Assembly: GCA_023382655.1 (NCBI GenBank)
Contig: JAHDWK010000019.1
Location: 62,001 to 126,000, forward strand
Source: Anaerolineae bacterium
Lineage (GTDB): Bacteria > Chloroflexota > Anaerolineae > Promineifilales > Promineifilaceae
Length of the DNA: 64,000 nt
Direction: 5' to 3'
The first letter of the stretch is position 1. Each line of letters starts with the position of its first letter. Of the stretch, positions 1 to 64,000 are shown in pieces. Position numbers and translations under genes: made by a program. The notes below the pieces were generated by a model. The model did no database searches and was not told the origin of the DNA. It was given only the letters and a program-made list of their open reading frames with translations.

Positions 1-114
1 TACGCGCAGATTAGCGCCTGGCTTGATGTTTTCGCCCAATAGCTGAAAACATTCGGCCACCATGCGACCGGAGATGCGCATTCTGGCAATGGCTTTGTCG
101 TTCTTTAATTTCAT
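1..114 (-). CDS. map: Methionine aminopeptidase, N-terminal part (cut by window edge)
   Basis: The first 38 codons are visible on the minus strand, from an ATG at 114. The peptide begins MKLKNDKAIARMRISGR and continues to GENIKPGANLRV. This matches the start of type I methionine aminopeptidases, where an E-x-M-R-x-A-G-R segment precedes the pita-bread fold. The enzyme removes the initiator methionine from nascent proteins in the cytoplasm. The metal-binding residues lie outside the window, so activity cannot be judged. It is divergent from the acyl-CoA synthetase at 259. Confidence 0.75.
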   Translation of the reverse strand, partial: MKLKNDKAIARMRISGRMVAECFQLLGENIKPGANLRV

Positions 115-211
115 CGTTACTCTACCCAACTTCTCTGTTTTGCAGCGGCGAAGTATAACACAATCCCCGTTTGCCGCCCTTTACCAGCCTCGTTAAAATC
201 ACGCTATATCT

Positions 212-244
212 AACGTCCCGGAGCTTTTGAAGCTCCGGGACGTT
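212..244. repeat. 14-bp perfect hairpin in a divergent gap
   Basis: Arms 212-225 and 231-244 are perfect inverted copies around a 5-base loop. It lies between the divergent map and acyl-CoA synthetase genes, 15 bp before the latter's ATG. It would therefore fold in that mRNA's 5' leader and could influence ribosome access. It has no U-run, and no function is shown. Confidence 0.6.
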
Positions 245-258
245 GTCCGGAGAACCCC

Positions 259-1791
<1,533 letters not shown>

Positions 1792-1793
1792 TT

Positions 1794-1848
1794 GTTTGTA
1801 GTAGGCGATTTATCGCCTTCTGACGGCGATAAATCGCCTACTACAAAC
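1794..1848. terminator. 24-bp palindrome, dispersed repeat and possible terminator
   Basis: Arms 1794-1817 and 1825-1848 pair perfectly around a 7-base loop, directly after the acyl-CoA synthetase stop. The core word GTAGTAGGCGATTTATCG recurs as an equivalent palindrome at 44019-44065, and a GTAGGGCGATTT variant lies at 48700-48728. It is thus both a dispersed repeat and a plausible intrinsic terminator. Confidence 0.7.
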
Positions 1849-1906
1849 GGGAAATGGCATTGAAGTGGCTGTCTCGGGCATCAAAGCGGGCAAAATTAGA
1901 GGACAC

Positions 1907-2749
1907 ATGAATCATTTTGTGACAACCAACAATATCCAACTGCATGTGCTGGAAAAACCGGGCACAGAACCAACCCTGCTGCTGGCGCATGGCCTCACCG
2001 CCAATGCCGCCTGTTTTGGCGCCTTGATGGCGGCGCTGCCTTGCCGGGTGCTGGCGGTAGATTTGCGCGGGCGCGGCCAGAGTGACGCCCCCGTCTCCGG
2101 CTATACCATGCCTGACCATGCCGCCGATCTCATTGGCCTGCTGGACGCTTTAGAACTAGACCAGGTGATATTGGGTGGGCACTCATTTGGTGGGTTGCTC
2201 ACGGTATACACGGCCGTCCACCACCCCCAGCGCGTGCGCCAATGTATTGTCTTAGACGCCGGTCTGATGCACCCTCAGGTACGCGAATTGATAAGCCCCT
2301 CTCTGGCCCGGCTCGGCCAGACCTATCCTTCCTGGGAGGTGTACCGCGAGGCCATCAAAGCCGTTCCCTACTGGCACGGGCAGTGGGATGACGACATCGA
2401 AGCCTATTACCGCGCCGATGTCCGCGTGCATGGCGACAGCACAGTCACCCCCATCCCCAAACCCGCTACCATTGCCGAAGCCGCCGGTAAAGGGCTGGAT
2501 TATAACTGGCTGGAGTTGATGGCCCGGCTGCACCAACCCACCTTGCTGCTCAACGGCACGGAAGCGTATGGCGCGCCGGGCACACCCGCCGTCATGCCCA
2601 GAGAGTTGGCCGAACAAACCGCCGCCATCATCCCCCACTGCCAGCTTGTCCCCATTCCTGGCAACCACATCACCATGTTATTCGGCGATAACGCCCGCCT
2701 CATGGCCCAGGCAATTGTAGAGTTTGTAGGAAAGAATGAAAATGAATAG
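1907..2749 (+). CDS. Alpha/beta-fold hydrolase
   Basis: A 280-residue alpha/beta hydrolase. The nucleophile elbow GGHSFGG puts the catalytic Ser at residue 93. The oxyanion HG pair is in AHGLT near residue 28, and the late His is in PGNHITML. These support an esterase, lipase or C-C hydrolase, but the substrate cannot be deduced. The frame is open from 1865, but AGAGGA just before the ATG at 1907 and the homology starting at MNHFVTTNN favour the shorter start. It probably stands alone between two word-hairpins. Confidence 0.85.
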   Translation: MNHFVTTNNIQLHVLEKPGTEPTLLLAHGLTANAACFGALMAALPCRVLAVDLRGRGQSDAPVSGYTMPDHAADLIGLLDALELDQVILGGHSFGGLLTVYTAVHHPQRVRQCIVLDAGLMHPQVRELISPSLARLGQTYPSWEVYREAIKAVPYWHGQWDDDIEAYYRADVRVHGDSTVTPIPKPATIAEAAGKGLDYNWLELMARLHQPTLLLNGTEAYGAPGTPAVMPRELAEQTAAIIPHCQLVPIPGNHITMLFGDNARLMAQAIVEFVGKNENE

Positions 2750-2753
2750 GAAT

Positions 2754-2811
2754 CCACAGATTCCGCAGATTCCGCAGATTTTCTTATCTGTGTAATCTGT
2801 GGAATCTGTGG
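2754..2811. terminator. Word-hairpin (CCRCAGATT x3)
   Basis: Three tandem copies of a CCRCAGATT word (2754-2780) are followed after a short spacer by two reverse-complement copies (2794-2811). The result is a strong imperfect hairpin between the hydrolase stop and the ggt ribosome-binding site. It is one of the clearest word-hairpins in the window. Confidence 0.65.
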
Positions 2812-2833
2812 ATAAACCTACAAAGGAGCAGCT

Positions 2834-4426
2834 ATGGCAGGCGTGATTGCAGCCGGGGGGCCAGCAACGGCAGCAGCGGGGGCGGCCATGCTGCAAATGG
2901 GTGGAAATGCGGTGGATGCGGCCGTAGCCGCCGCGTTTGTTTCCTTTATTGCCGAAATTGGCGTGGTGCATTGGGGTGGCAGTGGCATTGCCCATCTGTA
3001 CGATCCGCGCGCCCAACGCTCCCTTGTGTATGACTTTTTCAGCAATACACCCGGCCTGGGTGCGACTCCGCCCGCCCACCTGGACTTTGCCAAAGTGGTG
3101 GTAGATTTTGGGGCGACCACGCAGGATTTTTACCTGGGGCGGGCGGCGGTAGCCGTGCCCGGCAACATCTTTGGGTTGTGCCAATTGGCGGCCGATTACG
3201 GCCGTTTCCCCCTGCCCACCCTCCTCGAACCGGCGCGGCAACTGGCCCACGATGGCGTCCTCATAGAACCATTCCAGGCCAACACCTGTGACCTGCTCTC
3301 GCCGCTCTATACCCACACCGCCGATATACGTGCCATTTTTGCGCCAAACGGCCGTGTCATCCAACCCGGTGAACGCCTCTTCATCCCCCATCTGGCAGAC
3401 ACGCTGGCAGCGCTGGCAGCAGAAGGAGTAGGGTTGCTACGGCACGGCCGTCTGGCCCAGACCCTCGTCGCCGACCAGCAGCAAAACGGTGGCCTGCTCA
3501 GCGCCACCGACCTGGCGCACTACGAAGTGCAAAAAGCGGACTCCATCCGCATCCCCTACCGCGACTATGAAATCCTGCTGCCACCGCCCAGTTCCACCGG
3601 CGGCGTCCTGACCGCCTTCTCGCTCAAGTTGTTGAGTCACTTTGACATGGCCCACTTCCCCCACCATTCCGCCCGCCACCTGCAACTGCTGTATGAAGTG
3701 ATGATGGCGACGAACCGGGCACGGCCGTACTGGGAAACGTGGAGCGAATCCTTACCGGTGGAGACGGCAATTGGGCAATTCCTGGCCGAGGGGTTTGTAC
3801 GGCCGTATACCCGGCAAATAGAAACTGCTCTACAAATAGGCCAACCATCCTCCCCCGCCACCGAGCCGGACGGCCCCAACCACACCAGCCACCTCAGCGT
3901 CATAGACGCCGACGGCCTGGCTGTCAGCCTCACCACCACCGCCGGGGAATCGGCCGGTTACGTTGTGCCCGGCACCGGCTTCATCCCCAACAACATGATG
4001 GGCGAAGAAGATTTGCACCCGTATGGCTTCCACAGCCGCCCGCCGGGCGTGCGCCTGCCCACCATGATGGCCCCGGCCATTGTGCTGCAAGACGGCATGA
4101 CCCGCCTCGTTGTCGGCAGCGGCGGCAGCATCCGCATCCGCAGCGCCATCCTGCAAACGTTGAGCAATGTTCTGGACTACCACCTGCCCCTGGCCGAAGC
4201 CGTCAACCGGGCACGGGTACATCTGGAGAATGGGGTACTGCAATGCGAAGCGGGGTATGACGAGACGGCCGTGTTCATATTAGCCACCGCTTTGCATTAT
4301 CCCGTCAACCGCTGGCCCAACCGCAGCATCTATTTTGGTGGGGCACATTCGGTGGCGCGGACGGCGGACGGCCGTTTGGAAGCCGCCGGCGACAACCGGC
4401 GCGGCGGCGCAACCGCCCGCGTCTAG
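2834..4426 (+). CDS. ggt: Gamma-glutamyltransferase family protein
   Basis: A 530-residue Ntn-hydrolase of the gamma-glutamyltranspeptidase family, which self-cleaves and transfers or hydrolyses gamma-glutamyl groups. The N-terminal GGNAVDAAVAAAF is typical. The presumed nucleophile is Thr351 in HTSHLSVID, where the small subunit would begin after cleavage. LTTTAGESAGYVVPGTGFIPNNMM follows. No signal peptide is visible, so a cytoplasmic, GGT-like enzyme is likely. AAGGAG lies 5 bases before the ATG. The true substrate may be a gamma-glutamyl compound other than glutathione. Confidence 0.88.
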   Translation: MAGVIAAGGPATAAAGAAMLQMGGNAVDAAVAAAFVSFIAEIGVVHWGGSGIAHLYDPRAQRSLVYDFFSNTPGLGATPPAHLDFAKVVVDFGATTQDFYLGRAAVAVPGNIFGLCQLAADYGRFPLPTLLEPARQLAHDGVLIEPFQANTCDLLSPLYTHTADIRAIFAPNGRVIQPGERLFIPHLADTLAALAAEGVGLLRHGRLAQTLVADQQQNGGLLSATDLAHYEVQKADSIRIPYRDYEILLPPPSSTGGVLTAFSLKLLSHFDMAHFPHHSARHLQLLYEVMMATNRARPYWETWSESLPVETAIGQFLAEGFVRPYTRQIETALQIGQPSSPATEPDGPNHTSHLSVIDADGLAVSLTTTAGESAGYVVPGTGFIPNNMMGEEDLHPYGFHSRPPGVRLPTMMAPAIVLQDGMTRLVVGSGGSIRIRSAILQTLSNVLDYHLPLAEAVNRARVHLENGVLQCEAGYDETAVFILATALHYPVNRWPNRSIYFGGAHSVARTADGRLEAAGDNRRGGATARV

Positions 4427-4476
4427 CCGTGTCCAGCAAGGGTTGTCCACATTTCTGGTTTATGTTATGCAAATTG

Positions 4477-4485
4477 TGATACAAT
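4477..4485 (+). promoter_or_regulatory. Extended -10 promoter element
   Basis: TGATACAAT matches an extended -10 (TGn plus TACAAT, one mismatch to TATAAT) and lies 45 bp before the start of the gene at 4530. No good -35 is present at 17 bp, which is consistent with extended -10 promoters. Confidence 0.45.
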
Positions 4486-4529
4486 TCACGACGATTTGAA
4501 CAGACAAAAGCGAATGTAACAGGATCAGT

Positions 4530-5087
4530 ATGACGCTCCCAGGCAATTCATTTAACCAATCAGCCACACCGCCAACGGCATCATTGACAGGCGGTTTTAC
4601 ACCCAGCACCGAGCAGTTAGCCCGGGCGGCGGCTTTGCGGCGGTTTAATCGCCTCTATGTCTATGTGCCGGTGGGGTTGGTCACGGCCGTTATCCTCGCC
4701 CTCTCCCTCTACCTGCTCTACCTGGCCCTTTTCCCGCCATCGGAAGATACCTACCTCTTCCTGTCCGGACTGGCCGACTTTGTGCTTATTATGATGCTGC
4801 TGCCGGTAGTGCTGATCTTTGGGCTGGTGATGACGGCCGTTATTGGTGGCTATGTGTATTACAACTATGTCCTGGATGAAGCCGACAGACCGATACCACC
4901 AGCGCCGCCTTACGGCCGTGTCCGTACCCTGCTGTGGCGCGCCGATAGTCTGCTGCTTATGATTGTCCTACCCAAACTGCGCCGCATCAGCCAGCGCATC
5001 ACCCAACCCATCATCCGGTTCAACGGCTGGTTTGCTTATGGGCAATCCTGGCTTCATTCCATCCAAAAATTATTCACGCGGAGATAA
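4530..5087 (+). CDS. Small two-helix membrane protein, unknown function
   Basis: A 185-residue protein I do not recognise. It has a polar N-terminal tail of about 45 residues and then two strong membrane segments (VPVGLVTAVILALSLYLLYLA, near 50-70; and a second near 80-112). A basic C-terminal half, GRVRTLLWRADSLLL..LRRISQRI, probably lies on the cytoplasmic face. It is followed after 4 bp by another small membrane protein and then a receiver-domain gene. The four genes to 7571 are closely spaced and may form one operon. Confidence 0.7.
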   Translation: MTLPGNSFNQSATPPTASLTGGFTPSTEQLARAAALRRFNRLYVYVPVGLVTAVILALSLYLLYLALFPPSEDTYLFLSGLADFVLIMMLLPVVLIFGLVMTAVIGGYVYYNYVLDEADRPIPPAPPYGRVRTLLWRADSLLLMIVLPKLRRISQRITQPIIRFNGWFAYGQSWLHSIQKLFTRR

Positions 5088-5091
5088 CTAA

Positions 5092-5325
5092 ATGTCCAAC
5101 ATCAATTGGAAAACAAAAGCAATGGTCTTAGGCACACTCATTGGCGCGCTCATTGGGTTGGGCGCGGCCACCTTGTTCACCCGCAATGCCGACAAAAATA
5201 GCAACGGCCAGGCGCCCGAAGTTTCCACCGCCGAAGCGCTGGGGTTAGCCATTTCCATCATCGGCCTCGTGCGTGGTATTGCTTCCCTCGCCGATGGTAA
5301 ATCCGGCAAATCAAAGAAGAAATAA
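5092..5325 (+). CDS. Small YtxH-like membrane protein
   Basis: A 77-residue protein with a glycine-rich N-terminal membrane segment (AMVLGTLIGALIGLGAATLFT), resembling the YtxH/gas-vesicle-like family. A second hydrophobic stretch (ALGLAISIIGLVRGIASLA) and a lysine-rich tail follow. The role is unknown; YtxH-like proteins are often stress-associated. It starts 4 bp after the preceding stop and ends 12 bp before the receiver gene, so co-transcription is likely. Confidence 0.65.
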   Translation: MSNINWKTKAMVLGTLIGALIGLGAATLFTRNADKNSNGQAPEVSTAEALGLAISIIGLVRGIASLADGKSGKSKKK

Positions 5326-5337
5326 AGGCGCCTCCTT

Positions 5338-5709
5338 ATGCCCAACATCGTGGTCTTAGATGACGACATTACCAATGTACAGCTGCTGCAAATGCTGCTG
5401 GAACTGGATGGTTTCAAAGTACACGCCTGCACCAATCTGGAACAGGCCATGGCCATAACCAATGCCACCACCAATGCCTTTGTAGTGGACTGGCACCTGG
5501 AACGTAATGCCAGCGGTCTGGACTTATTACGCGCCATTCGCCAGGGAGAAACGGCCGCTCGCGCGGACACGGCCGTCATCATCTCCTCCGGCGACCACCG
5601 CCGCGAGCAAGAAGCGTTGGCCGCCGGCGCTAACCACTTCCTCCTCAAGCCCTACCCACCAGATGAGTTGTCTAAGCTCTTAGCTTCTCTTTTACAGCAT
5701 AGTTCATAA
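5338..5709 (+). CDS. Single-domain response regulator (CheY-like)
   Basis: A 123-residue stand-alone receiver. The acidic pocket is Asp8-Asp10 (VLDDD), the phospho-acceptor is Asp51 (VVDWHL), the switch Ser is at 83/84 (IISSGD) and the conserved Lys104 is in LKPYPP. There is no output domain, so it would signal by protein contact. No histidine kinase is encoded nearby. It lies 26 bp before the PHP-AlbA fusion gene, a candidate partner. Confidence 0.9.
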   Translation: MPNIVVLDDDITNVQLLQMLLELDGFKVHACTNLEQAMAITNATTNAFVVDWHLERNASGLDLLRAIRQGETAARADTAVIISSGDHRREQEALAAGANHFLLKPYPPDELSKLLASLLQHSS

Positions 5710-5735
5710 TTCATAATTTTCATAGGAGAAGCATA

Positions 5736-7571
5736 ATGGCCGGAAAAACAGGCCGGAAACGCGGCCATACCACCGCGAACAAAAGCAGCGCTCCCTCGCG
5801 CCAATGGCGGCGCATGGATTTACACCTGCACACCCCAGGCTCTAACGACTACCAACAAATGGAAGTCAGCTACCTGGATATTTTGCGTCAGGCCGAAGTA
5901 CGTGGCCTGGACATCATTGCCCTCACCGACCACAACACAGTCGCCGGTTTCGCCGCGATGAAGAAAGAGATCGAGCAGTTGCTCTGGCTGGAAGAGCGAC
6001 GGCGCATTGAACCGGATGAAAAGCGGCGGTTGGATGAATACCGGCGGCTGCTCACTAAAATCCTGGTATTGCCTGGATTTGAGTTCACCGCCACCTTTGG
6101 CTTTCACATTTTGGGCATCTTCCCCTCGGAAACATCGGTCAGCTTTCTGGAACATCTGCTGCTGACCCTGAAAGTACCACCCCAGGTTTTGCACCAGGGC
6201 AGCGCCCTGGTGGGCGCGACCACTGACGTATTAACCGCTTACCGGGTCATCCATGAGGCCGGGGGCATTGTCATTGCCGCCCATGCCAATTCGGGCAACG
6301 GCGTCGCCATGCGGGGGTTGGATTTTGGGGGGCAGACGCGCATCGCCTATACCCAGGACCCTTACCTGCATACGCTGGAAGTGACCGACCTGGATAAACG
6401 TAGTTATGCTACCCGCCGCTTTTTTGATGGCTCCAAGCCGGAATACCCACGCCCCATGCGTTGTATTCAGGGGTCGGACGCACACCGGCTGACGCGCGAC
6501 CCGGCGCAGCCCAAACACCTGGGCGTGGGCGACCGGGTCACAGAGATTTTGTTGCCAGAGTTGACGTTTGCGGCGCTGGCGGCGGTGTTGAAGGGGAATG
6601 ATTTATCGCTGACACGGCCGTATCGCGGCCCGGCCAATCCCATTGATTTTGTGCAGTTGGCGCAGGAGGAAGGGGAATCCATCGTCCAGGCGTTTCACCC
6701 CAGTCTGGTGCAGCGCGGTGGGCACCAGGATCGCATTTTGCAAGATATTTGCGCGATGGCCAATACTAACGGCGGCGCCATTTACGTGGGCATCAGCGCC
6801 GACCCCAAAATGAAACCGGAAGGGGTGAAGGATGCCGACAAGGCGGTGGAGAAGTTGGTCACGGCCGTGAGCAACCGCATCACCCCCGAACCCGACATCC
6901 ACATAGACACCCTGCCCTCCCGCGGTGCGCAAATTGTGCGCATCACCGTCCAACCGGGTGCGGACACCCCTTACGCCATTGACGACAATAAATTCTACGT
7001 GCGCGATGAAGCCGAAACCAGCGTGGCCGTGCGTGATGAAATTGTGCGCCTGGTGGAACGCAGCCTGCGCCAGGAGACGCCCGAACCGATTGGTGTACTA
7101 CCCCCCCTGCCCATCCCTGGCTCACAACCTGTCCCTGTAGCCCAACCCCGTTCTGGGTCGCTGTCTACGGCCGAACCCGTACCCGCGCCCACAGCCAGTA
7201 AAGCTGGTGGAAAAGCGGCCAAACAGATTGAACCGCCGCGCACCGGCGTGGAAGTGGTGGAAAGTGAAAAGCGCCAGGGCACCTATTACCATACTGTGCG
7301 TGATTTACGCAACGGCAACCTGATCAAAAACGTCACCCGCTCCTCAGCGCGTAAACTGTGGCATTACGCCATCTCCCAGGTGGAAGCCGGGCAGCCCAAG
7401 CCGAAGGAGATCAAATGGCAGGGCGACATTGCCCTCATCAACAAACGCGAAAAAGATGACAACATCTGGTATGACCTGGCCCTACGCGAAGGGGACACCG
7501 TACATATTTACTACGGCGTCACCGACAGCGGCTTGAATGACGCCTGGCTGCCGCTGATTGAGGCAGCATAA
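5736..7571 (+). CDS. PHP-domain phosphoesterase fused to AlbA_2 (Schlafen-like) domain
   Basis: A 611-residue multidomain protein. The N-terminal half is a PHP metallo-phosphoesterase domain: HLHTPGS (His30, His32), LTDHNT (Asp65, His66), GFEFT, AHANSG and GSDAHRL supply metal ligands. From about residue 320, [11 protein letters not shown] and [14 protein letters not shown] (340-352) match an AlbA_2/Schlafen-type nucleic-acid- or nucleotide-binding domain. A proline-rich linker leads to a conserved C-terminal domain (from [10 protein letters not shown], about 510-611) that I do not recognise. AGGAGA precedes the ATG. The combination suggests nucleic-acid-directed phosphoesterase action, but this is inference. 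Confidence 0.82.
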
Positions 7572-7641
7572 TCCGTGAGCCGTGACCCGTAATCCGTGAG
7601 CCGTCGGATTACGGATTACGGCATACGGATGACGGATTACG
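7570..7641. repeat. Word-hairpin (CGTAATCCG / CGGATTACG)
   Basis: Repeated CGTAATCCGTGAGC-type words (7570-7604) are followed by repeated CGGATTACG words (7605-7641). The element fills the whole gap between the fusion gene and mogA, and its last copy abuts the mogA ATG. The same word family makes hairpins at 43198-43239 and 49232-49291. Confidence 0.65.
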
Positions 7642-8139
7642 ATGAACATCGGCATCCTCACCATCAGCGACCGGGGGGCAACGGGGGAGTATGAAGACCG
7701 CACTGGGCCGATCATTGCCGCCAAACTGCGGGCACATACCGCCTGGCCCATCACCCACCAGGCAATCATCCCCGATGATTTTGAGACAATCGTGGCCGTG
7801 CTGACTCGTTGGTGTGACGAGGGGGTGAATTTGCTGCTGACCAGCGGCGGCACCGGCTTTGCCCCGCGTGACGTGACGCCGGAAGCGACTAAACGGGTGA
7901 TTGAACGGGAAACGCCGGGTATTGTGGAGGTCTTGCGGGCGGAGAGTTTGCAGATTACCCGCCACGCCATGTTGTCGCGGGCGGTGGCGGGCATTCGGGG
8001 GGAGACGTTGATCATCAACCTGCCCGGCAGCCCCAAAGCGGCGCGGGAAAACCTGGAGGTGCTGCTGCCCGTCCTGCCCCACGCTCTGGAACTGCTGACG
8101 GACGCGCCGGGCACGGAAAGCGGCCACCGTTCGGTGTGA
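7642..8139 (+). CDS. mogA: Molybdopterin adenylyltransferase (MogA/MoaB family)
   Basis: A 165-residue protein of the MoCF_biosynth fold, which adenylylates molybdopterin before molybdate insertion. Signature segments are ISDRGATGEYED (9-20), LTSGGTGFAPRDVTPEAT (67-84) and INLPGSPKAARENL. The full fold is present. No Shine-Dalgarno is visible because the ATG directly follows the word-hairpin. The cofactor partner moeA is far away at 54798. The 3' end abuts the integron-integrase remnant, but the gene itself appears intact. Confidence 0.9.
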   Translation: MNIGILTISDRGATGEYEDRTGPIIAAKLRAHTAWPITHQAIIPDDFETIVAVLTRWCDEGVNLLLTSGGTGFAPRDVTPEATKRVIERETPGIVEVLRAESLQITRHAMLSRAVAGIRGETLIINLPGSPKAARENLEVLLPVLPHALELLTDAPGTESGHRSV

Positions 8140-8168
8140 GTCTGGTGGATTCCCTGAAGTTGAACGAT

Positions 8169-8421
8169 TTCCGGCCAGATAGAGAAACAACAGGGCGCTG
8201 AGCGCCTGATTTTGGGTTGAGGCAGCCACATGTTGCTCCACCGCCAGATAAGCCAGAAAAGCTTCCACCTCATCCTTGCCCATTTCCGCCGGATGCCGTT
8301 TGTCGTGATAAAAAATGAACCGCTTAACCCAATGCACATAGGATTTTTCCGTCTCATAGGAATAATGCTTTAATCGCAGCGTCTGTCACACCTGATCAAG
8401 CAATTTTGGTTTTTCTGTCAT
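8169..8421 (-). pseudogene. Integron-type tyrosine recombinase (IntI), N-terminal remnant
   Basis: Reading left from an ATG at 8421, the peptide MTEKPKLLDQV is followed by an in-frame TGA (8386-8388). The same frame then continues QTLRLKHYSYETEKSYVHWVKRF and on to STQNQALSALLFLY. This is the characteristic N-terminal core-binding domain of integron integrases. The stop sits where relatives have Arg, so a CGA-to-TGA change would explain it. Homology ends near 8169, leaving about 84 of some 320 codons, and the catalytic domain is absent. Divergent orientation from the DUF4256 gene and its attC-like site matches integron architecture. Confidence 0.8.
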
Positions 8422-8576
8422 CTTCTTTTCCCCTTGTGGAGTTGCTGATTACCTTTTATACTGTGAAACGTCAGAGCAAACTGCCACCAGTAAAAAAGAA
8501 GTTTATCATGCACTTTTGCCGGATAAAACCACAATTTTCATGTTATGCCGCAGGTTTTGCCGGGTATGTACCTGGA

Positions 8577-8651
8577 TTTGGGGGTTTATCCTGCAAAACA
8601 CGCGGTATAAGACGAATTTCGGGGGTTTATCCCGCATTCGTACAGTATAAT
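8577..8651 (+). promoter_or_regulatory. Possible attI/Pc region: two direct repeats and a -10 box
   Basis: Two imperfect direct repeats of about 40 bp share GGGGGTTTATCC (near 8579-8592 and 8620-8633). Each ends in a -10-like TATAA motif, and the second is a perfect TATAAT at 8646-8651. The segment lies between the integrase remnant and the DUF4256 gene, where integrons carry attI and the cassette promoter. A near-match GTTGGGA follows at about 8656, but a true GTTRRRY core was not found. The assignment is inferential. Confidence 0.35.
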
Positions 8652-8712
8652 AAGTGTTGGGAGCGGCAAGCGACATCAATAGCCCCTAATCGCCAGGCGA
8701 AGGAGGCAATTC

Positions 8713-9327
8713 ATGGTAAAAAAACCATCGAAAGGCAGTGGTAAACCTATTCCCAAAGTGGAGATAAACCTGGAAGTGTCACCACAACAACGTGTGGAAC
8801 TTTTCAGAGATTTGAAGGCTCGGTTCGAGAAAAACAGGAACCGTCACAAGGGTCTAGAATGGCCCAAGATACAAGCCAAACTAGAAGCTCAACCTGAAAA
8901 GATTTCATCACTTTATGCAATGGAGAGTACCGGCGGCGAGCCGGATGTTGTTGGCTACGACAAGAAGGTAGATGAGTACATTTTTTACGATTGCTCAGAG
9001 CAAAGCCCCATAGGCCGAAGAAGTATCTGTTACGACGGAGAAGCGCAGGCAGAAAGAGAAAAGAAAGGTGTTTATCCAGCCGGTAATGCTATTGATATAG
9101 CAGCCGCCATGGGTATCGAACTTTTGGATGAAGATCAATATCGAGGCTTACAGGAACTTGGAGAATTTGATACCAAGACCGAGAGCTGGATACAGTCACC
9201 TGCTGATATTCGAAAACTTGGCGGCGCCATCTTTGCGGATCGTCGCTACGGTCATGTCTTCGTGTTTCATAATGGTGCTCCATCCTTCTATGCAGCTAGG
9301 GGATTCCGCGGCTCGCTAAAAGTTTAG
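8713..9327 (+). CDS. DUF4256 family protein
   Basis: A 204-residue cytoplasmic protein that matches the DUF4256 family over its full length. Typical blocks are LFRDLKARFEKNRNRHKGLEW, YAMESTGGEPDVVGYDKK, EYIFYDCSEQSPIGRRSICYD, AIDIAAAMGIELL and the C-terminal YAARGFRGSLKV. The function is unknown. AAGGAGG lies upstream of the ATG. The gene is less GC-rich than its neighbours and is followed 71 bp later by an attC-like element. It is best read as an integron gene cassette stranded beside a dead integrase. Confidence 0.85.
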   Translation: MVKKPSKGSGKPIPKVEINLEVSPQQRVELFRDLKARFEKNRNRHKGLEWPKIQAKLEAQPEKISSLYAMESTGGEPDVVGYDKKVDEYIFYDCSEQSPIGRRSICYDGEAQAEREKKGVYPAGNAIDIAAAMGIELLDEDQYRGLQELGEFDTKTESWIQSPADIRKLGGAIFADRRYGHVFVFHNGAPSFYAARGFRGSLKV

Positions 9328-9398
9328 AACTCGTAGAGACAGTTAGGAATTCGCTTTAGGCAAAGGCATTAGGAATTGTTGCTCAGAAAGGCAAAGAG

Positions 9399-9509
9399 AC
9401 CTAACAATCCATGCAGGTGACGCTGGCGCGAGTCCTCGGAAGGCTGGCTCTTTAGCTGCGGTTAAGGCTCTGGCTGACCGCGCCAGCGCACCTGATGGTG
9501 GCGTTAGGC
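9399..9509 (+). other. Integron attC (59-base-element) recombination site
   Basis: The ends are ACCTAAC (9399-9405, fits RYYYAAC) and GTTAGGC (9503-9509, fits GTTRRRY). Inside, CCAT (9409-9412), CAGGTG (9414-9419) and CGCTGGCGCG (9421-9430) pair with CGCGCCAGCG (9479-9488), CACCTG (9489-9494) and ATGG (9495-9498). G9413 and A9420 remain extrahelical. Paired ends, an unpaired spacer, a long imperfect stem with extrahelical bases and a length of 111 bp all fit attC. It lies 3' of the DUF4256 gene, where a cassette carries it. Confidence 0.85.
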
Positions 9510-9612
9510 AACCAGATAAACCGGCCAATTGAAAGTGATTCCCCTACTAAACGGCCGTACCCCAAATCCCATAGTCCCGCACCTGTCACCCTCTATACAC
9601 TTGCCCATGAAT

Positions 9613-9649
9613 AAGGAATGACGTTGCTCAACAGCAGCAACGGCCGTTG
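9613..9649. repeat. 37-bp dispersed repeat, copy 1
   Basis: This segment matches 18981-19017 at 35 of 37 positions. It contains one ACGGCCGT palindrome and sits exactly at the start of a gene remnant. In the second copy the repeat encodes part of a lipoprotein (TAVAAVEQRHS on the minus strand), so both copies mark junctions of decayed sequence. Confidence 0.6.
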
Positions 9650-10027
9650 CCGACTCCCATCCCGCCGACCACTACGCCTCCGCCGCCCTCTGGTTGCGCG
9701 CCTACGCGGAACCCGGGGCGATGGCCTGGCAAACCGATTGGGATGATTTCCCCCGCCTCCTCTTCTACAACAGCGAAGCCCAATACACCGTGGGGCTAGA
9801 CCCACCTTCATGTCGCGCCATGATCCCGACCTGTTCGCTGAATGGGTAAGCCAGTCGCCCAGCCCGGCGCGGCCATCCACGACCGTTTCAACGCCGCCTA
9901 CGTCTTTGCCGACCGGGAACACGAAGCGTTTTTGGCGCATGCCGCCGCCGACCCCGTCCTGCTAGAGATTTATCGGGACCATGACGCCGTTATTTTTGAG
10001 GTCGTTTCGCCAGAGTTAATAAGATGA
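9646..10027 (+). pseudogene. Frameshifted C-terminal tail of a membrane-type protein
   Basis: Three frames join into one sensible peptide. ADSHPADHYASAALWLRAYA and FPRLLFYNSEAQYTVGLDP come first. A one-base loss near 9802 leads to FMSRHDPDLFAEWVSQSPSP. A second loss near 9875 leads to IHDRFNAAYVFADREHEAF and VVSPELIR before the TGA at 10025. The style resembles the extracytoplasmic tail of multi-membrane-span glycosyltransferase-like proteins, but the family is not certain. No start codon or N-terminal part remains. Confidence 0.6.
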
Positions 10028-10072
10028 TCCGCAAGACAAGTGTTTTAGTGGTAGCTCATCACGCACTTTTGC

Positions 10073-10456
10073 ATGATACGTTGGAAACTTTGTTGGGCCA
10101 CAACACCCGTCTGCGTTTTTACCAGGCCACAGCCGGGGATTAAAGGAAAGAATCTCAGCGCCTCGGCCATCGGGCGAATGTTTGCTTCTCTGGTCAACGA
10201 TTGTGCTGCCCGCGGTTTGATGCCAGCCGACATAACGCTGCATTCGCTCAGGCATTCCTTCGCTCATCGCTACCTTGAGCAGTATCCAGGCGATTTAATC
10301 GGTCTGGCACGCATATTGGGCCATGAAAGCCTGGAGACCACCAGGGTTTATTTGCGCCTTACAGTTGATGATCTGGCCCAGCGGATGGAGCATAGGACTT
10401 TTTTGTATCCCGAATGCACCCTTAACCGCCATATATCCCCCAACTGGGGGATTTAA
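10073..10456 (+). pseudogene. Tyrosine recombinase, C-terminal catalytic fragment
   Basis: From about 10110 the frame encodes the C-terminal half of a XerC/phage-type tyrosine recombinase. GKNLSASAIGRMF leads into LHSLRHSFAHRYL (HxxR), LARILGHESLETTR (His) and VYLRLTVDDLAQRM (Tyr nucleophile). The N-terminal core-binding domain and first catalytic Arg are missing, and no proper start is seen. It is not the missing half of the IntI remnant at 8169, because its style and orientation differ. It lies 114 bp upstream of the beta-glucan locus. Confidence 0.75.
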
Positions 10457-10569
10457 TTACTACCTGACTGGCCGATGAAACCGCGAATTGTTGGATGTAT
10501 GCTTACGGTGCTTCTAGTAATCAACTTGGGCAAGGCTTCTAGTTCAGCCTTTAAGGAAGGAGAAGGAAA

Positions 10570-11952
10570 ATGCATATCCAGATTACCCATTTACGTAGAC
10601 TGTCTATTTTGCTGTTAGTCTTGGTGTTCTGCCTGGGCTTATCTGTAGCTTGTGGCGGGGGGGCAACGCCTGAAACGGCCGTGCCAGCCGAAGAAGGAGC
10701 AGATGCCGTCGCTGACCAACCGACGGCCGCTGAACCGGCCGCAGAAGAGGCCGGGGAAGCGGAAACTGCGGCGGGAAGCATTCGCGTTTCTTCTGTAGCC
10801 GGGGCCATGCATGACGTGCTGGTCAGCCTGGCAGCGAAATACATGGCGCAGAACCCCAACGTTCAGGTAACGGTGGAGGGCGAGCCTGAAGGTGGTATTT
10901 TCCAGGCGCTCATCGCCGCCGGCAACCAGCCCGATCTGGTCGTCACCTCCCTGGGGCCTGCACTGGGGCAAATGGCTTCCGATGACGCCCTGATTCCCCT
11001 AGAGGGCTTGCCCGACTTCCAACTGTTACTGGATCGGGTAGATCCCGCAATTGTGGAACAGTTCTCCGGCCACAACTACTATATCCCGATCGGCGCCGAC
11101 GTCACCCTGATGATTTACAACAAACAACTCTTCGAAGAGGCCGGCCTCGACCCGGAGAATCCGCCTCAGACCTGGGATGAATATCTGGCTGCGGCCGAAG
11201 CTATTGACAATCTGGGTGATGACATATACGGCAACGTTTTTTGGAACGAGGCATTGGCCTGGGGTGGATGGTATTGGAATATGCTCCAGCCCATCTATCT
11301 CAACGGAAATCAGGGTCAATGCCAACTTGTAAACCGGCTCGGCACGGATATCACCTTTGACAATCCCGACTGCCAGATGGAAGCGTTCTTTGGATTCACC
11401 CAGGCAGCCCAGCGGTTTGCCCCGCTAACCATGGAGACGAACTTCTTTAGCCGCAAGATCGGCATGTGGCCGCAATACGGCTACTCCTGGGAACCAAACC
11501 TTGAGACCGCGGCCGACCGACCCATGGTGATTGGTGAAGATGTCGGCGTCGCGCCGGTACCCGTGCTCAGCGAAGGTGACCCTAGCTTCACGACTTACGG
11601 CGGCCGGGCGCTCATCATCATGAAAACAACGCCGGAGAGACAGTCCCGCGCCTGGAGTTTCCTCCAGTTTCTCATGGAGGAGGAAAACAACCGGCAGTTC
11701 ATCACCGAGCTGGGCTACCTGCCAACGCTCATCAGTCTGCAAGAAGACCCTTACTTCCAGGAACCAGCACGCCAGATGTTTATCGAAGTGCTGCAGAACG
11801 GTATGTTGCCGCAGCAGTTCTCCACGGCCGAGACCGTAGCCAATGAGGTTCAGGCTGTCTACCAGCGGGCAGTTGTTGAAGGGGAACTAACCCCCGAAGA
11901 AGCAGTTACGCAGGCGGCCGAACGAGCGCGCGCTGCATTAGAAGGCCAATAG
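10570..11952 (+). CDS. CUT1 ABC transporter sugar-binding lipoprotein
   Basis: A 460-residue family-1 solute-binding protein. The signal peptide ends in a lipobox with Cys28 (LGLSVACGGG). A Glu/Ala/Pro-rich linker of about 40 residues and the mature fold follow (VQVTVEGEPEGGIFQALIAAG, YIPIGADVTLMIYNKQLFEEAGL, PPQTWDEY). It would capture a sugar outside the cell and hand it to the two permeases downstream. AAGGAGAAGG precedes the ATG. Its neighbours (GH94, GH144-like) suggest a beta-glucan oligosaccharide ligand; this is context inference. Confidence 0.9.
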   Translation: MHIQITHLRRLSILLLVLVFCLGLSVACGGGATPETAVPAEEGADAVADQPTAAEPAAEEAGEAETAAGSIRVSSVAGAMHDVLVSLAAKYMAQNPNVQVTVEGEPEGGIFQALIAAGNQPDLVVTSLGPALGQMASDDALIPLEGLPDFQLLLDRVDPAIVEQFSGHNYYIPIGADVTLMIYNKQLFEEAGLDPENPPQTWDEYLAAAEAIDNLGDDIYGNVFWNEALAWGGWYWNMLQPIYLNGNQGQCQLVNRLGTDITFDNPDCQMEAFFGFTQAAQRFAPLTMETNFFSRKIGMWPQYGYSWEPNLETAADRPMVIGEDVGVAPVPVLSEGDPSFTTYGGRALIIMKTTPERQSRAWSFLQFLMEEENNRQFITELGYLPTLISLQEDPYFQEPARQMFIEVLQNGMLPQQFSTAETVANEVQAVYQRAVVEGELTPEEAVTQAAERARAALEGQ

Positions 11953-12034
11953 TCAACCCTGTTTTCACGCCGGCAGCGTGATCGCCTGCATTTTTCACGC
12001 TGCCGTACATTCCCATTGGGAAAGGAGAACCCAA

Positions 12035-12985
12035 ATGGCTAATGTAACGGTCGCCGAAAAGCGGCTGCCCGGCACCATTGGGACCAGGCGAGGGCTCTCC
12101 CTCTGGCAAAACATGCGCCGCCATTTCTGGGGCTATGTCTTTATCGCACCGTGGGTCGTCCTCTATATCGTTTTTGGGCTTTATCCTCTTGTGCTGTCAT
12201 TCTATCTCACGTTTTTTGACTACTCCTTCGTAGCCCCGGAAAGCCGCGCCTTCGTTGGGGTGGGCAATTGGCTGAAGGGAATACTTGACCCGCTCTTTTG
12301 GAAAAGCCTGTTCAACATTGTTTACAATCAGGCCATCTTCATTGTGCTGAAGAATGGTCTGGGTTTGCTCACGGCCGTTCTCGTCTTTCGCGCCAAATGG
12401 GGCGGGCGTTTCTTTCGCACGGTCTACTTTTTACCGGTCCTCACCTCCACGATGGTGCTTATGATTGTCGGCGGCTATCTGGCCAGCCCTACCGGGCCGG
12501 TGCAGAGCATATTGGTGAACGCCGGTATCACAGATGGACCCGTGTTCTGGACCTTCAACAGATGGCTGCCAATGCCGATCATCGCCCTGATCAACACCTG
12601 GAAATGGTTCGGCATCAGCTTTGTCATTCTGTTAGCAGGTCTTTATTCAATCAGCCCAGACCTATACGATGCGGCTTCCATTGATGGCGCCGGCGAGTGG
12701 GCGTCGTTTCGCTACATTACCCTGCCGCAATTACGGCCGCAGCTTTTCTTCCTCCTGGTCGTGGACATTATCAACGGTCTGCAAATGTTCACAGAGGTTT
12801 TTGCCCTCTTCGACCTCTACGGCGGTGCAGACAACCAGGCATTGACGCCGGTACTCTACTTATATGCACAGGCATTTGACCGTTCCAATATGGGTTATGC
12901 CTCCACGCTTGGCCTGCTGCTGGCGGTTCTCATCGGCGTGATAACGGTCTTACAGTTCCGCTTTGTCTCGGCGGACAGTGATTGA
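12035..12985 (+). CDS. CUT1 ABC transporter permease (MalF/UgpA type)
   Basis: A 316-residue inner-membrane permease with about six helices. The EAA loop is DAASIDGAGEWASFRYITLPQL, the contact site for the ATPase. Though the frame is open from 11978, AAAGGAG at 12021-12027 and the conserved region point to the ATG at 12035. It is 8 bp from the second permease gene and pairs with it. No ATPase gene is in this operon; CUT1 systems commonly borrow a shared MsmX/MalK-type ATPase encoded elsewhere. Confidence 0.9.
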   Translation: MANVTVAEKRLPGTIGTRRGLSLWQNMRRHFWGYVFIAPWVVLYIVFGLYPLVLSFYLTFFDYSFVAPESRAFVGVGNWLKGILDPLFWKSLFNIVYNQAIFIVLKNGLGLLTAVLVFRAKWGGRFFRTVYFLPVLTSTMVLMIVGGYLASPTGPVQSILVNAGITDGPVFWTFNRWLPMPIIALINTWKWFGISFVILLAGLYSISPDLYDAASIDGAGEWASFRYITLPQLRPQLFFLLVVDIINGLQMFTEVFALFDLYGGADNQALTPVLYLYAQAFDRSNMGYASTLGLLLAVLIGVITVLQFRFVSADSD

Positions 12986-12993
12986 GGTGATTT

Positions 12994-13854
12994 ATGAGCG
13001 AGATATCAGCCAAAGCTGTCTTGACCCAACCCCGGAGACGCATCCCGTGGTCCACCATCATCATTTATACCCTATTGGTGCTCGGGGCCATCGTGGTGCT
13101 TTATCCCTTTATTTATATGCTGATGAACTCGGTAAAGCCTGGCCGTGAAATCTTGCACCAGCCAACCAGCCTGCCGAGCGAAATTACCTTCAGCGGCTAT
13201 ACAGGCGTATTCGAGCGGCTGAATATGGGCCTGCTCTTCCGCAATTCGCTTATCCTGGCTATCTCGATTACCGTACTCAACACGTTGCTGAGCGCGTTGG
13301 CCGCTTACGCCATTGCCAAGATACCTTTTCCCGGCCGCAACTTCATCTTCAGCTTCATGCTGGCGACGATGATGATTCCCGGCATTCTCTTTCTCATTCC
13401 CACGTACGTCCTGATGTTTAACCTGGGTTGGGTAGGCCAATATCACGCCCTGATCGTTCCCGCAGCCGTGACGGTGTTCAACATCTTCTTGCTGCGCCAA
13501 TTTATGGTCACTATCCCCAATGAGGTGGTGGAAGCGGGGCGGCTGGATGGGGCGAATGAATTAACGATCTTCCTGCGTATTATCATGCCGTTGGCGCGGC
13601 CGGCGCTGGCGACGGTCGCCATCCTTAACTTCATGGCCAGTTGGAATGACTTCTTTGGCCCCTTGCTCTATCTCAATACCCCGGATAAATGGACGGTGCA
13701 GTTGGGTCTGCTGCAATTCCAATCATCGGTGCCGGGCGAAAATGCCCAGCAAATTTGGGCGGCGACGACCCTGGTTACGCTGCCTCTGGTCTTGATCTTC
13801 TTCCTTTTGCAGGATCAGTTCATGAAGGCATTTGCCAACGTGACGTTTAAGTGA
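12994..13854 (+). CDS. CUT1 ABC transporter permease (MalG/UgpE type)
   Basis: A 286-residue permease with six predicted helices and the EAA motif EAGRLDGANELTIFLRIIMPLARPAL. The opening stretch ITFSGYTGVFERLNMG is typical of MalG-type subunits. GAGGTG precedes the ATG, and the gene ends 8 bp before the next. It forms the translocation pore with the permease at 12035. Confidence 0.9.
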   Translation: MSEISAKAVLTQPRRRIPWSTIIIYTLLVLGAIVVLYPFIYMLMNSVKPGREILHQPTSLPSEITFSGYTGVFERLNMGLLFRNSLILAISITVLNTLLSALAAYAIAKIPFPGRNFIFSFMLATMMIPGILFLIPTYVLMFNLGWVGQYHALIVPAAVTVFNIFLLRQFMVTIPNEVVEAGRLDGANELTIFLRIIMPLARPALATVAILNFMASWNDFFGPLLYLNTPDKWTVQLGLLQFQSSVPGENAQQIWAATTLVTLPLVLIFFLLQDQFMKAFANVTFK

Positions 13855-13862
13855 GGTAGCGT

Positions 13863-14453
13863 ATGACCACGAACCTGCCCATCGTTCTGGGAACTCCTGT
13901 TCCCGTAGCACCGAGTCGTCTCAAACAGTGGCGTTTTCCGCTTATTGCGTTGGCGGTAACGGCCGTTTTTGTCGCTACCTATGCCCTGGCCTGGTGGGAT
14001 GCGCAGCGGCTGACAGCCACCTATACGGCCGATGCGAATGCCAGCTTTGAAGCCGGCAATTACCTGGAGGCGCTTGCCGGCTATGAGGGATTCGACGAGG
14101 AAAGTAATGAGTTTGTGCATTACGGCGGCTATGGCGACATTGAGCGTATCTGGCGCGGTAAATATGCCCGCCCCGTACCCGCCTCTGTCTCGAACGCAAA
14201 AGTTCGCATTGATGAAATCATCAACGAACGCCTGACTATCGAGCAGGCGGAGCAATTTGTCCTGAGCAATATCGGCCGCGCGAACCCCTACCTGGGAATT
14301 GTTTATTTGCGGCTGGGCGAACTCTATGAAGCCGACGGGGACATGATCGCGGCCGAAGATATCTATCGTGAAGTCCTCAGCTCGTTTCGCAACCAGCCGG
14401 AGCTGGTCGAGCGCGCCCAGGCAAACCTGACGCGCCTGGGCGTTGAGGAGTAA
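13863..14453 (+). CDS. Membrane-anchored TPR-like protein
   Basis: A 196-residue protein of unknown function with one membrane segment (residues about 24-46, WRFPLIALAVTAVFVATYALAWW). The rest is soluble and helical, with TPR-like pieces (ANASFEAGNYLEALAGYEGF, LGIVYLRLGELYEADGDMIAAEDIYREVL). It is 8 bp after the second permease, so it belongs to the transporter operon. It may scaffold the transporter or the secreted hydrolase, which is inference. Confidence 0.75.
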   Translation: MTTNLPIVLGTPVPVAPSRLKQWRFPLIALAVTAVFVATYALAWWDAQRLTATYTADANASFEAGNYLEALAGYEGFDEESNEFVHYGGYGDIERIWRGKYARPVPASVSNAKVRIDEIINERLTIEQAEQFVLSNIGRANPYLGIVYLRLGELYEADGDMIAAEDIYREVLSSFRNQPELVERAQANLTRLGVEE

Positions 14454-14502
14454 CTATAAGCTGACATCTCACGGTGACGGAGGGGAGACTGAGAGTCTGG
14501 AG

Positions 14503-14533
14503 ACTGATTACTGATTACTGATTACTGTTTACT
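14503..14533. repeat. Tandem 7-bp repeat (CTGATTA)
   Basis: CTGATTA occurs three times in tandem (14504-14524) with degenerate flanks, between the TPR-like gene and the hydrolase gene. Unlike the word-hairpins it has no clear inverted partner; it may be half of one. No gene is in this 114-bp gap. Confidence 0.5.
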
Positions 14534-14567
14534 GGTTGCTGCCTAATATTCGTTTGGAGGTATTCCC

Positions 14568-16181
14568 ATGACACACACTGTTCGTCGTCATCAAATTCTG
14601 TTATTGGCTTTGTTTGTGTTCCTGGCCGCGATTGTCCCGGTTCAGGCGCAGAACGAGCTAACGGCCGTCATCCCGGATCAGACCAACCCCGCCCCGGTGC
14701 GCAAGGCGCTCCGCATCGTTGCCGAAGACACCTGGGATTCCTTCGTCGCCATGACCTATCCAACCGGCTTGCCGGCCGACAATCTCCACGCCGATGGTAC
14801 ACGCGCTCGTTACAGCTCGCCGACCAACATCGGCAGCTACATCTGGAGCACTCTGGTTGCCCGTGACCTGGGCATCATCAAACCACGGGAGGCGCGCCAG
14901 CGCATCGCGCAAACACTGACCACCCTGGCCACGCTGGAACGGCACGAAGCCAGCGGTCAGTTCTATAACTGGTATGATCCCGCTACTGGGGAAAAGCTAA
15001 CCGTATGGCCACCGTCAGGCGATCCCGTCTATCCCTTCCTGTCCACCGTCGACAACGGCTGGCTGGCGGCCGCGCTAATCATGGTCACGAACAGCGTCCC
15101 GCAACTGCGCGACGAAGCACAGGTCATTTTGGACGAGATGGACTTTGGCTTTTACTATGATCCGGCCGCCGGGCTGCTGCGCGGCGGCTTCTGGGACTCA
15201 CCCCCACCCGGATGCTTCGTTCAGGATAACTACCCTGGCAACGGTGCCGATGTTTTCTACACCTGCCACCATTACGGTACGCTGAATACGGAACCGCGCA
15301 TCGCCAGCTATATCGGTATTGCCTGGGACCAGGTGCCAGAGACTCACTACTTCAAGATGTGGCGAACCTTCCCCGCCACCTGCGACTGGGGCTGGCACGA
15401 AATGCAGCCAGAGGGTGAATTCCATACCTACCTGGGCGTGGACGTTTACGAAGGTCATTACACCTATCGCGGCATGAACATCGTTCCTTCCTGGGGTGGC
15501 AGCATGTTTGAAGCGCTGATGGTGACGCTGCTGGTGCCCGAAGAGGAGTGGGGTCCGCAAAGTTGGGGGATCACCCATCCCCTTTACGTGCAGGCCCAGA
15601 TCGAACATGGCCTCGAGGATACACAGTACGGTTATTGGGGTTTCTCCCCCTCCAACAACCCCTCTGGCGGCTACCGCGAATACGGCGTTGATGCCATCGG
15701 TATGAATCCGGATGGTTACGCATCCAATAACGACAACACGCTGGTTGATTATGGCTTTGGGGATTGTCGCCCGGCCCAGCCGCTCCCGCCGCCCTCCGCC
15801 TATACCAATGGGGTCGTCACGCCTCACGCTGTCTTCCTGGCGCTCGACTTAGCGCCGGTGGCCGCGCTGGAGAACCTGCAAAACCTGCGCGAGGACTTCG
15901 ATGTTTACAGCGAACTGGGATTCTACGACGCCGTGAATGTGGACACGGGCGAAGTGGCCTATTATTACCTGGCCCTGGATCAGGGCATGATCATGGCCGC
16001 TTTGGGCAACTACCTGCGCAACGGCCGCCTGGAATATTACTTTACCCGCGGCGAGATCGAGCAGGCTATCAGACCACTTCTGGCAATGGAGCAGTTCACT
16101 GCGGGCATCAGCGGTGATAGCGTAACAACCATGATGCCGCAGCCGACCACCTGGCAGCCTGCATTTCTAGAAACCCACTAA
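14568..16181 (+). CDS. Secreted PF10091-type hydrolase (GH144-like, probable endo-beta-1,2-glucanase)
   Basis: A 537-residue exported protein with a cleavable signal peptide (residues 1-27, ending VQAQ). The body matches the glycoamylase-type PF10091 fold seen in cyclic beta-1,2-glucan synthases and GH144. Landmarks are ARYSSPTNIGSYIWSTLVARDL, GQFYNWYDPATG, STVDNGWLAAALI, SWGGSMFEALMVTLLVPE, TPHAVFLALDLAP, YGFYDAVN-like and a QGMIMAAL segment. GH144 enzymes cut beta-1,2-glucan. With GH94 and a sugar importer adjacent, degradation of extracellular beta-1,2-glucan is the most economical reading. Exact family membership is unconfirmed. Confidence 0.75.
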   Translation: MTHTVRRHQILLLALFVFLAAIVPVQAQNELTAVIPDQTNPAPVRKALRIVAEDTWDSFVAMTYPTGLPADNLHADGTRARYSSPTNIGSYIWSTLVARDLGIIKPREARQRIAQTLTTLATLERHEASGQFYNWYDPATGEKLTVWPPSGDPVYPFLSTVDNGWLAAALIMVTNSVPQLRDEAQVILDEMDFGFYYDPAAGLLRGGFWDSPPPGCFVQDNYPGNGADVFYTCHHYGTLNTEPRIASYIGIAWDQVPETHYFKMWRTFPATCDWGWHEMQPEGEFHTYLGVDVYEGHYTYRGMNIVPSWGGSMFEALMVTLLVPEEEWGPQSWGITHPLYVQAQIEHGLEDTQYGYWGFSPSNNPSGGYREYGVDAIGMNPDGYASNNDNTLVDYGFGDCRPAQPLPPPSAYTNGVVTPHAVFLALDLAPVAALENLQNLREDFDVYSELGFYDAVNVDTGEVAYYYLALDQGMIMAALGNYLRNGRLEYYFTRGEIEQAIRPLLAMEQFTAGISGDSVTTMMPQPTTWQPAFLETH

Positions 16182-16202
16182 ACTCGCGGCTATCGCTCAC
16201 GA

Positions 16203-16238
16203 GAGGAACCGCACGGATCAGCCAACGTGCGGTTCCTC
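16203..16238. terminator. 12-bp perfect hairpin
   Basis: Arms 16203-16214 and 16227-16238 (GAGGAACCGCAC and its complement) flank a 12-base loop, 22 bp after the hydrolase stop and before the GH94 gene. It could be a weak terminator or an mRNA-stability element that separates the two genes' expression. Confidence 0.5.
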
Positions 16239-16284
16239 GGACGGATAAGCGCCCAGCCGGATCCTTGTTACCCAGGCACAACTT

Positions 16285-18642
16285 ATGTTATTACCCAACG
16301 ACTTTGGCTACTTTAGCGAAAACGGCCGTGAATATGTCATCACCAACCCTGATACACCCGCGCCCTGGATCAATGTCCTCTCGAATGGCGACTACGGCCT
16401 GGTGCTCTCACAGACAGGCAGTGGCTACAGTTGGCGGACTCACGCTTCACTGAATCGTATCACCCGCTGGTCACAAGACCTGGTGCGTGACGATTGGGGC
16501 AAATACCTCTACATCCGCGACCTGGACAGCGGCGCATTTTGGTCTGCCGGATGGCATCCGGCCGGACATGACCTGGAAGCGTATCAGGTACGACATGGGT
16601 TTGGTTACTCCGTCATTCAGTGGCAGCGCGAGACGCTTCACGGTTCGCTAACCATCTTCGTGCCCCTGGATGATCCCTGTGAAGTCTGGCTGCTGCGCCT
16701 GGAAAACCGGGGGGATAAACCACGGCGTTTACAACTCTTTACTTACCTGGAATGGCTGCTCGGCGCGGCTCCAGACTGGCACCGCGAGTTTCACCACCTC
16801 TTTATTGAAACGCGCTATGATGAAGCTCACCATGCCATGCTGGCGACCAAAGTTCTGTGGGAGTTACCGGGCGAAAAAGGCCCTCATCTCAACCGGAACT
16901 GGCCCTACGTTGCTTTCCATAGTTCCTCTATCTCACCGACCGGCTACGATGGCGACAAGGCGGCTTTTCTGGGCCGCAATGGTCGGCTGGCAATGCCGCG
17001 TTCCCTGCGCAACGGCCGTTCATTCAACACATCCGGCCGTGGGATGGACGCAATCGCCAGTTTGCAGGTACCCGTGGAAATTGCCCCCGGAGAGGCGGTT
17101 GAAGTCGTCTTTACGCTGGGAGCGGTGGCAGATGAGACCCAGACATTGGCCCTGGCCGATAAATACAAAGAGCCAGCCGCGGCCCACCAGGAACTGGAAA
17201 ACGTGGGCAACTTCTGGCAGGAATTGACTGGTCGCCTGGTTATTGAGACGCCAGATCCCTCCCTGAACGTGATGGCCAACGGCTGGCTCGTCTACCAGAC
17301 CATTGTTGGACGACTCTGGGGGCGTTCCGCCTACTATCAAATGGGCGGTGCTTATGGTTTCCGCGACCAGCTTCAGGACAGCCTCGTCTGGCTGCTGCTT
17401 GGACGGCCGGAAAAGACACTGGAACAGATTCGCCTGCACGCCGCCCATCAGTTTCAGGAGGGCATTGTGCTCCACTGGTGGCATCCGCTGGCGGAATCCG
17501 GCTTGCGTTCAAACTACAGCGACGACCTGCTCTGGCTGCCATTTGTCGTCCTCCACTACTTGCTAGAAACGGGCGACTTCACCATTCTGGAGGAAGAGAT
17601 GCCTTTCTTCGACGGGGGTTCAGCGTCTCTCTGGGAACATTGCCTACGCGCTTTTCAGGTTGCCCTCTCGCGTCGCAGCGAGCGGGGGCTGCCCCTGATT
17701 CTGGAAGGTGATTGGAACGATGGCCTGAATGCCACCGGCCCTGACGGCCAGGGTGAAAGCATCTGGATTGCGCACTTCCTTTACTATCTCCTCACCCATT
17801 GGGCGGATCTGCCGATTGAGAAGGAGACCCAAAATCTCTTCCGCCATGAGGCTGAAGTGCTGCGAGAGATTACTAATCAGCATGGCTGGGATCAGGGCTG
17901 GTATTGGCGAGCCTCTACCGATGAGGGCGTGCGGTTGGGATCGGCAGAACGCGAGGAGGGTCGCATTTTCCTCAATGCCCAGACGTGGGCGGTGTTAAGC
18001 GGCATGGCGCCGCCAGAGCGGGCGCAGCAGGCCATGGCAGCAGCACGAGAATACTTGTACACCGACTATGGCGCGCTGCTGCTTTTTCCCGCTTACAGCA
18101 AACCTGATCCAGACGTGGGCTATCTGACCCGCTACGCGCCGGGCACGCGCGAAAATGGCGGGGTTTACGTCCACGCCTCGTGCTGGGCCGTGTTGGCCGA
18201 ACGAAAGCTGGCCGACGCTGAGGCGGCCTACGATTTATGGCGGCGCTTCTGTCCTCCACGTCGCGCTGAGTCGCCCGAAATCTACGTGGCCGAACCCTAT
18301 GTCATGCCGGGCAATGTGAACGGCCCGCACGCGGCCCAACCAGGGCAAGGCGGTTGGACCTGGTATACCGGGTCTGCTGCCTGGTATCTGCGCTCCCTGG
18401 TAGAGGGCGTGCTAGGGGTGACCGCCCATCTGGAAGGGCTGCAAGTAATGGCCGACCTGCCCACGGAGTGGGATGGTTTCAGGTTGCAGCGGCGCTTTCG
18501 CGGCGCTGTCTATCACATTGAAGTGCGACGTGTTCGCGCGGAAGAAATTCCAGGTTGTGTGGTAAACGGCCGTTCCTACGACAGTGACTATTTACCGCTG
18601 GCGGCGGCGGGTACGGTGCAGACTGTACAGGTTCTGGTTTGA
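16285..18642 (+). CDS. GH94 family glycoside phosphorylase
   Basis: A 785-residue inverting phosphorylase. It has the GH94 layout: an N-terminal beta-sandwich (NDFGYFSENGREYVIT, WINVLSNGDYGLVLSQTGSGYSW) and an (alpha/alpha)6 barrel with YGFRDQLQDSL, HAAHQFQEGIVLHWWHP, NYSDDLLWLPFVV and GDWNDGLN (Asp476 and Asp479, the latter the presumed general acid). No signal peptide is present, so it acts in the cytoplasm on imported beta-glucosides, releasing glucose-1-phosphate. Cellobiose, laminaribiose or sophorose could be the substrate; the neighbour favours beta-1,2 oligomers. No clear Shine-Dalgarno precedes the ATG. Confidence 0.88.
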   Translation: MLLPNDFGYFSENGREYVITNPDTPAPWINVLSNGDYGLVLSQTGSGYSWRTHASLNRITRWSQDLVRDDWGKYLYIRDLDSGAFWSAGWHPAGHDLEAYQVRHGFGYSVIQWQRETLHGSLTIFVPLDDPCEVWLLRLENRGDKPRRLQLFTYLEWLLGAAPDWHREFHHLFIETRYDEAHHAMLATKVLWELPGEKGPHLNRNWPYVAFHSSSISPTGYDGDKAAFLGRNGRLAMPRSLRNGRSFNTSGRGMDAIASLQVPVEIAPGEAVEVVFTLGAVADETQTLALADKYKEPAAAHQELENVGNFWQELTGRLVIETPDPSLNVMANGWLVYQTIVGRLWGRSAYYQMGGAYGFRDQLQDSLVWLLLGRPEKTLEQIRLHAAHQFQEGIVLHWWHPLAESGLRSNYSDDLLWLPFVVLHYLLETGDFTILEEEMPFFDGGSASLWEHCLRAFQVALSRRSERGLPLILEGDWNDGLNATGPDGQGESIWIAHFLYYLLTHWADLPIEKETQNLFRHEAEVLREITNQHGWDQGWYWRASTDEGVRLGSAEREEGRIFLNAQTWAVLSGMAPPERAQQAMAAAREYLYTDYGALLLFPAYSKPDPDVGYLTRYAPGTRENGGVYVHASCWAVLAERKLADAEAAYDLWRRFCPPRRAESPEIYVAEPYVMPGNVNGPHAAQPGQGGWTWYTGSAAWYLRSLVEGVLGVTAHLEGLQVMADLPTEWDGFRLQRRFRGAVYHIEVRRVRAEEIPGCVVNGRSYDSDYLPLAAAGTVQTVQVLV

Positions 18643-18869
18643 AAAGAGGATGTTGAAGAAAGTGGCTCATTTACCCGAGAACATTGCGGTACGAACACTG
18701 AGACATAAAGACCAGTTCATACTGTTTATGTACGGTTAGTTGGATTCGTGTAGACCTGTAAATTAAGGCAAATATTGGCGGTAAATTTCCGGAAAAATCT
18801 CCAAATTTTCTTAGCGCGGCTCTCAGCCGCCGCCCACGAACGAAGCCCATGAGCCTGGCGGAAGGAAAA

Positions 18870-19099
18870 TCAGGCCGATAGCCCCACATCCAACGCAGCC
18901 AGGTCTACCGACAAACCCTGACGCGCCGTCAGTTCCGCAGCCGCCGCTTCGGTAAAGTCGGCCCTGGCGAAGATGGCGTAAAGGAATGGCGTTGCTCAAC
19001 AGCGGCAACGGCCGTTGGCGTAGGCGTCGGTTCAACGCTGGTACAGGCTGCCAGCAGCAAGAAAAGTGAGAACAAGGCAAATAACGGTTTGTGATTCAT
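18870..19099 (-). pseudogene. Chimeric remnant: lipoprotein signal joined to an unrelated C-terminal tail
   Basis: From an ATG at 19099 the minus strand encodes a perfect lipoprotein leader (MNHKPLFALF, then LLLAACTSVEPTPTPTAV). This is nearly the leader of the neighbouring gene at 19107-21310. After the 37-bp repeat (18981-19017) the sensible frame changes and gives AIFARADFTEAAAAELTARQ and SVDLAALDVGLSA before the stop at 18870-18872. The tail resembles the C-terminus of some AAA/DUF234-type ATPases, which is uncertain. The remaining gap (18643-18869) holds nothing I recognise. Confidence 0.5.
18981..19017. repeat. 37-bp dispersed repeat, copy 2
   Basis: Matches 9613-9649 at 35 of 37 positions and includes ACGGCCGT. 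It lies at the point where the lipoprotein-leader remnant changes frame into another gene tail, so the repeat may mark a recombination or insertion junction. Confidence 0.6.
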
Positions 19100-19106
19100 A
19101 GCAAGT

Positions 19107-21310
19107 TTACGGGATGCCCCACAGTTGAACTAATCCATCAAGAGAGGCTGAAACGAGGAAATATCCATTTGGCGCAAAGGCTAAAGCTGTAATTTTTTGA
19201 TCGCCCAGAGTATGGAATAGTTCTCCATCGTTCACCAGCCATACATCCAGAGAGCCGTTAAATTTATCACCCAACCCTGAAATCAACAGTTGCCCATCAG
19301 GGGAGAAGGCAGTTGTAGTTGTTCGATGACCTTCCCATCTATTTGAGAAATCTTCACTCGGATTGATTTGCCACAGACGCAGCGGGCTGCCAGCAATGGC
19401 AAAGTCACTTCCTACAGGAGAACCTGCCAGATCGTTCACAAAATTGATTGGCTCAGACACATGTTGAAGAACACCATCCGACAAATTCCATACGCCGACT
19501 GAATTAAAAAACCGACCAACTATTATTGGCTCAGTAGATGGCAAATACCAATCCCAGACTCGCATTGGGGTAAACTCACTTTCGTTGGGAAGTAATCCGT
19601 CAATCATGTAATTCTCTAGTTGACCTGATAGTATACCCTCCGGTACCTGCCACACGTTTAGCTGGCAATCTAATCCGGCAGAAATTAACCGCTCGCCGGA
19701 AAGCGAGAAAGTTAAGGCTGTAATGACATCGGTGTGACTATTGAGGTTTTTGAGTAGTGAGCCATCGCCGGTTGCACGAAATTCAATACGGCCGTCCGCA
19801 TAACCAAGTGCAAAAGTTGTGCTATCAGGTGAAATCGCAACGCGCACCGCCGGGTAGCGTTGGGTCACCACACCATCAGCCACGTTAGCCACCTTGACCT
19901 CATCCAGATATTGCACAGCAAGCATCTGATTATCTGGCGAAACAACGAGATCCAGAATGGGCGATTCATACGCATCCACTTCGTCCAGCACAGAACCATC
20001 ACGGATACTGCGAATTTGCAAACGGCCGTCCTGAAAACCAGCAACCCATGTTTCCCCGTCTGGTAAAAAAGCAATATCTACAACTCCTTCCTCCAAAGTG
20101 TAAAGCTGCTGGCCTGTATCTAGTCGGTAAAATTGAATACTTGTATTTTCTTTGACATTCCCTCCAAAACCCACGTCGTTATATTTCAACGCGGTAATTT
20201 GTGTTTCCGGCGAGAATTCAAACTGCCAGGCTTGAGGTGGCGTCGGTGGATCTGCGAAATAAATCGGCACGTTGCATGCCCCCTCAATTCTTTCGGAAAG
20301 CAATGCAATCGGTGGTACAGTCAATAGTAGCTGACCATCAATTCCTTGCTGAAACTCTACCCGTCCCGTTGTCCCATTGGGATACGAAGGTAGATTCATA
20401 AGAATCGGCTCATCAGTCTCTGAAAACCCTACATCAGCGATGATCGAATCCGACGCCTTTTGCTCACCTTGCTCGGCAACTGTATACAAAATTGGGCCGA
20501 TCTCCCTGAGTAATACACTATTCGGCCAGCTAAACAGCGACAGCGTTTTATAATCCCAAACAGCCAGTTTATCTTCGTCGTGAGAAAACTCTATGCCAAA
20601 GGCATCTTCAAACACCTGTAAAACCTCGCCATTACTAACCAGCCATACTTCAACACCGTTTTCACTGACAACAGCCAGGGTTTCACTATTTGGGGCAAAT
20701 TGTAACTGCCATGTTTGTTGAGGTTTTGAAAAAAGTAATGTTCCATTACCCATATCCCAGACCTGTGTAATCCCCGCATCTAGTCCCAATGCAACCTTGC
20801 TGCCGTCAGAAGAAATATCAATAACAGTTACACTGGCTGGTGTTTGCAGATAGCTTGGTTCAGCCTGCAAGTTTTGGGCATTGTGAATGTAGACCCCTGT
20901 AGTAGCGGCTACGGCAACCCAACGGCCGTCACCCGACACTGCCACATCGTTAATCACCCCCCGTCCCCAACGGGCCAGTTCCGTTAATTGGTGGGCGTTT
21001 TCGGGGGAGATGATGGCGCTTGGTTGGGGCACGGCCGTACCCGCCGCCACCCACATCGGCACAGTCGGCGTCGGTTCAGGGGTGTGGGTCGGGGTAGCAG
21101 GCACGGCCGTATGCGTGGGCACGGCCGTACCCGTTGGCGTTTCAGTGGGGCTGTTTGCGGTTGTGGGAACAGGGGGTATAGTGCGGGTAGGCGGTACGGC
21201 CGTGACGTTCAGAGCGGCAACGGCCGTTAGGGTAGGTGTGGGTTCAACGCTGGTACAGGCTGCAGCAGCAGGGACAAAAAAAGCGTGGCGAAAAACAGTT
21301 GGCGACTCAT
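19107..21310 (-). CDS. WD40-type beta-propeller lipoprotein with a lipobox frameshift
   Basis: About 720 residues of repeated WD40-like blades follow a Thr/Pro/Val-rich linker (examples VIDISSDGSKVALGL, LQFAPNSETLAVV, VAFSPDG-like TAFSPDGQLLISGLGD). Propellers of this kind are interaction platforms outside the membrane. The natural leader is MSRQLFFATLFLSLLL from an ATG at 21310, but the body is one frame off. Restoring one base near 21263 gives LLLAAC-TSVEPTP, exactly as in the paralogous leader at 19099. Either the gene is inactivated or there is a sequencing error. An in-frame start near 21401 lacks a signal peptide. Confidence 0.75.
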
Positions 21311-21427
21311 GGCGAAATTGTACCGCCATTCCCGCTCCTGACCATGCCCCCACCCTACGCTTGCCCGGCTGTATGCAGATGAAAGAGAGGTGGTTCCGCA
21401 AGATTTTGTGTGGGCCATCCCGTTACA

Positions 21428-21478
21428 TGAGGCATGAGGCTTCTCTGGTCACGCATCACTTGTCACGCATCACGCATC
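21428..21478. repeat. Word-hairpin (GCATGAGGC / CACGCATC type), weak
   Basis: Reiterated ATGAGGC words are followed by TCACGCATCAC words between the lipoprotein start and the xylB stop. Pairing is imperfect. The same words make a better hairpin at 47871-47935. Confidence 0.45.
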
Positions 21479-21490
21479 CCAGTTCTGTCC

Positions 21491-22975
21491 TCAAAGAGCC
21501 TGAAAAATTGGCCGCAGAGCGGGGTATAGCGCCCGATAATGGGGGTAGATCGTCTGGTAACTGGCGGATTGCGGGCCGGGGGTGGTCGCCCCGGTGATCT
21601 GGATAACTGCCTTACACGCTTCTTCCACGCTGGCAAACGCGCCCGCGCCGGTCGCCGCCAGCAGCGCCGCGCCATAGGCCGCGCCTTCGGCGGTGTTCAC
21701 CGTCACCAGTTCAGCGGCAAATACATCGGCCAGGATTTGCCGCCAGAGTGGACTTTTGGCCCCGCCGCCAGCAATACGTACCTGGGTTACGGCCGTCATG
21801 CCCGCCCCCTTCATCAGTTCAAAACTATCCCGCAGACCAAAGGCGACCCCTTCCAATACGGCGCGGGTCAGGTGGGCACGGCCGTGCCGCACCGTCAGCC
21901 CCACAAACGCCCCCCGCGCTAACGGGTCAGGGTGTGGTGTGCGTTCGCCCGTCAGGTAGGGCAAAAAGAGCAGGCCATCACTGCCAGGGGGGATGGTTGC
22001 CGCTTCATTCACCAGATCGCCAAACTCAACGCCAGGAGCCAGAGCATCACGGAACCAGCGCAGGCTGCCCGCCGCCGAGAGCATCACGCCCATAAAGTGC
22101 CATTTACCGGGCACGGCGTGGCAAAACGCATGGAGACGGCCGTCCGGTTCAATCGCCGGTGTATCCGTCGTCGCAAAGACCACGCCGGATGTGCCCAGGC
22201 TGAGGGCGACAATGCCTTCCTCAACAGCACCAACCCCAACGCCGTTGGCGGCCTGGTCGCCGCCACCGCCCACGACAGGAATGCCGGCAGGCAATCCGGT
22301 TGCTTCGGCTGCGGCGGCTGAGAGATGGCCGGTCACGGCCGTACCCTCAAACGTCGGTGGCAGCCAGGCGGGATCAATTTCCAGAGCCGCCAGCACTTCC
22401 GGCGACCAGTCGCGCTGTTTCAGGTCAAAGAGAATCGTGCCCGCACCGTCGGCTTTGTCTATGGCAAATTCGCCGGTCAGTTGGTAACGCACATAATCTT
22501 TGGGCAGCAGAATGTGGGCAATTTGGGCGTAAATGTGCGGCTCTTCCTGCTGCACCCACAGGATTTTGGGGGCGGTGAAGCCGGTAAGGGCGTCATTGCC
22601 GGTAATCTGGATGAGCCGCTCCTTGCCCAGGCGGGCGCGGATGTCGTCACATTGGGCGGCGGTGCGCTGGTCGTTCCAGAGGATGGCCGGGCGCAGGACG
22701 GCCCCGTGCTTGTCCAACAAAACCAGGCCGTGCATCTGCCCGGTAAGGCCGATGGCGCGGATGTGGTGGGGGGATACGGCCGTGTCCGCCATCACCTGCC
22801 GGATAGCCGCTACCGTGCCCTGCCACCACAAATCTGGAGCCTGTTCGCTCCACAACGGCCGTGGCGTTTCATAGCCATATTCCGCCGCCGCCACACCCAC
22901 TACCGCGCCCAATTCGTCCATCAACAACGCCTTCGTCGCCGTCGTTGAACTGTCAATGCCTAGAAAATAGTCCAT
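21491..22975 (-). CDS. xylB: Xylulokinase
   Basis: A 494-residue FGGY-family sugar kinase that phosphorylates D-xylulose for the pentose-phosphate pathway. GIDSSTTATKALLMD (N-terminal phosphate-binding), GLTGQMHGLVLLD (the xylulokinase-specific MHG segment), ILWNDQRT, GGGGDQAANGVGVGAV and the adenosine motif in RIAGGGAKSPLWRQILADV are all present. Length is normal. It is the last gene of the minus-strand xylan cluster and is separated from xylA by a HicBA pair. Confidence 0.93.
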   Translation of the reverse strand: MDYFLGIDSSTTATKALLMDELGAVVGVAAAEYGYETPRPLWSEQAPDLWWQGTVAAIRQVMADTAVSPHHIRAIGLTGQMHGLVLLDKHGAVLRPAILWNDQRTAAQCDDIRARLGKERLIQITGNDALTGFTAPKILWVQQEEPHIYAQIAHILLPKDYVRYQLTGEFAIDKADGAGTILFDLKQRDWSPEVLAALEIDPAWLPPTFEGTAVTGHLSAAAAEATGLPAGIPVVGGGGDQAANGVGVGAVEEGIVALSLGTSGVVFATTDTPAIEPDGRLHAFCHAVPGKWHFMGVMLSAAGSLRWFRDALAPGVEFGDLVNEAATIPPGSDGLLFLPYLTGERTPHPDPLARGAFVGLTVRHGRAHLTRAVLEGVAFGLRDSFELMKGAGMTAVTQVRIAGGGAKSPLWRQILADVFAAELVTVNTAEGAAYGAALLAATGAGAFASVEEACKAVIQITGATTPGPQSASYQTIYPHYRALYPALRPIFQAL

Positions 22976-23006
22976 GATTACCGCTCTAAAATGATTTCCA
23001 AGTGGG

Positions 23007-23231
23007 TCACTCTACTTCAAATAGCGCACGAGGCAGCCCTGATTGACGAATGATAGAACGTAACGCCCCCTGGCGTATTTCTTTATGGTTGGGAACAGGC
23101 ACAGTGGTCGTCGAATTCGCTATTCGCCTCTGCACGATGATGTGACTACCCTGTTGTCGCACCTGGACGAAACCTTGTTCTTCGAGAATTTTGCATACTT
23201 CTCGCCCGGATAGATTACGTAATTTACCCAA
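23007..23231 (-). CDS. hicA: HicA-type mRNA interferase toxin
   Basis: A 74-residue HicA-like protein: a dsRBD-like fold with the catalytic His in QGSHIIVQR and the typical LSGREVCKILEEQGF opening and VPVPNHKEIRQGALRSII body. HicA toxins cleave mRNA when not bound by HicB. It overlaps the end of hicB by 8 bp, which indicates translational coupling with the antitoxin made first. Confidence 0.88.
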   Translation of the reverse strand: MGKLRNLSGREVCKILEEQGFVQVRQQGSHIIVQRRIANSTTTVPVPNHKEIRQGALRSIIRQSGLPRALFEVE

Positions 23232-23451
23232 CGGGAACCATCACCTGGGTGATAAAGATTTCAGACTGCAACCGTCGCTCTACTTCTGATGGATCAGCTT
23301 CTTCCAGGAACAGTTCAATAGCTTCAATCAGGTTTTGCCGGGCTTCCTCGACGGTATCACCCTGGCTGGCAATATCCAGCTCAGGGCAGAGGGCCACAAA
23401 CCCATCATCTTCTCGTTCAATCACGGCCGTAAACTGCTGAAATTGTCTCAT
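23224..23451 (-). CDS. hicB: HicB-type antitoxin
   Basis: A 75-residue HicB-like protein with the partial RNase-H fold (FTAVIEREDDGFVALCPELDIASQGDT, EEARQNLIEAIELFLEEA). It has no obvious DNA-binding tail, so it may neutralise the toxin without acting as repressor. It is transcribed before hicA, inside the xylose gene run between xylA and xylB. Confidence 0.87.
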   Translation of the reverse strand: MRQFQQFTAVIEREDDGFVALCPELDIASQGDTVEEARQNLIEAIELFLEEADPSEVERRLQSEIFITQVMVPVG

Positions 23452-23478
23452 AACCTTTCCTTACATGTAGCTTTCAGG

Positions 23479-23512
23479 CCTGACAGGTTTTTGATCTGAA
23501 AAAACTGTCAGG
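23479..23512. terminator. Terminator-like hairpin with A/T tails
   Basis: CCTGACAG followed by GTTTTT (23479-23492) pairs with AAAAAACTGTCAGG (23499-23512), with one mismatch in 14. It lies between the xylA stop and hicB. A stem extended by A-T pairs suits a bidirectional terminator and would separate xylA from hicBA-xylB transcription. Confidence 0.6.
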
Positions 23513-23539
23513 TCTCCAGAGGAACTGAACACTTACATG

Positions 23540-24700
23540 TTACCGCACACCTAACAGCAGTTCAACCGTGAGCTGATCCAACCGTTCGTAGGGTTGGCCT
23601 TTGGCGGCGATGGCTTCGCGGTCAAAGCTGTGGGCCTTGAGCGCGGCGGCTTTGGCGCGGGAATACGCGCCTTTGTAGCTATCCATGCTGCCGTCATCGG
23701 CCGTGATCTCGGCGATGAGATCTTGAATTTCGGCATCTTCATTCCACTGCGCCGCTTTCTCCTTCAGGATGAGATAGGTGCGCATACAACCCCGGGCAAA
23801 TGCCTTCACGTCTTCGTAATCAGAGGAGCGGTAGGCGTGGGCGTCAAAGTGGCGGCTGCCCGCATAACCCACATCTTCCAGGAACTTGACCAGGAAGAAG
23901 GCGGATTTGATATTGGCCGCGCCGAAGCGGAAATCCTGGTCATACCGGCCAATCATCTGATCGTTCAGGTCAATGTGGAACAGTTTGCCCATATCCCACG
24001 CCTGGGCGATGGCATGGACGAAGTTCAGCCCGGCCATCGTGTCATGGGCCACTTCCGGGTTCAGGCCCACCATCTCCGGGTGATCGAGCGTCTCAATAAA
24101 GGCCAGCATCGCGCCCACGTTGGGCAGGTATAGGTCGCCGCGTGGTTCGTTGGGTTTTGGTTCCAGGGCAAATTTCAGGTCGTACCCTTGATCCAGCACA
24201 TATTCGCAGAGGAAGTTGAGCGATTCGCGGAACCATTTCCCGGCGTCGAGCGGATTTTTCCCGGCGTCCGTTTCGGCGCCTTCGCGGCCGCCCCAAAAGA
24301 CGTAGGTGGTGGCGCCAAATTCCACGCCCAGGTCAATGGCGTTCATGGTCCTTTGCAGGGCATAGGCGCGCACTTTAGCGTCATTGCTGGTGAAAGCGCC
24401 GTCACGAAAAATGGCGCTTCTGAACAAATCGGTGGTAGCCATGGGCACCACAATGCCCGTGTCATCCAGGGCTTTGCGGAACAATTTTTTAATCTCGGCC
24501 GCCTCGCCAGGGGTGGCATCAATAGGGATGAGGTCGGTATCGTGAAAGTTGACGCCATACGCGCCCACTTCGCTCAGGAGGTGAACGATTTCAGCCGGGG
24601 ACAATTCTTTGCGCACCGGTTCGCCAAAGGGGTCACGGCCCGTACTGCCGACCGTCCACAGACCGAAGGTAAATTTGTGTTCAGGTTGGGGGGTGTACAT
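23540..24700 (-). CDS. xylA: Xylose isomerase
   Basis: A 386-residue class I (Actinobacteria-type) xylose isomerase that converts D-xylose to D-xylulose. NFHDTDLIP supplies His53 and Asp56, [13 protein letters not shown] a metal Glu, and [16 protein letters not shown] and [12 protein letters not shown] the other metal sites. The frame opens at 24712, but GGAG inside that extension precedes the ATG at 24700, which also gives the usual N-terminus. It is 84 bp downstream of the GH43 gene in the same direction. Confidence 0.95.
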
Positions 24701-24740
24701 AATTTTCTCCATATTGTGGTGCTAAAGGGATCAGGAGATC

Positions 24741-24785
24741 GGGAGATTTGGAGATTAGGAGATTGATCAGACAATCTCCCAATCT
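24741..24785. repeat. Word-hairpin (GGAGATT / AATCTCC)
   Basis: Several GGAGATT-type words are followed by CAATCTCCCAATCTC in the gap between the GH43 stop and the xylA start. The end overlaps the GH43 stop codon. It belongs to the same word class as 32877-32921. Confidence 0.5.
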
Positions 24786-26338
24786 CATTCTTCCAATCCT
24801 ACATATTCAAACCAATCAAAACTGGCATCGTTGGCGCTCTCACGGCCGTTGCTGCTGGCATACAGACCGATATATGCACCGACAAAGCCGCCCGCTACCG
24901 GGGTGCTGAGGATACGGCCATCTACGCCGCCGGCTACCAATTCCCATCTATCCGGTTCTGAGGCCACATAAAAGCGGTAATCCTGTTCATGCCCGGTCAC
25001 TTTTAGAAAGAATGTGCCCGGTTGGATGGGGCGTTGGGCGATGACCTCTTCCTCTCCTTGCGCCCGTTTGATCAGGCTGATGACCGGCCCGTCAGCCTGG
25101 GTAACAACAAAACGAAAGTGAAAGTTGTTGTTTTGCAGCAGCACCAGACCGGCACATTCGTGTTCGTTTTGCGGAGTGAAGGTCACGGCCGTGGCCGCCA
25201 TAAAATGAATATGCTGCTGCCGTCGGCCGACAAAACTGGGATTGGCCCATTCGCTGAGCTGCGCCGGGCGCAGTTTCAATGACAAATGCCCAGGGCGTTC
25301 ACGCAGGCTCCAAAAGTCGTCACGCGGCGTGCGCAGGAAGTTCCATTCATCGGCCAGCGTAGATGAGTCGAAGTCATCACGCGCCGGGCGCGCGGGCCAG
25401 GGATGGGGCGGCAAGTTGGGCAGCGGATAGTCCGTTTCCACGCGCCCGGTTCCCGGACTGGCAATCGGCCAGCCATCTTCCCAGCGCACCGGAACCAGGA
25501 ACGTCTCCCGGCCCAGATTGTAGAAGTAGCCGCCATACGGCCGCATCGCCAGCAGCACCGCCCACCAATCGCCGTTTTGGGTCTGCACCAGGTCGGCGTG
25601 GCCTGTGCCGACGATAGGGTAGTCCAGCCCCAGGTGGCGGTGCGTCAGGATGGGGTTGCCGGGATTGCCCACATACGGCCCGGTGATGTGCTCGCTGCGG
25701 GCGATGGCGACGGCATGATGGTGGGCGGTGCCACCTTCGGCCGTGAGCAGGTAATAGAGGCCGTCTATCTTGTAAATGTGTGGTGCTTCTGACCAGACCA
25801 CCCCTTTGACCGCGCCATCCCAAATGACTATCGGTTCGCCGACCAACTGCATCTGCTTCAGGTCTAGCTCCCGAACATAGACCTCGGTATGGCCGCGATA
25901 ATGACCTTCTTCCACCAGGTTTGTCCCACAATACCAGGCACGGCCGTCGTCATCAAAAAGCAGCGAAGGGTCAATGCCGGGGGCGGCGTCCAGCCAATAT
26001 GGTTCAGACCAGGGGCCGGCCGGATCGCTGGCCGTGACGATGAAGTTGCCGGATGTGGTACGGCCGTCTACCAGCGTATTGATGAGGTAAAACAGCCCGT
26101 TGGCGTAACGAATGGTGGGGGCGTACAGGCCGCCGGACGGTCGTATGCCATCCAGATCAAGCTGCGACGGCCGATCTAGCACATGCCCAATCTGCCGCCA
26201 ATGCACCAGGTCACGACTATGGAAAATGGGCAGGCCGGGGAAATACTCAAACGTGGACGTAACCAGATAATAATCTTCCCCCACCCGGCAAATAGACGGG
26301 TCGGGATAACAACCAGAGAGAATGGGATTTTGAAACAT
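24785..26338 (-). CDS. GH43 family beta-xylosidase / arabinofuranosidase
   Basis: A 517-residue five-bladed propeller glycosidase with a C-terminal beta-sandwich (from about residue 320, DFDSSTLADEWNFLRTP). The catalytic base is Asp13 (GCYPDPSI) and the general acid is Glu184 (VVWSEAPHIYK). SSGGLYAPTIRYANG-like text is typical of subfamilies acting on xylo-oligosaccharides. There is no signal peptide, so it trims imported oligomers in the cytoplasm. The start at 26338 (MFQNPIL) is preferred over 26389 because the family begins there, although the Shine-Dalgarno is weak. Confidence 0.9.
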   Translation of the reverse strand: MFQNPILSGCYPDPSICRVGEDYYLVTSTFEYFPGLPIFHSRDLVHWRQIGHVLDRPSQLDLDGIRPSGGLYAPTIRYANGLFYLINTLVDGRTTSGNFIVTASDPAGPWSEPYWLDAAPGIDPSLLFDDDGRAWYCGTNLVEEGHYRGHTEVYVRELDLKQMQLVGEPIVIWDGAVKGVVWSEAPHIYKIDGLYYLLTAEGGTAHHHAVAIARSEHITGPYVGNPGNPILTHRHLGLDYPIVGTGHADLVQTQNGDWWAVLLAMRPYGGYFYNLGRETFLVPVRWEDGWPIASPGTGRVETDYPLPNLPPHPWPARPARDDFDSSTLADEWNFLRTPRDDFWSLRERPGHLSLKLRPAQLSEWANPSFVGRRQQHIHFMAATAVTFTPQNEHECAGLVLLQNNNFHFRFVVTQADGPVISLIKRAQGEEEVIAQRPIQPGTFFLKVTGHEQDYRFYVASEPDRWELVAGGVDGRILSTPVAGGFVGAYIGLYASSNGRESANDASFDWFEYVGLEE

Positions 26339-26359
26339 TGCACACTTTATTTGAGGTGG

Positions 26360-26392
26360 AGATTGGTTCAATCTTGGAGATTGAACCAATCT
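26360..26392. terminator. 15-bp perfect palindromic hairpin
   Basis: AGATTGGTTCAATCT (26360-26374) and its exact complement (26378-26392) flank a 3-base loop between the GH3 stop and the GH43 start. It would fold tightly in the polycistronic mRNA and could terminate, stabilise or be processed. Confidence 0.65.
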
Positions 26393-26400
26393 GAAAACTC

Positions 26401-28764
26401 CTAAACAACCTGCACCTCGCTGAAGAATTTTTTGCTCGCCAAAATCTCTTGTGTTTCGCCCACAATTTCGATTTCGGTACGCAAATGAATATCTTCAGAC
26501 GATGTGCCGATCATCAATTCAATAATGCCGGGTTCCACCACATAGGCCATGTTGGGATTATAAAAACCAAGCTGGTTCACAAATAAGGTGAAGGTTACAG
26601 TACGGGACGCACCGGCGGGCACGGCCACACGTTTGAACCCTTTGAGTTCTTTCAACGGCCGTGTCAAACTCGCCACCTTATCGCGCACATACAACTGCAC
26701 CACCTCATCTCCATCCCGCACCCCGGTATTGGTGACGGTCAGGCTGATTTGCACAGCTTCACCGGCGGCCACTTTGCGTTTGTCCATTTGCAGACCGGAC
26801 AGTTCAAACCGGGTGTAGCTCAGCCCAAAACCAAACGGCCAGAGCGGCTTGTTGCTCATATCCACATAGGTCGTCTTCCAATGGGATTTGCCGCCGGACG
26901 GTTTGTGGTTGTAATAAATGGGCACCTGCCCCACATGACGCGGCACGGTAATGGGTAGCTTGCCGCCCGGATTCACGTCGCCAAACAAAACATCGGCGAC
27001 CGCTTCTGCCCCTTCTTCACCGGGCAGCCACGCTTCCACAATGGCCGGAATGTGTTCGGCGGCCCAGGTGGTGGTGAGGGGACGGCCGTTGACCAACACC
27101 AACACCACCGGCGTCCCCGTCGCTGCCACCGCTTCCAACAACTCCTGCTGCACCCCAGTCAAATCCAGATCCGCCTGATCGCGCGCTTCGCCACAGGTAC
27201 AATCATCCGTCAGCCCGGACTTGCCACCCAACATGACCAATGCCACGTCTGCCTGCTGCGCGGCAGCCACCGCCTCGGCAAAACCGGAACGATCCTCGCC
27301 CAATACCTCACAGCCGGGGGCAAAAATCAACTCCGTCTCTGGCGAAACTTTATCACCTAACGCCTGCAAAATCGTGTTCATTTCCACAAATGCGGCGTCA
27401 ATTTCCATCACATCGGGGACGGGCATGGCCATGCCCAACATCGTTTGCTGGCGCGCGGCCATCAGACTTTCAATATGGCAGATATAGGCATAATCGCCCA
27501 CCAAATGGCGGGTGGAATTGGCCTGCGGCCCAATGACGGCGATCTTGCCGGTTGTTTTGGACAAGGGCAGCAAATCACCCGCGTTTTTGAGCAGGATGAT
27601 CGATTGTTGGGCAATTTCCCGCGCCAACTGCCGTTCGGACGGTGTGTCAAACTCCACGACACTGGCATCCACAAACGGATTTTCAAACAGCCCCAATTCA
27701 AATTTTTGGGTGAGCAACCGGGCCACGCTTTGGTCAACGATGGCTTCGTCAATCAGGCCGCGTTCGACCGCTTCTTTAAGAGGGGTACCGTAACAATCCG
27801 TACTCGGCAGTTCAATATCCAGCCCCGCCGTCAGTGCGCGCACGGCCGAATCCATCTGATTATCCGTCATGTGATGCGCTCTTTCTAGCTGGTCAACGGC
27901 AAAATAATCTGACACCACCACACCATCAAAACCCCATTCCTGGCGCAAAATTTTGTTCAGCAGCAGATCACTGGCGGCACAGGGGATGCCGTCCAGTTCG
28001 TTGTACCCATTCATCACCGACTGCAAATTCGCCTCTTTGACGGCCGCTTCAAACGGGGCCAAATACACCTCACGCAGTTCCCGCTCTGGAATGTGCGCCG
28101 GATTCCAATTTAAGCCGCCATCCGGTATGCCGTATCCCACAAAGTGCTTGGCCGTAGCAATAATGCCCTCCTGCCAGTTTTCCCCTTGTAAACGATGCAC
28201 ATAATAAACGCCCATAAGGGAGACAAGATAAGGATCTTCGCCAAATGTTTCCTCCACGCGCCCCCAACGCGGATCACGCACCACATCCAGCAGAGGGGAG
28301 AGACCTTGATGCGCTCCGACCGTTTTCATCTGATGGCGGACTACCTCGGCCATGGCCCCGGTCAATTCTGGCTGCCACGTGCTGGCCAGGCCAATAATTT
28401 GCGGGAAGCAGGTGGCGTTGCGGGCCATGTAACCACTGCAACACTCTTCATGGACGATGGCCGGAATTTGCAGGCGGGTATGGTCTATCAGATATTGTTG
28501 AATCTGGTTTGCCAGGGCTGCGCCTTCTTTGGGTTTCAGGCTGCTGGCCCCGGCCAGACGGGTGATATGTCCCAACCCGTGGCCCATCAATTCCTGCGCT
28601 TTGGCCTCATCAAAAACCATGTCGGTCAGCAGCTCAAACACCCAGGCGCTGCCCAACTGGGCCAATTTTTCATCGAGGGTCATCCGCGCCAACAAGTCGG
28701 CGACCCGTTCGGCCGTAGCCCTGTTGGGGTCCTGGTATATGAATTTTGTTTCAACTATTTGCAT
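26401..28764 (-). CDS. GH3 family beta-glycosidase (probable beta-xylosidase/beta-glucosidase)
   Basis: A 787-residue cytoplasmic GH3 enzyme. The TIM-barrel half has LLDVVRDPRWGRVEETFGEDPYL and the nucleophile Asp286 (VVVSDYFAVDQ). The second half has the alpha/beta sandwich (LLPLSKTTGKIAVIGPQA) and VLFGDVNPGGKLPITVP. A C-terminal fibronectin III-like domain runs from FELSGLQMDKRKV to the end. Location between the oligosaccharide importer and GH43/xylA suggests action on xylo-oligosaccharides; a glucosidase cannot be excluded. Confidence 0.9.
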   Translation of the reverse strand: MQIVETKFIYQDPNRATAERVADLLARMTLDEKLAQLGSAWVFELLTDMVFDEAKAQELMGHGLGHITRLAGASSLKPKEGAALANQIQQYLIDHTRLQIPAIVHEECCSGYMARNATCFPQIIGLASTWQPELTGAMAEVVRHQMKTVGAHQGLSPLLDVVRDPRWGRVEETFGEDPYLVSLMGVYYVHRLQGENWQEGIIATAKHFVGYGIPDGGLNWNPAHIPERELREVYLAPFEAAVKEANLQSVMNGYNELDGIPCAASDLLLNKILRQEWGFDGVVVSDYFAVDQLERAHHMTDNQMDSAVRALTAGLDIELPSTDCYGTPLKEAVERGLIDEAIVDQSVARLLTQKFELGLFENPFVDASVVEFDTPSERQLAREIAQQSIILLKNAGDLLPLSKTTGKIAVIGPQANSTRHLVGDYAYICHIESLMAARQQTMLGMAMPVPDVMEIDAAFVEMNTILQALGDKVSPETELIFAPGCEVLGEDRSGFAEAVAAAQQADVALVMLGGKSGLTDDCTCGEARDQADLDLTGVQQELLEAVAATGTPVVLVLVNGRPLTTTWAAEHIPAIVEAWLPGEEGAEAVADVLFGDVNPGGKLPITVPRHVGQVPIYYNHKPSGGKSHWKTTYVDMSNKPLWPFGFGLSYTRFELSGLQMDKRKVAAGEAVQISLTVTNTGVRDGDEVVQLYVRDKVASLTRPLKELKGFKRVAVPAGASRTVTFTLFVNQLGFYNPNMAYVVEPGIIELMIGTSSEDIHLRTEIEIVGETQEILASKKFFSEVQVV

Positions 28765-28885
28765 CTTTTTGCCTCATAGGGTTAGGAAAGATGGGGATGG
28801 GATACGGCCGTGTGCACCATACGCCATTTTAGACGCGACCGGTTTTTACCAAAGCAAGCGTCTGCTCAGAAACTTTAAGAACCTG

Positions 28886-29893
28886 TCAGGCCTCAAGCAA
28901 CTCAAGCGACGGAACACCCACCTGCTCGCCTCTCATCTCCTCATTGGTATACAAATGACACTTGACGAGTACATCGTCAACAAGAATATCCGCTGGTACC
29001 TCTCGTTTGCAAACTTCCATGGCCAACGGGCACCTGCCGACAAACCGGCAACCTTGTTTTAAGTATTCATCCTGTTCTGTTTCATTAAGATTAACTTTCC
29101 CCACCCACCGCATGGTGGGGTCAGCCTGGGGAATAGAATCTCGCAATAACTGGGTATAGGGATGTCGGGGGTTCACCAATACCTGTTCCACCGTGCCCAT
29201 TTCCACAATGTTCCCCCGGAACATCACGGCAATTCGGTCGCTCACATAATAAGCCGTGGCCAGATCATGGGTAATGTACAACACGCTCATGCCAAACTCT
29301 TCTTTGAGCGTTTTGAACAGGTTTACAATGGACATACGCAGGGAGGCGTCTACCATCGAAACCGGCTCATCGGCAATCAACAGTATTGGTTCGGTCAGCA
29401 GCGCCCTGGCAATGGAAATCCGCTGCAACTGCCCACCGGAAAATTCGCTGGGATATTTACCGGCAAACTCGCTATAAGAGAGACCGACGGCGTGTAATTT
29501 TTGTTCGATGAGGGTTACGGCCGTAGCCTTATCCTTCGCCAGTTTATAATTCCAAATCGTCTCAAAAAAATATCGGTCTACCGTTCTGAGCGGGTTAAAT
29601 GTGCCAAACGGATCCTGAAAAATAGCCTGAACCCCTTCGGTAAACCAGACCTTTTCCTTCCGCGCCTTCTCCTTGCCCTGGTAACGAATGACCCCAGACG
29701 TTGGCTCTTCAAAACCCAGAATCATCTTGGCCGTCGTCGTCTTACCACAACCACTTTCCCCGGCCAACGTGAAAATCTCCGCCGGTTTGATGTCAAAAGA
29801 GACATTATCGGTGGCCGTAATCTTGACTCTTGAAGTGATACTCCCGAAGGAGAACACTTTTGTCAGGCGCTCAACCTCAAGAAGTTTGTCCAT
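28886..29893 (-). CDS. Oligopeptide/oligosaccharide ABC transporter ATPase (DppF/OppF type)
   Basis: A 335-residue ABC ATPase with Walker [10 protein letters not shown], signature FSGGQLQRISIARAL, Walker B LLIADEPVS and the switch His in THDL. The C-terminal Cys-rich segment GCRFVGRCPLAMEVC is typical of Opp/Dpp ATPases. The frame opens at 29923, but GGAG before the ATG at 29893 fixes the start, leaving a 17-bp overlap with the preceding ATPase gene. It powers the importer encoded by the next five genes upstream. Confidence 0.9.
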   Translation of the reverse strand: MDKLLEVERLTKVFSFGSITSRVKITATDNVSFDIKPAEIFTLAGESGCGKTTTAKMILGFEEPTSGVIRYQGKEKARKEKVWFTEGVQAIFQDPFGTFNPLRTVDRYFFETIWNYKLAKDKATAVTLIEQKLHAVGLSYSEFAGKYPSEFSGGQLQRISIARALLTEPILLIADEPVSMVDASLRMSIVNLFKTLKEEFGMSVLYITHDLATAYYVSDRIAVMFRGNIVEMGTVEQVLVNPRHPYTQLLRDSIPQADPTMRWVGKVNLNETEQDEYLKQGCRFVGRCPLAMEVCKREVPADILVDDVLVKCHLYTNEEMRGEQVGVPSLELLEA

Positions 29894-30884
29894 TTTTTTC
29901 GTTCTCCACCAACCAACAGGCAACTTTGTGGTTAGATTTTATGGCGATGTATTCAGGCATTTTTTCTTTACAAATATCCATCGCATGAGGGCATCGGGGA
30001 TGGAAAGGACAGCCAGGTGGCAGGTCTGCCAGAGAAGGTGGGTTGCCGGGCACACTATCACGCGGCGTCTTGTCCCCAAACTTCGGCAACGAGTTAACCA
30101 GGTATTGGGTATAAGGATGCAGCGGTTCAGCAAAAATCGTCTCGGTTGGTGCTTCCTCAACCATTTTACCGGCGTACATAATGCCAATCCGGTCAGCCAC
30201 ATTGGCGTGAACACCCATATCATGTGTCACCAGGATAATGGTGTTTTTTAGTTTTTCTTGAATCTCTTTGAGCAGTTGCACCACACCCCGCTGCACCACC
30301 ACGTCAAGAGCAGTGGTCGGCTCATCGGCAATGATGATGCGTGGCTCTAGTAGAGCGGCCAGGGCGATTGTCACCCGCTGCCGCATCCCGCCCGACAACT
30401 GGTGTGGGTAGGCATCCATGACCTGCGGCGGCAATCCCAAATCGGCAATATGGCTCTGGGCTAACCTAAACGCCTCTTGCTGTGACTTCCCCTCCACATG
30501 GCTGGTGATGAAATCCTGAAAGGTGTTTTTCAGCTTGCTCACCGGATTGAGAACACTCATAGAGCCTTGGGGCACATAAGACACATAAACCCAACGCAGT
30601 TTTCTTTTTTCGTCCGCGCTGAGAGAAGAGACATCAATTGTTTTGCCGTCTACGTGATAAGAAACTTTGCCATCAAGCTGCCGCAGCGGAGGTTCAATGA
30701 CGGCCGCCAATGCCTTGAGTAACGTTGATTTGCCGCAACCACTTTCACCGGCAATGCCATAGATTTCATTTTCCATGATCTCGATTTCAACATCATTGAC
30801 CGCTTTAACGACTTTTTGGGTACCATGCACTTCGAGGACATAAAAGGCTTTCAGTTTTTCTGTGCTGAGAATGGGCTTGTTCAT
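29877..30884 (-). CDS. Oligopeptide/oligosaccharide ABC transporter ATPase (DppD/OppD type)
   Basis: A 335-residue ABC ATPase: Walker [10 protein letters not shown], signature [15 protein letters not shown], Walker [12 protein letters not shown] and the Cys-rich [14 protein letters not shown] tail. The frame is open to 31028, but family alignment starts at [15 protein letters not shown] (30884), 13 bp after the permease stop. The Shine-Dalgarno is weak. It pairs with the DppF-type ATPase. Confidence 0.9.
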
Positions 30885-30897
30885 CGGTTTTTTATGA

Positions 30898-31758
30898 TTA
30901 GGCGCCGACACGTTGGATGCGGGAACGTGGGTCCAGATATTCGCTGATGCTGACAGAGAGCCAGTACAGGGCGATAAAGAGGAGAATAGAGAGAACCACA
31001 GGGGTGAGCAACCACCACCAATAACCAAGCATAACCGCCTGATAACTGAGCGCCCAGAAGATCATGGTGCCCAATGTGGGAATGTCCAGATTGACCAAGC
31101 CGAGAATGGCAAGCGTGATTTCCAGCGAAATGGCCCAGGCCATGACGTTGATCAAGGTAGCAAACACCAGAGGGGTGATAAAGGGCATATACTCTTTCAT
31201 TACCAGACGCATGGTACCGGAACCAGAGAGCACGGCCGTTTGCGTAAAACCGCGCTCACGCAAACTCAAAATCTCTGACCGGATAACGCGCGCGTCCCAG
31301 GCCCAACCCAGGCAGGCCAACATCAGCCCCAATGTAAATAAATTCATGGAATCCCGCACCAGCATCGCCAGCAGGACAATGATTAAAAAGAGCGGAATGA
31401 CAAGAAAACTATCCCCAATAAACATGAAAACCCTATCTGTCGTCCCCCCTTTGTATCCGGCGAGCAAGGCTACAGGTACGGCAATCATGCGGGAAATTAA
31501 ACCGGCGACCAAAGCGATAGTCAGAGAATTACGCACCGCAAACGTCGCTGTCCAGAAGATATCTATACCTCTGGAATCAGTACCCAGCAGGTTCGTTGAC
31601 GATGGCGACAAGTCCCTGGGAAAGGTCCCCCACATAGTCGGGTCGTGGGGCGCGAAGAAAGAAAGGCCGGCAAAAAACCCGAGGATAACCACGATGGTAA
31701 AACTCCAGCGGAACCGGAAATCTCTGAAAAGGTCTCTGAACACATTCATTTGGCCCAT
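30898..31758 (-). CDS. ABC transporter permease (DppC/OppC type)
   Basis: A 286-residue permease with a cytoplasmic N-terminal helix, then FFAGLSFFAPHDPTMWG and about five further helices. The ATPase-contact loop VLSGSGTMRLVMKEYMPFITPL is present, and LGTDSRGIDIFW is typical of OppC. An alternative start lies at 31749. It is the partner of the DppB-type permease. Confidence 0.88.
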   Translation of the reverse strand: MGQMNVFRDLFRDFRFRWSFTIVVILGFFAGLSFFAPHDPTMWGTFPRDLSPSSTNLLGTDSRGIDIFWTATFAVRNSLTIALVAGLISRMIAVPVALLAGYKGGTTDRVFMFIGDSFLVIPLFLIIVLLAMLVRDSMNLFTLGLMLACLGWAWDARVIRSEILSLRERGFTQTAVLSGSGTMRLVMKEYMPFITPLVFATLINVMAWAISLEITLAILGLVNLDIPTLGTMIFWALSYQAVMLGYWWWLLTPVVLSILLFIALYWLSVSISEYLDPRSRIQRVGA

Positions 31759-31766
31759 TCCATTTG

Positions 31767-31813
31767 GTGGCAGGTAGCAGGTACTTGCTACCTGTCACTT
31801 GCCACCTGTCACT
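31767..31813. repeat. Word-hairpin (GGCAGGTAGCAGGT type)
   Basis: GGTGGCAGGTAGCAGGTA words are followed by TACCTGTCAC and TTGCCACCTGTCAC words in the gap between the two permease genes. Pairing is imperfect but clearly inverted. Confidence 0.5.
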
Positions 31814-31829
31814 TATTACCACATGGCCA

Positions 31830-32837
31830 TTAGCTATATCGAATCCGGGGATCAAACAAGGGATACGTCAGGTCTATTATCAGGATGGCGGTGGTAATAC
31901 CCACAATCGAAAAAACGGTAATACCCATGATCAGGTTGTAATCTCCGGTAAGGATGGCATTATAAAGGAGAGTGCCAATTCCTGGATAAGAGAAAACAAT
32001 TTCAACGATGAGCGCGCCGCTGAAAATCTGCCCCACCAATAGCGCCAGTGCGGTGATCTGCGGCAACATACCATTGCGAATAACATACCGCGAGACAATT
32101 TTGCTTTCGTGAACGCCCCCCATCTTGGCATATTGCACATAATCGGCCGAATTGACATTTTGCACGACCAATTTCATCGTTTGGAACCAGGCCGTCGTGC
32201 CCAGCAAAATGAGGGACAAAGCGGGCAGGAAGGCATGTCTCAACACATCATAGATATATGCCGAACTGAAAGACGGCTGTCGTCCAATGTCCGTGCCCCC
32301 GGCAATAGGGAACCATCTCAGAACGTAGCCAAATAACAGCAGCAAAGCGAATGCAAAAATGTAATACGGCATAGGCCGGATGATCATCGCGCCGGCATCC
32401 AGCGCCCGCGACCAGCGCGTACGGTTGAAATATCCGGCCAATCCCCCCAGAAGTATGCCCAAAGTCCAGGCAATAGCCGTTGTTGTTACCAACAAACCTA
32501 ACGTCCAGGGCATTGCCGTTCTGATCATCTGGTTTACCGGCGTAGGAAATTGAAAAAACGAGACGCCAAAGTCCCCTTGAAACAGTCTTATCCAAAACGC
32601 CTTGTATTGATCCAGGGTTGAGCCTTCCAACCCATATAATTCGGTGAGGTCTTCAATCATCTCATCAATCGTCCCGGGGTCTAGCGTGGAGCCACGCGCC
32701 TCCAATTGTGAGATCGTGCGGCCAACCGGGTCTGTGGGTAATGCACGGGGAATGAGGAACACGGCCGTGATCCCCACAAAGATCACCAGGAAATACTGAA
32801 TCAGTCTGGGTATGAGGTATCTTTTGATAAAGATCAT
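31830..32837 (-). CDS. ABC transporter permease (DppB/OppB type)
   Basis: A 335-residue permease: the N-terminal YLIPRLIQYFLVIFVGITAVFLIPRAL helix, a periplasmic loop (residues about 35-95) and GDFGVSFFQFPTPV, then five helices. The contact loop YAKMGGVHESKIVSRYVIRNGMLPQ is typical. AGGA precedes the ATG. It is separated from the binding-protein gene by a word-hairpin that may set expression ratios. Confidence 0.9.
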   Translation of the reverse strand: MIFIKRYLIPRLIQYFLVIFVGITAVFLIPRALPTDPVGRTISQLEARGSTLDPGTIDEMIEDLTELYGLEGSTLDQYKAFWIRLFQGDFGVSFFQFPTPVNQMIRTAMPWTLGLLVTTTAIAWTLGILLGGLAGYFNRTRWSRALDAGAMIIRPMPYYIFAFALLLLFGYVLRWFPIAGGTDIGRQPSFSSAYIYDVLRHAFLPALSLILLGTTAWFQTMKLVVQNVNSADYVQYAKMGGVHESKIVSRYVIRNGMLPQITALALLVGQIFSGALIVEIVFSYPGIGTLLYNAILTGDYNLIMGITVFSIVGITTAILIIDLTYPLFDPRIRYS

Positions 32838-32876
32838 GGCAATGTCCTCCTCGGCCCTCTGCCTGTGCCCATTGCA

Positions 32877-32921
32877 AGAGTAGGAGAGTTGGAAAGATTA
32901 AATCTCCCAATCTCCTACTCT
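32877..32921. terminator. Word-hairpin after the binding-protein gene
   Basis: An arm at 32877-32899 (AGAGTAGGAGAGTTGG and more) pairs with 32901-32921 with few mismatches, between the binding-protein stop and the first permease. Such hairpins often protect binding-protein mRNA, but this is inference. Confidence 0.55.
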
Positions 32922-32937
32922 CTTAATCTCTAACAAT

Positions 32938-34995
32938 CTACCGGCCTGTTGGTTCCAGGAACGGCGTCATGTACTTAAACGGCCCCCAGTGTGTATATGG
33001 CTGGGTGTAGGGGTTTTCCGCGCCAGGCCAATTGGTCCAGTACGTCTCATCCCAGGCAATGAAGCCAATGTAGCCGAAGGTAGGAATACCCGGCATATTG
33101 ATGACGGCTTCCTTAAGCCCTTCAATGCCCACCGCAATCACTGCTTCCGCGTCAGCGGGGTCTGTTTCCCGCAATTGGGCAATAATAACATCCATCTCCG
33201 AGCTGCTCCAGCGGGATTGGTGCCCTTGATTTCGCTCGCCAAGCGGCAACACATAGGCTGAATTCCAACGGTCCAGGGTGCGGTACAGGTCAGGGCCAGC
33301 GCCCCAGGGTTCCCAACCAGGCCAGGCACCGTTAACGTCGAAGTCGCCTACGGCAACCAGATCAGCATTTGCTTCTGTAGCAAAATGGGAGGCATCAATA
33401 CCAAATTCCCGCCATTGCTGCACGGCCGCAATACAGTTCCGGGCTTGCAGATCGGTCGCCACTTGTGGACCGCTCATACATTCTAGCTCCCAGGGCGTAC
33501 CATCCGGCAGCAGCCACATACCATCATCATCTCTGGAGAAACCGTTTTTGATCAGCAGTTGGTCGGCTACTTCAGGCGCGTAATTGTACCATCCCAGACC
33601 AAAAGCCTTATCCTGAGCAGCCGGATCTTCGGGTACAACATAGCCCCGACCTTGGGCATATTCCACAATTCGCTGTGGCGCATCCGGGTCGTACGGTTTG
33701 AATGTCTCACCATTGCCCAAATCGAGTTCAAAGTCAGCTAACCATTCCTCCATCGGGGCGATGTAATCTGTGGGGTAAGAACCAAGAGAGGGTATGTGTA
33801 CTGGGCTTAAGGTGCCGGCACCGTCAACGGCCGTGCCCATATATTCACCAATGTCAATAGCCAACAGCAATGCCCAACGCACATCGGGATTATCGTACGG
33901 AGGTCTGACTACATTGAAGGTTAAACCCGTTTGTGCCGGATCATTATTGACAACCCAGGGATATCCTTGCTGATAAGCACGAGACGAATCAGACTGGGCT
34001 AGGACAGCCTTCAGCCCTTCCGATGAAAGGTTGACCACATCGGCCTCATGCGTTAATTGAGCCAGAATTTTAGCACCCTCATTAGCAAAGTATTGCAAAA
34101 CAATGTATTGCGGTTTGGGTTCGCCATAGAGGATGCCGGTGGGGCTATTCTGCCAATCTTCCCGTTTCTCCCAAATCGTCCAGAACCCATTTTCATCATA
34201 GCTGTGCAGCTTGTATGGGCCAGTGCCTACGAAGGGATTAAATTCAAAAGCCACAATATCCTCTACGTTTTCAAAAATGTGCTTGGGCATGATCCAGGTG
34301 CTGCCCCAACGGTCGAGGAAGGTGGTGTGGAAACGGGAGTTTGACTGAGTGAGTTCAAACACAACGGTGTAATCATCGGGAGCGGATACGCCAGCAAGGT
34401 TATCGGCGAAGAAAGTATGCCCGTTTAGGCCTTCCGTCGCGGCGAGCGTTTCTGCTGTAAAGACGACATCGGCCGCCGTAAAGGGCGTTCCATCATCCCA
34501 GGTAACACCTTCACGCAGGGGAATTGTCACCTGAGTAAAGTCTTCGTTGTAAATCGGGTCACCTGCGGCCAACCCATTGATGATTTCGCCAGTAGCAAAG
34601 TCCACCGACCATAGCGGCTCGTTGGCCAGGTTTTGCATACCACGATCCCGGTTCTTCCAACCAACCCATTCATTAAAGTTACCAGGGGAACCTGCACGAC
34701 CGGTGAGCATATCCACAATAAGCGTCTGGTTTCTGGGCAGAACACCCAGTACGTCGGGAGCCGGTTCGCTTTCAACTTCGGAAGCTGCGGCCGTTACTTC
34801 CACAACAACCTCTTCAATAATCGTCTCAGTTACCACACGAGTGACTTCTACGGTCTCACCTTCTTCCATCACTGTTTCCGTAACAACACGAGTCACTTCA
34901 ACAGGTTGTTCAACAACACGGGTCACTTCAATTGGTTCACCACTACAAGCGACAAACAAAACAAGAATAAATAACAGGGCGACAATCTTTTTCAT
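32938..34995 (-). CDS. Family-5 ABC solute-binding lipoprotein
   Basis: A 685-residue SBP_bac_5 protein. The lipobox is LVLFVAC (Cys17), followed by a repetitive linker with three EVTRVV copies plus one EVTAAA copy (residues about 20-75). The binding fold includes REGVTWDDGTPFTAADVVFT. The frame opens at 35010; GGAGAG before the ATG at 34995 sets the start. Family-5 proteins bind peptides or oligosaccharides. The surrounding xylanolytic genes and the LacI-type operator at 35089 favour xylo-oligosaccharides. Confidence 0.9.
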   Translation of the reverse strand: MKKIVALLFILVLFVACSGEPIEVTRVVEQPVEVTRVVTETVMEEGETVEVTRVVTETIIEEVVVEVTAAASEVESEPAPDVLGVLPRNQTLIVDMLTGRAGSPGNFNEWVGWKNRDRGMQNLANEPLWSVDFATGEIINGLAAGDPIYNEDFTQVTIPLREGVTWDDGTPFTAADVVFTAETLAATEGLNGHTFFADNLAGVSAPDDYTVVFELTQSNSRFHTTFLDRWGSTWIMPKHIFENVEDIVAFEFNPFVGTGPYKLHSYDENGFWTIWEKREDWQNSPTGILYGEPKPQYIVLQYFANEGAKILAQLTHEADVVNLSSEGLKAVLAQSDSSRAYQQGYPWVVNNDPAQTGLTFNVVRPPYDNPDVRWALLLAIDIGEYMGTAVDGAGTLSPVHIPSLGSYPTDYIAPMEEWLADFELDLGNGETFKPYDPDAPQRIVEYAQGRGYVVPEDPAAQDKAFGLGWYNYAPEVADQLLIKNGFSRDDDGMWLLPDGTPWELECMSGPQVATDLQARNCIAAVQQWREFGIDASHFATEANADLVAVGDFDVNGAWPGWEPWGAGPDLYRTLDRWNSAYVLPLGERNQGHQSRWSSSEMDVIIAQLRETDPADAEAVIAVGIEGLKEAVINMPGIPTFGYIGFIAWDETYWTNWPGAENPYTQPYTHWGPFKYMTPFLEPTGR

Positions 34996-35088
34996 TTTTC
35001 TCTCCATCATTATATGCTAGGCTGATAAGGCGTGGGCGAATAATCAGGTTTATATATCAATCCAATAACACCTCCTCTTGTGACTGCC

Positions 35089-35106
35089 TTTGCAAGCGTT
35101 TGCAAA
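35089..35106. promoter_or_regulatory. LacI-family operator
   Basis: TTTGCAAGCGTTTGCAAA is an 18-bp palindrome broken only at the fixed central CpG, as in LacI/GalR operators. It lies 94 bp upstream of the family-5 binding-protein start and is identical to the two sites before the lacI-type gene. Confidence 0.8.
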
Positions 35107-35280
35107 AAGTGTCAAAAAAAATGCTGGTAGCATTTCACACCTATGGCAAACCCATGATTGGACAAACACGGCCGTAGGCGAGATTGGTTTACTCAAAAAG
35201 TAACCAGTCCCTAAAAGCCGTAGAATTTGATGAAATTTCCCACGAATATCAGGTTGGGATCATACAGAACCTACATCAGC

Positions 35281-35457
35281 TCATACCGCTTTATTGCCCG
35301 CCACATAATGTTTGGCGCTGATCAGGTTCATCCAACCATCGCAGATGTCTGATTTAATATCTGTTTTATTTTCGACAATATAGGACACGCTGGAATTAGA
35401 AACTCCGGCTTCATTCGCCACACCAATGATGGTTATTTTGTCTGAGTTTTTTCGCAC
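35281..35457 (-). CDS. Orphan LacI-type helix-turn-helix peptide (58 residues)
   Basis: A short frame with a GTG start at 35457 and stop TGA at 35281-35283. It encodes RKNSDKITIIGVANEAGV, then SNSSVSYIVENKTDIKSD and an unrelated tail ending AGNKAV. The first part is a LacI-family HTH, close to ITIIDVAKEAGVSYSTVSRV of the regulator at 40479, but the hinge helix and sugar-binding domain are absent. Two operator-like palindromes lie 25-92 bp upstream. It is probably a truncated regulator gene; a functional mini-repressor is possible but lacks the dimerisation domain. Confidence 0.6.
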   Translation of the reverse strand: MRKNSDKITIIGVANEAGVSNSSVSYIVENKTDIKSDICDGWMNLISAKHYVAGNKAV

Positions 35458-35481
35458 GGTATTTCAGTTCCAGGGAATTTG

Positions 35482-35495
35482 TGCAAGCGTTTGCA
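35482..35495. promoter_or_regulatory. LacI-family operator, shorter match
   Basis: TGCAAGCGTTTGCA, the inner 14 bp of the window's operator consensus, lies 25 bp upstream of the orphan HTH gene's GTG. Confidence 0.65.
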
Positions 35496-35533
35496 GAGAA
35501 CTTTACCAAAAACACCTGAGGTTGTCAATGACT

Positions 35534-35549
35534 TTTGCAAACGTGTGCA
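35534..35549. promoter_or_regulatory. LacI-family operator, degenerate
   Basis: TTTGCAAACGTGTGCA matches the operator consensus with one half degraded. It is 39 bp from the previous site, and the pair may serve the orphan HTH gene or the binding-protein gene downstream. Confidence 0.55.
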
Positions 35550-35639
35550 GCATTTACGCAGATAAGGGCTTGACAGATGAGGCTGAGCAGAGTCTCTGCT
35601 TTACAAATATTTAGTCTTGCCTCCACAAGCGGATTCAGC

Positions 35640-36959
35640 TTATGGATTGGCGTCGGGCGTGTGAATGGTAAACTTACCACTCGTTTGTAACAGCGCCAAC
35701 ATGTATAACAGGCCATCATAATACCGCCAACGCCCAGACGGAATCTCCAGGTCCCAGAGCGCCTGCACAAATTCGGCGCGCTGCGGATGGTCGGCGGCCA
35801 ATGCCACCACCGCGTTCATGGCGATCAGGCCAGGCGAACGATCAGGGGAAAGCGGTTCGCCTTCTAAACTGTATTGATTGACGTAGCTATCAATCCCCTG
35901 CTCCCAAAAAAAGTTGAGCCAGCGGTTGCTTTGTTCTACCGCCCACTCATCTTCGCCAAACCAGATGTGGTCTACGGCGATGTTCATGCCCGTGCGCCAG
36001 GCATCAAAACGAAATTCGTCGTGTGACGGGCCACCGCCAAAATGCAGGGGTGTGCCATCAAAAGCTGAGTAATCAGGGAAGAGGCCTGTTTCAGGATGCA
36101 CGGCCGTTTGCCAAAATGCCCGACTTTTCACAGCTGCATCCGCCCACGCTTCATTGTCCTTCTCCGCCCATTCTGCCCACAGTTGGTAATAATGCGGCAC
36201 ATGGTACGATGGGTCGGTAAACTGGCTCACTCGTCCCCGCGAAGGCACAAACACGATCAGGTTTGTCTCCTCATCAAACGTGTTAGTGGCCACGGCGCTG
36301 TTGCCTTTGGTGTGGCGCATGGTGTGTAAAATCTCGTTGGCCTGCTGGCTGTAGTTAAAAATACCCTCACCGTCCCCCCAGCGGTGCGCGGCAAAAAACA
36401 AAGCCATGGCCATCCACACTTCGCCATCACTGGCCGGGTTGGCGTCAATCTGGCTGCCATCGTCCCGGTTATGCCAGGAAAAATAACCCTTATACGGCTC
36501 CTCCTCGTGGTACATATACGTCTTGGTCCACTGCCAGATACGGTCAAACTCCTCTTGTTTGTCTAACTGCACAGCGATCATCATGCCATACGACATGCCC
36601 TCAGAACGTATATCGTCGTTGCCAATATCCTTCACATAGGCCATATCGTCGCCCACGGGATAATAAACCGCCGCTGTTTTCGGATCGCCGTAAAAAAGCT
36701 GCTGCCAGGCTGCTTCAATTTTAGCATCCACTTCGGCTTCGGATTTACCCAACAACTCGGTAAACAGATTCGGCGATTCACCGCCGGCATACACGGGGGT
36801 AAGAGGAGAAGCGGTGGGCATAACGGCCGTAGTCATCGTCTCAGATCCTCCCATCCCTGCCTGGGCACAACCCACCAGAAAAATAGCCGACATGATAACT
36901 CCCAATATCCGCCAACCTCGGTCAGCGCCAAAAAACTGACAACCCATATCATCCTCCAT
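35640..36959 (-). CDS. GH8 lipoprotein, probable reducing-end xylose-releasing exo-oligoxylanase
   Basis: A 439-residue GH8 (alpha/alpha)6-barrel enzyme anchored as a lipoprotein (lipobox AIFLVGC, Cys31). The general acid is Glu120 in IRSEGMSYGMM. GYFSWHNRDDG, ASDGEVWMAMALFFAAHRWG and RFDAWRTGMNIAVD carry the remaining active-site text. The sequence is closer to Rex-type exo-oligoxylanases than to cellulases or chitosanases. It would cut xylo-oligosaccharides outside the cell for the adjacent importers. An alternative start at 36947 also has a GGAGG. Confidence 0.85.
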   Translation of the reverse strand: MEDDMGCQFFGADRGWRILGVIMSAIFLVGCAQAGMGGSETMTTAVMPTASPLTPVYAGGESPNLFTELLGKSEAEVDAKIEAAWQQLFYGDPKTAAVYYPVGDDMAYVKDIGNDDIRSEGMSYGMMIAVQLDKQEEFDRIWQWTKTYMYHEEEPYKGYFSWHNRDDGSQIDANPASDGEVWMAMALFFAAHRWGDGEGIFNYSQQANEILHTMRHTKGNSAVATNTFDEETNLIVFVPSRGRVSQFTDPSYHVPHYYQLWAEWAEKDNEAWADAAVKSRAFWQTAVHPETGLFPDYSAFDGTPLHFGGGPSHDEFRFDAWRTGMNIAVDHIWFGEDEWAVEQSNRWLNFFWEQGIDSYVNQYSLEGEPLSPDRSPGLIAMNAVVALAADHPQRAEFVQALWDLEIPSGRWRYYDGLLYMLALLQTSGKFTIHTPDANP

Positions 36960-37000
36960 CTTCTCACCTCGTCACCGTGTCATCCTGTCAGGTCAGGCAA

Positions 37001-37846
37001 CTACCCTTTTAGCTCACCGCCCGTCAAACCAGTCACTATGTATCTTTCCGCCAACAAATAAAAAATAACGGCCGGAATAATAAGTAACGTCACATAAGCC
37101 ATCACCTTCGCCCACTCCGTACCATATTGACCCTGAAATTGCATGATGCCCAACGTCAACGGCCACTTACTTGAATCCCCTAACACCACCAATGACAGGA
37201 AATACTCATTCCAGGCAGTAACCACCGTCAATGTGGCAATGGCCGCCAACGCCGGCCGGGCCAATGGAAACAAAACGTGCCTAAAAAAACCAAACGTCGT
37301 GCAGCCATCAATGTAAGAAGCATCCTCCAGCTCATCCGGTATCGCCCGGAAAAAGCCGATCAAAATAACCGTACTCCCCGGCAAAGCAAAAGTCACCAAC
37401 GGCAAAATGACACCCCAATAACTGTTAATCAACCCCAGGTTTCGAATCTGTAAAAATACTGGCAAAATCGCCACCACCAGAGGAAAAAGTAACCCAATAG
37501 AAAGGATATTAAAAAATATAGAGCGGCCTTTGAAATTCACCCGGGCAAAAATTGCGGCCAGCGGACAGGCAATTAGCACAACCAAAAATGTAGTAGTTAA
37601 CGTAATTCGCATGCTATTGCTGGCCGCCCGCCAAAAATCTCCCTCCATCACAATATCTGTGTAGTTTTCCCACTGAATACCCGTTATTGGTAATCCCACA
37701 GGATTAGACATGAACTGACCGGTGGTGCGAATGCTACCCAAAATAACCACCACAATTGGACTGAACATGATCACAGCTACCGTGATCACAAACAAATACA
37801 TCAGAACGCGGCTAAATGTAAGTTTAGGTGTACTCGTCATATCCAT
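37001..37846 (-). CDS. CUT1 ABC transporter permease (MalG type)
   Basis: A 281-residue permease with six helices and the EAA loop DELEDASYIDGCTTFGFFRHVLFPLARPAL. It ends the importer operon that starts at 40314, and its stop is 41 bp before the GH8 start. No ATPase is encoded, so a shared one is expected. Confidence 0.9.
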   Translation of the reverse strand: MDMTSTPKLTFSRVLMYLFVITVAVIMFSPIVVVILGSIRTTGQFMSNPVGLPITGIQWENYTDIVMEGDFWRAASNSMRITLTTTFLVVLIACPLAAIFARVNFKGRSIFFNILSIGLLFPLVVAILPVFLQIRNLGLINSYWGVILPLVTFALPGSTVILIGFFRAIPDELEDASYIDGCTTFGFFRHVLFPLARPALAAIATLTVVTAWNEYFLSLVVLGDSSKWPLTLGIMQFQGQYGTEWAKVMAYVTLLIIPAVIFYLLAERYIVTGLTGGELKG

Positions 37847-37849
37847 CCC

Positions 37850-38797
37850 CTAATCCGTCATGGTGCGACGCAAAACCACGCGCTGGTACCCAATAGAAAA
37901 CAGCAACGTCATCGTAAACAAAATAACAGCCAGTGCGCTGCCATACCCCAACTGCATCCGCTGGATGCCAAACTTATACAAGTACGTTACGATCAACTCG
38001 CTGCGATAAGCTGGCCCTCCCTCAGTTAATATCCACACCACAATAAATTGCTGGAATGAACCTAGAATAGATAAAAACACTGTTAAGGTAATGGTATCAC
38101 GCATCATCGGAATGGTGACATACCGCAAAACCTGCAATTCATTGGCACCAGCAACCCGCGCTGAATCTTCCACTTCTTTGGAGATATTTTGCAGACCGGC
38201 CATGTAAAGCAGCATGTGAAATCCAAAAAACTTCCAGGTGAGCACCACAAATATAGCTATCAATACTGTATTCAAGCCGGTTAACCAGGCTGTACCGGCA
38301 TATTCGGGGTTAAAAAACACCAGAAACTCATTTAGCAGCCCGCCCCTGGGATTGTATACATATAACCAGATATAGGCGGCCACAATTTCCGAAAAAACAT
38401 AAGGCAGAAAAAACAGCGTGCGGAAAAAACGTTGAAAACGTAACTGCCCCCGCACCAAAATGAGCGCCAATACCATTGCCAATGGTAACTGAATGAGCAA
38501 TGATAGCCCCATGATAATAAAGGAATGTCTGATCGCCCCCTGAAATACCTCTTGTGTAACGGCGCGCTGATAATTTTCCAGACCAATAAAATCATCTAGC
38601 GGGCCTAACCCGTTCCAATCATACAGACTGTAGTACGATGCCTGCCCAATAGGAATGATTAAGAATGTTGTTAGCAATACAAACCCTGGCAACAAGCAGG
38701 CAATAATCAACACCACTTTGTTCCACTGTGCGCGTCTTTTGTCTGTGGTGTTTCTGGCCGTGGATGGTGACTGAACCATCACCCTGCTTTCATCCAT
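37850..38797 (-). CDS. CUT1 ABC transporter permease (MalF type)
   Basis: A 315-residue permease. VVLIIACLLPGFVLLTTFLIIPIGQASYYSL opens the first helix, and the EAA loop is EVEDSARVAGANELQVLRYVTIPMMRD. Its stop is 3 bp before the start of the second permease, so the two are translated together. It has the same role as the MalF-type subunit at 12035 but is not a close copy. Confidence 0.9.
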   Translation of the reverse strand: MDESRVMVQSPSTARNTTDKRRAQWNKVVLIIACLLPGFVLLTTFLIIPIGQASYYSLYDWNGLGPLDDFIGLENYQRAVTQEVFQGAIRHSFIIMGLSLLIQLPLAMVLALILVRGQLRFQRFFRTLFFLPYVFSEIVAAYIWLYVYNPRGGLLNEFLVFFNPEYAGTAWLTGLNTVLIAIFVVLTWKFFGFHMLLYMAGLQNISKEVEDSARVAGANELQVLRYVTIPMMRDTITLTVFLSILGSFQQFIVVWILTEGGPAYRSELIVTYLYKFGIQRMQLGYGSALAVILFTMTLLFSIGYQRVVLRRTMTD

Positions 38798-38931
38798 TTA
38801 ATCTCATCCTAAAATGAGTGGCTGATAGCTGGCCGTTAATTAAGAGGGCACAACTATCGGCCACGCTTTTATCAACAAAGTATAGAGCGAGATTGACTCC
38901 CGCTCCATACTTTTAATCCTAACGCCGGGAC

Positions 38932-40314
38932 TTAATCGTCGAGTTCTAAAGCAGCGGCATCTTCAATTTGCTGTGCTACATCTTCCGGGGTGGCTACGCC
39001 AGCAAACAATTGCTCAACAGCATCATTGACGGCACCACCGACTGATGGTGGCAAGAACTGGTCATAATAGAGTTGGAAGTAAGCGGCATTGTTCCGTGCC
39101 TGAACAATAGCTTGTTGGATGGGATCGGTTATGGCGCTTTCTGTGCCTGTGACGGTTGGTGGACCAAAACCAACCTGGTTAAGGGCTTGAATCTGATTTT
39201 CAGGCAAAGTGAGGAAGCGCAAGAATTGCACGGCTTCTTCAGGTGCGTCTTTACCTACCGCAATGCCATCACCACCACCCAGAACATCGCTGGCGTTACC
39301 GGCGCCGCCTTCAACCATGGGGAAGAGGAACCAGCCCAAATTGGCCACACCTTCACCGCTTTCGCTGCTATCGCGCTGCACATTTTGGTGCCATTGCCCC
39401 ATCAGTTCCATGGCGGCCTCGCCATTGCCAAAAACGGCCGCTGAATCACCATAGGCGAAACCCAGAAAACCCTCGGGGAACGGTTCCATATCAATCAAGT
39501 CCTGCAAATCTTCGCCAGCTTTGACAAAGGGGGCATCGGTGAAGGCACCATCGCGGGTAAAGGCTTTGAGGAAAGCGTCCTCGCCACCGTTACGAATGGC
39601 TAAGTACACCCACCAGAAGTGCCCCGGCCACTTGTCGCCCTCACCCACAGTAATAGGGGTGACACCAGCATCTTTCAGTGTTTGTACCGCATCCAGGAAT
39701 TCAGTCCAGGTTTGGGGTGGATTTTCGGGATCAAGTCCGGCTTGCTCAAAAAGATCTTTATTGTAGTATATGCCCACCGCGCCCCATTGCCAGGGAACAC
39801 CGTAATAGACGCCATCTTTACTGTAGAGATCCAAAGCGGCAGCGGCGGCAACTGAATCCTTCCATTCTCCTTCCAGCATGGGCGTAATGTTTTTCACCAA
39901 TCCAGCGTCTGCATACTCCCACAAAACACCGCCACCCCAGCTTTGGAAGAGATCGGGGGGTTCGCCAGATTGCATAACGGTTGTCAGGCGAGATTTGAAG
40001 GCTTCATTTTCCAGGACGGTGATGTTGATCTGAACGCATGGGTTTTCGGCCATGAACTCATCGGCCTTGGATTGCCAGTACGCTTGCTCGGCCTCGGCCG
40101 TAGAGATATGCCACCATTCGATTTCCACAGTTTCGGCACAGGTATCCGTAGAGGGAGCAGGTTCATCGGCTGATTCTTCGGCTACCTCTTCCTGCGCGGG
40201 TGCGGTCGTGGACGCGGCAGTGGGTTCGGCCGTACTGCCACCACTGCCACAGGCCACCAGTGTCATGCCTAAGGCTAATAAACACACTAATAATGCGACT
40301 CTTATTTTGTTCAT
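38932..40314 (-). CDS. CUT1 ABC transporter sugar-binding lipoprotein
   Basis: A 460-residue family-1 binding protein. The lipobox is GMTLVAC (Cys22), with an acidic/Ala/Thr linker and then IEWWHISTAEAEQAYWQSKADEF, typical of oligosaccharide binders. YYGVPWQWGAVGIYYNKDLFEQAGL is the usual hinge region. AGGAGA before the ATG at 40314 sets the start over the open frame to 40326. A LacI-type operator lies 114 bp upstream, so it belongs to the xylan regulon. Confidence 0.92.
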   Translation of the reverse strand: MNKIRVALLVCLLALGMTLVACGSGGSTAEPTAASTTAPAQEEVAEESADEPAPSTDTCAETVEIEWWHISTAEAEQAYWQSKADEFMAENPCVQINITVLENEAFKSRLTTVMQSGEPPDLFQSWGGGVLWEYADAGLVKNITPMLEGEWKDSVAAAAALDLYSKDGVYYGVPWQWGAVGIYYNKDLFEQAGLDPENPPQTWTEFLDAVQTLKDAGVTPITVGEGDKWPGHFWWVYLAIRNGGEDAFLKAFTRDGAFTDAPFVKAGEDLQDLIDMEPFPEGFLGFAYGDSAAVFGNGEAAMELMGQWHQNVQRDSSESGEGVANLGWFLFPMVEGGAGNASDVLGGGDGIAVGKDAPEEAVQFLRFLTLPENQIQALNQVGFGPPTVTGTESAITDPIQQAIVQARNNAAYFQLYYDQFLPPSVGGAVNDAVEQLFAGVATPEDVAQQIEDAAALELDD

Positions 40315-40427
40315 GGTTCTCCTCACTTATGGGTTAACTATTGTAAACATGTTCTGATAAATGGATAAGGTTGGAAACAGGTGTTTTTGATTTATGGGCG
40401 CCTCCTCTTTTGCTAAATTTCAAAAGA

Positions 40428-40445
40428 TTTGCAAACGCTTGCAAA
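40428..40445. promoter_or_regulatory. LacI-family operator
   Basis: TTTGCAAACGCTTGCAAA, a perfect-symmetry variant of the window consensus, lies between the regulator stop and the CUT1 binding-protein start. It is placed to repress the importer operon. Confidence 0.8.
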
Positions 40446-40478
40446 AATAGCCTAAAAAAGCGTCCTCCGGCTCGTTAC

Positions 40479-41507
40479 TTAGGGACGAGGCGAGGACGTT
40501 GATTCACGCTGGACAAGCTCTGTAGGCAAGGTAACGCTGGTTGGTTTTTGCTCAGGGTTGCTTATCCAGTCGAGTAACATTTGGGTTGCCCGCCGCCCCA
40601 TTTCCACCATTGGTTGGCGCAAAGTGGTTAGCGGGGGACTCAAAATAGCCGCCAGGGGAATATCGTCAAAACCGATCAATGACATATCTTGAGGCACATG
40701 TCGGCCACACTCGCGCAAAAGTTCTAACGCACCCTGCGCCATCACATCGTTGGAGGCAAATATAGCCGTTGGCGGTTCCGCCAGATTAAGCAAAGTGGCC
40801 GCACCCCGGTAGCCGCTGCTTTTCTCAAAATCGCCGATAACGATTAGCTGTGGGTCCAGGGGAACATCGTGGTCGGCCAGGGCGGCTTTATAACCATCCA
40901 GGCGATCACGGGCGCCGATCATATCCATCCAACCGGTGATTTTGCCAATGCGCCGATGCCCCAGCGCAATGAGATGGCTGGTTGCTTCGTAGCCCCCCTG
41001 AAAATTGGTGGCCGTGACCGAAACATCGTTTTCGTCAATACCTACCTGATCAATGAGAACGTAGGGGAAGTCACGCGCGCGTAAGGATTCGATGTAAGCC
41101 TCTGGCTGACGGGGGAGGACAATGAGCAGTCCATCGGCCAGGCCGCGTGCCATCATATTGACGTAAGTGGATTCTTTGGTCATACGCCGGTGGGTGGTGT
41201 AGAGCATTAGTTCGTAATTGTGAGCGGCGAGTACGTCATCAATGCCCCGGAATATCTCGCTCATATATTGGGTGGACATGTTGTGTACCAGCAGACCAAT
41301 GACATGTGAGTTGCCACCGGCGAGAGATCGGGCTTGCAAGTTGACCTGGTATCCCAGGCGATTCATGGCCTGAGTCACTTTATCGCGGGTTTCTGGTTTG
41401 ACGTAACTTTTGTTGTTGACCACACGAGAGACCGTAGAATAAGAAACACCCGCCTCTTTGGCGACATCTATGATAGTAATATCGGCGAGTGTCTTTTTGT
41501 GAGCCAT
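40479..41507 (-). CDS. LacI-family transcriptional regulator
   Basis: A 342-residue regulator. Its N-terminal HTH is DITIIDVAKEAGVSYSTVSRVV with hinge LGYQVNLQARSLAGG, followed by a periplasmic-binding-protein-like effector domain ending in SLIGFDDIPLAAILSPPLTTLRQP. Two operators upstream of its own start and others before both binding-protein genes make it the likely local repressor, presumably induced by xylose or a xylo-oligosaccharide. GGGAAG precedes the ATG. Confidence 0.92.
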   Translation of the reverse strand: MAHKKTLADITIIDVAKEAGVSYSTVSRVVNNKSYVKPETRDKVTQAMNRLGYQVNLQARSLAGGNSHVIGLLVHNMSTQYMSEIFRGIDDVLAAHNYELMLYTTHRRMTKESTYVNMMARGLADGLLIVLPRQPEAYIESLRARDFPYVLIDQVGIDENDVSVTATNFQGGYEATSHLIALGHRRIGKITGWMDMIGARDRLDGYKAALADHDVPLDPQLIVIGDFEKSSGYRGAATLLNLAEPPTAIFASNDVMAQGALELLRECGRHVPQDMSLIGFDDIPLAAILSPPLTTLRQPMVEMGRRATQMLLDWISNPEQKPTSVTLPTELVQRESTSSPRP

Positions 41508-41528
41508 CTTCCCTACCAGATTCTACAG

Positions 41529-41546
41529 TTTGCAAGCGTTTGCAAA
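41529..41546. promoter_or_regulatory. LacI-family operator (autoregulatory)
   Basis: TTTGCAAGCGTTTGCAAA, 22 bp upstream of the regulator ATG and identical to the sites at 35089 and 41582. Confidence 0.8.
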
Positions 41547-41581
41547 AAGATAACAAAAATAATGACGGTTGTCAATGGTTT

Positions 41582-41599
41582 TTTGCAAGCGTTTGCAAA
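41582..41599. promoter_or_regulatory. LacI-family operator (autoregulatory)
   Basis: A second identical 18-bp palindrome 53 bp (centre to centre) from the previous one, about five helical turns. This spacing suits binding by a tetramer or looping. Confidence 0.8.
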
Positions 41600-41638
41600 T
41601 CGGGGTGAGATTTTGATGGTTATTTGAATGCCAGGGGA

Positions 41639-42397
41639 TCAGCCGAGGAGGGTTTGGGCGAGCTGTTTAACCTGGTTGGCGATGAAGTGGTCGGGATAGG
41701 CTAGGACGAACACTTTCTGGCTGCCCAACGCCATCATAGAGTCGGAATGGGGCAGCAGGGCGCCCACAGGACAGGCGTATTGGGTTTGCAATTGGGCGCG
41801 CAGGTCACTGAGGGAGATGGATTTGGGAACTTTGTTAGCGACGAGAACCAGATTGGGCACACCTAGTTTGCGCGAAATGCTGACGATCACGGCCGTACCC
41901 TGATAATCCTGGTAATCGGGGCGCAAAATAATCGCTTCCGCATCCGACACACTGACGGACATAAGCGTTTCATTGTTCAGGCCGGGGTGGGTATCAATCA
42001 GCAGCACATCCAGATTTAATACTTCCATCAGCCGCTCGTAGCCATCTACCAGCAGGCCTACATCGTAACCCCTGATCACTTTGGCAATTTCGCTGGCCTG
42101 GGTACGTGAGGGCACCAGGTACAATTTACCACTGAGATTGGGATTGAGTTGGGTGGTGATGTCCATAGCCGCCTGTTCGATTTCACAGTTGCCATGCAAG
42201 TAATCGTTAAGAGCATAAACGGGTGGCGGCGCGTCTTCGCCCAGGCCCAAAATCATGTGGATGCCGGGTGATTGGATGTCGGTATCTACCACGGCGACGG
42301 TTTTGCCCAGGGCGGCGTAGGTAGCCGCCAAATTGGCGGTGGTGTTGGATTTACCGGTTCCGCCGCGATAGGAGTGGACGGAGATGATTTTTCCCAT
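41639..42397 (-). CDS. MinD/ParA-like ATPase 3 with Arg-type Walker A
   Basis: A 252-residue SIMIBI ATPase with P-loop SYRGGTGKSNTTANLAA, switch I VDTDIQSPGIH and Walker B VLLIDTHPGL. The family's deviant Walker A starts KGG; here the signature Lys is Arg. Conserved blocks shared with its two paralogues are RPDYQDYQGTAV, LLPHSDSMMALGS and FVLAYPDHF. A C-terminal helix could contact the membrane, as in MinD, but this is inference. It is the last gene of a five-gene operon and could position or switch a membrane complex. Confidence 0.87.
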   Translation of the reverse strand: MGKIISVHSYRGGTGKSNTTANLAATYAALGKTVAVVDTDIQSPGIHMILGLGEDAPPPVYALNDYLHGNCEIEQAAMDITTQLNPNLSGKLYLVPSRTQASEIAKVIRGYDVGLLVDGYERLMEVLNLDVLLIDTHPGLNNETLMSVSVSDAEAIILRPDYQDYQGTAVIVSISRKLGVPNLVLVANKVPKSISLSDLRAQLQTQYACPVGALLPHSDSMMALGSQKVFVLAYPDHFIANQVKQLAQTLLG

Positions 42398-42410
42398 GAT
42401 TGCGCTCCAG

Positions 42411-42461
42411 AAGTAATTGAGTCATTGAGTAATTGGATAATTACTCAGTTACCCAATTGCA
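42411..42461. repeat. Word-hairpin (AATTGAGTCATTGAGTAATTGG)
   Basis: The left words fill the gap between ATPases 2 and 3. The inverted right words (from ATTACTCAGTTACCCAATT) run into the end of the ATPase 2 coding sequence and encode its last residues NWVTE. The element thus contributes a C-terminus. Confidence 0.5.
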
Positions 42462-43190
42462 TAATTTTTTCAGCACGGCCGTCACCATATCTGCCGGGTA
42501 CTCTAACACAAAGAGGCCGGAACTGCCTAACTGCAACAGGTGGGGGGAATGGGGCAACACGGCCGTCAAATCACAATGATATGCCCTGGCAAACTGCTGC
42601 TGCACGGCCGTCTCGTCGTATTGCGGTGGTGTCTGGTTCACGAGTAACCAGCGCTGCCCCACCCCTAACTGCTGTGCCAATGCCAACAAAATGCCGGTGC
42701 CCTGATAATCTTGTTTATCGGGTCGGGTGATGGCGATGGTGATGTCAGAGACGGCCGTAATCACCTGTGTTTCTTCACTCATGCCAGCGGCAGTATCCAC
42801 CAATAAATAGTCCAGCGCGGCTGTTTCCATGAATTCCTGGCAGGCGTCGGCCAACAGGTAAGGAATGTAACCACCCCGTTCGATGCGCGCTATCTGGGAC
42901 GGCCGTGTGCTGGCGACGACGAGGGTTAATGTGCCGGGTACGGCCGTCTGGCGACTCATATCCACCACACACGCCGCCATGTCACACGCCCCCCACAGGT
43001 AATCGTTGATGGATGCCGGAATCTGGACTTCATCCAGCCCAAACAGCAGGTGCAAACTGGGCGCAGCCAGATTCAGGTCAATCACCCCCACGCGATGCCC
43101 CGCCTGCGCCAGCAGCGCCGCCATATTGGCGGTGAGTGTAGTTTTGCCTGTACCCCGGCGAAAAGAGTGAATAGAGATTAGGAGTGACAT
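42441..43190 (-). CDS. MinD/ParA-like ATPase 2 with Arg-type Walker A
   Basis: A 249-residue paralogue of its neighbours. The P-loop is SFRRGTGKTTLTANMAA, with RRG where the family has KGG. Switch I is VIDLNLAAPSLH, Walker B YLLVDTAAGM. It keeps RPDKQDYQGTGI and LPHSPHLLQLGS. It is the most divergent of the three and carries Leu-Asn in place of Thr-Asp in switch I. Five ACGGCCGT sites lie in it, so its base style is native to this genome. Confidence 0.85.
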   Translation of the reverse strand: MSLLISIHSFRRGTGKTTLTANMAALLAQAGHRVGVIDLNLAAPSLHLLFGLDEVQIPASINDYLWGACDMAACVVDMSRQTAVPGTLTLVVASTRPSQIARIERGGYIPYLLADACQEFMETAALDYLLVDTAAGMSEETQVITAVSDITIAITRPDKQDYQGTGILLALAQQLGVGQRWLLVNQTPPQYDETAVQQQFARAYHCDLTAVLPHSPHLLQLGSSGLFVLEYPADMVTAVLKKLCNWVTE

Positions 43191-43197
43191 GGAATCT

Positions 43198-43239
43198 AGT
43201 AATCCGTAATCCGTAGTTGGTTTACGGATTACGGACTTC
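43198..43239. repeat. Word-hairpin (AATCCGTAATCCGTAG)
   Basis: AGTAATCCGTAATCCGTAG words followed by TTTACGGATTACGGACTTCGG fill the gap between ATPases 1 and 2. It is the same word family as at 7570 and 49232. Confidence 0.6.
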
Positions 43240-43242
43240 GGT

Positions 43243-44001
43243 TTACAAGAACGTATCTACCAGGGCTTTAATTTCCTGACTGATGCGGTGGTCAGGATAA
43301 CGGAGGACGAAGATGTCCTGGCTGGCCAGGGTCATCATTTCGTCGGTATGTGGCAAAATGGCAGCCACCGCACAGCGGTATTTGCTTTGTACCAGTTCCC
43401 GCACCTGGTTAAAGTCATACACGTCTGGCATCTTATTGATGATCAGCCGCATGTCTGGCACTTGCAGTTTACGGGCGACCTCGACGGTCACGGCCGTGCC
43501 CTGGTAATCCTGGTAATCCGGCCGCAATGTGATTAACAGCGTATCGGTAATGGCAATGGAAAGCAGCGTTTCATTACTCAAGCCGGGATGGGTATCCACC
43601 AACAGTACATCCAGTTTCAGCGCCTCGATCAGATCGTCAAAACCATCATTGAGCAACCCCACATCATACCCTTCACGCAGCAGCCGGGAAATTTCGGCCG
43701 TTTTAATGCTGCCCGGCAGCAAATACACCTGACCGGAAATGTTGGGGCCTAAATTGGCTGTGACGTCATGCGCCGCTTCTTGTATCTCACAGTCGCCCCA
43801 CAAAAAATGGTTGAGGACAAAACCGAGATCAGGGTCTTCCAAATCAAAATTAAAAAGCATGTGGATGCCTGGCGAGTTCAAATCGGTGTCTACCACCGCG
43901 ATACGTTTACCTTTCATCGCCAGCGCCGCGGCGATATTAGCGGTGGTATTGGACTTACCCGTCCCGCCCCGGAATGAGTGTATGGATATGATTCGAGACA
44001 T
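43243..44001 (-). CDS. MinD/ParA-like ATPase 1 with Arg-type Walker A
   Basis: A 252-residue ATPase with P-loop SFRGGTGKSNTTANIAA, switch I VVDTDLNSPGIHML, Walker B VLLVDTHPGL and the shared RPDYQDYQGTAV and ILPHTDEMMTLAS blocks. It has the same Lys-to-Arg change at the signature position. Length and blocks show triplication of one ancestral gene. It directly follows the HAMP-GAF gene, so its state is likely read by or relayed from that membrane protein. Confidence 0.88.
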   Translation of the reverse strand: MSRIISIHSFRGGTGKSNTTANIAAALAMKGKRIAVVDTDLNSPGIHMLFNFDLEDPDLGFVLNHFLWGDCEIQEAAHDVTANLGPNISGQVYLLPGSIKTAEISRLLREGYDVGLLNDGFDDLIEALKLDVLLVDTHPGLSNETLLSIAITDTLLITLRPDYQDYQGTAVTVEVARKLQVPDMRLIINKMPDVYDFNQVRELVQSKYRCAVAAILPHTDEMMTLASQDIFVLRYPDHRISQEIKALVDTFL

Positions 44002-44018
44002 AATTCTCCTGGAAGTTG

Positions 44019-44065
44019 GTAGTAGGCGATTTATCGCCTGTCAAGGACGATAAATCGCCTACTAC
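44019..44065. repeat. Palindromic dispersed repeat (GTAGTAGGCGATTTATCG)
   Basis: Arms 44019-44036 and 44048-44065 are exact complements and reuse the word found at 1794-1848. It lies between ATPase 1 and the HAMP-GAF gene. Confidence 0.7.
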
Positions 44066-44072
44066 GAACCGA

Positions 44073-46118
44073 TTACCGCTCCTCCTCTTTGCTCGATTGG
44101 CGACGGCGGCGGATGTCGGCGGCGCGGGCCTGCAAATCCTGGAAGAAGTCAGAATCCACCGTTTCGCTGACCGTCTTTTGTAATTTTGCCTCATCAATTT
44201 CAATGCGCAACTGTTGAATTTCCTGGCGTAGCGCCTGTTCCCGGATATACGCTTCCAGCGCCGCCACGGCCAACGAGGAAAAGGATTCCATCATCTGCTG
44301 CAAATTGGGATCGAAGGGGATAATTTGCCCGGTCTCTGTATCGGTGGCGTTGAGTAGTTGCAGCACACCCTTGACATCACCCAGACTATTTTTGAGGGGA
44401 ATGGTGAGCATGGATTGGGTGCGGTAACCGGTTTGCTCGTCAAAGCGGCGAGGACCACTGAAATCAAATTCGGTAGTGGCGTAAACATCGGGGATATTGA
44501 TGGATTGGCCCATGTGGGTGGCATGGGCAGCGACGTTTTGGTGGTTGGCACGGCCGTGTTCGTCAATCAGCGCCAGCGGTGGAAACGTGACGGCATTCCC
44601 CGTCGTGCCGCCCAACGCAATCTGCTGCGAATCGTTACGCACGATCACAAACTGCAATTTATCATCCTCCGTGCGCAGGTAGAGGCTGCCCGCATCCGCA
44701 TGACAAAAGGTCTTGGCTTCCACCAACATCTTCTCCAACATCCGGTCAAAATCCTGTTCTGAAGAGAGTTCAACACCAATGGGGATGACCACATTCAGCA
44801 AATTATCGGCGCGGTCACGTTCCTGGCGTACCTGGCCCAACGTGGTGCGGAGTTGCCCGGTCATCCGGTTAAAGGTCAGCGCCAACACCCCAATTTCGTC
44901 CGCCGACTCCACCGGCGCTTGCGCCTGCAAATCGCCGCCGCGGATACGTTCGGATACGGCCGTCAGCCGCCCTACCGGTCCCACGATATTCCGCCGGAAC
45001 AGGTAAGCCAACATCACCCCAATCACAATAGCAATCGCGCCAATCGTCAGCGTCAACTGCCGCGACTGTGCCAGACTAAACGTGCCTTCTCCCAATTCGC
45101 GCTGCAACTGAAGCTGTTGACTGGCCGTGATATTTTCCAACAAGCGCAGCATGTCATCCGCCACGGGCAACAGATTTTCCCGAAACAACAACAAATCCTG
45201 CCGCCATTCATCGCTCTCCAAAATAGGGAATACTTGCTCTTCCGGCAGCGTCAGAAAGGCCTCCCGGTTTTCGTTAATGGCGGTGAGTAAGGCCATCTGC
45301 TCGGCGTCAAATTCATTGCGATCCACCCGCCCTTGCAGCCGCGCCCACGCCTGGTCATTCAGCAAGCTGTTGGCAATATATTCGCTGCGATAACTGCGAT
45401 TGCGCGTGGTTGTATAACTACGTAAACCGGATAACATCGCCAGAAACGAGCTTTGAAACTCGGCCAGGTCCTCCAACAAGGGCACGTCCTCAATAGCCGC
45501 TTCACGGGCCACACTATCAATCACCTTTTGCGTGTCCAACAGCACATTACCGGCAAGGGTAGTCCCTTCGGTCGCCACGATCTTATAGGCCGGTTCACGC
45601 GCCAATTGATCATCCCGCAACACAAAAGATTGGTCTGCCCAGTCGGCATAACTCACCAGCGCCACCCGCAATTGCCCCAGCATGGCTAACTGCTCCTGTC
45701 CATTACTACCAGTAGCCGCCAACAATGGCTCCAGGTTGTCCAGGTTTGACTCAAACGCAATCCGCGCAGCCAGATAATCATTGAAGAAGCGTTCATCACC
45801 GAGCGCCAGATAACCGCGCGTGTTAGAAAGCATCCGCAGCAAGTTAGATTCGGCGGCGGCGGCTTCCAGGGCAATAGGCACACGCAGTTGGTTGGTATCT
45901 TCAATCTTTTGGCTGGCGTCGTCACTGCTGAAATAGCTGAGCGCCGCCACCAGCAACGTCAGCAGTACCAGAATAGAAAAGCCAATGGTGAGCTTGCGGC
46001 TGATGGGGATGCGGCGAAAGAGGGAGAAGGTTTGCCGATTGCTTGTTTCCGCCCGCACCTCCACCGCCATTGTCTCCAACACAGGCGCGTCAGGCGTTGT
46101 TTTTTCCGTGTCTATCAT
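44073..46118 (-). CDS. Membrane HAMP-GAF sensor protein without output domain
   Basis: A 681-residue protein: cytoplasmic N-tail, TM1 (43-62, LTIGFSILVLLTLLVAAL), a large helical extracytoplasmic region, TM2 (about 350-370, LTLTIGAIAIVIGVMLAYLF), HAMP (VGPVGRLTAVSERIRGGDLQ), a GAF domain (about 455-600, with ADAGSLYLRTEDDKLQFVIV and GVLQLLN) and a C-terminal coiled coil rich in Arg/Glu. No kinase, GGDEF or methyl-accepting domain follows. The ATG overlaps the previous stop (ATGA), so it is coupled to the binding protein. The coiled-coil tail could engage the ATPases. Confidence 0.85.
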   Translation of the reverse strand: MIDTEKTTPDAPVLETMAVEVRAETSNRQTFSLFRRIPISRKLTIGFSILVLLTLLVAALSYFSSDDASQKIEDTNQLRVPIALEAAAAESNLLRMLSNTRGYLALGDERFFNDYLAARIAFESNLDNLEPLLAATGSNGQEQLAMLGQLRVALVSYADWADQSFVLRDDQLAREPAYKIVATEGTTLAGNVLLDTQKVIDSVAREAAIEDVPLLEDLAEFQSSFLAMLSGLRSYTTTRNRSYRSEYIANSLLNDQAWARLQGRVDRNEFDAEQMALLTAINENREAFLTLPEEQVFPILESDEWRQDLLLFRENLLPVADDMLRLLENITASQQLQLQRELGEGTFSLAQSRQLTLTIGAIAIVIGVMLAYLFRRNIVGPVGRLTAVSERIRGGDLQAQAPVESADEIGVLALTFNRMTGQLRTTLGQVRQERDRADNLLNVVIPIGVELSSEQDFDRMLEKMLVEAKTFCHADAGSLYLRTEDDKLQFVIVRNDSQQIALGGTTGNAVTFPPLALIDEHGRANHQNVAAHATHMGQSINIPDVYATTEFDFSGPRRFDEQTGYRTQSMLTIPLKNSLGDVKGVLQLLNATDTETGQIIPFDPNLQQMMESFSSLAVAALEAYIREQALRQEIQQLRIEIDEAKLQKTVSETVDSDFFQDLQARAADIRRRRQSSKEEER

Positions 46119-47857
46119 GGTCTACGCCTCCATTCGTGAACGTTCCACAGATGTGAATCCCAATCGGTGAGTTCTACCCCCTCAATCTGGTTACTGACGC
46201 CAGACACCCGCGCCCGACTGATGAGGGGAATGACAATACCATTTTCCACCAGCATGTCATTCATCTGCTTAAAAAGTTGTTCGCGCACAGCCGGATCTGT
46301 TTCTGTGACCACCTGGGTATACAAGGCATCATAAACCTCGCTGCACCAGCGAGCCACATTCACCCCCACCCAACTGCCCTCTGTGTCCTGCGGGATGCGG
46401 GCGCATGTCCATTCACGCATATACGAGGTCGGGTCGGGCGTCTGGTTGCCATTGGTAAACATAGGCATGTCAGCTGTACCCGCCCATAAACTATTGGGAA
46501 TCGTGGCGTTCGTGCTAAAAAATTGGCCGCTGACATCCAGTTTGAGGTCAACGCCAATTTCACTGAGGGATTGTTGGATGAGGCGTTGGGTCTCCTGGCG
46601 CAGGGCGTTGGCGCCGGTGCGCAGGGTAAGGGAAAGTTCACGGCCGTTCTTGTCTACAATCCCATTCCCATTGCTATCCGCCCAACCGGCCTGCGCCAGC
46701 AATTGTCTGGCCTCTTCCAGATCATAGGGGTAAAAGTTTTGTTCCGAGCGGAAATTTGCCGGGGCAAACAAGATGGCGTTGGCTGCCGCCCCGGTAGGCC
46801 CGTATAAAGCGGCAATCGCTTCCTTGTCAATAGCCTGGGCAATGGCCTGGGCCACATACAAATTACTGGCATCCGATTCCACGCTTAAAAAGGGATGAGG
46901 CGTCTGGTAAGTGGGATCGTTGGGATCATTTTGGATCAGGGAAACAAACTCCACGCGCCCGCCCAGGCTGTTCATCAACCGCCCTACCCCGTTACCTTCG
47001 GCCACCATGTTGTCCAGCACATCCCCTTCTAATTGCAGGTTGTAGGCAAAATCCACATCACCAAATTGTAAGACAGCGCTGGCAGCTTCCACGGCCGTAC
47101 CACCCCCCTGCATCTCTACCCGCCGAAAATACAATTCATCCGCACCCCGGTAATACGGATTCACTTCATAAATCAGCTTCACGGTTGTCACCAATTCGCT
47201 GCCCAGGAACAAAACCTCTTCCGTGTTGGCCGATACCAATTGGTACGGCCCCGTCCCCACCGATGGCGTTGGCGCATCGCCGGTTTCGGAGAAAATGTGC
47301 CCCGGAATAATCATGCCCTCGGTGCCCACAAAGGGCAGCGCCCAGGCCGGGTTGGTGTCTTTGAAATTGACTTGCACCGTCTGCAAATCTACCACTTCCA
47401 CACTATCCACAGCGTTATAAGTGCTGGCCGTCACTGCCCCTTCACTCTTGATGAAATCGTAAGTGAATTTAACATCATGCGCAGTAAAAGCTCTGCCATC
47501 TGACCAGGACAACCCTACCGGGATGGTCCAGCGCACCCATTTCAGATCGGGGTCAAGCAGGTCATTTTCAAAGCTGGGGATTTCGGCCGCCAACACCGGT
47601 ACCAATTCACCGTCGGCATTAAAGCTGGCGAGGGGTTCATAAATCATTCGGGCCGCGTCCCGGTCGGCGGTAGCGCTGGTCAGGTGCGGATTCACCACCT
47701 GGGGCGCCTGCCACCAAAAGAGCCGCAGCGTGCGATCCCTCAATTCCGACGTAGGAATGACGATGGGGGTAGCAGTGGGTTTGATAGTGGGTTCGGCCAC
47801 GGCCGTACACCCCACCAACAAGAGTAGCAATAGTCCTAAAATACGTTTATTTACCAT
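46115..47857 (-). CDS. Family-5 solute-binding lipoprotein, orphan (no permease)
   Basis: A 580-residue SBP_bac_5 protein. The lipobox is LLLLLLVGC (Cys17), with a Thr/Pro linker and then RTLRLFWWQAPQVVNPHLT, VRWTIPVGLSWSDGRAFTAHDVKFTYDFI and the usual C-terminal lobe. Unlike the xylan-cluster protein it has no DppBCDF genes beside it. It shares an ATGA overlap with the HAMP-GAF membrane protein. A role as extracellular ligand sensor for that protein is more likely than transport, but this is inference. No strong Shine-Dalgarno is visible. Confidence 0.85.
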   Translation of the reverse strand: MVNKRILGLLLLLLVGCTAVAEPTIKPTATPIVIPTSELRDRTLRLFWWQAPQVVNPHLTSATADRDAARMIYEPLASFNADGELVPVLAAEIPSFENDLLDPDLKWVRWTIPVGLSWSDGRAFTAHDVKFTYDFIKSEGAVTASTYNAVDSVEVVDLQTVQVNFKDTNPAWALPFVGTEGMIIPGHIFSETGDAPTPSVGTGPYQLVSANTEEVLFLGSELVTTVKLIYEVNPYYRGADELYFRRVEMQGGGTAVEAASAVLQFGDVDFAYNLQLEGDVLDNMVAEGNGVGRLMNSLGGRVEFVSLIQNDPNDPTYQTPHPFLSVESDASNLYVAQAIAQAIDKEAIAALYGPTGAAANAILFAPANFRSEQNFYPYDLEEARQLLAQAGWADSNGNGIVDKNGRELSLTLRTGANALRQETQRLIQQSLSEIGVDLKLDVSGQFFSTNATIPNSLWAGTADMPMFTNGNQTPDPTSYMREWTCARIPQDTEGSWVGVNVARWCSEVYDALYTQVVTETDPAVREQLFKQMNDMLVENGIVIPLISRARVSGVSNQIEGVELTDWDSHLWNVHEWRRRP

Positions 47858-47870
47858 GGTTTATATTCTC

Positions 47871-47935
47871 GTGATACGTGATGCGTGATGCGTGAAGTTT
47901 CTCCGGTCACGCCTCACGCCTCACGCATCACGCCG
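47871..47935. repeat. Word-hairpin (GTGATGC / GCATCAC)
   Basis: CGTGATACGTGATGCGTGATG words (47871-47894) are followed by CACGCCTCACGCATCACGC words (47910-47935). They separate the methyltransferase stop from the five-gene operon start. The last copy encodes the methyltransferase C-terminus. Confidence 0.6.
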
Positions 47936-48689
47936 CTTTCTCCCCCCAAATCAACAAATAATACGAATGGCATAACATCGGGCCATGTTGTAAATCGGCT
48001 TCCAGGCGGGCCAGCCCCCGCCGCCAGGCCGCCTCCTCAATCAGATGCAGTGAAGAATACGCTTTCTGGCGATACCCGGAAGGGTCATACAACACATACG
48101 GATATTCCGCCATCTTTTCCACAATGTTCACAAATCCCGCTTTCGCCTTCTCTGACAACAATTCGTGGGTAGTGGGATACCGCGCCAGATTAACCGCTAT
48201 GGTTTCTGGGAAATAGGTGGCCAATGGCTCTCGGTGGCTAATGATCCACTCCGAATCCGTCACCGTGCAAACCTTGCCGCCTGGCTTCAACACGCGCATC
48301 GCCTCCTGAAAATAAGTCAGCCGGTGCTGAATATGGTGGCTCACATCCACCGTGTACACCAGGTCAAACGTTTCGTCAGGGAAATCCAGTTGGCGAGCAT
48401 ACCCCATGCGCCACTGGATGCTATTGGCGCGGGGATTGGCTCTGGCTTGAGCCAGCATCTTCTCCGCCGGGTCAAGCCCATAACAAAGAGCGTGGGTACG
48501 GGCCGAAATCTCCATCAGGTAATTGCCCGTGCCACAGCCCACTTCCAAGACCACGCTTTCGGCATTGATACTGCCGCGCGTCAACAAATCCGCCAATACC
48601 GGCGGATCAATTTTGCGGAACTGAGCATACTCATCCGCAAAGGTATTGAAATCTTGTCTCGGTTGTGCGTCTCGCTCTAAATTGGTCAA
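47928..48689 (-). CDS. SAM-dependent methyltransferase, class I
   Basis: A 253-residue methyltransferase of the UbiE/Methyltransf_11 style: motif I VLEVGCGTGNYL, Asp in YGLDPAEKML, motif II TFDLVYTVDVSHHIQ and motif III RVLKPGGKVCTVTDSEW. The substrate is unknown. The reading frame's first usable start is TTG at 48689; no better ATG retains the N-terminal half. It lies between two word-hairpins and seems monocistronic. Confidence 0.83.
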   Translation of the reverse strand: MTNLERDAQPRQDFNTFADEYAQFRKIDPPVLADLLTRGSINAESVVLEVGCGTGNYLMEISARTHALCYGLDPAEKMLAQARANPRANSIQWRMGYARQLDFPDETFDLVYTVDVSHHIQHRLTYFQEAMRVLKPGGKVCTVTDSEWIISHREPLATYFPETIAVNLARYPTTHELLSEKAKAGFVNIVEKMAEYPYVLYDPSGYRQKAYSSLHLIEEAAWRRGLARLEADLQHGPMLCHSYYLLIWGEKAA

Positions 48690-48699
48690 GGATGCATTT

Positions 48700-48728
48700 T
48701 GTAGGGCGATTTGGCAAATCGCCCTACA
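48700..48728. terminator. 13-bp hairpin (TGTAGGGCGATTT)
   Basis: TGTAGGGCGATTT (48700-48712) and its complement (48716-48728) flank a 3-base loop. The right arm overlaps the end of the GNAT gene. It is a shorter relative of the palindromes at 1794 and 44019. Confidence 0.6.
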
Positions 48729-49227
48729 CCTTATCTGGTGGCTTCATATGCTGCACTAAATACACATCCAGCCACTCATCAAATTTGTAACCCACTTCTT
48801 GCAGCAGGCCCACCGTGCGGAAGCCAATGGATTCCACCATGCGGCGACTGACTTCGTTGCCGGCATACACGTTGCCCATGACGGTATGATATCCGGCGGC
48901 GTAGGCTGCCTCCAATAACGCTACCAGCAGCGCCTTGCCAATCCCCTGACCACGATAATTCTGCCGAATGTACTCAGAGGCGATGACAGTACGGCCGTAG
49001 GCCGGCCGATCCGACCACTTACTCACCGAGGCAAAACCCACCACCACGCCCTCATCCTCTGCCACCAAAATGGGGTAGGCGGGCATATGCTGGTGATACC
49101 ATTCTTCCCGGTCGGCCACCGTCTTCGGCATCGTATCAAACGTATTGCGCGTGTACAGAATGGCCTCATTGTAAATCTCCGTAATGGCCGGAATGTCGTT
49201 TGGGGTGGCGGGGCGGATAGTAGGCAT
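48724..49227 (-). CDS. GNAT acetyltransferase, phosphinothricin-acetyltransferase-like
   Basis: A 167-residue N-acetyltransferase. MPTIRPATPNDIPAITEIYN starts the fold. The acetyl-CoA loop is RQNYRGQGIGKALL, and GNVYAGNEVSRRMVESIGF is typical of the Pat/YncA subgroup, which acetylates small amines such as phosphinothricin or methionine sulfone. Substrate unproven. A word-hairpin abuts its start, and no Shine-Dalgarno is visible. Confidence 0.87.
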   Translation of the reverse strand: MPTIRPATPNDIPAITEIYNEAILYTRNTFDTMPKTVADREEWYHQHMPAYPILVAEDEGVVVGFASVSKWSDRPAYGRTVIASEYIRQNYRGQGIGKALLVALLEAAYAAGYHTVMGNVYAGNEVSRRMVESIGFRTVGLLQEVGYKFDEWLDVYLVQHMKPPDKV

Positions 49228-49231
49228 GGAT

Positions 49232-49291
49232 ATTTCGTAATCCGTGACCCGTAATCCGTAGCCCGTAATCGGATAACGGATTACGGATTAC
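49232..49291. repeat. Word-hairpin (CGTAATCCG / CGGATTACG)
   Basis: Three CGTAATCCGT-type words followed by CGGATAACGGATTACGGATTACG. It occupies the whole gap between the GNAT gene and the transporter-HEAT fusion stop. Confidence 0.65.
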
Positions 49292-49294
49292 GAG

Positions 49295-52200
49295 TTACTC
49301 AAGTTGGTCAAACACCTTATGCAAGGCGCGGGGATGCGATTTGGTCAGACGGGCCACCTGGTCGGTAGTCTCGCGCAGGCGTTGGCTGAGGACGTTGATC
49401 AATTCCAGCGACAGGTCAGGATATTGGCGGGCCAGGGCAATGAGTGGTTCGCGGCGGAGCGTCAGGGTGAGGGTGTCTTGCAAGGCTAAGGCCGTGTCCG
49501 TGCGCGGGCTGGCGTCAAACAAATTCATCTCGCCAAAATAGGAGTATGCCTCAATGGTCGCCAGCCGGGCCACCACCCCCTTGCGTGATTCCCGCTCAAT
49601 GCTCACCCGGCCCTGCACCACCACATACAACTGGCCGCCCACGTCCCCCTCTTTATAAACCAGCGCATCTTCCGTATAAAACGCCTCCTCACAGACCGAA
49701 GCCAGCACTTTTAACTGGTCAACCGTCATTTCCCGGAAAAAGAGGACTTCTTTCAGGAAAATAATGCGTTCAATAGTAGATAACATCGTACCCTCCTTGA
49801 ATGGCCCGGCCACTTCGGCTACGCTCAGTGCAGGCGTCAACCCCTTCCCCGCCATGCGTTCATTAGCCCGCTGCACCGCCCACCGCACTTCTTCTTCAGG
49901 GGCCAGATTGGCCGCCTGCAACCAGGCCAGCACCCGGGTAATGGGGATACTCTTAGCTACCGCCGGCGGCGGATAATAGACCGTTTCCAGCGCGGCTGGC
50001 GTGGGTGGCGGCGCGGGCCGCGGCGGCGCGGCTGGTGATTCATCAGCCGCCAGGTCTTCCAGCAGGCCGCTGGCGCGGACGGCGCGTTCCCGCCGCGCCT
50101 GCCGGGCATCGGCTGGCGGGCTGCCGGTGGGTGGTAGATTATCGGCAACCGGCGGCGTCTCACCATCTTCGGCGAGCATATCCAGCAAATCGGCGCTGCG
50201 GCGGCGGGGGCGGCTGGTGGCACGGCCGTCCGGGGGCGCAACTTCTTCCGTTGTTAGCGGCGCGGCTGGCGGCATGGGCTGTTGCTGTTGCGGAGCCGTT
50301 TGTTGCGGAGCCGTTTGTTGCGGAGCCGTTTGTTGCGGAGCCGTTTGTTGCGGAGCAACAATAGCCTGCCCAATCTCACTCAGCGCATACACGGCAATCG
50401 AACGCGGCCAGGGGTCAACCGCCAGGTCGGTCGCCAACTTCTCCATCGCTTCGGCGGTGCTGGGAAACTTCATATCCCACATCTCCTGGCTGATTTGTCT
50501 AATTTCCACCAGCGAGGTTTCCGGCTGCACCAGCGGCGCGATCATTTCGGCCGTCTGCGCTGAGGTCAGCGACTCCAACGCCTCTACCGCATTGGCCCGC
50601 GCCCGTTCCACGTCGCTGGCTAACGATTCGCGGATGATGGCTACCGATTCTGGCCGCTGCACGGCCGTCAGCAAAAAGAAAATCTCGTCCAGTAACCGGC
50701 TGTTTTCATTCTGAAATACCGTCAGCAGCACATTCACTGCGGCATAACTTTTAATGGGAGCCAACGCCTCTAAATAACCGACATTTTCGGCAATTTGCAG
50801 CAAGTTCGCCTGAATTTGCGCCGTCACCAGGGGGCCATATTCACGCCGATTGATGCGCCCCAGGATCACAGTCGCCATTTTGCGCAGTTGCGGGTTAGGC
50901 GAATCCAACAGCAGGTGAACAGTGGGGATCACTTTTTTGCCCAGACCGGCCAGGACGGTGACGGCCGTTGCCCGCAACTGTGGGCTGCTGTCACTAAGCG
51001 TTTCCGCCAACAATGGATAAACACGCTGATCGCCCAGCCGCGCTAATGTCACCAGCGACGCCTGGCGGGTACGCTCTACCGGGTCATGCAGATGGTCGCT
51101 CATCGCCTGCGTTACCTGTTCCACCACCGGCGGCGGCATTTTCTGCGTCGAGAACCGTTCCAAAATCAGCGCTGCTTCCAGGCGCACCCGGTCGGAGGTG
51201 TCCGGCAACATCCCGGTGACATTGCCCAGATAACCAACATCCTCCGTTTGTCCTAACGCCCGTAGCGCCGCCGCTCGCTCTACCGGCTCCTCGCTGCCCA
51301 ACATCGTTTGCACCAGCCGCAGCGCTTGTTCCCGCTGCGCCAGGTCGCCATAGCGCAACAGGCCGGGTAAGGCTTGCAGGCGCACGGCCGTGTCCGGGTC
51401 GGCCAACATGCGCGCCGCTGCTGCCAGATAATGGCTGTCTTGCGCACCATCCACCCGTTCCAAACCGGCCAGCGCCGAGCGGCGCACCTGCGGGTCTTCA
51501 TCGGCCAAAAATTCAGCAAAAAAGTCATGCACGGCGGGAACCGGGGCGGCTACTGCCGCCAGAATGTCCAGCACTGCCGCCCGCATATGCGCATCCCGGC
51601 TGCGGGCCACATCGGCCAGAATGGGCACAGCCTTATCACCGCCCACCTCGCTGATGAGCGTCACCATAAACAGGGTCAATTCATCACTCTGGCTCTGGTC
51701 CAACCGCTCACGCAGCCAATCCAGCGCCGCCGGGTCTGTTACCGTCACATCCGCCGCCTCCTGCCCCAGCAAGAAGGAGTAATCTTCCTGCTCCAACATT
51801 GTTACCAGGGCGCTGGTATATTGGCGGCTGACGCGCCAGGCGGCCATCAGATAAACGGCCGCGCCCACCACCAGCAGCAACGGCAACACCCAACCAGTAC
51901 CGGTGATAAAGGGCAGCAATAACAACAAACCGCCCAGCAAGGAAGCCGTGGGCACGAGCAGGCCATTGACAAAAGCGCGCGCCCGCCCCTTCATACGCAG
52001 GGGCACGGCGTTGTACAGCAAATTGTCAATGGGGTTGCGGAAGGTGGTGTTCAGCACGTTGGCGGAGAGGTAGGCCAGCGACCCCAGAATGACGATGCCG
52101 GGCGTCAGGGAGAGGAAGATGACAATGAGCAGTCCCCCGGCAATACCGGCCGTACCCACCGGAAAGATCAGGTTGGCATTGTGCAGGCCAATTTTGTTGA

Positions 52201-53101
52201 TGAGGCGGCTGAGCAGAAAGATTTGCACCGGCAGCAGCAGCAGATTGGCCCATCCCTCCAGGTTGCCCAGGAAGGCGGTGGCAGCCAGATGGTCGCCAAA
52301 AACGCCGTCAATGATGCGGCTGCTTTCAAACTTCATCAGCAAGAGCAGCAGGGAGACGAGCAGGGTTGCCAGTGACAGCCAGCGCAGGTAGGGTGAATCC
52401 ATGACGTAGCGGTAGCCTTCGCGCAGGCTGTCGGTAAAGGAGAAGATGGGGGTGGGCACGCCGGCGTTGAGCGTAGCCGCAGTGGCCGTGTCCACCTCCG
52501 CGCGTAATATCACCGGCGACAACCACACCAGGCCGGCCATTACCAGCAACGTGAGCGCCCACAAAGCAATGACTGCCTCGGACGACCCCAACCAGCGCGT
52601 CAGCAAACCGACGCTAAACCCGGCAAATGCCCCGGCCAGCCGCGCATTGGAAGCCAGCACGGGCACAATGCGTTTGGCGGCGCGGGCGTCATAAAAACCG
52701 GTGACATACGTCCACCAATGCAGGTTCAGGATGAAGGGGATGACGGTGAAGAGGGGATAGAGCAAAAACGCGCCGGCCACCTGATACCCGGCAATGAGCA
52801 GATACCAGCCAATGAGTACAGCCGTGGCGCTGCCCAAGGCAATAATCCAGAGGAGACGGCCGTGATTCAACCGGTCCGCAAAGGGGGAGTACACCATCAC
52901 CAGCAGGATGGCCGCCACCCCTTCGACGATGAAGCTGAAACCAAGCCGGTCTACCCCCACCACCTGCCAGAACAACGGCTGTACCGTCAGCTTGCCCCAG
53001 GTAATGCCCGTCACCGCCAGGAATGCCATCAAAAAGAGCAATAAGACACGCGGCCACTCCTCACGGCGGATATTAAAGAGGCGGCTAATGAAAGCGGGCA
53101 T
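49295..53101 (-). CDS. Nucleotide-transporter-like MFS / HEAT-repeat / cyclic-nucleotide-binding fusion
   Basis: A 1268-residue fusion. Residues about 15-430 form 10-12 membrane helices resembling the ATP/ADP antiporter (NTT) branch of MFS. Residues about 450-900 are HEAT repeats (ADEDPQVRRSALAGLERV and similar). A disordered linker carries four APQQT repeats, and the C-terminus (about 1115-1250) is a cNMP-binding domain (EDALVYKEGDVGGQLYVVVQGRVSIE, YFGEMNLFD). The start is set at 53101, where homology begins, although the frame opens at 53254. A -10 box (53109-53114) 7 bases before the ATG and no Shine-Dalgarno suggest leaderless translation. Confidence 0.85.
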   Translation of the reverse strand: MPAFISRLFNIRREEWPRVLLLFLMAFLAVTGITWGKLTVQPLFWQVVGVDRLGFSFIVEGVAAILLVMVYSPFADRLNHGRLLWIIALGSATAVLIGWYLLIAGYQVAGAFLLYPLFTVIPFILNLHWWTYVTGFYDARAAKRIVPVLASNARLAGAFAGFSVGLLTRWLGSSEAVIALWALTLLVMAGLVWLSPVILRAEVDTATAATLNAGVPTPIFSFTDSLREGYRYVMDSPYLRWLSLATLLVSLLLLLMKFESSRIIDGVFGDHLAATAFLGNLEGWANLLLLPVQIFLLSRLINKIGLHNANLIFPVGTAGIAGGLLIVIFLSLTPGIVILGSLAYLSANVLNTTFRNPIDNLLYNAVPLRMKGRARAFVNGLLVPTASLLGGLLLLLPFITGTGWVLPLLLVVGAAVYLMAAWRVSRQYTSALVTMLEQEDYSFLLGQEAADVTVTDPAALDWLRERLDQSQSDELTLFMVTLISEVGGDKAVPILADVARSRDAHMRAAVLDILAAVAAPVPAVHDFFAEFLADEDPQVRRSALAGLERVDGAQDSHYLAAAARMLADPDTAVRLQALPGLLRYGDLAQREQALRLVQTMLGSEEPVERAAALRALGQTEDVGYLGNVTGMLPDTSDRVRLEAALILERFSTQKMPPPVVEQVTQAMSDHLHDPVERTRQASLVTLARLGDQRVYPLLAETLSDSSPQLRATAVTVLAGLGKKVIPTVHLLLDSPNPQLRKMATVILGRINRREYGPLVTAQIQANLLQIAENVGYLEALAPIKSYAAVNVLLTVFQNENSRLLDEIFFLLTAVQRPESVAIIRESLASDVERARANAVEALESLTSAQTAEMIAPLVQPETSLVEIRQISQEMWDMKFPSTAEAMEKLATDLAVDPWPRSIAVYALSEIGQAIVAPQQTAPQQTAPQQTAPQQTAPQQQQPMPPAAPLTTEEVAPPDGRATSRPRRRSADLLDMLAEDGETPPVADNLPPTGSPPADARQARRERAVRASGLLEDLAADESPAAPPRPAPPPTPAALETVYYPPPAVAKSIPITRVLAWLQAANLAPEEEVRWAVQRANERMAGKGLTPALSVAEVAGPFKEGTMLSTIERIIFLKEVLFFREMTVDQLKVLASVCEEAFYTEDALVYKEGDVGGQLYVVVQGRVSIERESRKGVVARLATIEAYSYFGEMNLFDASPRTDTALALQDTLTLTLRREPLIALARQYPDLSLELINVLSQRLRETTDQVARLTKSHPRALHKVFDQLE
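50291..50359. repeat. 15-bp tandem repeat, four copies plus part
   Basis: CGGAGCCGTTTGTTG repeats exactly at 50291, 50306, 50321 and 50336, with a partial fifth copy. It encodes the APQQT repeats in the linker before the cNMP domain. Identical units suggest recent slippage, so copy number probably varies among strains. Confidence 0.85.
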
Positions 53102-53108
53102 GGGGGTT

Positions 53109-53137
53109 AGTATACACGAAAGAAATGGAGCAGGTAA
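53109..53137 (-). promoter_or_regulatory. Sigma-70-like promoter of the transporter fusion gene
   Basis: On the minus strand TTACCT (53132-53137) and TATACT (53109-53114) are separated by exactly 17 bp. The -10 ends 7 bases before the ATG at 53101, so transcription would begin at or next to the start codon. Confidence 0.55.
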
Positions 53138-53440
53138 GGGGCGGGATAAGAGGGTGTACGGCCGTGAAGCAACCAGCAGCGCCTTGTTTTTTGCACGGCC
53201 GTCGTCCGGGCATACAATTGGTTGAGGCGGCCGCAGTCGCCAACCGAAGACCACGCCGGAGCAGGGGTTGGCTTAAGAATTACGCCAAGAATGAGACCTA
53301 TGCTTGTGTGCAGCACTTGAGAGTGAATGATTCTGGATGCGAATAAAGAGCGAATAAGAGAATGAGTAGTGTGAAATGTTTTTGTGTTGCTCCCGTTCAC
53401 TGCTATATTTGCCGTCAATCAGGAGATAGGGGTTATTCTT

Positions 53441-54511
53441 TTGACAACAAACAAGCTCATCAAGTCTTTCCTATTCTTTATTGCAATCATTGCTTTGCTC
53501 GGGCTTAATATGCTCGTTTTGAACTTCGGGAAGGTATCTCCTGATTGCAGCGGCTATGTTCTCAAACAATTGCCCCCAGGCGTAACTCTCGGAATAGTAA
53601 ATAACTCACCGAACATAGCACTCGATCAAAATGTCAAAAATTTATTCATAAGTGATATGTTACCAGTAGAAGATGGCATTTTTATTCAAGGTGGGCTAAA
53701 CATTGAGGAGAGGAAAATACGTTATGTGCGCTCCTTGATAGAGTCGCCTAATTGGTGGGTGTGCGGGTCTGGGAAAATGGCGGTTAATACAGATTTGGTT
53801 TTTGTTTCAGAATACAGTAGAGGGTCTCACATACTCGCATATGACAGATCAACAGGATCCATTCAATGGCAGAAAAGATTGGATTACCGCGCGGTTGGTT
53901 CTTTAAGGGCTACACCACTTGGGCTGGTTGTGAAAACACAAAATAGGGAAGATGCAAGATGGTATGTGCTGAATCTGTACTCTGGTGAAAAAGAAGCCAT
54001 TTTCAACAAAGAATTTGAACTGGAAGCATTTTTTACTGAAGTGAACCTTCCTTATTATTCAATTGAGAACAATGATGTCGTAGTAGCAAACGGTCCACGG
54101 CAATGGAAAACCGAATTGGATTTTTCGCCACAACAAAGCAGTATGCTGGTTGAATTTATCGAAGGTGAAGAAATTATATTGGCATACAAGCAAGCCCCAG
54201 AAACCACTCAAATTGCGGCTCTAGATAAGAATACAGGTGACATTCTTTGGAAAACGGAAATCGCGTTAAAGAGTAATCTGGCACTTTCTGCTACTACTAT
54301 GTTTTTCGTATCAAAAGATACTGAGCTTGTTGCATTAGATGTGCAAACAGGGGATGTATCTGGTTTTGTTTATTTTGCACCAAAATTAGATGAGGTGTTT
54401 TCCACCTACGATTTCCAAAACGCCTCAATCCTTGTTGCTTCCGATAATAGTAGAGTTTTTGTTTATTTTGAAAATGGCACAAATCTATTTAGTTTTAGGT
54501 ATCAAGAATAG
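53441..54511 (+). CDS. Membrane-anchored PQQ-like beta-propeller protein
   Basis: A protein of about 356 residues. One N-terminal hydrophobic helix (SFLFFIAIIALLGLNMLVL) is followed by PQQ-propeller-like repeats (HILAYDRSTGSIQWQKRL, IAALDKNTGDILWKTEI, LVALDVQTGDVSGF). The function is unknown; such propellers scaffold complexes or bind ligands outside the membrane. The start is uncertain: TTG at 53441 is favoured by AGGGG 8 bases upstream, while GTG at 53384 is also open. The gene is clearly AT-richer than its neighbours and has no ACGGCCGT site, which suggests acquisition. Confidence 0.7.
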   Translation: MTTNKLIKSFLFFIAIIALLGLNMLVLNFGKVSPDCSGYVLKQLPPGVTLGIVNNSPNIALDQNVKNLFISDMLPVEDGIFIQGGLNIEERKIRYVRSLIESPNWWVCGSGKMAVNTDLVFVSEYSRGSHILAYDRSTGSIQWQKRLDYRAVGSLRATPLGLVVKTQNREDARWYVLNLYSGEKEAIFNKEFELEAFFTEVNLPYYSIENNDVVVANGPRQWKTELDFSPQQSSMLVEFIEGEEIILAYKQAPETTQIAALDKNTGDILWKTEIALKSNLALSATTMFFVSKDTELVALDVQTGDVSGFVYFAPKLDEVFSTYDFQNASILVASDNSRVFVYFENGTNLFSFRYQE

Positions 54512-54784
54512 GGAATCCTCGCCTGCGGCACGGTCTTCCCCGGTAGCTGTGGCCGGTGTCACCACCGTGTCACATGTGTTTGCCTGTCACCAGCCCGGTC
54601 TTCATCCGTCGCGTCACGGTTTTCGCGGCCACGTTCCCCGGCATTCCATCCGCTCGGTGTGAATAGAAAGGGTGGTTGTGCCGTTGTGGGGAGGGGACAG
54701 CAAATGGGAGAATGGAACGAATGGGGGGCACGGCCGTACACCCCCTCACCCTATCCCGCTCTTTCCCATCACCCCATCTACCTA
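54512..54784. other. Non-coding gap, nothing recognised
   Basis: Between the propeller gene and moeA I see no gene. The stretch holds one ACGGCCGT site and imperfect GTGTCAC/GTGACA words near 54550-54600, possibly a decayed word-hairpin. Short frames here look like chance. Confidence 0.4.
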
Positions 54785-54790
54785 TACAAT
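54785..54790 (+). promoter_or_regulatory. -10 box of moeA, leaderless arrangement
   Basis: TACAAT within CTATACAAT ends 7 bases before the moeA ATG at 54798, and no Shine-Dalgarno fits in between. A poor -35 (TTTCCC) lies 17 bp upstream. The layout mirrors that of the gene at 53101. Confidence 0.5.
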
Positions 54791-54797
54791 CACCCAC

Positions 54798-56879
54798 ATG
54801 GAACGGAAAATCTACCTGGAAGACATACCGCTGGATGAGGCGTGGGCGGCCTGGCGGGGGGCGCTGGCAGCGGCTGGATTATGGCGGCCGTTGGGCGTGG
54901 AGAAGGTGTCGCTGGCGGAGGCTAACGGCCGTACCACCGCCACCGCCATCTGGGCCAGACTCTCCTCCCCCCACTACCACGCCAGCGCCATGGACGGCTT
55001 CGCCGTGCGCGCCCAGGACACCCACGCCGCCACCGAAACCAACCCCGTGCACCTGACATTGGTAGAAGATTTTGACTCCAACGCAGACTCCGGCCTTCAC
55101 CCCGCCAAAGCCGTCAATACCGGCCATCCCCTGCCCGCCTGGGCCAACAGCGTGGTGATGATCGAACACACGCAGCCCGTCGCCGATGAACACGGCCGTG
55201 CCGCCATTGAAATTCGCGCCTCCCTCCCACCCTGGCAGCATGTCCGCGCGATGGGTGAAGACATGGTGGCTACCGAACTGGTGCTGCCCGCCAACCATAC
55301 GCTGCGTCCGGTGGATTTGGGCGCACTGGCCGGGTCGGGGCACACGGCCGTGCCCGTTTACCGCCGCCCCCGTGTGGCCATCATCCCCACCGGCTCCGAA
55401 CTCATTACCGCCGAAGACGCCGCCCGCGACGGCGTTCGCCCCGGCCAGATCATCGAGTACAACAGCCTGGTGCTGGCGGCGCAGGTGGAAAATTGGGGCG
55501 GCCAACCCACCCGCTGGCCGATAGTGCCCGACGAATTTGAGACCATCCAAACGGCCGTGCGCGAAGCCGCCGCCAACCACGACCTCATCCTGCTCAACGC
55601 CGGCTCCTCCGCCGGTTCCGAAGATTACACCGCCCACGTGGTACAGTCGTTGGGTACCTTGCTCGTTCACGGCGTTGCCGTCCGGCCCGGCCATCCCGTC
55701 ATCCTGGGAATGATTGACACGGTGACAAGGTGGCAAGGTGACAAGGTGCAAGTCGATCACCCCCTCACCCTGTCACCCCCTCACCCTGTCACCCCTTCAC
55801 CCCCCCGTCCCATCCTTGGCGTGCCCGGCTACCCGGTCAGCGCGGCGCTGACGGGCGAGATTTTTGTGGAGCCGCTGCTGGCGCGGTGGCGGGGGCAGCC
55901 GCCATACCAGCCGCAGACCCTGACGGCCGTGCTCACCCGCAAAGTGGTCTCCCACACCGGCGATGATGATTTTGTGCGCGTGGCGGTGGGCAACGTGGGC
56001 GGGCGAACGCTGGCGACGCCCATCAGCCGGGGGGCGGGTGTCATCTCCTCGCTGGTGCGGGCCGATGGCATTGTACGCATTCCCCGGTTTAGCGAAGGGG
56101 CCGATGCGGGCACGGCCGTAACCGTCCACCTCTACCGTCCTGCCCACGAGATTGAAAACAGCATCCTGGTCATTGGCAGCCATGACCTGACGCTGGATTT
56201 GCTGGCCCAATTTCTGGCGGAACGCAGCAACCGCCGGTTGGTTTCCGCCAATGTGGGCAGCCTGGGGGGATTGGTGGCGCTGCGACGCAGCGAAGCCCAC
56301 CTGGCCGGTTCTCACCTGCTCGATCCAGAGACCGGGGAATATAACGTCAGCACCATTCGCCAATATTTGCCCGGCCAGGCCATCGTCCTGGTAACGTTGG
56401 TAGGCCGTGAACAGGGGTGGATCGTACCCAAAGGCAATCCCAAAGGTTTGAGCGGTTGGGCCGACGCCGCCCGCCCCGACGTGCAAATGGTGAACCGGCA
56501 GCGGGGAGCGGGCACGCGGGTGCTGCTGGATTATGAATTGGGCAAACTGGGGATTACGCCGGAGCAGGTAAGAGGGTACGGCCGTGAAGAATACACCCAT
56601 CTGGCCGTCGCCGCCGCTGTCGCTTCTGGCACGGCCGACGCCGGCTTGGGCATTCGCGCCGCCGCCCGCGCCCTGGAATTAGACTTCGTGCCCCTGGCGC
56701 ACGAGCAATACGACCTGGTGATCCCGCAAGTTTATTTTGAAAGCGACCTGTTACGGCCGTTGCTGGACTTACTACACGATGCGGATTTTCGCACGGCCGT
56801 GGCCGCCATGCCCGGTTATGACATCAGCCCCATGGGGCATACCCACCTTGTGGCACTGCCTCTCATGGACGATGCGTAG
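54798..56879 (+). CDS. moeA: Molybdopterin molybdenumtransferase fused to a PBP-like domain
   Basis: A 693-residue fusion. Residues about 1-435 are MoeA (LAEANGRTTATAIWA, YHASAMDGFAVRA, PTGSELI, NAGSSAGSEDYT and LGVPGYPVSAALTG), which inserts molybdate into adenylyl-molybdopterin. From about 455 a PBP-like domain (PF12727 style: LVIGSHDLTLDLLAQFLAER, GSLGGLVAL, NRQRGAGTRVLLDYEL) could bind molybdate or a ligand. The usually short loop between HPVILG and GVPGYP is lengthened by about 33 residues made by a word-hairpin (55715-55800). The frame is open from 54672, but MERKIYLED is the natural start. Confidence 0.9.
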   Translation: MERKIYLEDIPLDEAWAAWRGALAAAGLWRPLGVEKVSLAEANGRTTATAIWARLSSPHYHASAMDGFAVRAQDTHAATETNPVHLTLVEDFDSNADSGLHPAKAVNTGHPLPAWANSVVMIEHTQPVADEHGRAAIEIRASLPPWQHVRAMGEDMVATELVLPANHTLRPVDLGALAGSGHTAVPVYRRPRVAIIPTGSELITAEDAARDGVRPGQIIEYNSLVLAAQVENWGGQPTRWPIVPDEFETIQTAVREAAANHDLILLNAGSSAGSEDYTAHVVQSLGTLLVHGVAVRPGHPVILGMIDTVTRWQGDKVQVDHPLTLSPPHPVTPSPPRPILGVPGYPVSAALTGEIFVEPLLARWRGQPPYQPQTLTAVLTRKVVSHTGDDDFVRVAVGNVGGRTLATPISRGAGVISSLVRADGIVRIPRFSEGADAGTAVTVHLYRPAHEIENSILVIGSHDLTLDLLAQFLAERSNRRLVSANVGSLGGLVALRRSEAHLAGSHLLDPETGEYNVSTIRQYLPGQAIVLVTLVGREQGWIVPKGNPKGLSGWADAARPDVQMVNRQRGAGTRVLLDYELGKLGITPEQVRGYGREEYTHLAVAAAVASGTADAGLGIRAAARALELDFVPLAHEQYDLVIPQVYFESDLLRPLLDLLHDADFRTAVAAMPGYDISPMGHTHLVALPLMDDA
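55715..55800. repeat. Word-hairpin inserted in frame within moeA
   Basis: GGTGACAAGGTGGCAAGGTG-type words (55715-55748) are followed by repeated CACCCTGTCACCCCCT words (55757-55800). It encodes a low-complexity stretch (TVTRWQGDKV, then PLTLSPPHPVTPSPP) where MoeA proteins have a short turn. It is the same kind of element as the intergenic word-hairpins. Confidence 0.7.
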
Positions 56880-56951
56880 CCGGGGCCACGGGCCAGATGG
56901 ACGTGTGGCAGACGCGAATGGCGCGAAGGTTTTTCGATTACCAATTACCTG

Positions 56952-57650
56952 TCACACCTCCAGATACTCCCTTATACCGCGCAGGATATCCACGGCACGG
57001 GCAATGCGCTGGCGGTTTTCGGGTTTGTTGGGCCACAAGCTGGCCCCAGATGGGTGCGGCAGGGGGACGATGAAACGGCCGTGCCCCACCCCCGCTTCTA
57101 AAAATGACCCCACCTGTTCACTGCCCAACGGCACGGCCGTAGCCAGATCAAAATTGAGCGGGTTGGTCAGTGATTCGGGGGGAAAGTAAACGGCCGTGCC
57201 GATCACCTCTTCCAGGCGCGTCGTGGTGGGGTAGACCAGCTTGATCGCCAGCCCACCCACCAGGATGATGAGACGGGGATTGACGAGGGCGATCTCCCGC
57301 TCCAGAAAGGGGCGGCACAGGGCTTGTTCGGTTTTGGAAGGGACACGGTCGCCTTTGCCGTTGGCCGATTTACCGGGGTAACATTTGGTCACGGCCGTCA
57401 TATACTGTTCCGCGCGAAACGTTTCCTCGTCCCAACCGGCCTCCCCTAACCATTGGAACAGGCGACGCCCACTACCGGCATTGAACGGCCGTTTCACTTG
57501 CGCTTCCGTCACGCCCGGCGCTTGCCCAATCAGCATCACCCGGCGCACCGAGCCACTGCTAAACACCGCCCCTGGCGCAATGTCAAACCCGGCCTCCAGA
57601 CAGCGCCGGCAGGCGCGCATCTCAGTGTGTAACGATGCCAGAGAGTCCAT
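56952..57650 (-). CDS. Uracil-DNA glycosylase superfamily protein (family 4-like)
   Basis: A 232-residue DNA-repair enzyme that removes uracil. Motif A is GQAPG (42-46) and motif C is HPSG (PLPHPSGAS). Four cysteines, Cys14 and Cys17 (CRRC), Cys90 (TKCYP) and Cys112 (LCRPF), fit the [4Fe-4S] cluster of family 4/5 enzymes. The frame is open to 57695, but family alignment starts at MDSLASLHTEM (57650). It shares a word-hairpin with the downstream end of pepF. Confidence 0.85.
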   Translation of the reverse strand: MDSLASLHTEMRACRRCLEAGFDIAPGAVFSSGSVRRVMLIGQAPGVTEAQVKRPFNAGSGRRLFQWLGEAGWDEETFRAEQYMTAVTKCYPGKSANGKGDRVPSKTEQALCRPFLEREIALVNPRLIILVGGLAIKLVYPTTTRLEEVIGTAVYFPPESLTNPLNFDLATAVPLGSEQVGSFLEAGVGHGRFIVPLPHPSGASLWPNKPENRQRIARAVDILRGIREYLEV

Positions 57651-57657
57651 CGTGAAT

Positions 57658-57700
57658 AGATATTGAGATATTGGAGCAATATCCCAATATCTCAATATCT
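57658..57700. terminator. 17-bp perfect word-hairpin (AGATATTGAGATATTGG)
   Basis: Arms 57658-57674 and 57684-57700 are exact complements with a 9-base loop. The word ATATTG/AGATATT is reiterated within each arm. It sits between the pepF stop and the glycosylase start. Confidence 0.7.
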
Positions 57701-57703
57701 TAA

Positions 57704-59503
57704 TTACCCAATTGTCAATTGCTCAAAGCGGTCTACATCGGCGCGCAGTACATCCAGGCTGGCCTGCCAGAACGCCTTTTGGCGAATGTCCAGACCAAAA
57801 CGGGCGGCCAGATCGGCGGCATCACCCAGGCCGGTGGCGGAGAGCAGCTCATCATACCCCGCGCGGAAACCGTCGGGGTTGGCCTGGTATTGGGCATACA
57901 GCCCCAGGCCAAAAAGCAGGCCAAAGATGTAGGGGAAGTTATAGTAGGTGGCGATGTAATAATGAGGCACATACGCCCAGCGGTACGGATGGAAATGGTC
58001 AGGGTGAATGGCGTCGCCGCGTGTTTCTTTTTGCGCGGCCACTTCCAGCGCGCAGAATTCGGCAGCGGACAGGTCACGCTGTGCCCGCTTTTCAAAGACG
58101 GATTGTTCAAAAAGGAAGTTACTGGTCGCACCCAAGACAACACGGGTGGCATATTCCAGCAGGCCATCCAGGATGATGATCTGGTCTTGGGGCACGGCCG
58201 TTTGCAGCGCCGCATTTTCTACGATTTTCTGGCAAAAGGTACTGGCTGTTTCGGCCAGCGTCATGGGCATATACTTTTGCAGCGGGGTGCGCTGCGCCAG
58301 CGCTAGATTGTGGTAAGCGTGGCCTAATTCATGCGCCAGGGTGCCCACACTGTTAAAGTTGGATTCAAAATTTAGCAGAATGCGCGATTCATCATCCCGC
58401 AGTGACATGCAAAACGCACCGCCGCTCTTGCCGGCGCGGGGTTCGGCGTCAATCCAGTTTTCGCTAAAAGCACGCTGCGCCAACTGCGCCATTTGCGTCG
58501 AGTAAGAAGCAAACTGGTGGGTGACAAATTCGGTGGCATCCGCATAGGTGTAACTCTGGCTGCCCTGACCAAGCGGCGCTAACTGGTCATACCAGGCCAA
58601 CACCGGCAACCCCATCAGCCGCGCGCGTGCCTTCAGGTAGCGTTGGAAGTGGGGGAAAGCGTCCCGGCAGGCAGCCATCATGGCATCCAGTGTGGGGCGA
58701 TCCAGGGCATTATCGAAGAGGGCCATATCCAGCGGCGATTCCCAACCCCGGCGGCGGCAGAGGGTGAGCGTTTCCCCCTTGATGGCGTTGAGGGCGGCAG
58801 CCAGGGGGACGGATGCCTCTTCCAAAGTGTGTAAGACAGCCAGATGCGCCCGTTCGCGCACGTCTCGTTCGGGGCGGAATGCCAGATTTTGGGCAGCCGT
58901 GAGCGGTACTGTTTGTGTTTCGCCATCCAGTTCCAGCGTTACTGTGAGTTGGGAGGTGAAGTCGTTGAACAGGCGCTGCCAGCTTGAGGAGCCAGTCAGT
59001 CCCAATTCGCTGGCGAGGTCTTCTTCGGTGGGGCGCATGAGGTGCAGTGCCCCCTGGCGCGCTTTGTGCAGCACATAGGTATGTTCGGCCGCCAGTGGAG
59101 AATAGGCGATCAGGCCATCTACATCTTGGGAACCAATCCAGGCGGTGAAGCGGGTGCCTAACAATTCCAATTTGGAAAGGTAGGGCTGCAATTCGCTGAA
59201 ACGTGCCTGGGCTGTTTCGTTGCGGGAGTCGGTGGTGAGGAAGGCAAAGAGGTAGGAGCGCATAGTGTTGACGGCCGTTAATGTTTCATTCATCGCCCCG
59301 ACGATGGCGTCAAATTTGCTTACTGTGGTTTCGTCGAGAGGGGATGTTTCCACCCGATTGATGCCGTGCGTGTCAAATAAGGCAACCAGATCGGTAATCG
59401 CCTGCATCAAGGATTGAAAGGCGGCTAAAAACTCAGCGGACTCCAGACCGGGATAAACGGTTTGTGTATCCCAATGGGGTAATACATCTTGCGGTTTGCT
59501 CAT
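57704..59503 (-). CDS. pepF: M3-family oligoendopeptidase F
   Basis: A 599-residue zinc metallopeptidase that degrades short peptides in the cytoplasm. The zinc motif is HELGH (His391, Glu392, His395), with the typical LFEQSVFEKRA and FHPYRWAYVPHYY segments near the C-terminus and DMALFDNALDRPTLDAMM in the middle. GGAGG lies 7 bases before the ATG at 59503 (another ATG lies one codon earlier); the frame is open to 59569. No partner gene. Confidence 0.92.
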   Translation of the reverse strand: MSKPQDVLPHWDTQTVYPGLESAEFLAAFQSLMQAITDLVALFDTHGINRVETSPLDETTVSKFDAIVGAMNETLTAVNTMRSYLFAFLTTDSRNETAQARFSELQPYLSKLELLGTRFTAWIGSQDVDGLIAYSPLAAEHTYVLHKARQGALHLMRPTEEDLASELGLTGSSSWQRLFNDFTSQLTVTLELDGETQTVPLTAAQNLAFRPERDVRERAHLAVLHTLEEASVPLAAALNAIKGETLTLCRRRGWESPLDMALFDNALDRPTLDAMMAACRDAFPHFQRYLKARARLMGLPVLAWYDQLAPLGQGSQSYTYADATEFVTHQFASYSTQMAQLAQRAFSENWIDAEPRAGKSGGAFCMSLRDDESRILLNFESNFNSVGTLAHELGHAYHNLALAQRTPLQKYMPMTLAETASTFCQKIVENAALQTAVPQDQIIILDGLLEYATRVVLGATSNFLFEQSVFEKRAQRDLSAAEFCALEVAAQKETRGDAIHPDHFHPYRWAYVPHYYIATYYNFPYIFGLLFGLGLYAQYQANPDGFRAGYDELLSATGLGDAADLAARFGLDIRQKAFWQASLDVLRADVDRFEQLTIG

Positions 59504-59674
59504 CATAACCTCCAATGAAGAACAGTGAAATCTGGCGACATCCCGGCTGTGGCCTGGACGCCTATGCAAACAAGTCTAGCAATGAATGGCCGATGGGCAA
59601 GTTGGGGCAATTGCCGCTATGATTGACAGAAGCGTTGTAATAGATAGAAATAAAATGGCAGGGAAGAATTTGTA

Positions 59675-60061
59675 ATGATGGCAGCAAAAAATATGGGGCA
59701 ACTGGTATTGATAATTGATGATGAAGAAGCCGTGCGAGAAGCAGTTTCCGATATTTTGGGATTTGCCGGGGTAAAGGTGTTGACGGCCGTGGACGGCGAC
59801 ATGGGTATTGATTTATTCAAAACCCATCAACACGACATTGCTCTGGTGCTGCTCGACCTTTCCATGCCTGGCTTGAATGGCGCTGACACATTCCAGGAAT
59901 TACGCAAAATTGATCCCAGCGTCAAGGTTATCCTTTCCTCAGGATATGATGAAGCTGAAGCCACGCGCCATTTCGTGGGGCAGGGCTTAGCTGGTTTTCT
60001 GCAAAAACCTTATAATATGAAGGTATTAGTGCATAAAGTAGAGGAGTATTTGGGACGGTGA
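59675..60061 (+). CDS. Single-domain response regulator (CheY-like)
   Basis: A 128-residue receiver with Asp15-Asp16 (LIIDDEE), phospho-acceptor Asp61 (VLLDLSMPGLNG), Ser88/Ser89 (ILSSGY) and Lys111 (LQKPYN). The IDDEEAVREAV style resembles receivers found with hybrid histidine kinases. No kinase or output domain is adjacent. It is convergent with trmB. Confidence 0.9.
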   Translation: MMAAKNMGQLVLIIDDEEAVREAVSDILGFAGVKVLTAVDGDMGIDLFKTHQHDIALVLLDLSMPGLNGADTFQELRKIDPSVKVILSSGYDEAEATRHFVGQGLAGFLQKPYNMKVLVHKVEEYLGR

Positions 60062-60088
60062 TTCCGTAATTCGTCATTCGTTATTCGA

Positions 60089-61123
60089 TCATGGCTTACG
60101 GGTCACAGATGACGGGTCTAATGAGTAGGGCAAATTGTGGTGGCTGACGGCCGTGTCTATATGCAGCGTCATCAGCCAACGGGCCAGGCAGGCTATCGCC
60201 AGTTGCACACCAGGGGTCGGTCGGGGAAAACCCATTTCGGACAAACCAATTAAATAGTGACCATCAGCGCGCTGCTTGAGGAGAAGGCCCACCCGCTGCG
60301 AAATTGGCTCTTCGTTGATGTATGCCTCTACCAGCAGCAAATGTTCCTGCTGCGATTTGAAGAGCATAGGCAGCCGAATGTGGATTTCACCAGCGGTGTC
60401 ATGCAGCGGCGTGAACCGGTCGGCAATTTCGGGCAGGCTGAGCGGGGAATGCAAAATGGCATGAGGCATGGGGGTCTCCTGGGGGATGGGGAATTCGTGG
60501 GCCGCCGGTGTGTCGTTGCGCTGCCAGGTGAAGTAATGGCAGGTGGCCCCGGCAGCCAGGGCCAGTTGTTCGTATTTGGTGCGGACACGGCCGTTCGGCA
60601 GACGGCCGTCCACTTCCGTCACAAATGGCGTTTCATACACGCTTTCAAAATGGAGCGATTGGGCCAGGTCGGTGGCAATAGCGTGGGCATAGTCGGCCAC
60701 ATCGGTAGCGATGTGCAGCCGCCCACCGGCGGGCAGTCGCGCCGCCAACAGCGCCAGGAAGCGGGGGTTGATCAGGCGGCGGTGGGTTTGTTTGCCTTTG
60801 GGCCAGGGGTCGGGGAAGTTGATGAACACCTCACTCACCACACCGGGCGCGCAGCAGGCCCACAACAGGTATTCGGCGGAGGCTTGCAGGACACGGCCGT
60901 TGCTCACCCCCGCTGTCTGCAACTTTTTCAGCCCCCGCCGGATGGCGGGACGGGCGATTTCCACGCCCAACACATTGGCCTCCGGCCGCTGCTGCGCCAA
61001 CTCGGCCAGGAAGTGCCCGCCGCCAAACCCAATTTCGACGAGGAGAGGGGCGGTGCGGTGATACACGGCCGTCCAATCCACCGGCCACGCCAGCTCCCTG
61101 GCGTACAGTTCAAAGTTCGTCAA
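60089..61123 (-). CDS. trmB: tRNA (guanine-N7-)-methyltransferase with C-terminal extension
   Basis: A 344-residue protein. Residues 1-215 form TrmB, which makes m7G46 in tRNA: SAM motif LVEIGFGGGHFL, GVEIARPAIRRG and the signature INFPDPWPKGKQTHRRL. Residues about 218-344 add a domain seen in some long TrmB proteins, as in Aquifex, with no assigned motif (LSLPEIADRFTPLHDTAGEIHIRL). The N-terminus is short, starting directly before the fold. It is divergent from the HNH gene across a 270-bp leader. Confidence 0.9.
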   Translation of the reverse strand: MTNFELYARELAWPVDWTAVYHRTAPLLVEIGFGGGHFLAELAQQRPEANVLGVEIARPAIRRGLKKLQTAGVSNGRVLQASAEYLLWACCAPGVVSEVFINFPDPWPKGKQTHRRLINPRFLALLAARLPAGGRLHIATDVADYAHAIATDLAQSLHFESVYETPFVTEVDGRLPNGRVRTKYEQLALAAGATCHYFTWQRNDTPAAHEFPIPQETPMPHAILHSPLSLPEIADRFTPLHDTAGEIHIRLPMLFKSQQEHLLLVEAYINEEPISQRVGLLLKQRADGHYLIGLSEMGFPRPTPGVQLAIACLARWLMTLHIDTAVSHHNLPYSLDPSSVTRKP

Positions 61124-61191
61124 ATCACTTCTCCGCTTTCAACATTTTTGCATCTCTACCTTCTCATCTTTTTGCAGGTTTGGCAACAGCC

Positions 61192-61253
61192 ATTGCCGGG
61201 TAGGCGGCCGTGACCGGGTGATTACCCGGCAATAATAGACAGGGTAATCACCC
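61192..61253. promoter_or_regulatory. Two overlapping, mutually exclusive hairpins
   Basis: ATTGCCGGGTA (61192-61202) pairs with 61223-61233, and GGGTGATTACCC (61216-61227) pairs with 61242-61253. The middle segment cannot serve both, so the two stems are alternatives, as in attenuators. They lie in the divergent gap between trmB and the HNH gene. No ligand-binding motif was recognised. Confidence 0.5.
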
Positions 61254-61280
61254 AAAACCAATGGTTGCCCTCTTACAATG

Positions 61281-61313
61281 GCAGGGTATCATTCTCGATA
61301 GAGAAAACCCTGC
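61281..61313. promoter_or_regulatory. Nested hairpin downstream of a -10-like box
   Basis: GCAGGGT (61281-61287) pairs with ACCCTGC (61307-61313), with an inner TTCTC/GAGAA stem. TACAAT at 61274-61279 could be the -10 of the HNH gene, which would put the hairpin in its 5' leader. Confidence 0.4.
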
Positions 61314-61393
61314 AATCGGTGCAAGGTAATAAATAGTTAGTCCGCTCAAACGAGTCACGGTCAATAATTCGTTACTGATTTCTTAAATAAGCC

Positions 61394-62140
61394 ATGGAAA
61401 CCAAACCAAAAAAACTAACAGGAAAATATCTTAACGATCTGTGGGGAGTTGGGGCGAAACATGCCTTATACCGAGAAGATGGGAAGTGGTATCACCAACT
61501 TACGGAATTTCCTGGGGCACTGTTCGACGCTAATGGATATGTTGTCTTCGAAACAGAGAGGGATTATTGGGAATCACCTTACTTGCAAATCCAGCAAGAT
61601 TTGCACATATCCGACGGTATTTCATCCATGCCAAACTATATACGGGTTACTGAAAAGGGGCATTTGCAAGCCTTCAGCAATAAAATTAAGGAAACCGCTG
61701 AAGATAGTGCAAAGTATCAAACGGGCAAAAGCAAGGATCAAGAACCTCGCGCTTTGAAAGCACCTATAGCCAATGATATGCCTGAGGACAATCAAGAAAC
61801 AGAACGAGTCTTAAGTCAGAGTTACCGAATTCTTCGAGACACTAAAGTTTCCAGATGGGTGAAATACGTTCACGGATATAAATGCCAACTATGTGGAGAT
61901 ACCATTAAATTGAACAACGGAGAATTTTATGCAGAAGCACATCATATACAACCACTGGGCAAACGCCACAATGGACCAGATATTGTGGAAAATGTCATTT
62001 GTGTGTGCCCAAAGCATCATGTGCTTTTAGATTATGGGGTAATTTATTTGGATAAATCTCAACTTATTATGATTTCCGGACACGATATTAGTGATGTTTA
62101 TATTGCGTATCACAACACTAAAATTTTTGGCCAATCGTAG
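61394..62140 (+). CDS. HNH endonuclease
   Basis: A 248-residue protein whose C-terminal domain is a zinc-stabilised HNH nuclease: C164-x2-C167 (CQLCGD), AEAHHIQPLG (His183-184), IVENVICVCPKHH (Asn200, Cys205, His208-209). The N-terminal part (GVGAKHALYREDGKWYHQL to NYIRV, about 18-85) recurs in restriction-like HNH proteins and probably recognises DNA. No methylase is adjacent. The gene is AT-rich, has no Shine-Dalgarno and no ACGGCCGT site, which suggests transfer. Confidence 0.82.
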   Translation: METKPKKLTGKYLNDLWGVGAKHALYREDGKWYHQLTEFPGALFDANGYVVFETERDYWESPYLQIQQDLHISDGISSMPNYIRVTEKGHLQAFSNKIKETAEDSAKYQTGKSKDQEPRALKAPIANDMPEDNQETERVLSQSYRILRDTKVSRWVKYVHGYKCQLCGDTIKLNNGEFYAEAHHIQPLGKRHNGPDIVENVICVCPKHHVLLDYGVIYLDKSQLIMISGHDISDVYIAYHNTKIFGQS

Positions 62141-62218
62141 CAAGGCGGGCTAACTCGACCGTTAGGCCATGATTTTTACGGCCGTGCCCCCTCACAGCCA
62201 CACTTCCCCCAACCATTC

Positions 62219-62345
62219 TTACACCCACGTACACAGGGTTTGCAAATACGCCGCCGAGCCGTCGCGGAGCCAGACGTCCAGTTGGGTGACTTCTTTCAAC
62301 TGCTGTCCACGCTGGCGAGGCACCACCAGGTAGTGGCATTTCAGT
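62219..62345 (-). pseudogene. Duplicated 3' end of the UDP-sugar pyrophosphorylase gene
   Basis: The minus strand encodes [19 protein letters not shown], then [22 protein letters not shown] and a TAA at 62219-62221. This nearly repeats the last 40 residues of the gene at 62966-64000 but has no upstream part. It is a stranded partial duplication; the HicBA pair now lies between copy and original. The rest of the 404-bp gap (62141-62544) has two ACGGCCGT sites and a CTAAC-N6-GTTAG palindrome near 62151. Confidence 0.75.
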
Positions 62346-62515
62346 TATGACACCAGACCACTAGCGCGGAATTACTTGAACTTTTACGGCCGTTAGACTA
62401 ACGTGTGGCGCAATGATAACCGGAACGATAACATGACAGAATCAGCCGGGTTGCCAACTACCTGTCAAAGAGCAAGATTCCTTGTGGAAGAGTTCTCGAA
62501 ACGACGTGTAGCGTG

Positions 62516-62524
62516 TGTTACAAT
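62516..62524 (+). promoter_or_regulatory. Extended -10 promoter of hicBA
   Basis: TGTTACAAT matches an extended -10, 20 bp before the hicB ATG, with AGGAG between. No good -35 is seen. Confidence 0.5.
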
Positions 62525-62544
62525 GGGGCATCAGGAGCAAAAAT

Positions 62545-62769
62545 ATGACCTATAAAGCCACAATTATTATTGAAAAAGATGAACATGGGTATTATGCCTA
62601 TGCCCCAGAACTGACAGGCTGCCAGACAGAAGGAAATTCCCTGGACGAGGTAATGGTCAACATTCAAGAGGCCGTTGAACTGTATTTAGAGACCATGACC
62701 GAAGATGAAATCAGGCAAACCCTCAGCAGTTCAGTGCTCACCACAACCCTGGAGATAGCCGTTGCCTAA
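62545..62769 (+). CDS. hicB: HicB-type antitoxin
   Basis: A 74-residue HicB protein: KATIIIEKDEHGYYAYAPELTGCQTEGNSLDEVMVNIQEAVELYLE, the family's fold without a DNA-binding extension. AGGAG lies before the ATG at 62545; an upstream start at 62515 would precede the promoter box. It should neutralise the HicA toxin, whose TTG start lies inside its last codons. It is not a copy of the HicB at 23224. Confidence 0.87.
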   Translation: MTYKATIIIEKDEHGYYAYAPELTGCQTEGNSLDEVMVNIQEAVELYLETMTEDEIRQTLSSSVLTTTLEIAVA

Positions 62770-62962
62770 ACAACCACGCCTCACAGCCAAAGAAGCCGAA
62801 GCTTTGCTGCTTGAAGCGGGTTTTACGTTGGTGCGCACAAAAGGCAGCCATCACATCTATATGAGAAATACAAGCAGGGTCGTCGTTCCTTTTCATAGCG
62901 GCAAAGTCTTGCATCCAAAAATCGTTAAACAAGTTTTCCAGGCAATTGAAACGAACGAATAA
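62762..62962 (+). CDS. hicA: HicA-type mRNA interferase toxin
   Basis: A 66-residue HicA protein with a TTG start overlapping hicB by 8 bp. LTAKEAEALLLEAGFTLVRTKGSHHIY carries the catalytic His, and VVVPFHSGKVLHPKIVKQV ends the fold. A TTG start after an overlapping stop keeps toxin translation low relative to antitoxin. It is convergent with the UDP-sugar gene, with 3 bp between stops. Confidence 0.87.
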   Translation: MPKQPRLTAKEAEALLLEAGFTLVRTKGSHHIYMRNTSRVVVPFHSGKVLHPKIVKQVFQAIETNE

Positions 62963-62965
62963 TTT

Positions 62966-64000
62966 CTACTCCCACGCACATAACGACTCCAAATACGCGG
63001 CGGAGCCGTCGCGGAGCCAGCCGTCTAGTTGGGCGACTTCTTTGAGCTGCTGCCCGCGTTGGCGCGGCACCACCAGGTAGTGGCATTTCAGTTCCGACAC
63101 GGCCGTCATATCCCCCCACAACTTCTCAAACTGCGCCACCGGGAAGATGTCTTCCTGGCCCTTGCCCCACCGCTTTTTCACATCTTTCAGCGTGATATAG
63201 GTGGGCATCCGCGCCGCCATCTGGCGCACGGCCGTGGCCACCTTCATGCTATCTCCCAAATCCGCCCGGCTCAGCCCAAACACACCCAACAACTGGTCAA
63301 TGTCCAGCCACATCGTGTTCGAGTTGTAGTAACTCAGGGCAAACTCAACCTCCTCGTGGGGCAGCGCCAGCCCTTCAATCAGGCGGACACGGCCGTCAAT
63401 GCGCGCCAGCCCCCCACCCCGATCCTCAATACGCCGGGTGATCACCTCGGCCGTCAGCGCCGCGCCGGAGGCCAGGTGTGCGCCCAACACCGCCGGGTCC
63501 ACGTTGGCCCCCAGGGTATCAATGTTGTGAACCATGAGCGTGCGCAGCGACGGCCGTGCTGCCAACAAATCGCGCAATACCCCATTGAGCAGCAAATTGG
63601 GAATCTCATACCAATGCCCCACCGGATGCAGACATTGGCGCGGCAAATTATCGGTGTAATCGCTGCCCTCGCCCATGCTTTGCGCCCAACCGATGAGGGC
63701 GTTGTGCAAACTCTCGCGCACCTTTTGCGCCTGCTCGTCCAATAGCTGCTGCGGCATCTCCTCCCAGGCAAAACGCAAATCCCGCGCCATGGGAATGAGC
63801 CGCAACCCCACCGACCGCCCCAGCGACAAATAGAGCGGCCCTTCATAGCCATAATTCCCCTCCGCCTGCAAAAAGCTGGCGATGGGGTCATGCGTCAGGT
63901 AGCTGGTGGTGATGATGTGGGGCAAATCCACGCCCACCAACCGGCCAACCTGGCGGCTTTTGGCTAAATGCACCTCGATAAATGTGCGGTGACGGCCGTC
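62966..64000 (-). CDS. UTP-sugar-1-phosphate uridylyltransferase (UDPGP type), cut by window edge
   Basis: At least 344 residues of a eukaryotic-type UDP-glucose/UDP-sugar pyrophosphorylase; the frame stays open to 64000, so the N-terminal nucleotide-binding GGxGTRLG part is outside. [41 protein letters not shown] (the GHGxxx-like substrate loop), [14 protein letters not shown] and [23 protein letters not shown] follow the family. It would make UDP-sugars for glycans. The last 40 residues are duplicated at 62219-62345. Confidence 0.82.

Follow-up and report, generated by a model that had tools for sequence, protein, structure and literature searches.

A 44-residue tail shared by diverse bacterial sensors is paired with Arg-type MinD-like ATPases

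Introduction

Receptors that carry HAMP or GAF domains and no output domain are a standing puzzle of genome annotation. One of them lies in the window, a 64,000-nucleotide stretch of an Anaerolineae (Chloroflexota) genome, within a cluster that also encodes a family-5 binding lipoprotein and three MinD/ParA-like ATPases. An earlier note on this DNA had read the cluster as a membrane switch of previously undescribed composition, in which ligand binding outside is relayed to ATPase assembly inside. In this study we ask what joins the receptor to the ATPases. The earlier note had overlooked a conserved tail in the HAMP-GAF receptor; such a tail, shared among sensors and matched by an ATPase, provides a testable answer to the puzzle for one large bacterial group. 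If this answer is true, control by environmental sensors joins the known roles of MinD/ParA ATPases.

Results and discussion

The locus and its presumed operon

The five open reading frames are present on the minus strand at 41639-47857, and the same-strand cluster continues upstream with methyltransferase-like, GNAT-like and HEAT-cNMP genes separated by gaps of 34-70 bp. The features are:

49295..53254, minus strand: NTT-like membrane part, HEAT repeats and cNMP-binding domain, ORF of 1319 aa (Pfam HEAT, cNMP_binding; TM segments)
48724..49227, minus strand: GNAT-like acetyltransferase, 167 aa, named by eye (gap 34 bp; kept in L062-L064 and L143)
47928..48689, minus strand: methyltransferase-like gene, 253 aa, named by eye (gap 70 bp; kept in L062-L064 and L143)
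46115..47857, minus strand: family-5 solute-binding lipoprotein (SBP), 580 aa (Pfam SBP_bac_5, 1e-43; lipobox-like LLLLVGC)
44073..46118, minus strand: receptor with 4HB/CHASE3 outer domain, two TM segments, HAMP, GAF and tail, 681 aa (Pfam; TM segments)
44847..45002, minus strand: HAMP domain of the receptor, residues 373-424 (Pfam HAMP, 1e-13)
44256..44753, minus strand: GAF domain of the receptor, residues 456-621 (Pfam GAF, 7e-9)
44103..44231, minus strand: 44-residue conserved tail LRQEIQQLRIEIDEAKLQKTVSETVDSDFFQDLQARAADIRRRR, proposed ATPase coupler (tail HMM; genome search E 1.8e-18 here)
43243..44001, minus strand: ATPase A, canonical Arg-type MinD-like, RGGTGKS (Pfam; AlphaFold2 pLDDT 90.5)
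42441..43190, minus strand: ATPase B, degenerate tandem copy, RRGTGKT (alignment; conserved in L064 and L065)
41639..42397, minus strand: ATPase C, canonical Arg-type copy, RGGTGKS (alignment; 55% identity to A)

From the SBP gene through the receptor, A and B to C, the intergenic gaps are -4 (the ATGA overlap by which SBP and receptor had been said to be coupled), 71, 52 and 43 bp. The operon probably reaches upstream through the methyltransferase, GNAT and NTT-HEAT-cNMP genes. Indeed, the full order of NTT-HEAT-cNMP, GNAT, methyltransferase, SBP, receptor and ATPases is retained in loci L062-L064 and mostly in L143. The 1319-aa protein, whose true start is probably further inside the ORF, has a hydrophobic N-terminal half that groups with NTT/TLC-like transporters in a custom HMM, which was seeded with the window protein itself and its relatives and is the sole basis of the NTT assignment. 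NTT-HEAT-cNBD fusion proteins are known (Major et al. 2017, PMC5381601) and have the same domain order as the window protein; they are recurrent neighbours of the ATPase in our analysis, and the parts of that account drawn on here mention no MinD-like ATPase.

Downstream of the ATPases, a LacI-type regulator preceded by LacI-like palindromes and a sugar ABC transporter probably form a separate unit. A large imperfect palindrome, TAGTAGGCGATTTATCG...CGATAAATCGCCTACTA, is found at 44002-44072, between the receptor and ATPase A, and short palindromes are also present in other intergenic gaps of the cluster.

The SBP is a family-5 lipoprotein as first described, and its designation as an orphan holds within its own operon, but not for the surroundings: on the same strand, some 6.6 kb downstream of the cluster at 28886-35010, inspection of the sequence by eye shows another large lipoprotein and what looks like an Opp-like ABC transporter. 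The receptor contains two TM segments starting at residues 43 and 355 by hydropathy, and Pfam assigns to it a CHASE3/4HB-HAMP-GAF architecture with no kinase, cyclase or MCP domain after HAMP and GAF, in agreement with the earlier reading. SBP5 and 4HB-HAMP(-GAF) genes stand alongside the ATPase in ten non-redundant loci, the window included (in one, L180, the ATPase is non-adjacent), and the combination is retained in the divergent loci L145, L194 and L198, so that the conservation of synteny expected among relatives is indeed observed. The window SBP is probably a ligand-binding input, and binding proteins are optional, being one of many kinds of input. A family-5 binding protein is also presented to a 4HB-HAMP receptor in the case of the dipeptide-binding protein and the chemoreceptor Tap; Tap ends in an MCP signalling domain, whereas the window receptor ends in the 44-residue tail.

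MinD-like ATPases with a fixed arginine

All three window ATPases match the Pfam models AAA_31, CbiA and ParA, with AAA_31 and CbiA above cut-off, and B is 38% identical to A. As the earlier note had seen, the P-loop Lys is retained in each of the tandem copies (HSFRGGTGKS in A, HSFRRGTGKT in B, HSYRGGTGKS in C), and Arg takes the place of the signature Lys of the form KGGxxGK[ST]. This residue, Arg-11, is conserved in 97% of 126 family copies, and its presence in the window is therefore not due to chance; RGGTGK[ST] is found in 154 of 181 distinct copies. The literature searched, an incomplete collection, yielded no paper on the RGGTGKS motif. Arg-11 would contact the ATP of the partner subunit. 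Should the coupling proposed below hold, the family would represent a natural clade with Arg in place of the signature Lys, the residue used to define MinD/ParA proteins.

The best PDB matches of the AlphaFold2 model of ATPase A are MinD, FlhG and FleN, with TM scores of about 0.8; as modelled, the window ATPases have a MinD/ParA fold. The membrane-bound divisome regulator MinD carries a C-terminal helix that targets membranes and works with MinC and MinE; A ends about one residue past its last predicted helix (239-251). FleN/FlhG, a MinD-like ATPase acting on the transcription regulator FleQ, is like them in fold and among the nearest solved structures; it differs by its KGG motif and by having no known sensory tail partners. 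The curated NCBIfam cut-offs for MinD, BcsQ, ParA and other named subfamilies are reached by none of the window ATPases (best scores 78 bits against the 202 needed for archaeal MinD, and 76.5 against 90 for the KGGVGR variant), which bears out the expectation that they fall outside characterised subfamilies. A FastTree phylogeny that also included nine P-loop proteins from the same genome keeps the family as one group on a long branch; because node support was low and no characterised reference ATPases were included, its separateness rests more on the NCBIfam cut-offs.

Replacement of the signature Lys has precedents in BcsQ, whose motif is listed as RGGVGTT (PMC9178275), and in McdA, with SGGQGKT (PMC9178275, PMC6328274). 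BcsQ as listed is also without the P-loop Lys, whereas the window family combines Arg with an intact GTGKS loop, and both BcsQ and McdA have different partners.

An altered-motif copy (RRG, QRG, LRG, ERG, RPG, RQS and HSGTGTS among others) occurs in 28 non-redundant loci, 20 of which also contain a canonical copy. ATPase B is of this degenerate kind, having also lost the first Gly of RGG. The overall pattern is at least one canonical RGG copy, plus a degenerate tandem copy in some lineages, and the three specialised copies proposed earlier are a lineage-specific form of it. We would guess that degenerate and canonical copies form heterodimers.

The family is present in 49 of 400 sampled Chloroflexota genomes and in 52 of 298 genomes of Anaerolineae, the class of the window. 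Outside the phylum, it was detected in 3 of 39 genomes of the taxonomic family containing Contendobacter MAGs, in 2 of 299 genomes of the phylum of these MAGs (one a distant match), and in 3 of 111 genomes of the phylum of a Deinococcales MAG. A 'Pleurocapsa minor' record (L107), considered as a cyanobacterial case, was left out of the count, since its ATPase coordinates are those of G441, in the window's own class; the cyanobacterial name seems to have been attached to an Anaerolineae genome.

A tail in the place of an output domain

Locus L142 encodes a natural fusion, one continuous protein composed of a cNMP-binding domain, a short coiled coil with the tail, and the ATPase. This fusion drew attention to the stretch that also ends the window receptor. 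Long N-terminal ATPase extensions in L141, L171 and L182 were rejected as further fusions, since they seem to come from starts placed too far upstream, in a frame that is not coding.

The tail was recovered by an iterated HMM from 105 proteins, spread over 89 ATPase loci; no control locus gave a match below E 0.1. Its consensus, LKQQVQELRIEIDEAKRAKQVAEITETDFFQDLKAKARELRARR, contains one Asp conserved at 98% and one Arg at 99%. The tail ends HAMP, dCache-HAMP-GAF, 4HB-HAMP-GAF, GAF, cNMP-binding and class III cyclase proteins. Among 118 distinct proteins it starts 5 residues past HAMP (IQR 5-6), 5 past GAF (IQR 4-9) and 74 past the cNMP domain (IQR 73-74); the median length of sequence beyond the tail is 7 residues. 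This fixed spacing suggests that the tail occupies the place of the output domain. It does not correspond to a known domain in Pfam or the PDB, where no match fell below E 0.002 and E 0.5, respectively. In an AlphaFold prediction made on an artificial, non-natural read-through of two adjacent L080 ORFs, with the stop taken as Gln, the tail adopts a helix-kink-helix arrangement.

The ATPase fold and the sensor domains are already known. No family library or paper searched, these collections being incomplete, describes the tail, the fixed Arg or the way tail and ATPase are paired, and these appear to be new. Nor was a system of the same composition found in the curated families or literature searched, as had been supposed.

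Tail and ATPase occur together

Among 298 Anaerolineae genomes, the tail, searched with a profile derived from neighbours of the ATPase, is present in 48 of 52 ATPase-positive and 4 of 246 ATPase-negative genomes (odds ratio 726, p 8e-46; genus level p 7e-30), p-values that overstate independence because the genomes are related. The mismatches are thus four genomes with a tail and no detected ATPase, and four with an ATPase and no tail. A second set of 80 chosen genomes contained 36 with the ATPase, 29 of them other Chloroflexota and 7 from further phyla (Competibacter-type and Deinococcota genomes among them), and 44 relatives of those 7 without it; here the tail was found in 34 of the 36 and in none of the 44. 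Being almost confined to genomes with the ATPase family, the tail points to an undescribed route of signals into the cell.

The pairing is also seen along the chromosome, with 59 of 119 tails at most 10 kb from an ATPase, against about 0.9 expected, and 31 at most 500 bp away. No tail lies inside 9 kb at 51 of 133 ATPase loci, and many of the contigs are short. Remote tails belong to the same kinds of sensors, such as SBP5 with 4HB-HAMP-GAF-tail in L246, and NTT and GNAT with HAMP-tail in L228 and L229. The sensor-to-ATPase link of the switch proposed earlier is therefore strongly supported by the shared tail and by co-occurrence, but the SBP is an optional part of it.

Other partners recur within 9 kb of the ATPase when 133 non-redundant loci are compared with 19 random 18-kb loci of the phylum. 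The tail itself is found near 62% of ATPases against no random locus, a small winged-helix protein near 56% against none, cNMP-binding domains near 40% and HAMP near 39% against two loci each, cyclase near 29% and NTT near 26% against none, and SpoIIE near 9% against one. Members of the winged-helix family also occur as fusions with cyclase, cNMP and GAF-tail proteins; a search of the genome that contains the window detected none at E 1e-6, with only weak matches in L029. STAS, RsbW and REC-SpoIIE genes flank the ATPase in L100, L105 and L111, and SpoIIE is upstream of it in the Contendobacter and Deinococcales loci.

A proposed mechanism and its rivals

The simplest reading is that the tail is a portable coupler, because it replaces an output domain at fixed spacing and accompanies the ATPase in distant lineages where both are rare. 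We give an even chance to the proposal that diverse sensors end in a common tail that docks on and controls an Arg-type MinD-like ATPase, the window being one case of a widespread, undescribed module. The sensors would be membrane receptors (4HB, dCache, HAMP, GAF) or soluble GAF, cNMP-binding and cyclase proteins, all with the helical tail. In the window, the SBP would bind a ligand outside and hand it to the 4HB/CHASE3 domain, and the signal would then pass through HAMP, GAF and a continuous coiled coil to the tail, where other receptors have a kinase or MCP domain. The tail would dock on the ATPase and set its ATP-dependent state, with an effect on ATP turnover, and in this way ligand binding outside could drive ATPase assembly inside. 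ATPases A and C would act on effectors, B possibly joining them in regulatory heterodimers; the candidate effectors across the family are the small winged-helix proteins, class III cyclases with cNMP-binding proteins, NTT-HEAT-cNMP proteins, and STAS/RsbW/SpoIIE partner switching. More tentatively, and a little short of even, these elements may make up a signalling class of their own in bacteria. Its sensors would be interchangeable, all ending in the one 44-residue output tail; this tail would switch an Arg-type MinD-like ATPase, which would stand where histidine or chemotaxis kinases act elsewhere, and in some lineages the degenerate copy would form regulatory heterodimers.

The main rival is spatial positioning, in which a ParC/PpfA-like ATPase would cluster or distribute the sensors as cargo, the tail being its adaptor peptide and signalling taking place elsewhere. 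Positioning would give the same tail-ATPase pairing, and according to the literature ParA/MinD ATPases generally bind a short partner peptide linking them to cargo. Indeed, ParC/ParP in Vibrio and PpfA/TlpT in Rhodobacter place chemoreceptor arrays by means of a ParA/MinD-type ATPase joined to sensory proteins via an adaptor (PMC9178275, PMC5706961), but these are KGG-type ATPases that serve CheA/CheW chemotaxis arrays through a separate adaptor or chemoreceptor, whereas the tail is built into many different sensors. In annotation made without dedicated CheA/CheW models, neither gene was recognised near the ATPase loci, and the MCP domain is absent from the receptors scanned. Evidence against positioning is that soluble cNMP, GAF and cyclase proteins end in the tail too, that its distance from HAMP is fixed as for an output domain, and that the receptors carry no further output domain that could be positioned. 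Positioning is in our view unlikely, while deserving serious attention.

Still less probable, and to our mind doubtful, is that the tail helix serves for oligomerisation or docking with some other shared partner, the winged-helix protein for example, and that the ATPase is tied to the pathway only indirectly. The winged-helix family does co-occur with the ATPase genome-wide (38 of 52 ATPase-positive genomes against 3 of 246 negative, with two of those three matches weak), and L190 encodes its fusion to a GAF-tail protein; however, ATPase presence is matched better by the tail than by the winged-helix protein, and in L142 the tail is fused directly ahead of the ATPase. Finally, a chance arrangement of orphan binding protein, orphan receptor and ATPases, for which no evidence emerged, is virtually eliminated by the gene order retained in divergent loci, the control-locus comparison and the co-occurrence across genomes. 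A role in anti-phage defence was also rejected, since the window proteins gave only partial matches to PADLOC models (PDC-M28B at 44 bits on the ATPases, and the HEAT and cNMP parts of the upstream protein). A tail that couples sensors to the ATPase is thus the reading we prefer.

Further ATPase loci

The window's genome contains a fourth ATPase copy on another contig (L029), where it adjoins a dCache-HAMP receptor also ending in the tail. Next to this locus, at L029:3738-6986 (minus strand), is a LanM-like lanthionine synthetase (DUF4135 and LANC_like) with glycosyltransferases. A 569-aa protein beside the same ATPase, at L029:10353-12062 (minus strand), combines a cNMP-binding domain with a winged-helix part and with an AHAGAGATT stretch that resembles a P-loop but has no Lys, perhaps a dead ATPase. 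At L140:6605-10819 (minus strand), a 1404-aa protein starts with the ATPase, followed by a C-terminal region that by eye is kinase-like and FHA-like. At several Anaerolineales loci, among them L071, L072, L078 and L083, the genes directly upstream of an NAD-dependent DNA ligase and an aminotransferase encode a canonical ATPase and a winged-helix protein; an ECF sigma factor gene is divergent, and a PrsW-cNMP operon nearby contains a second ATPase.
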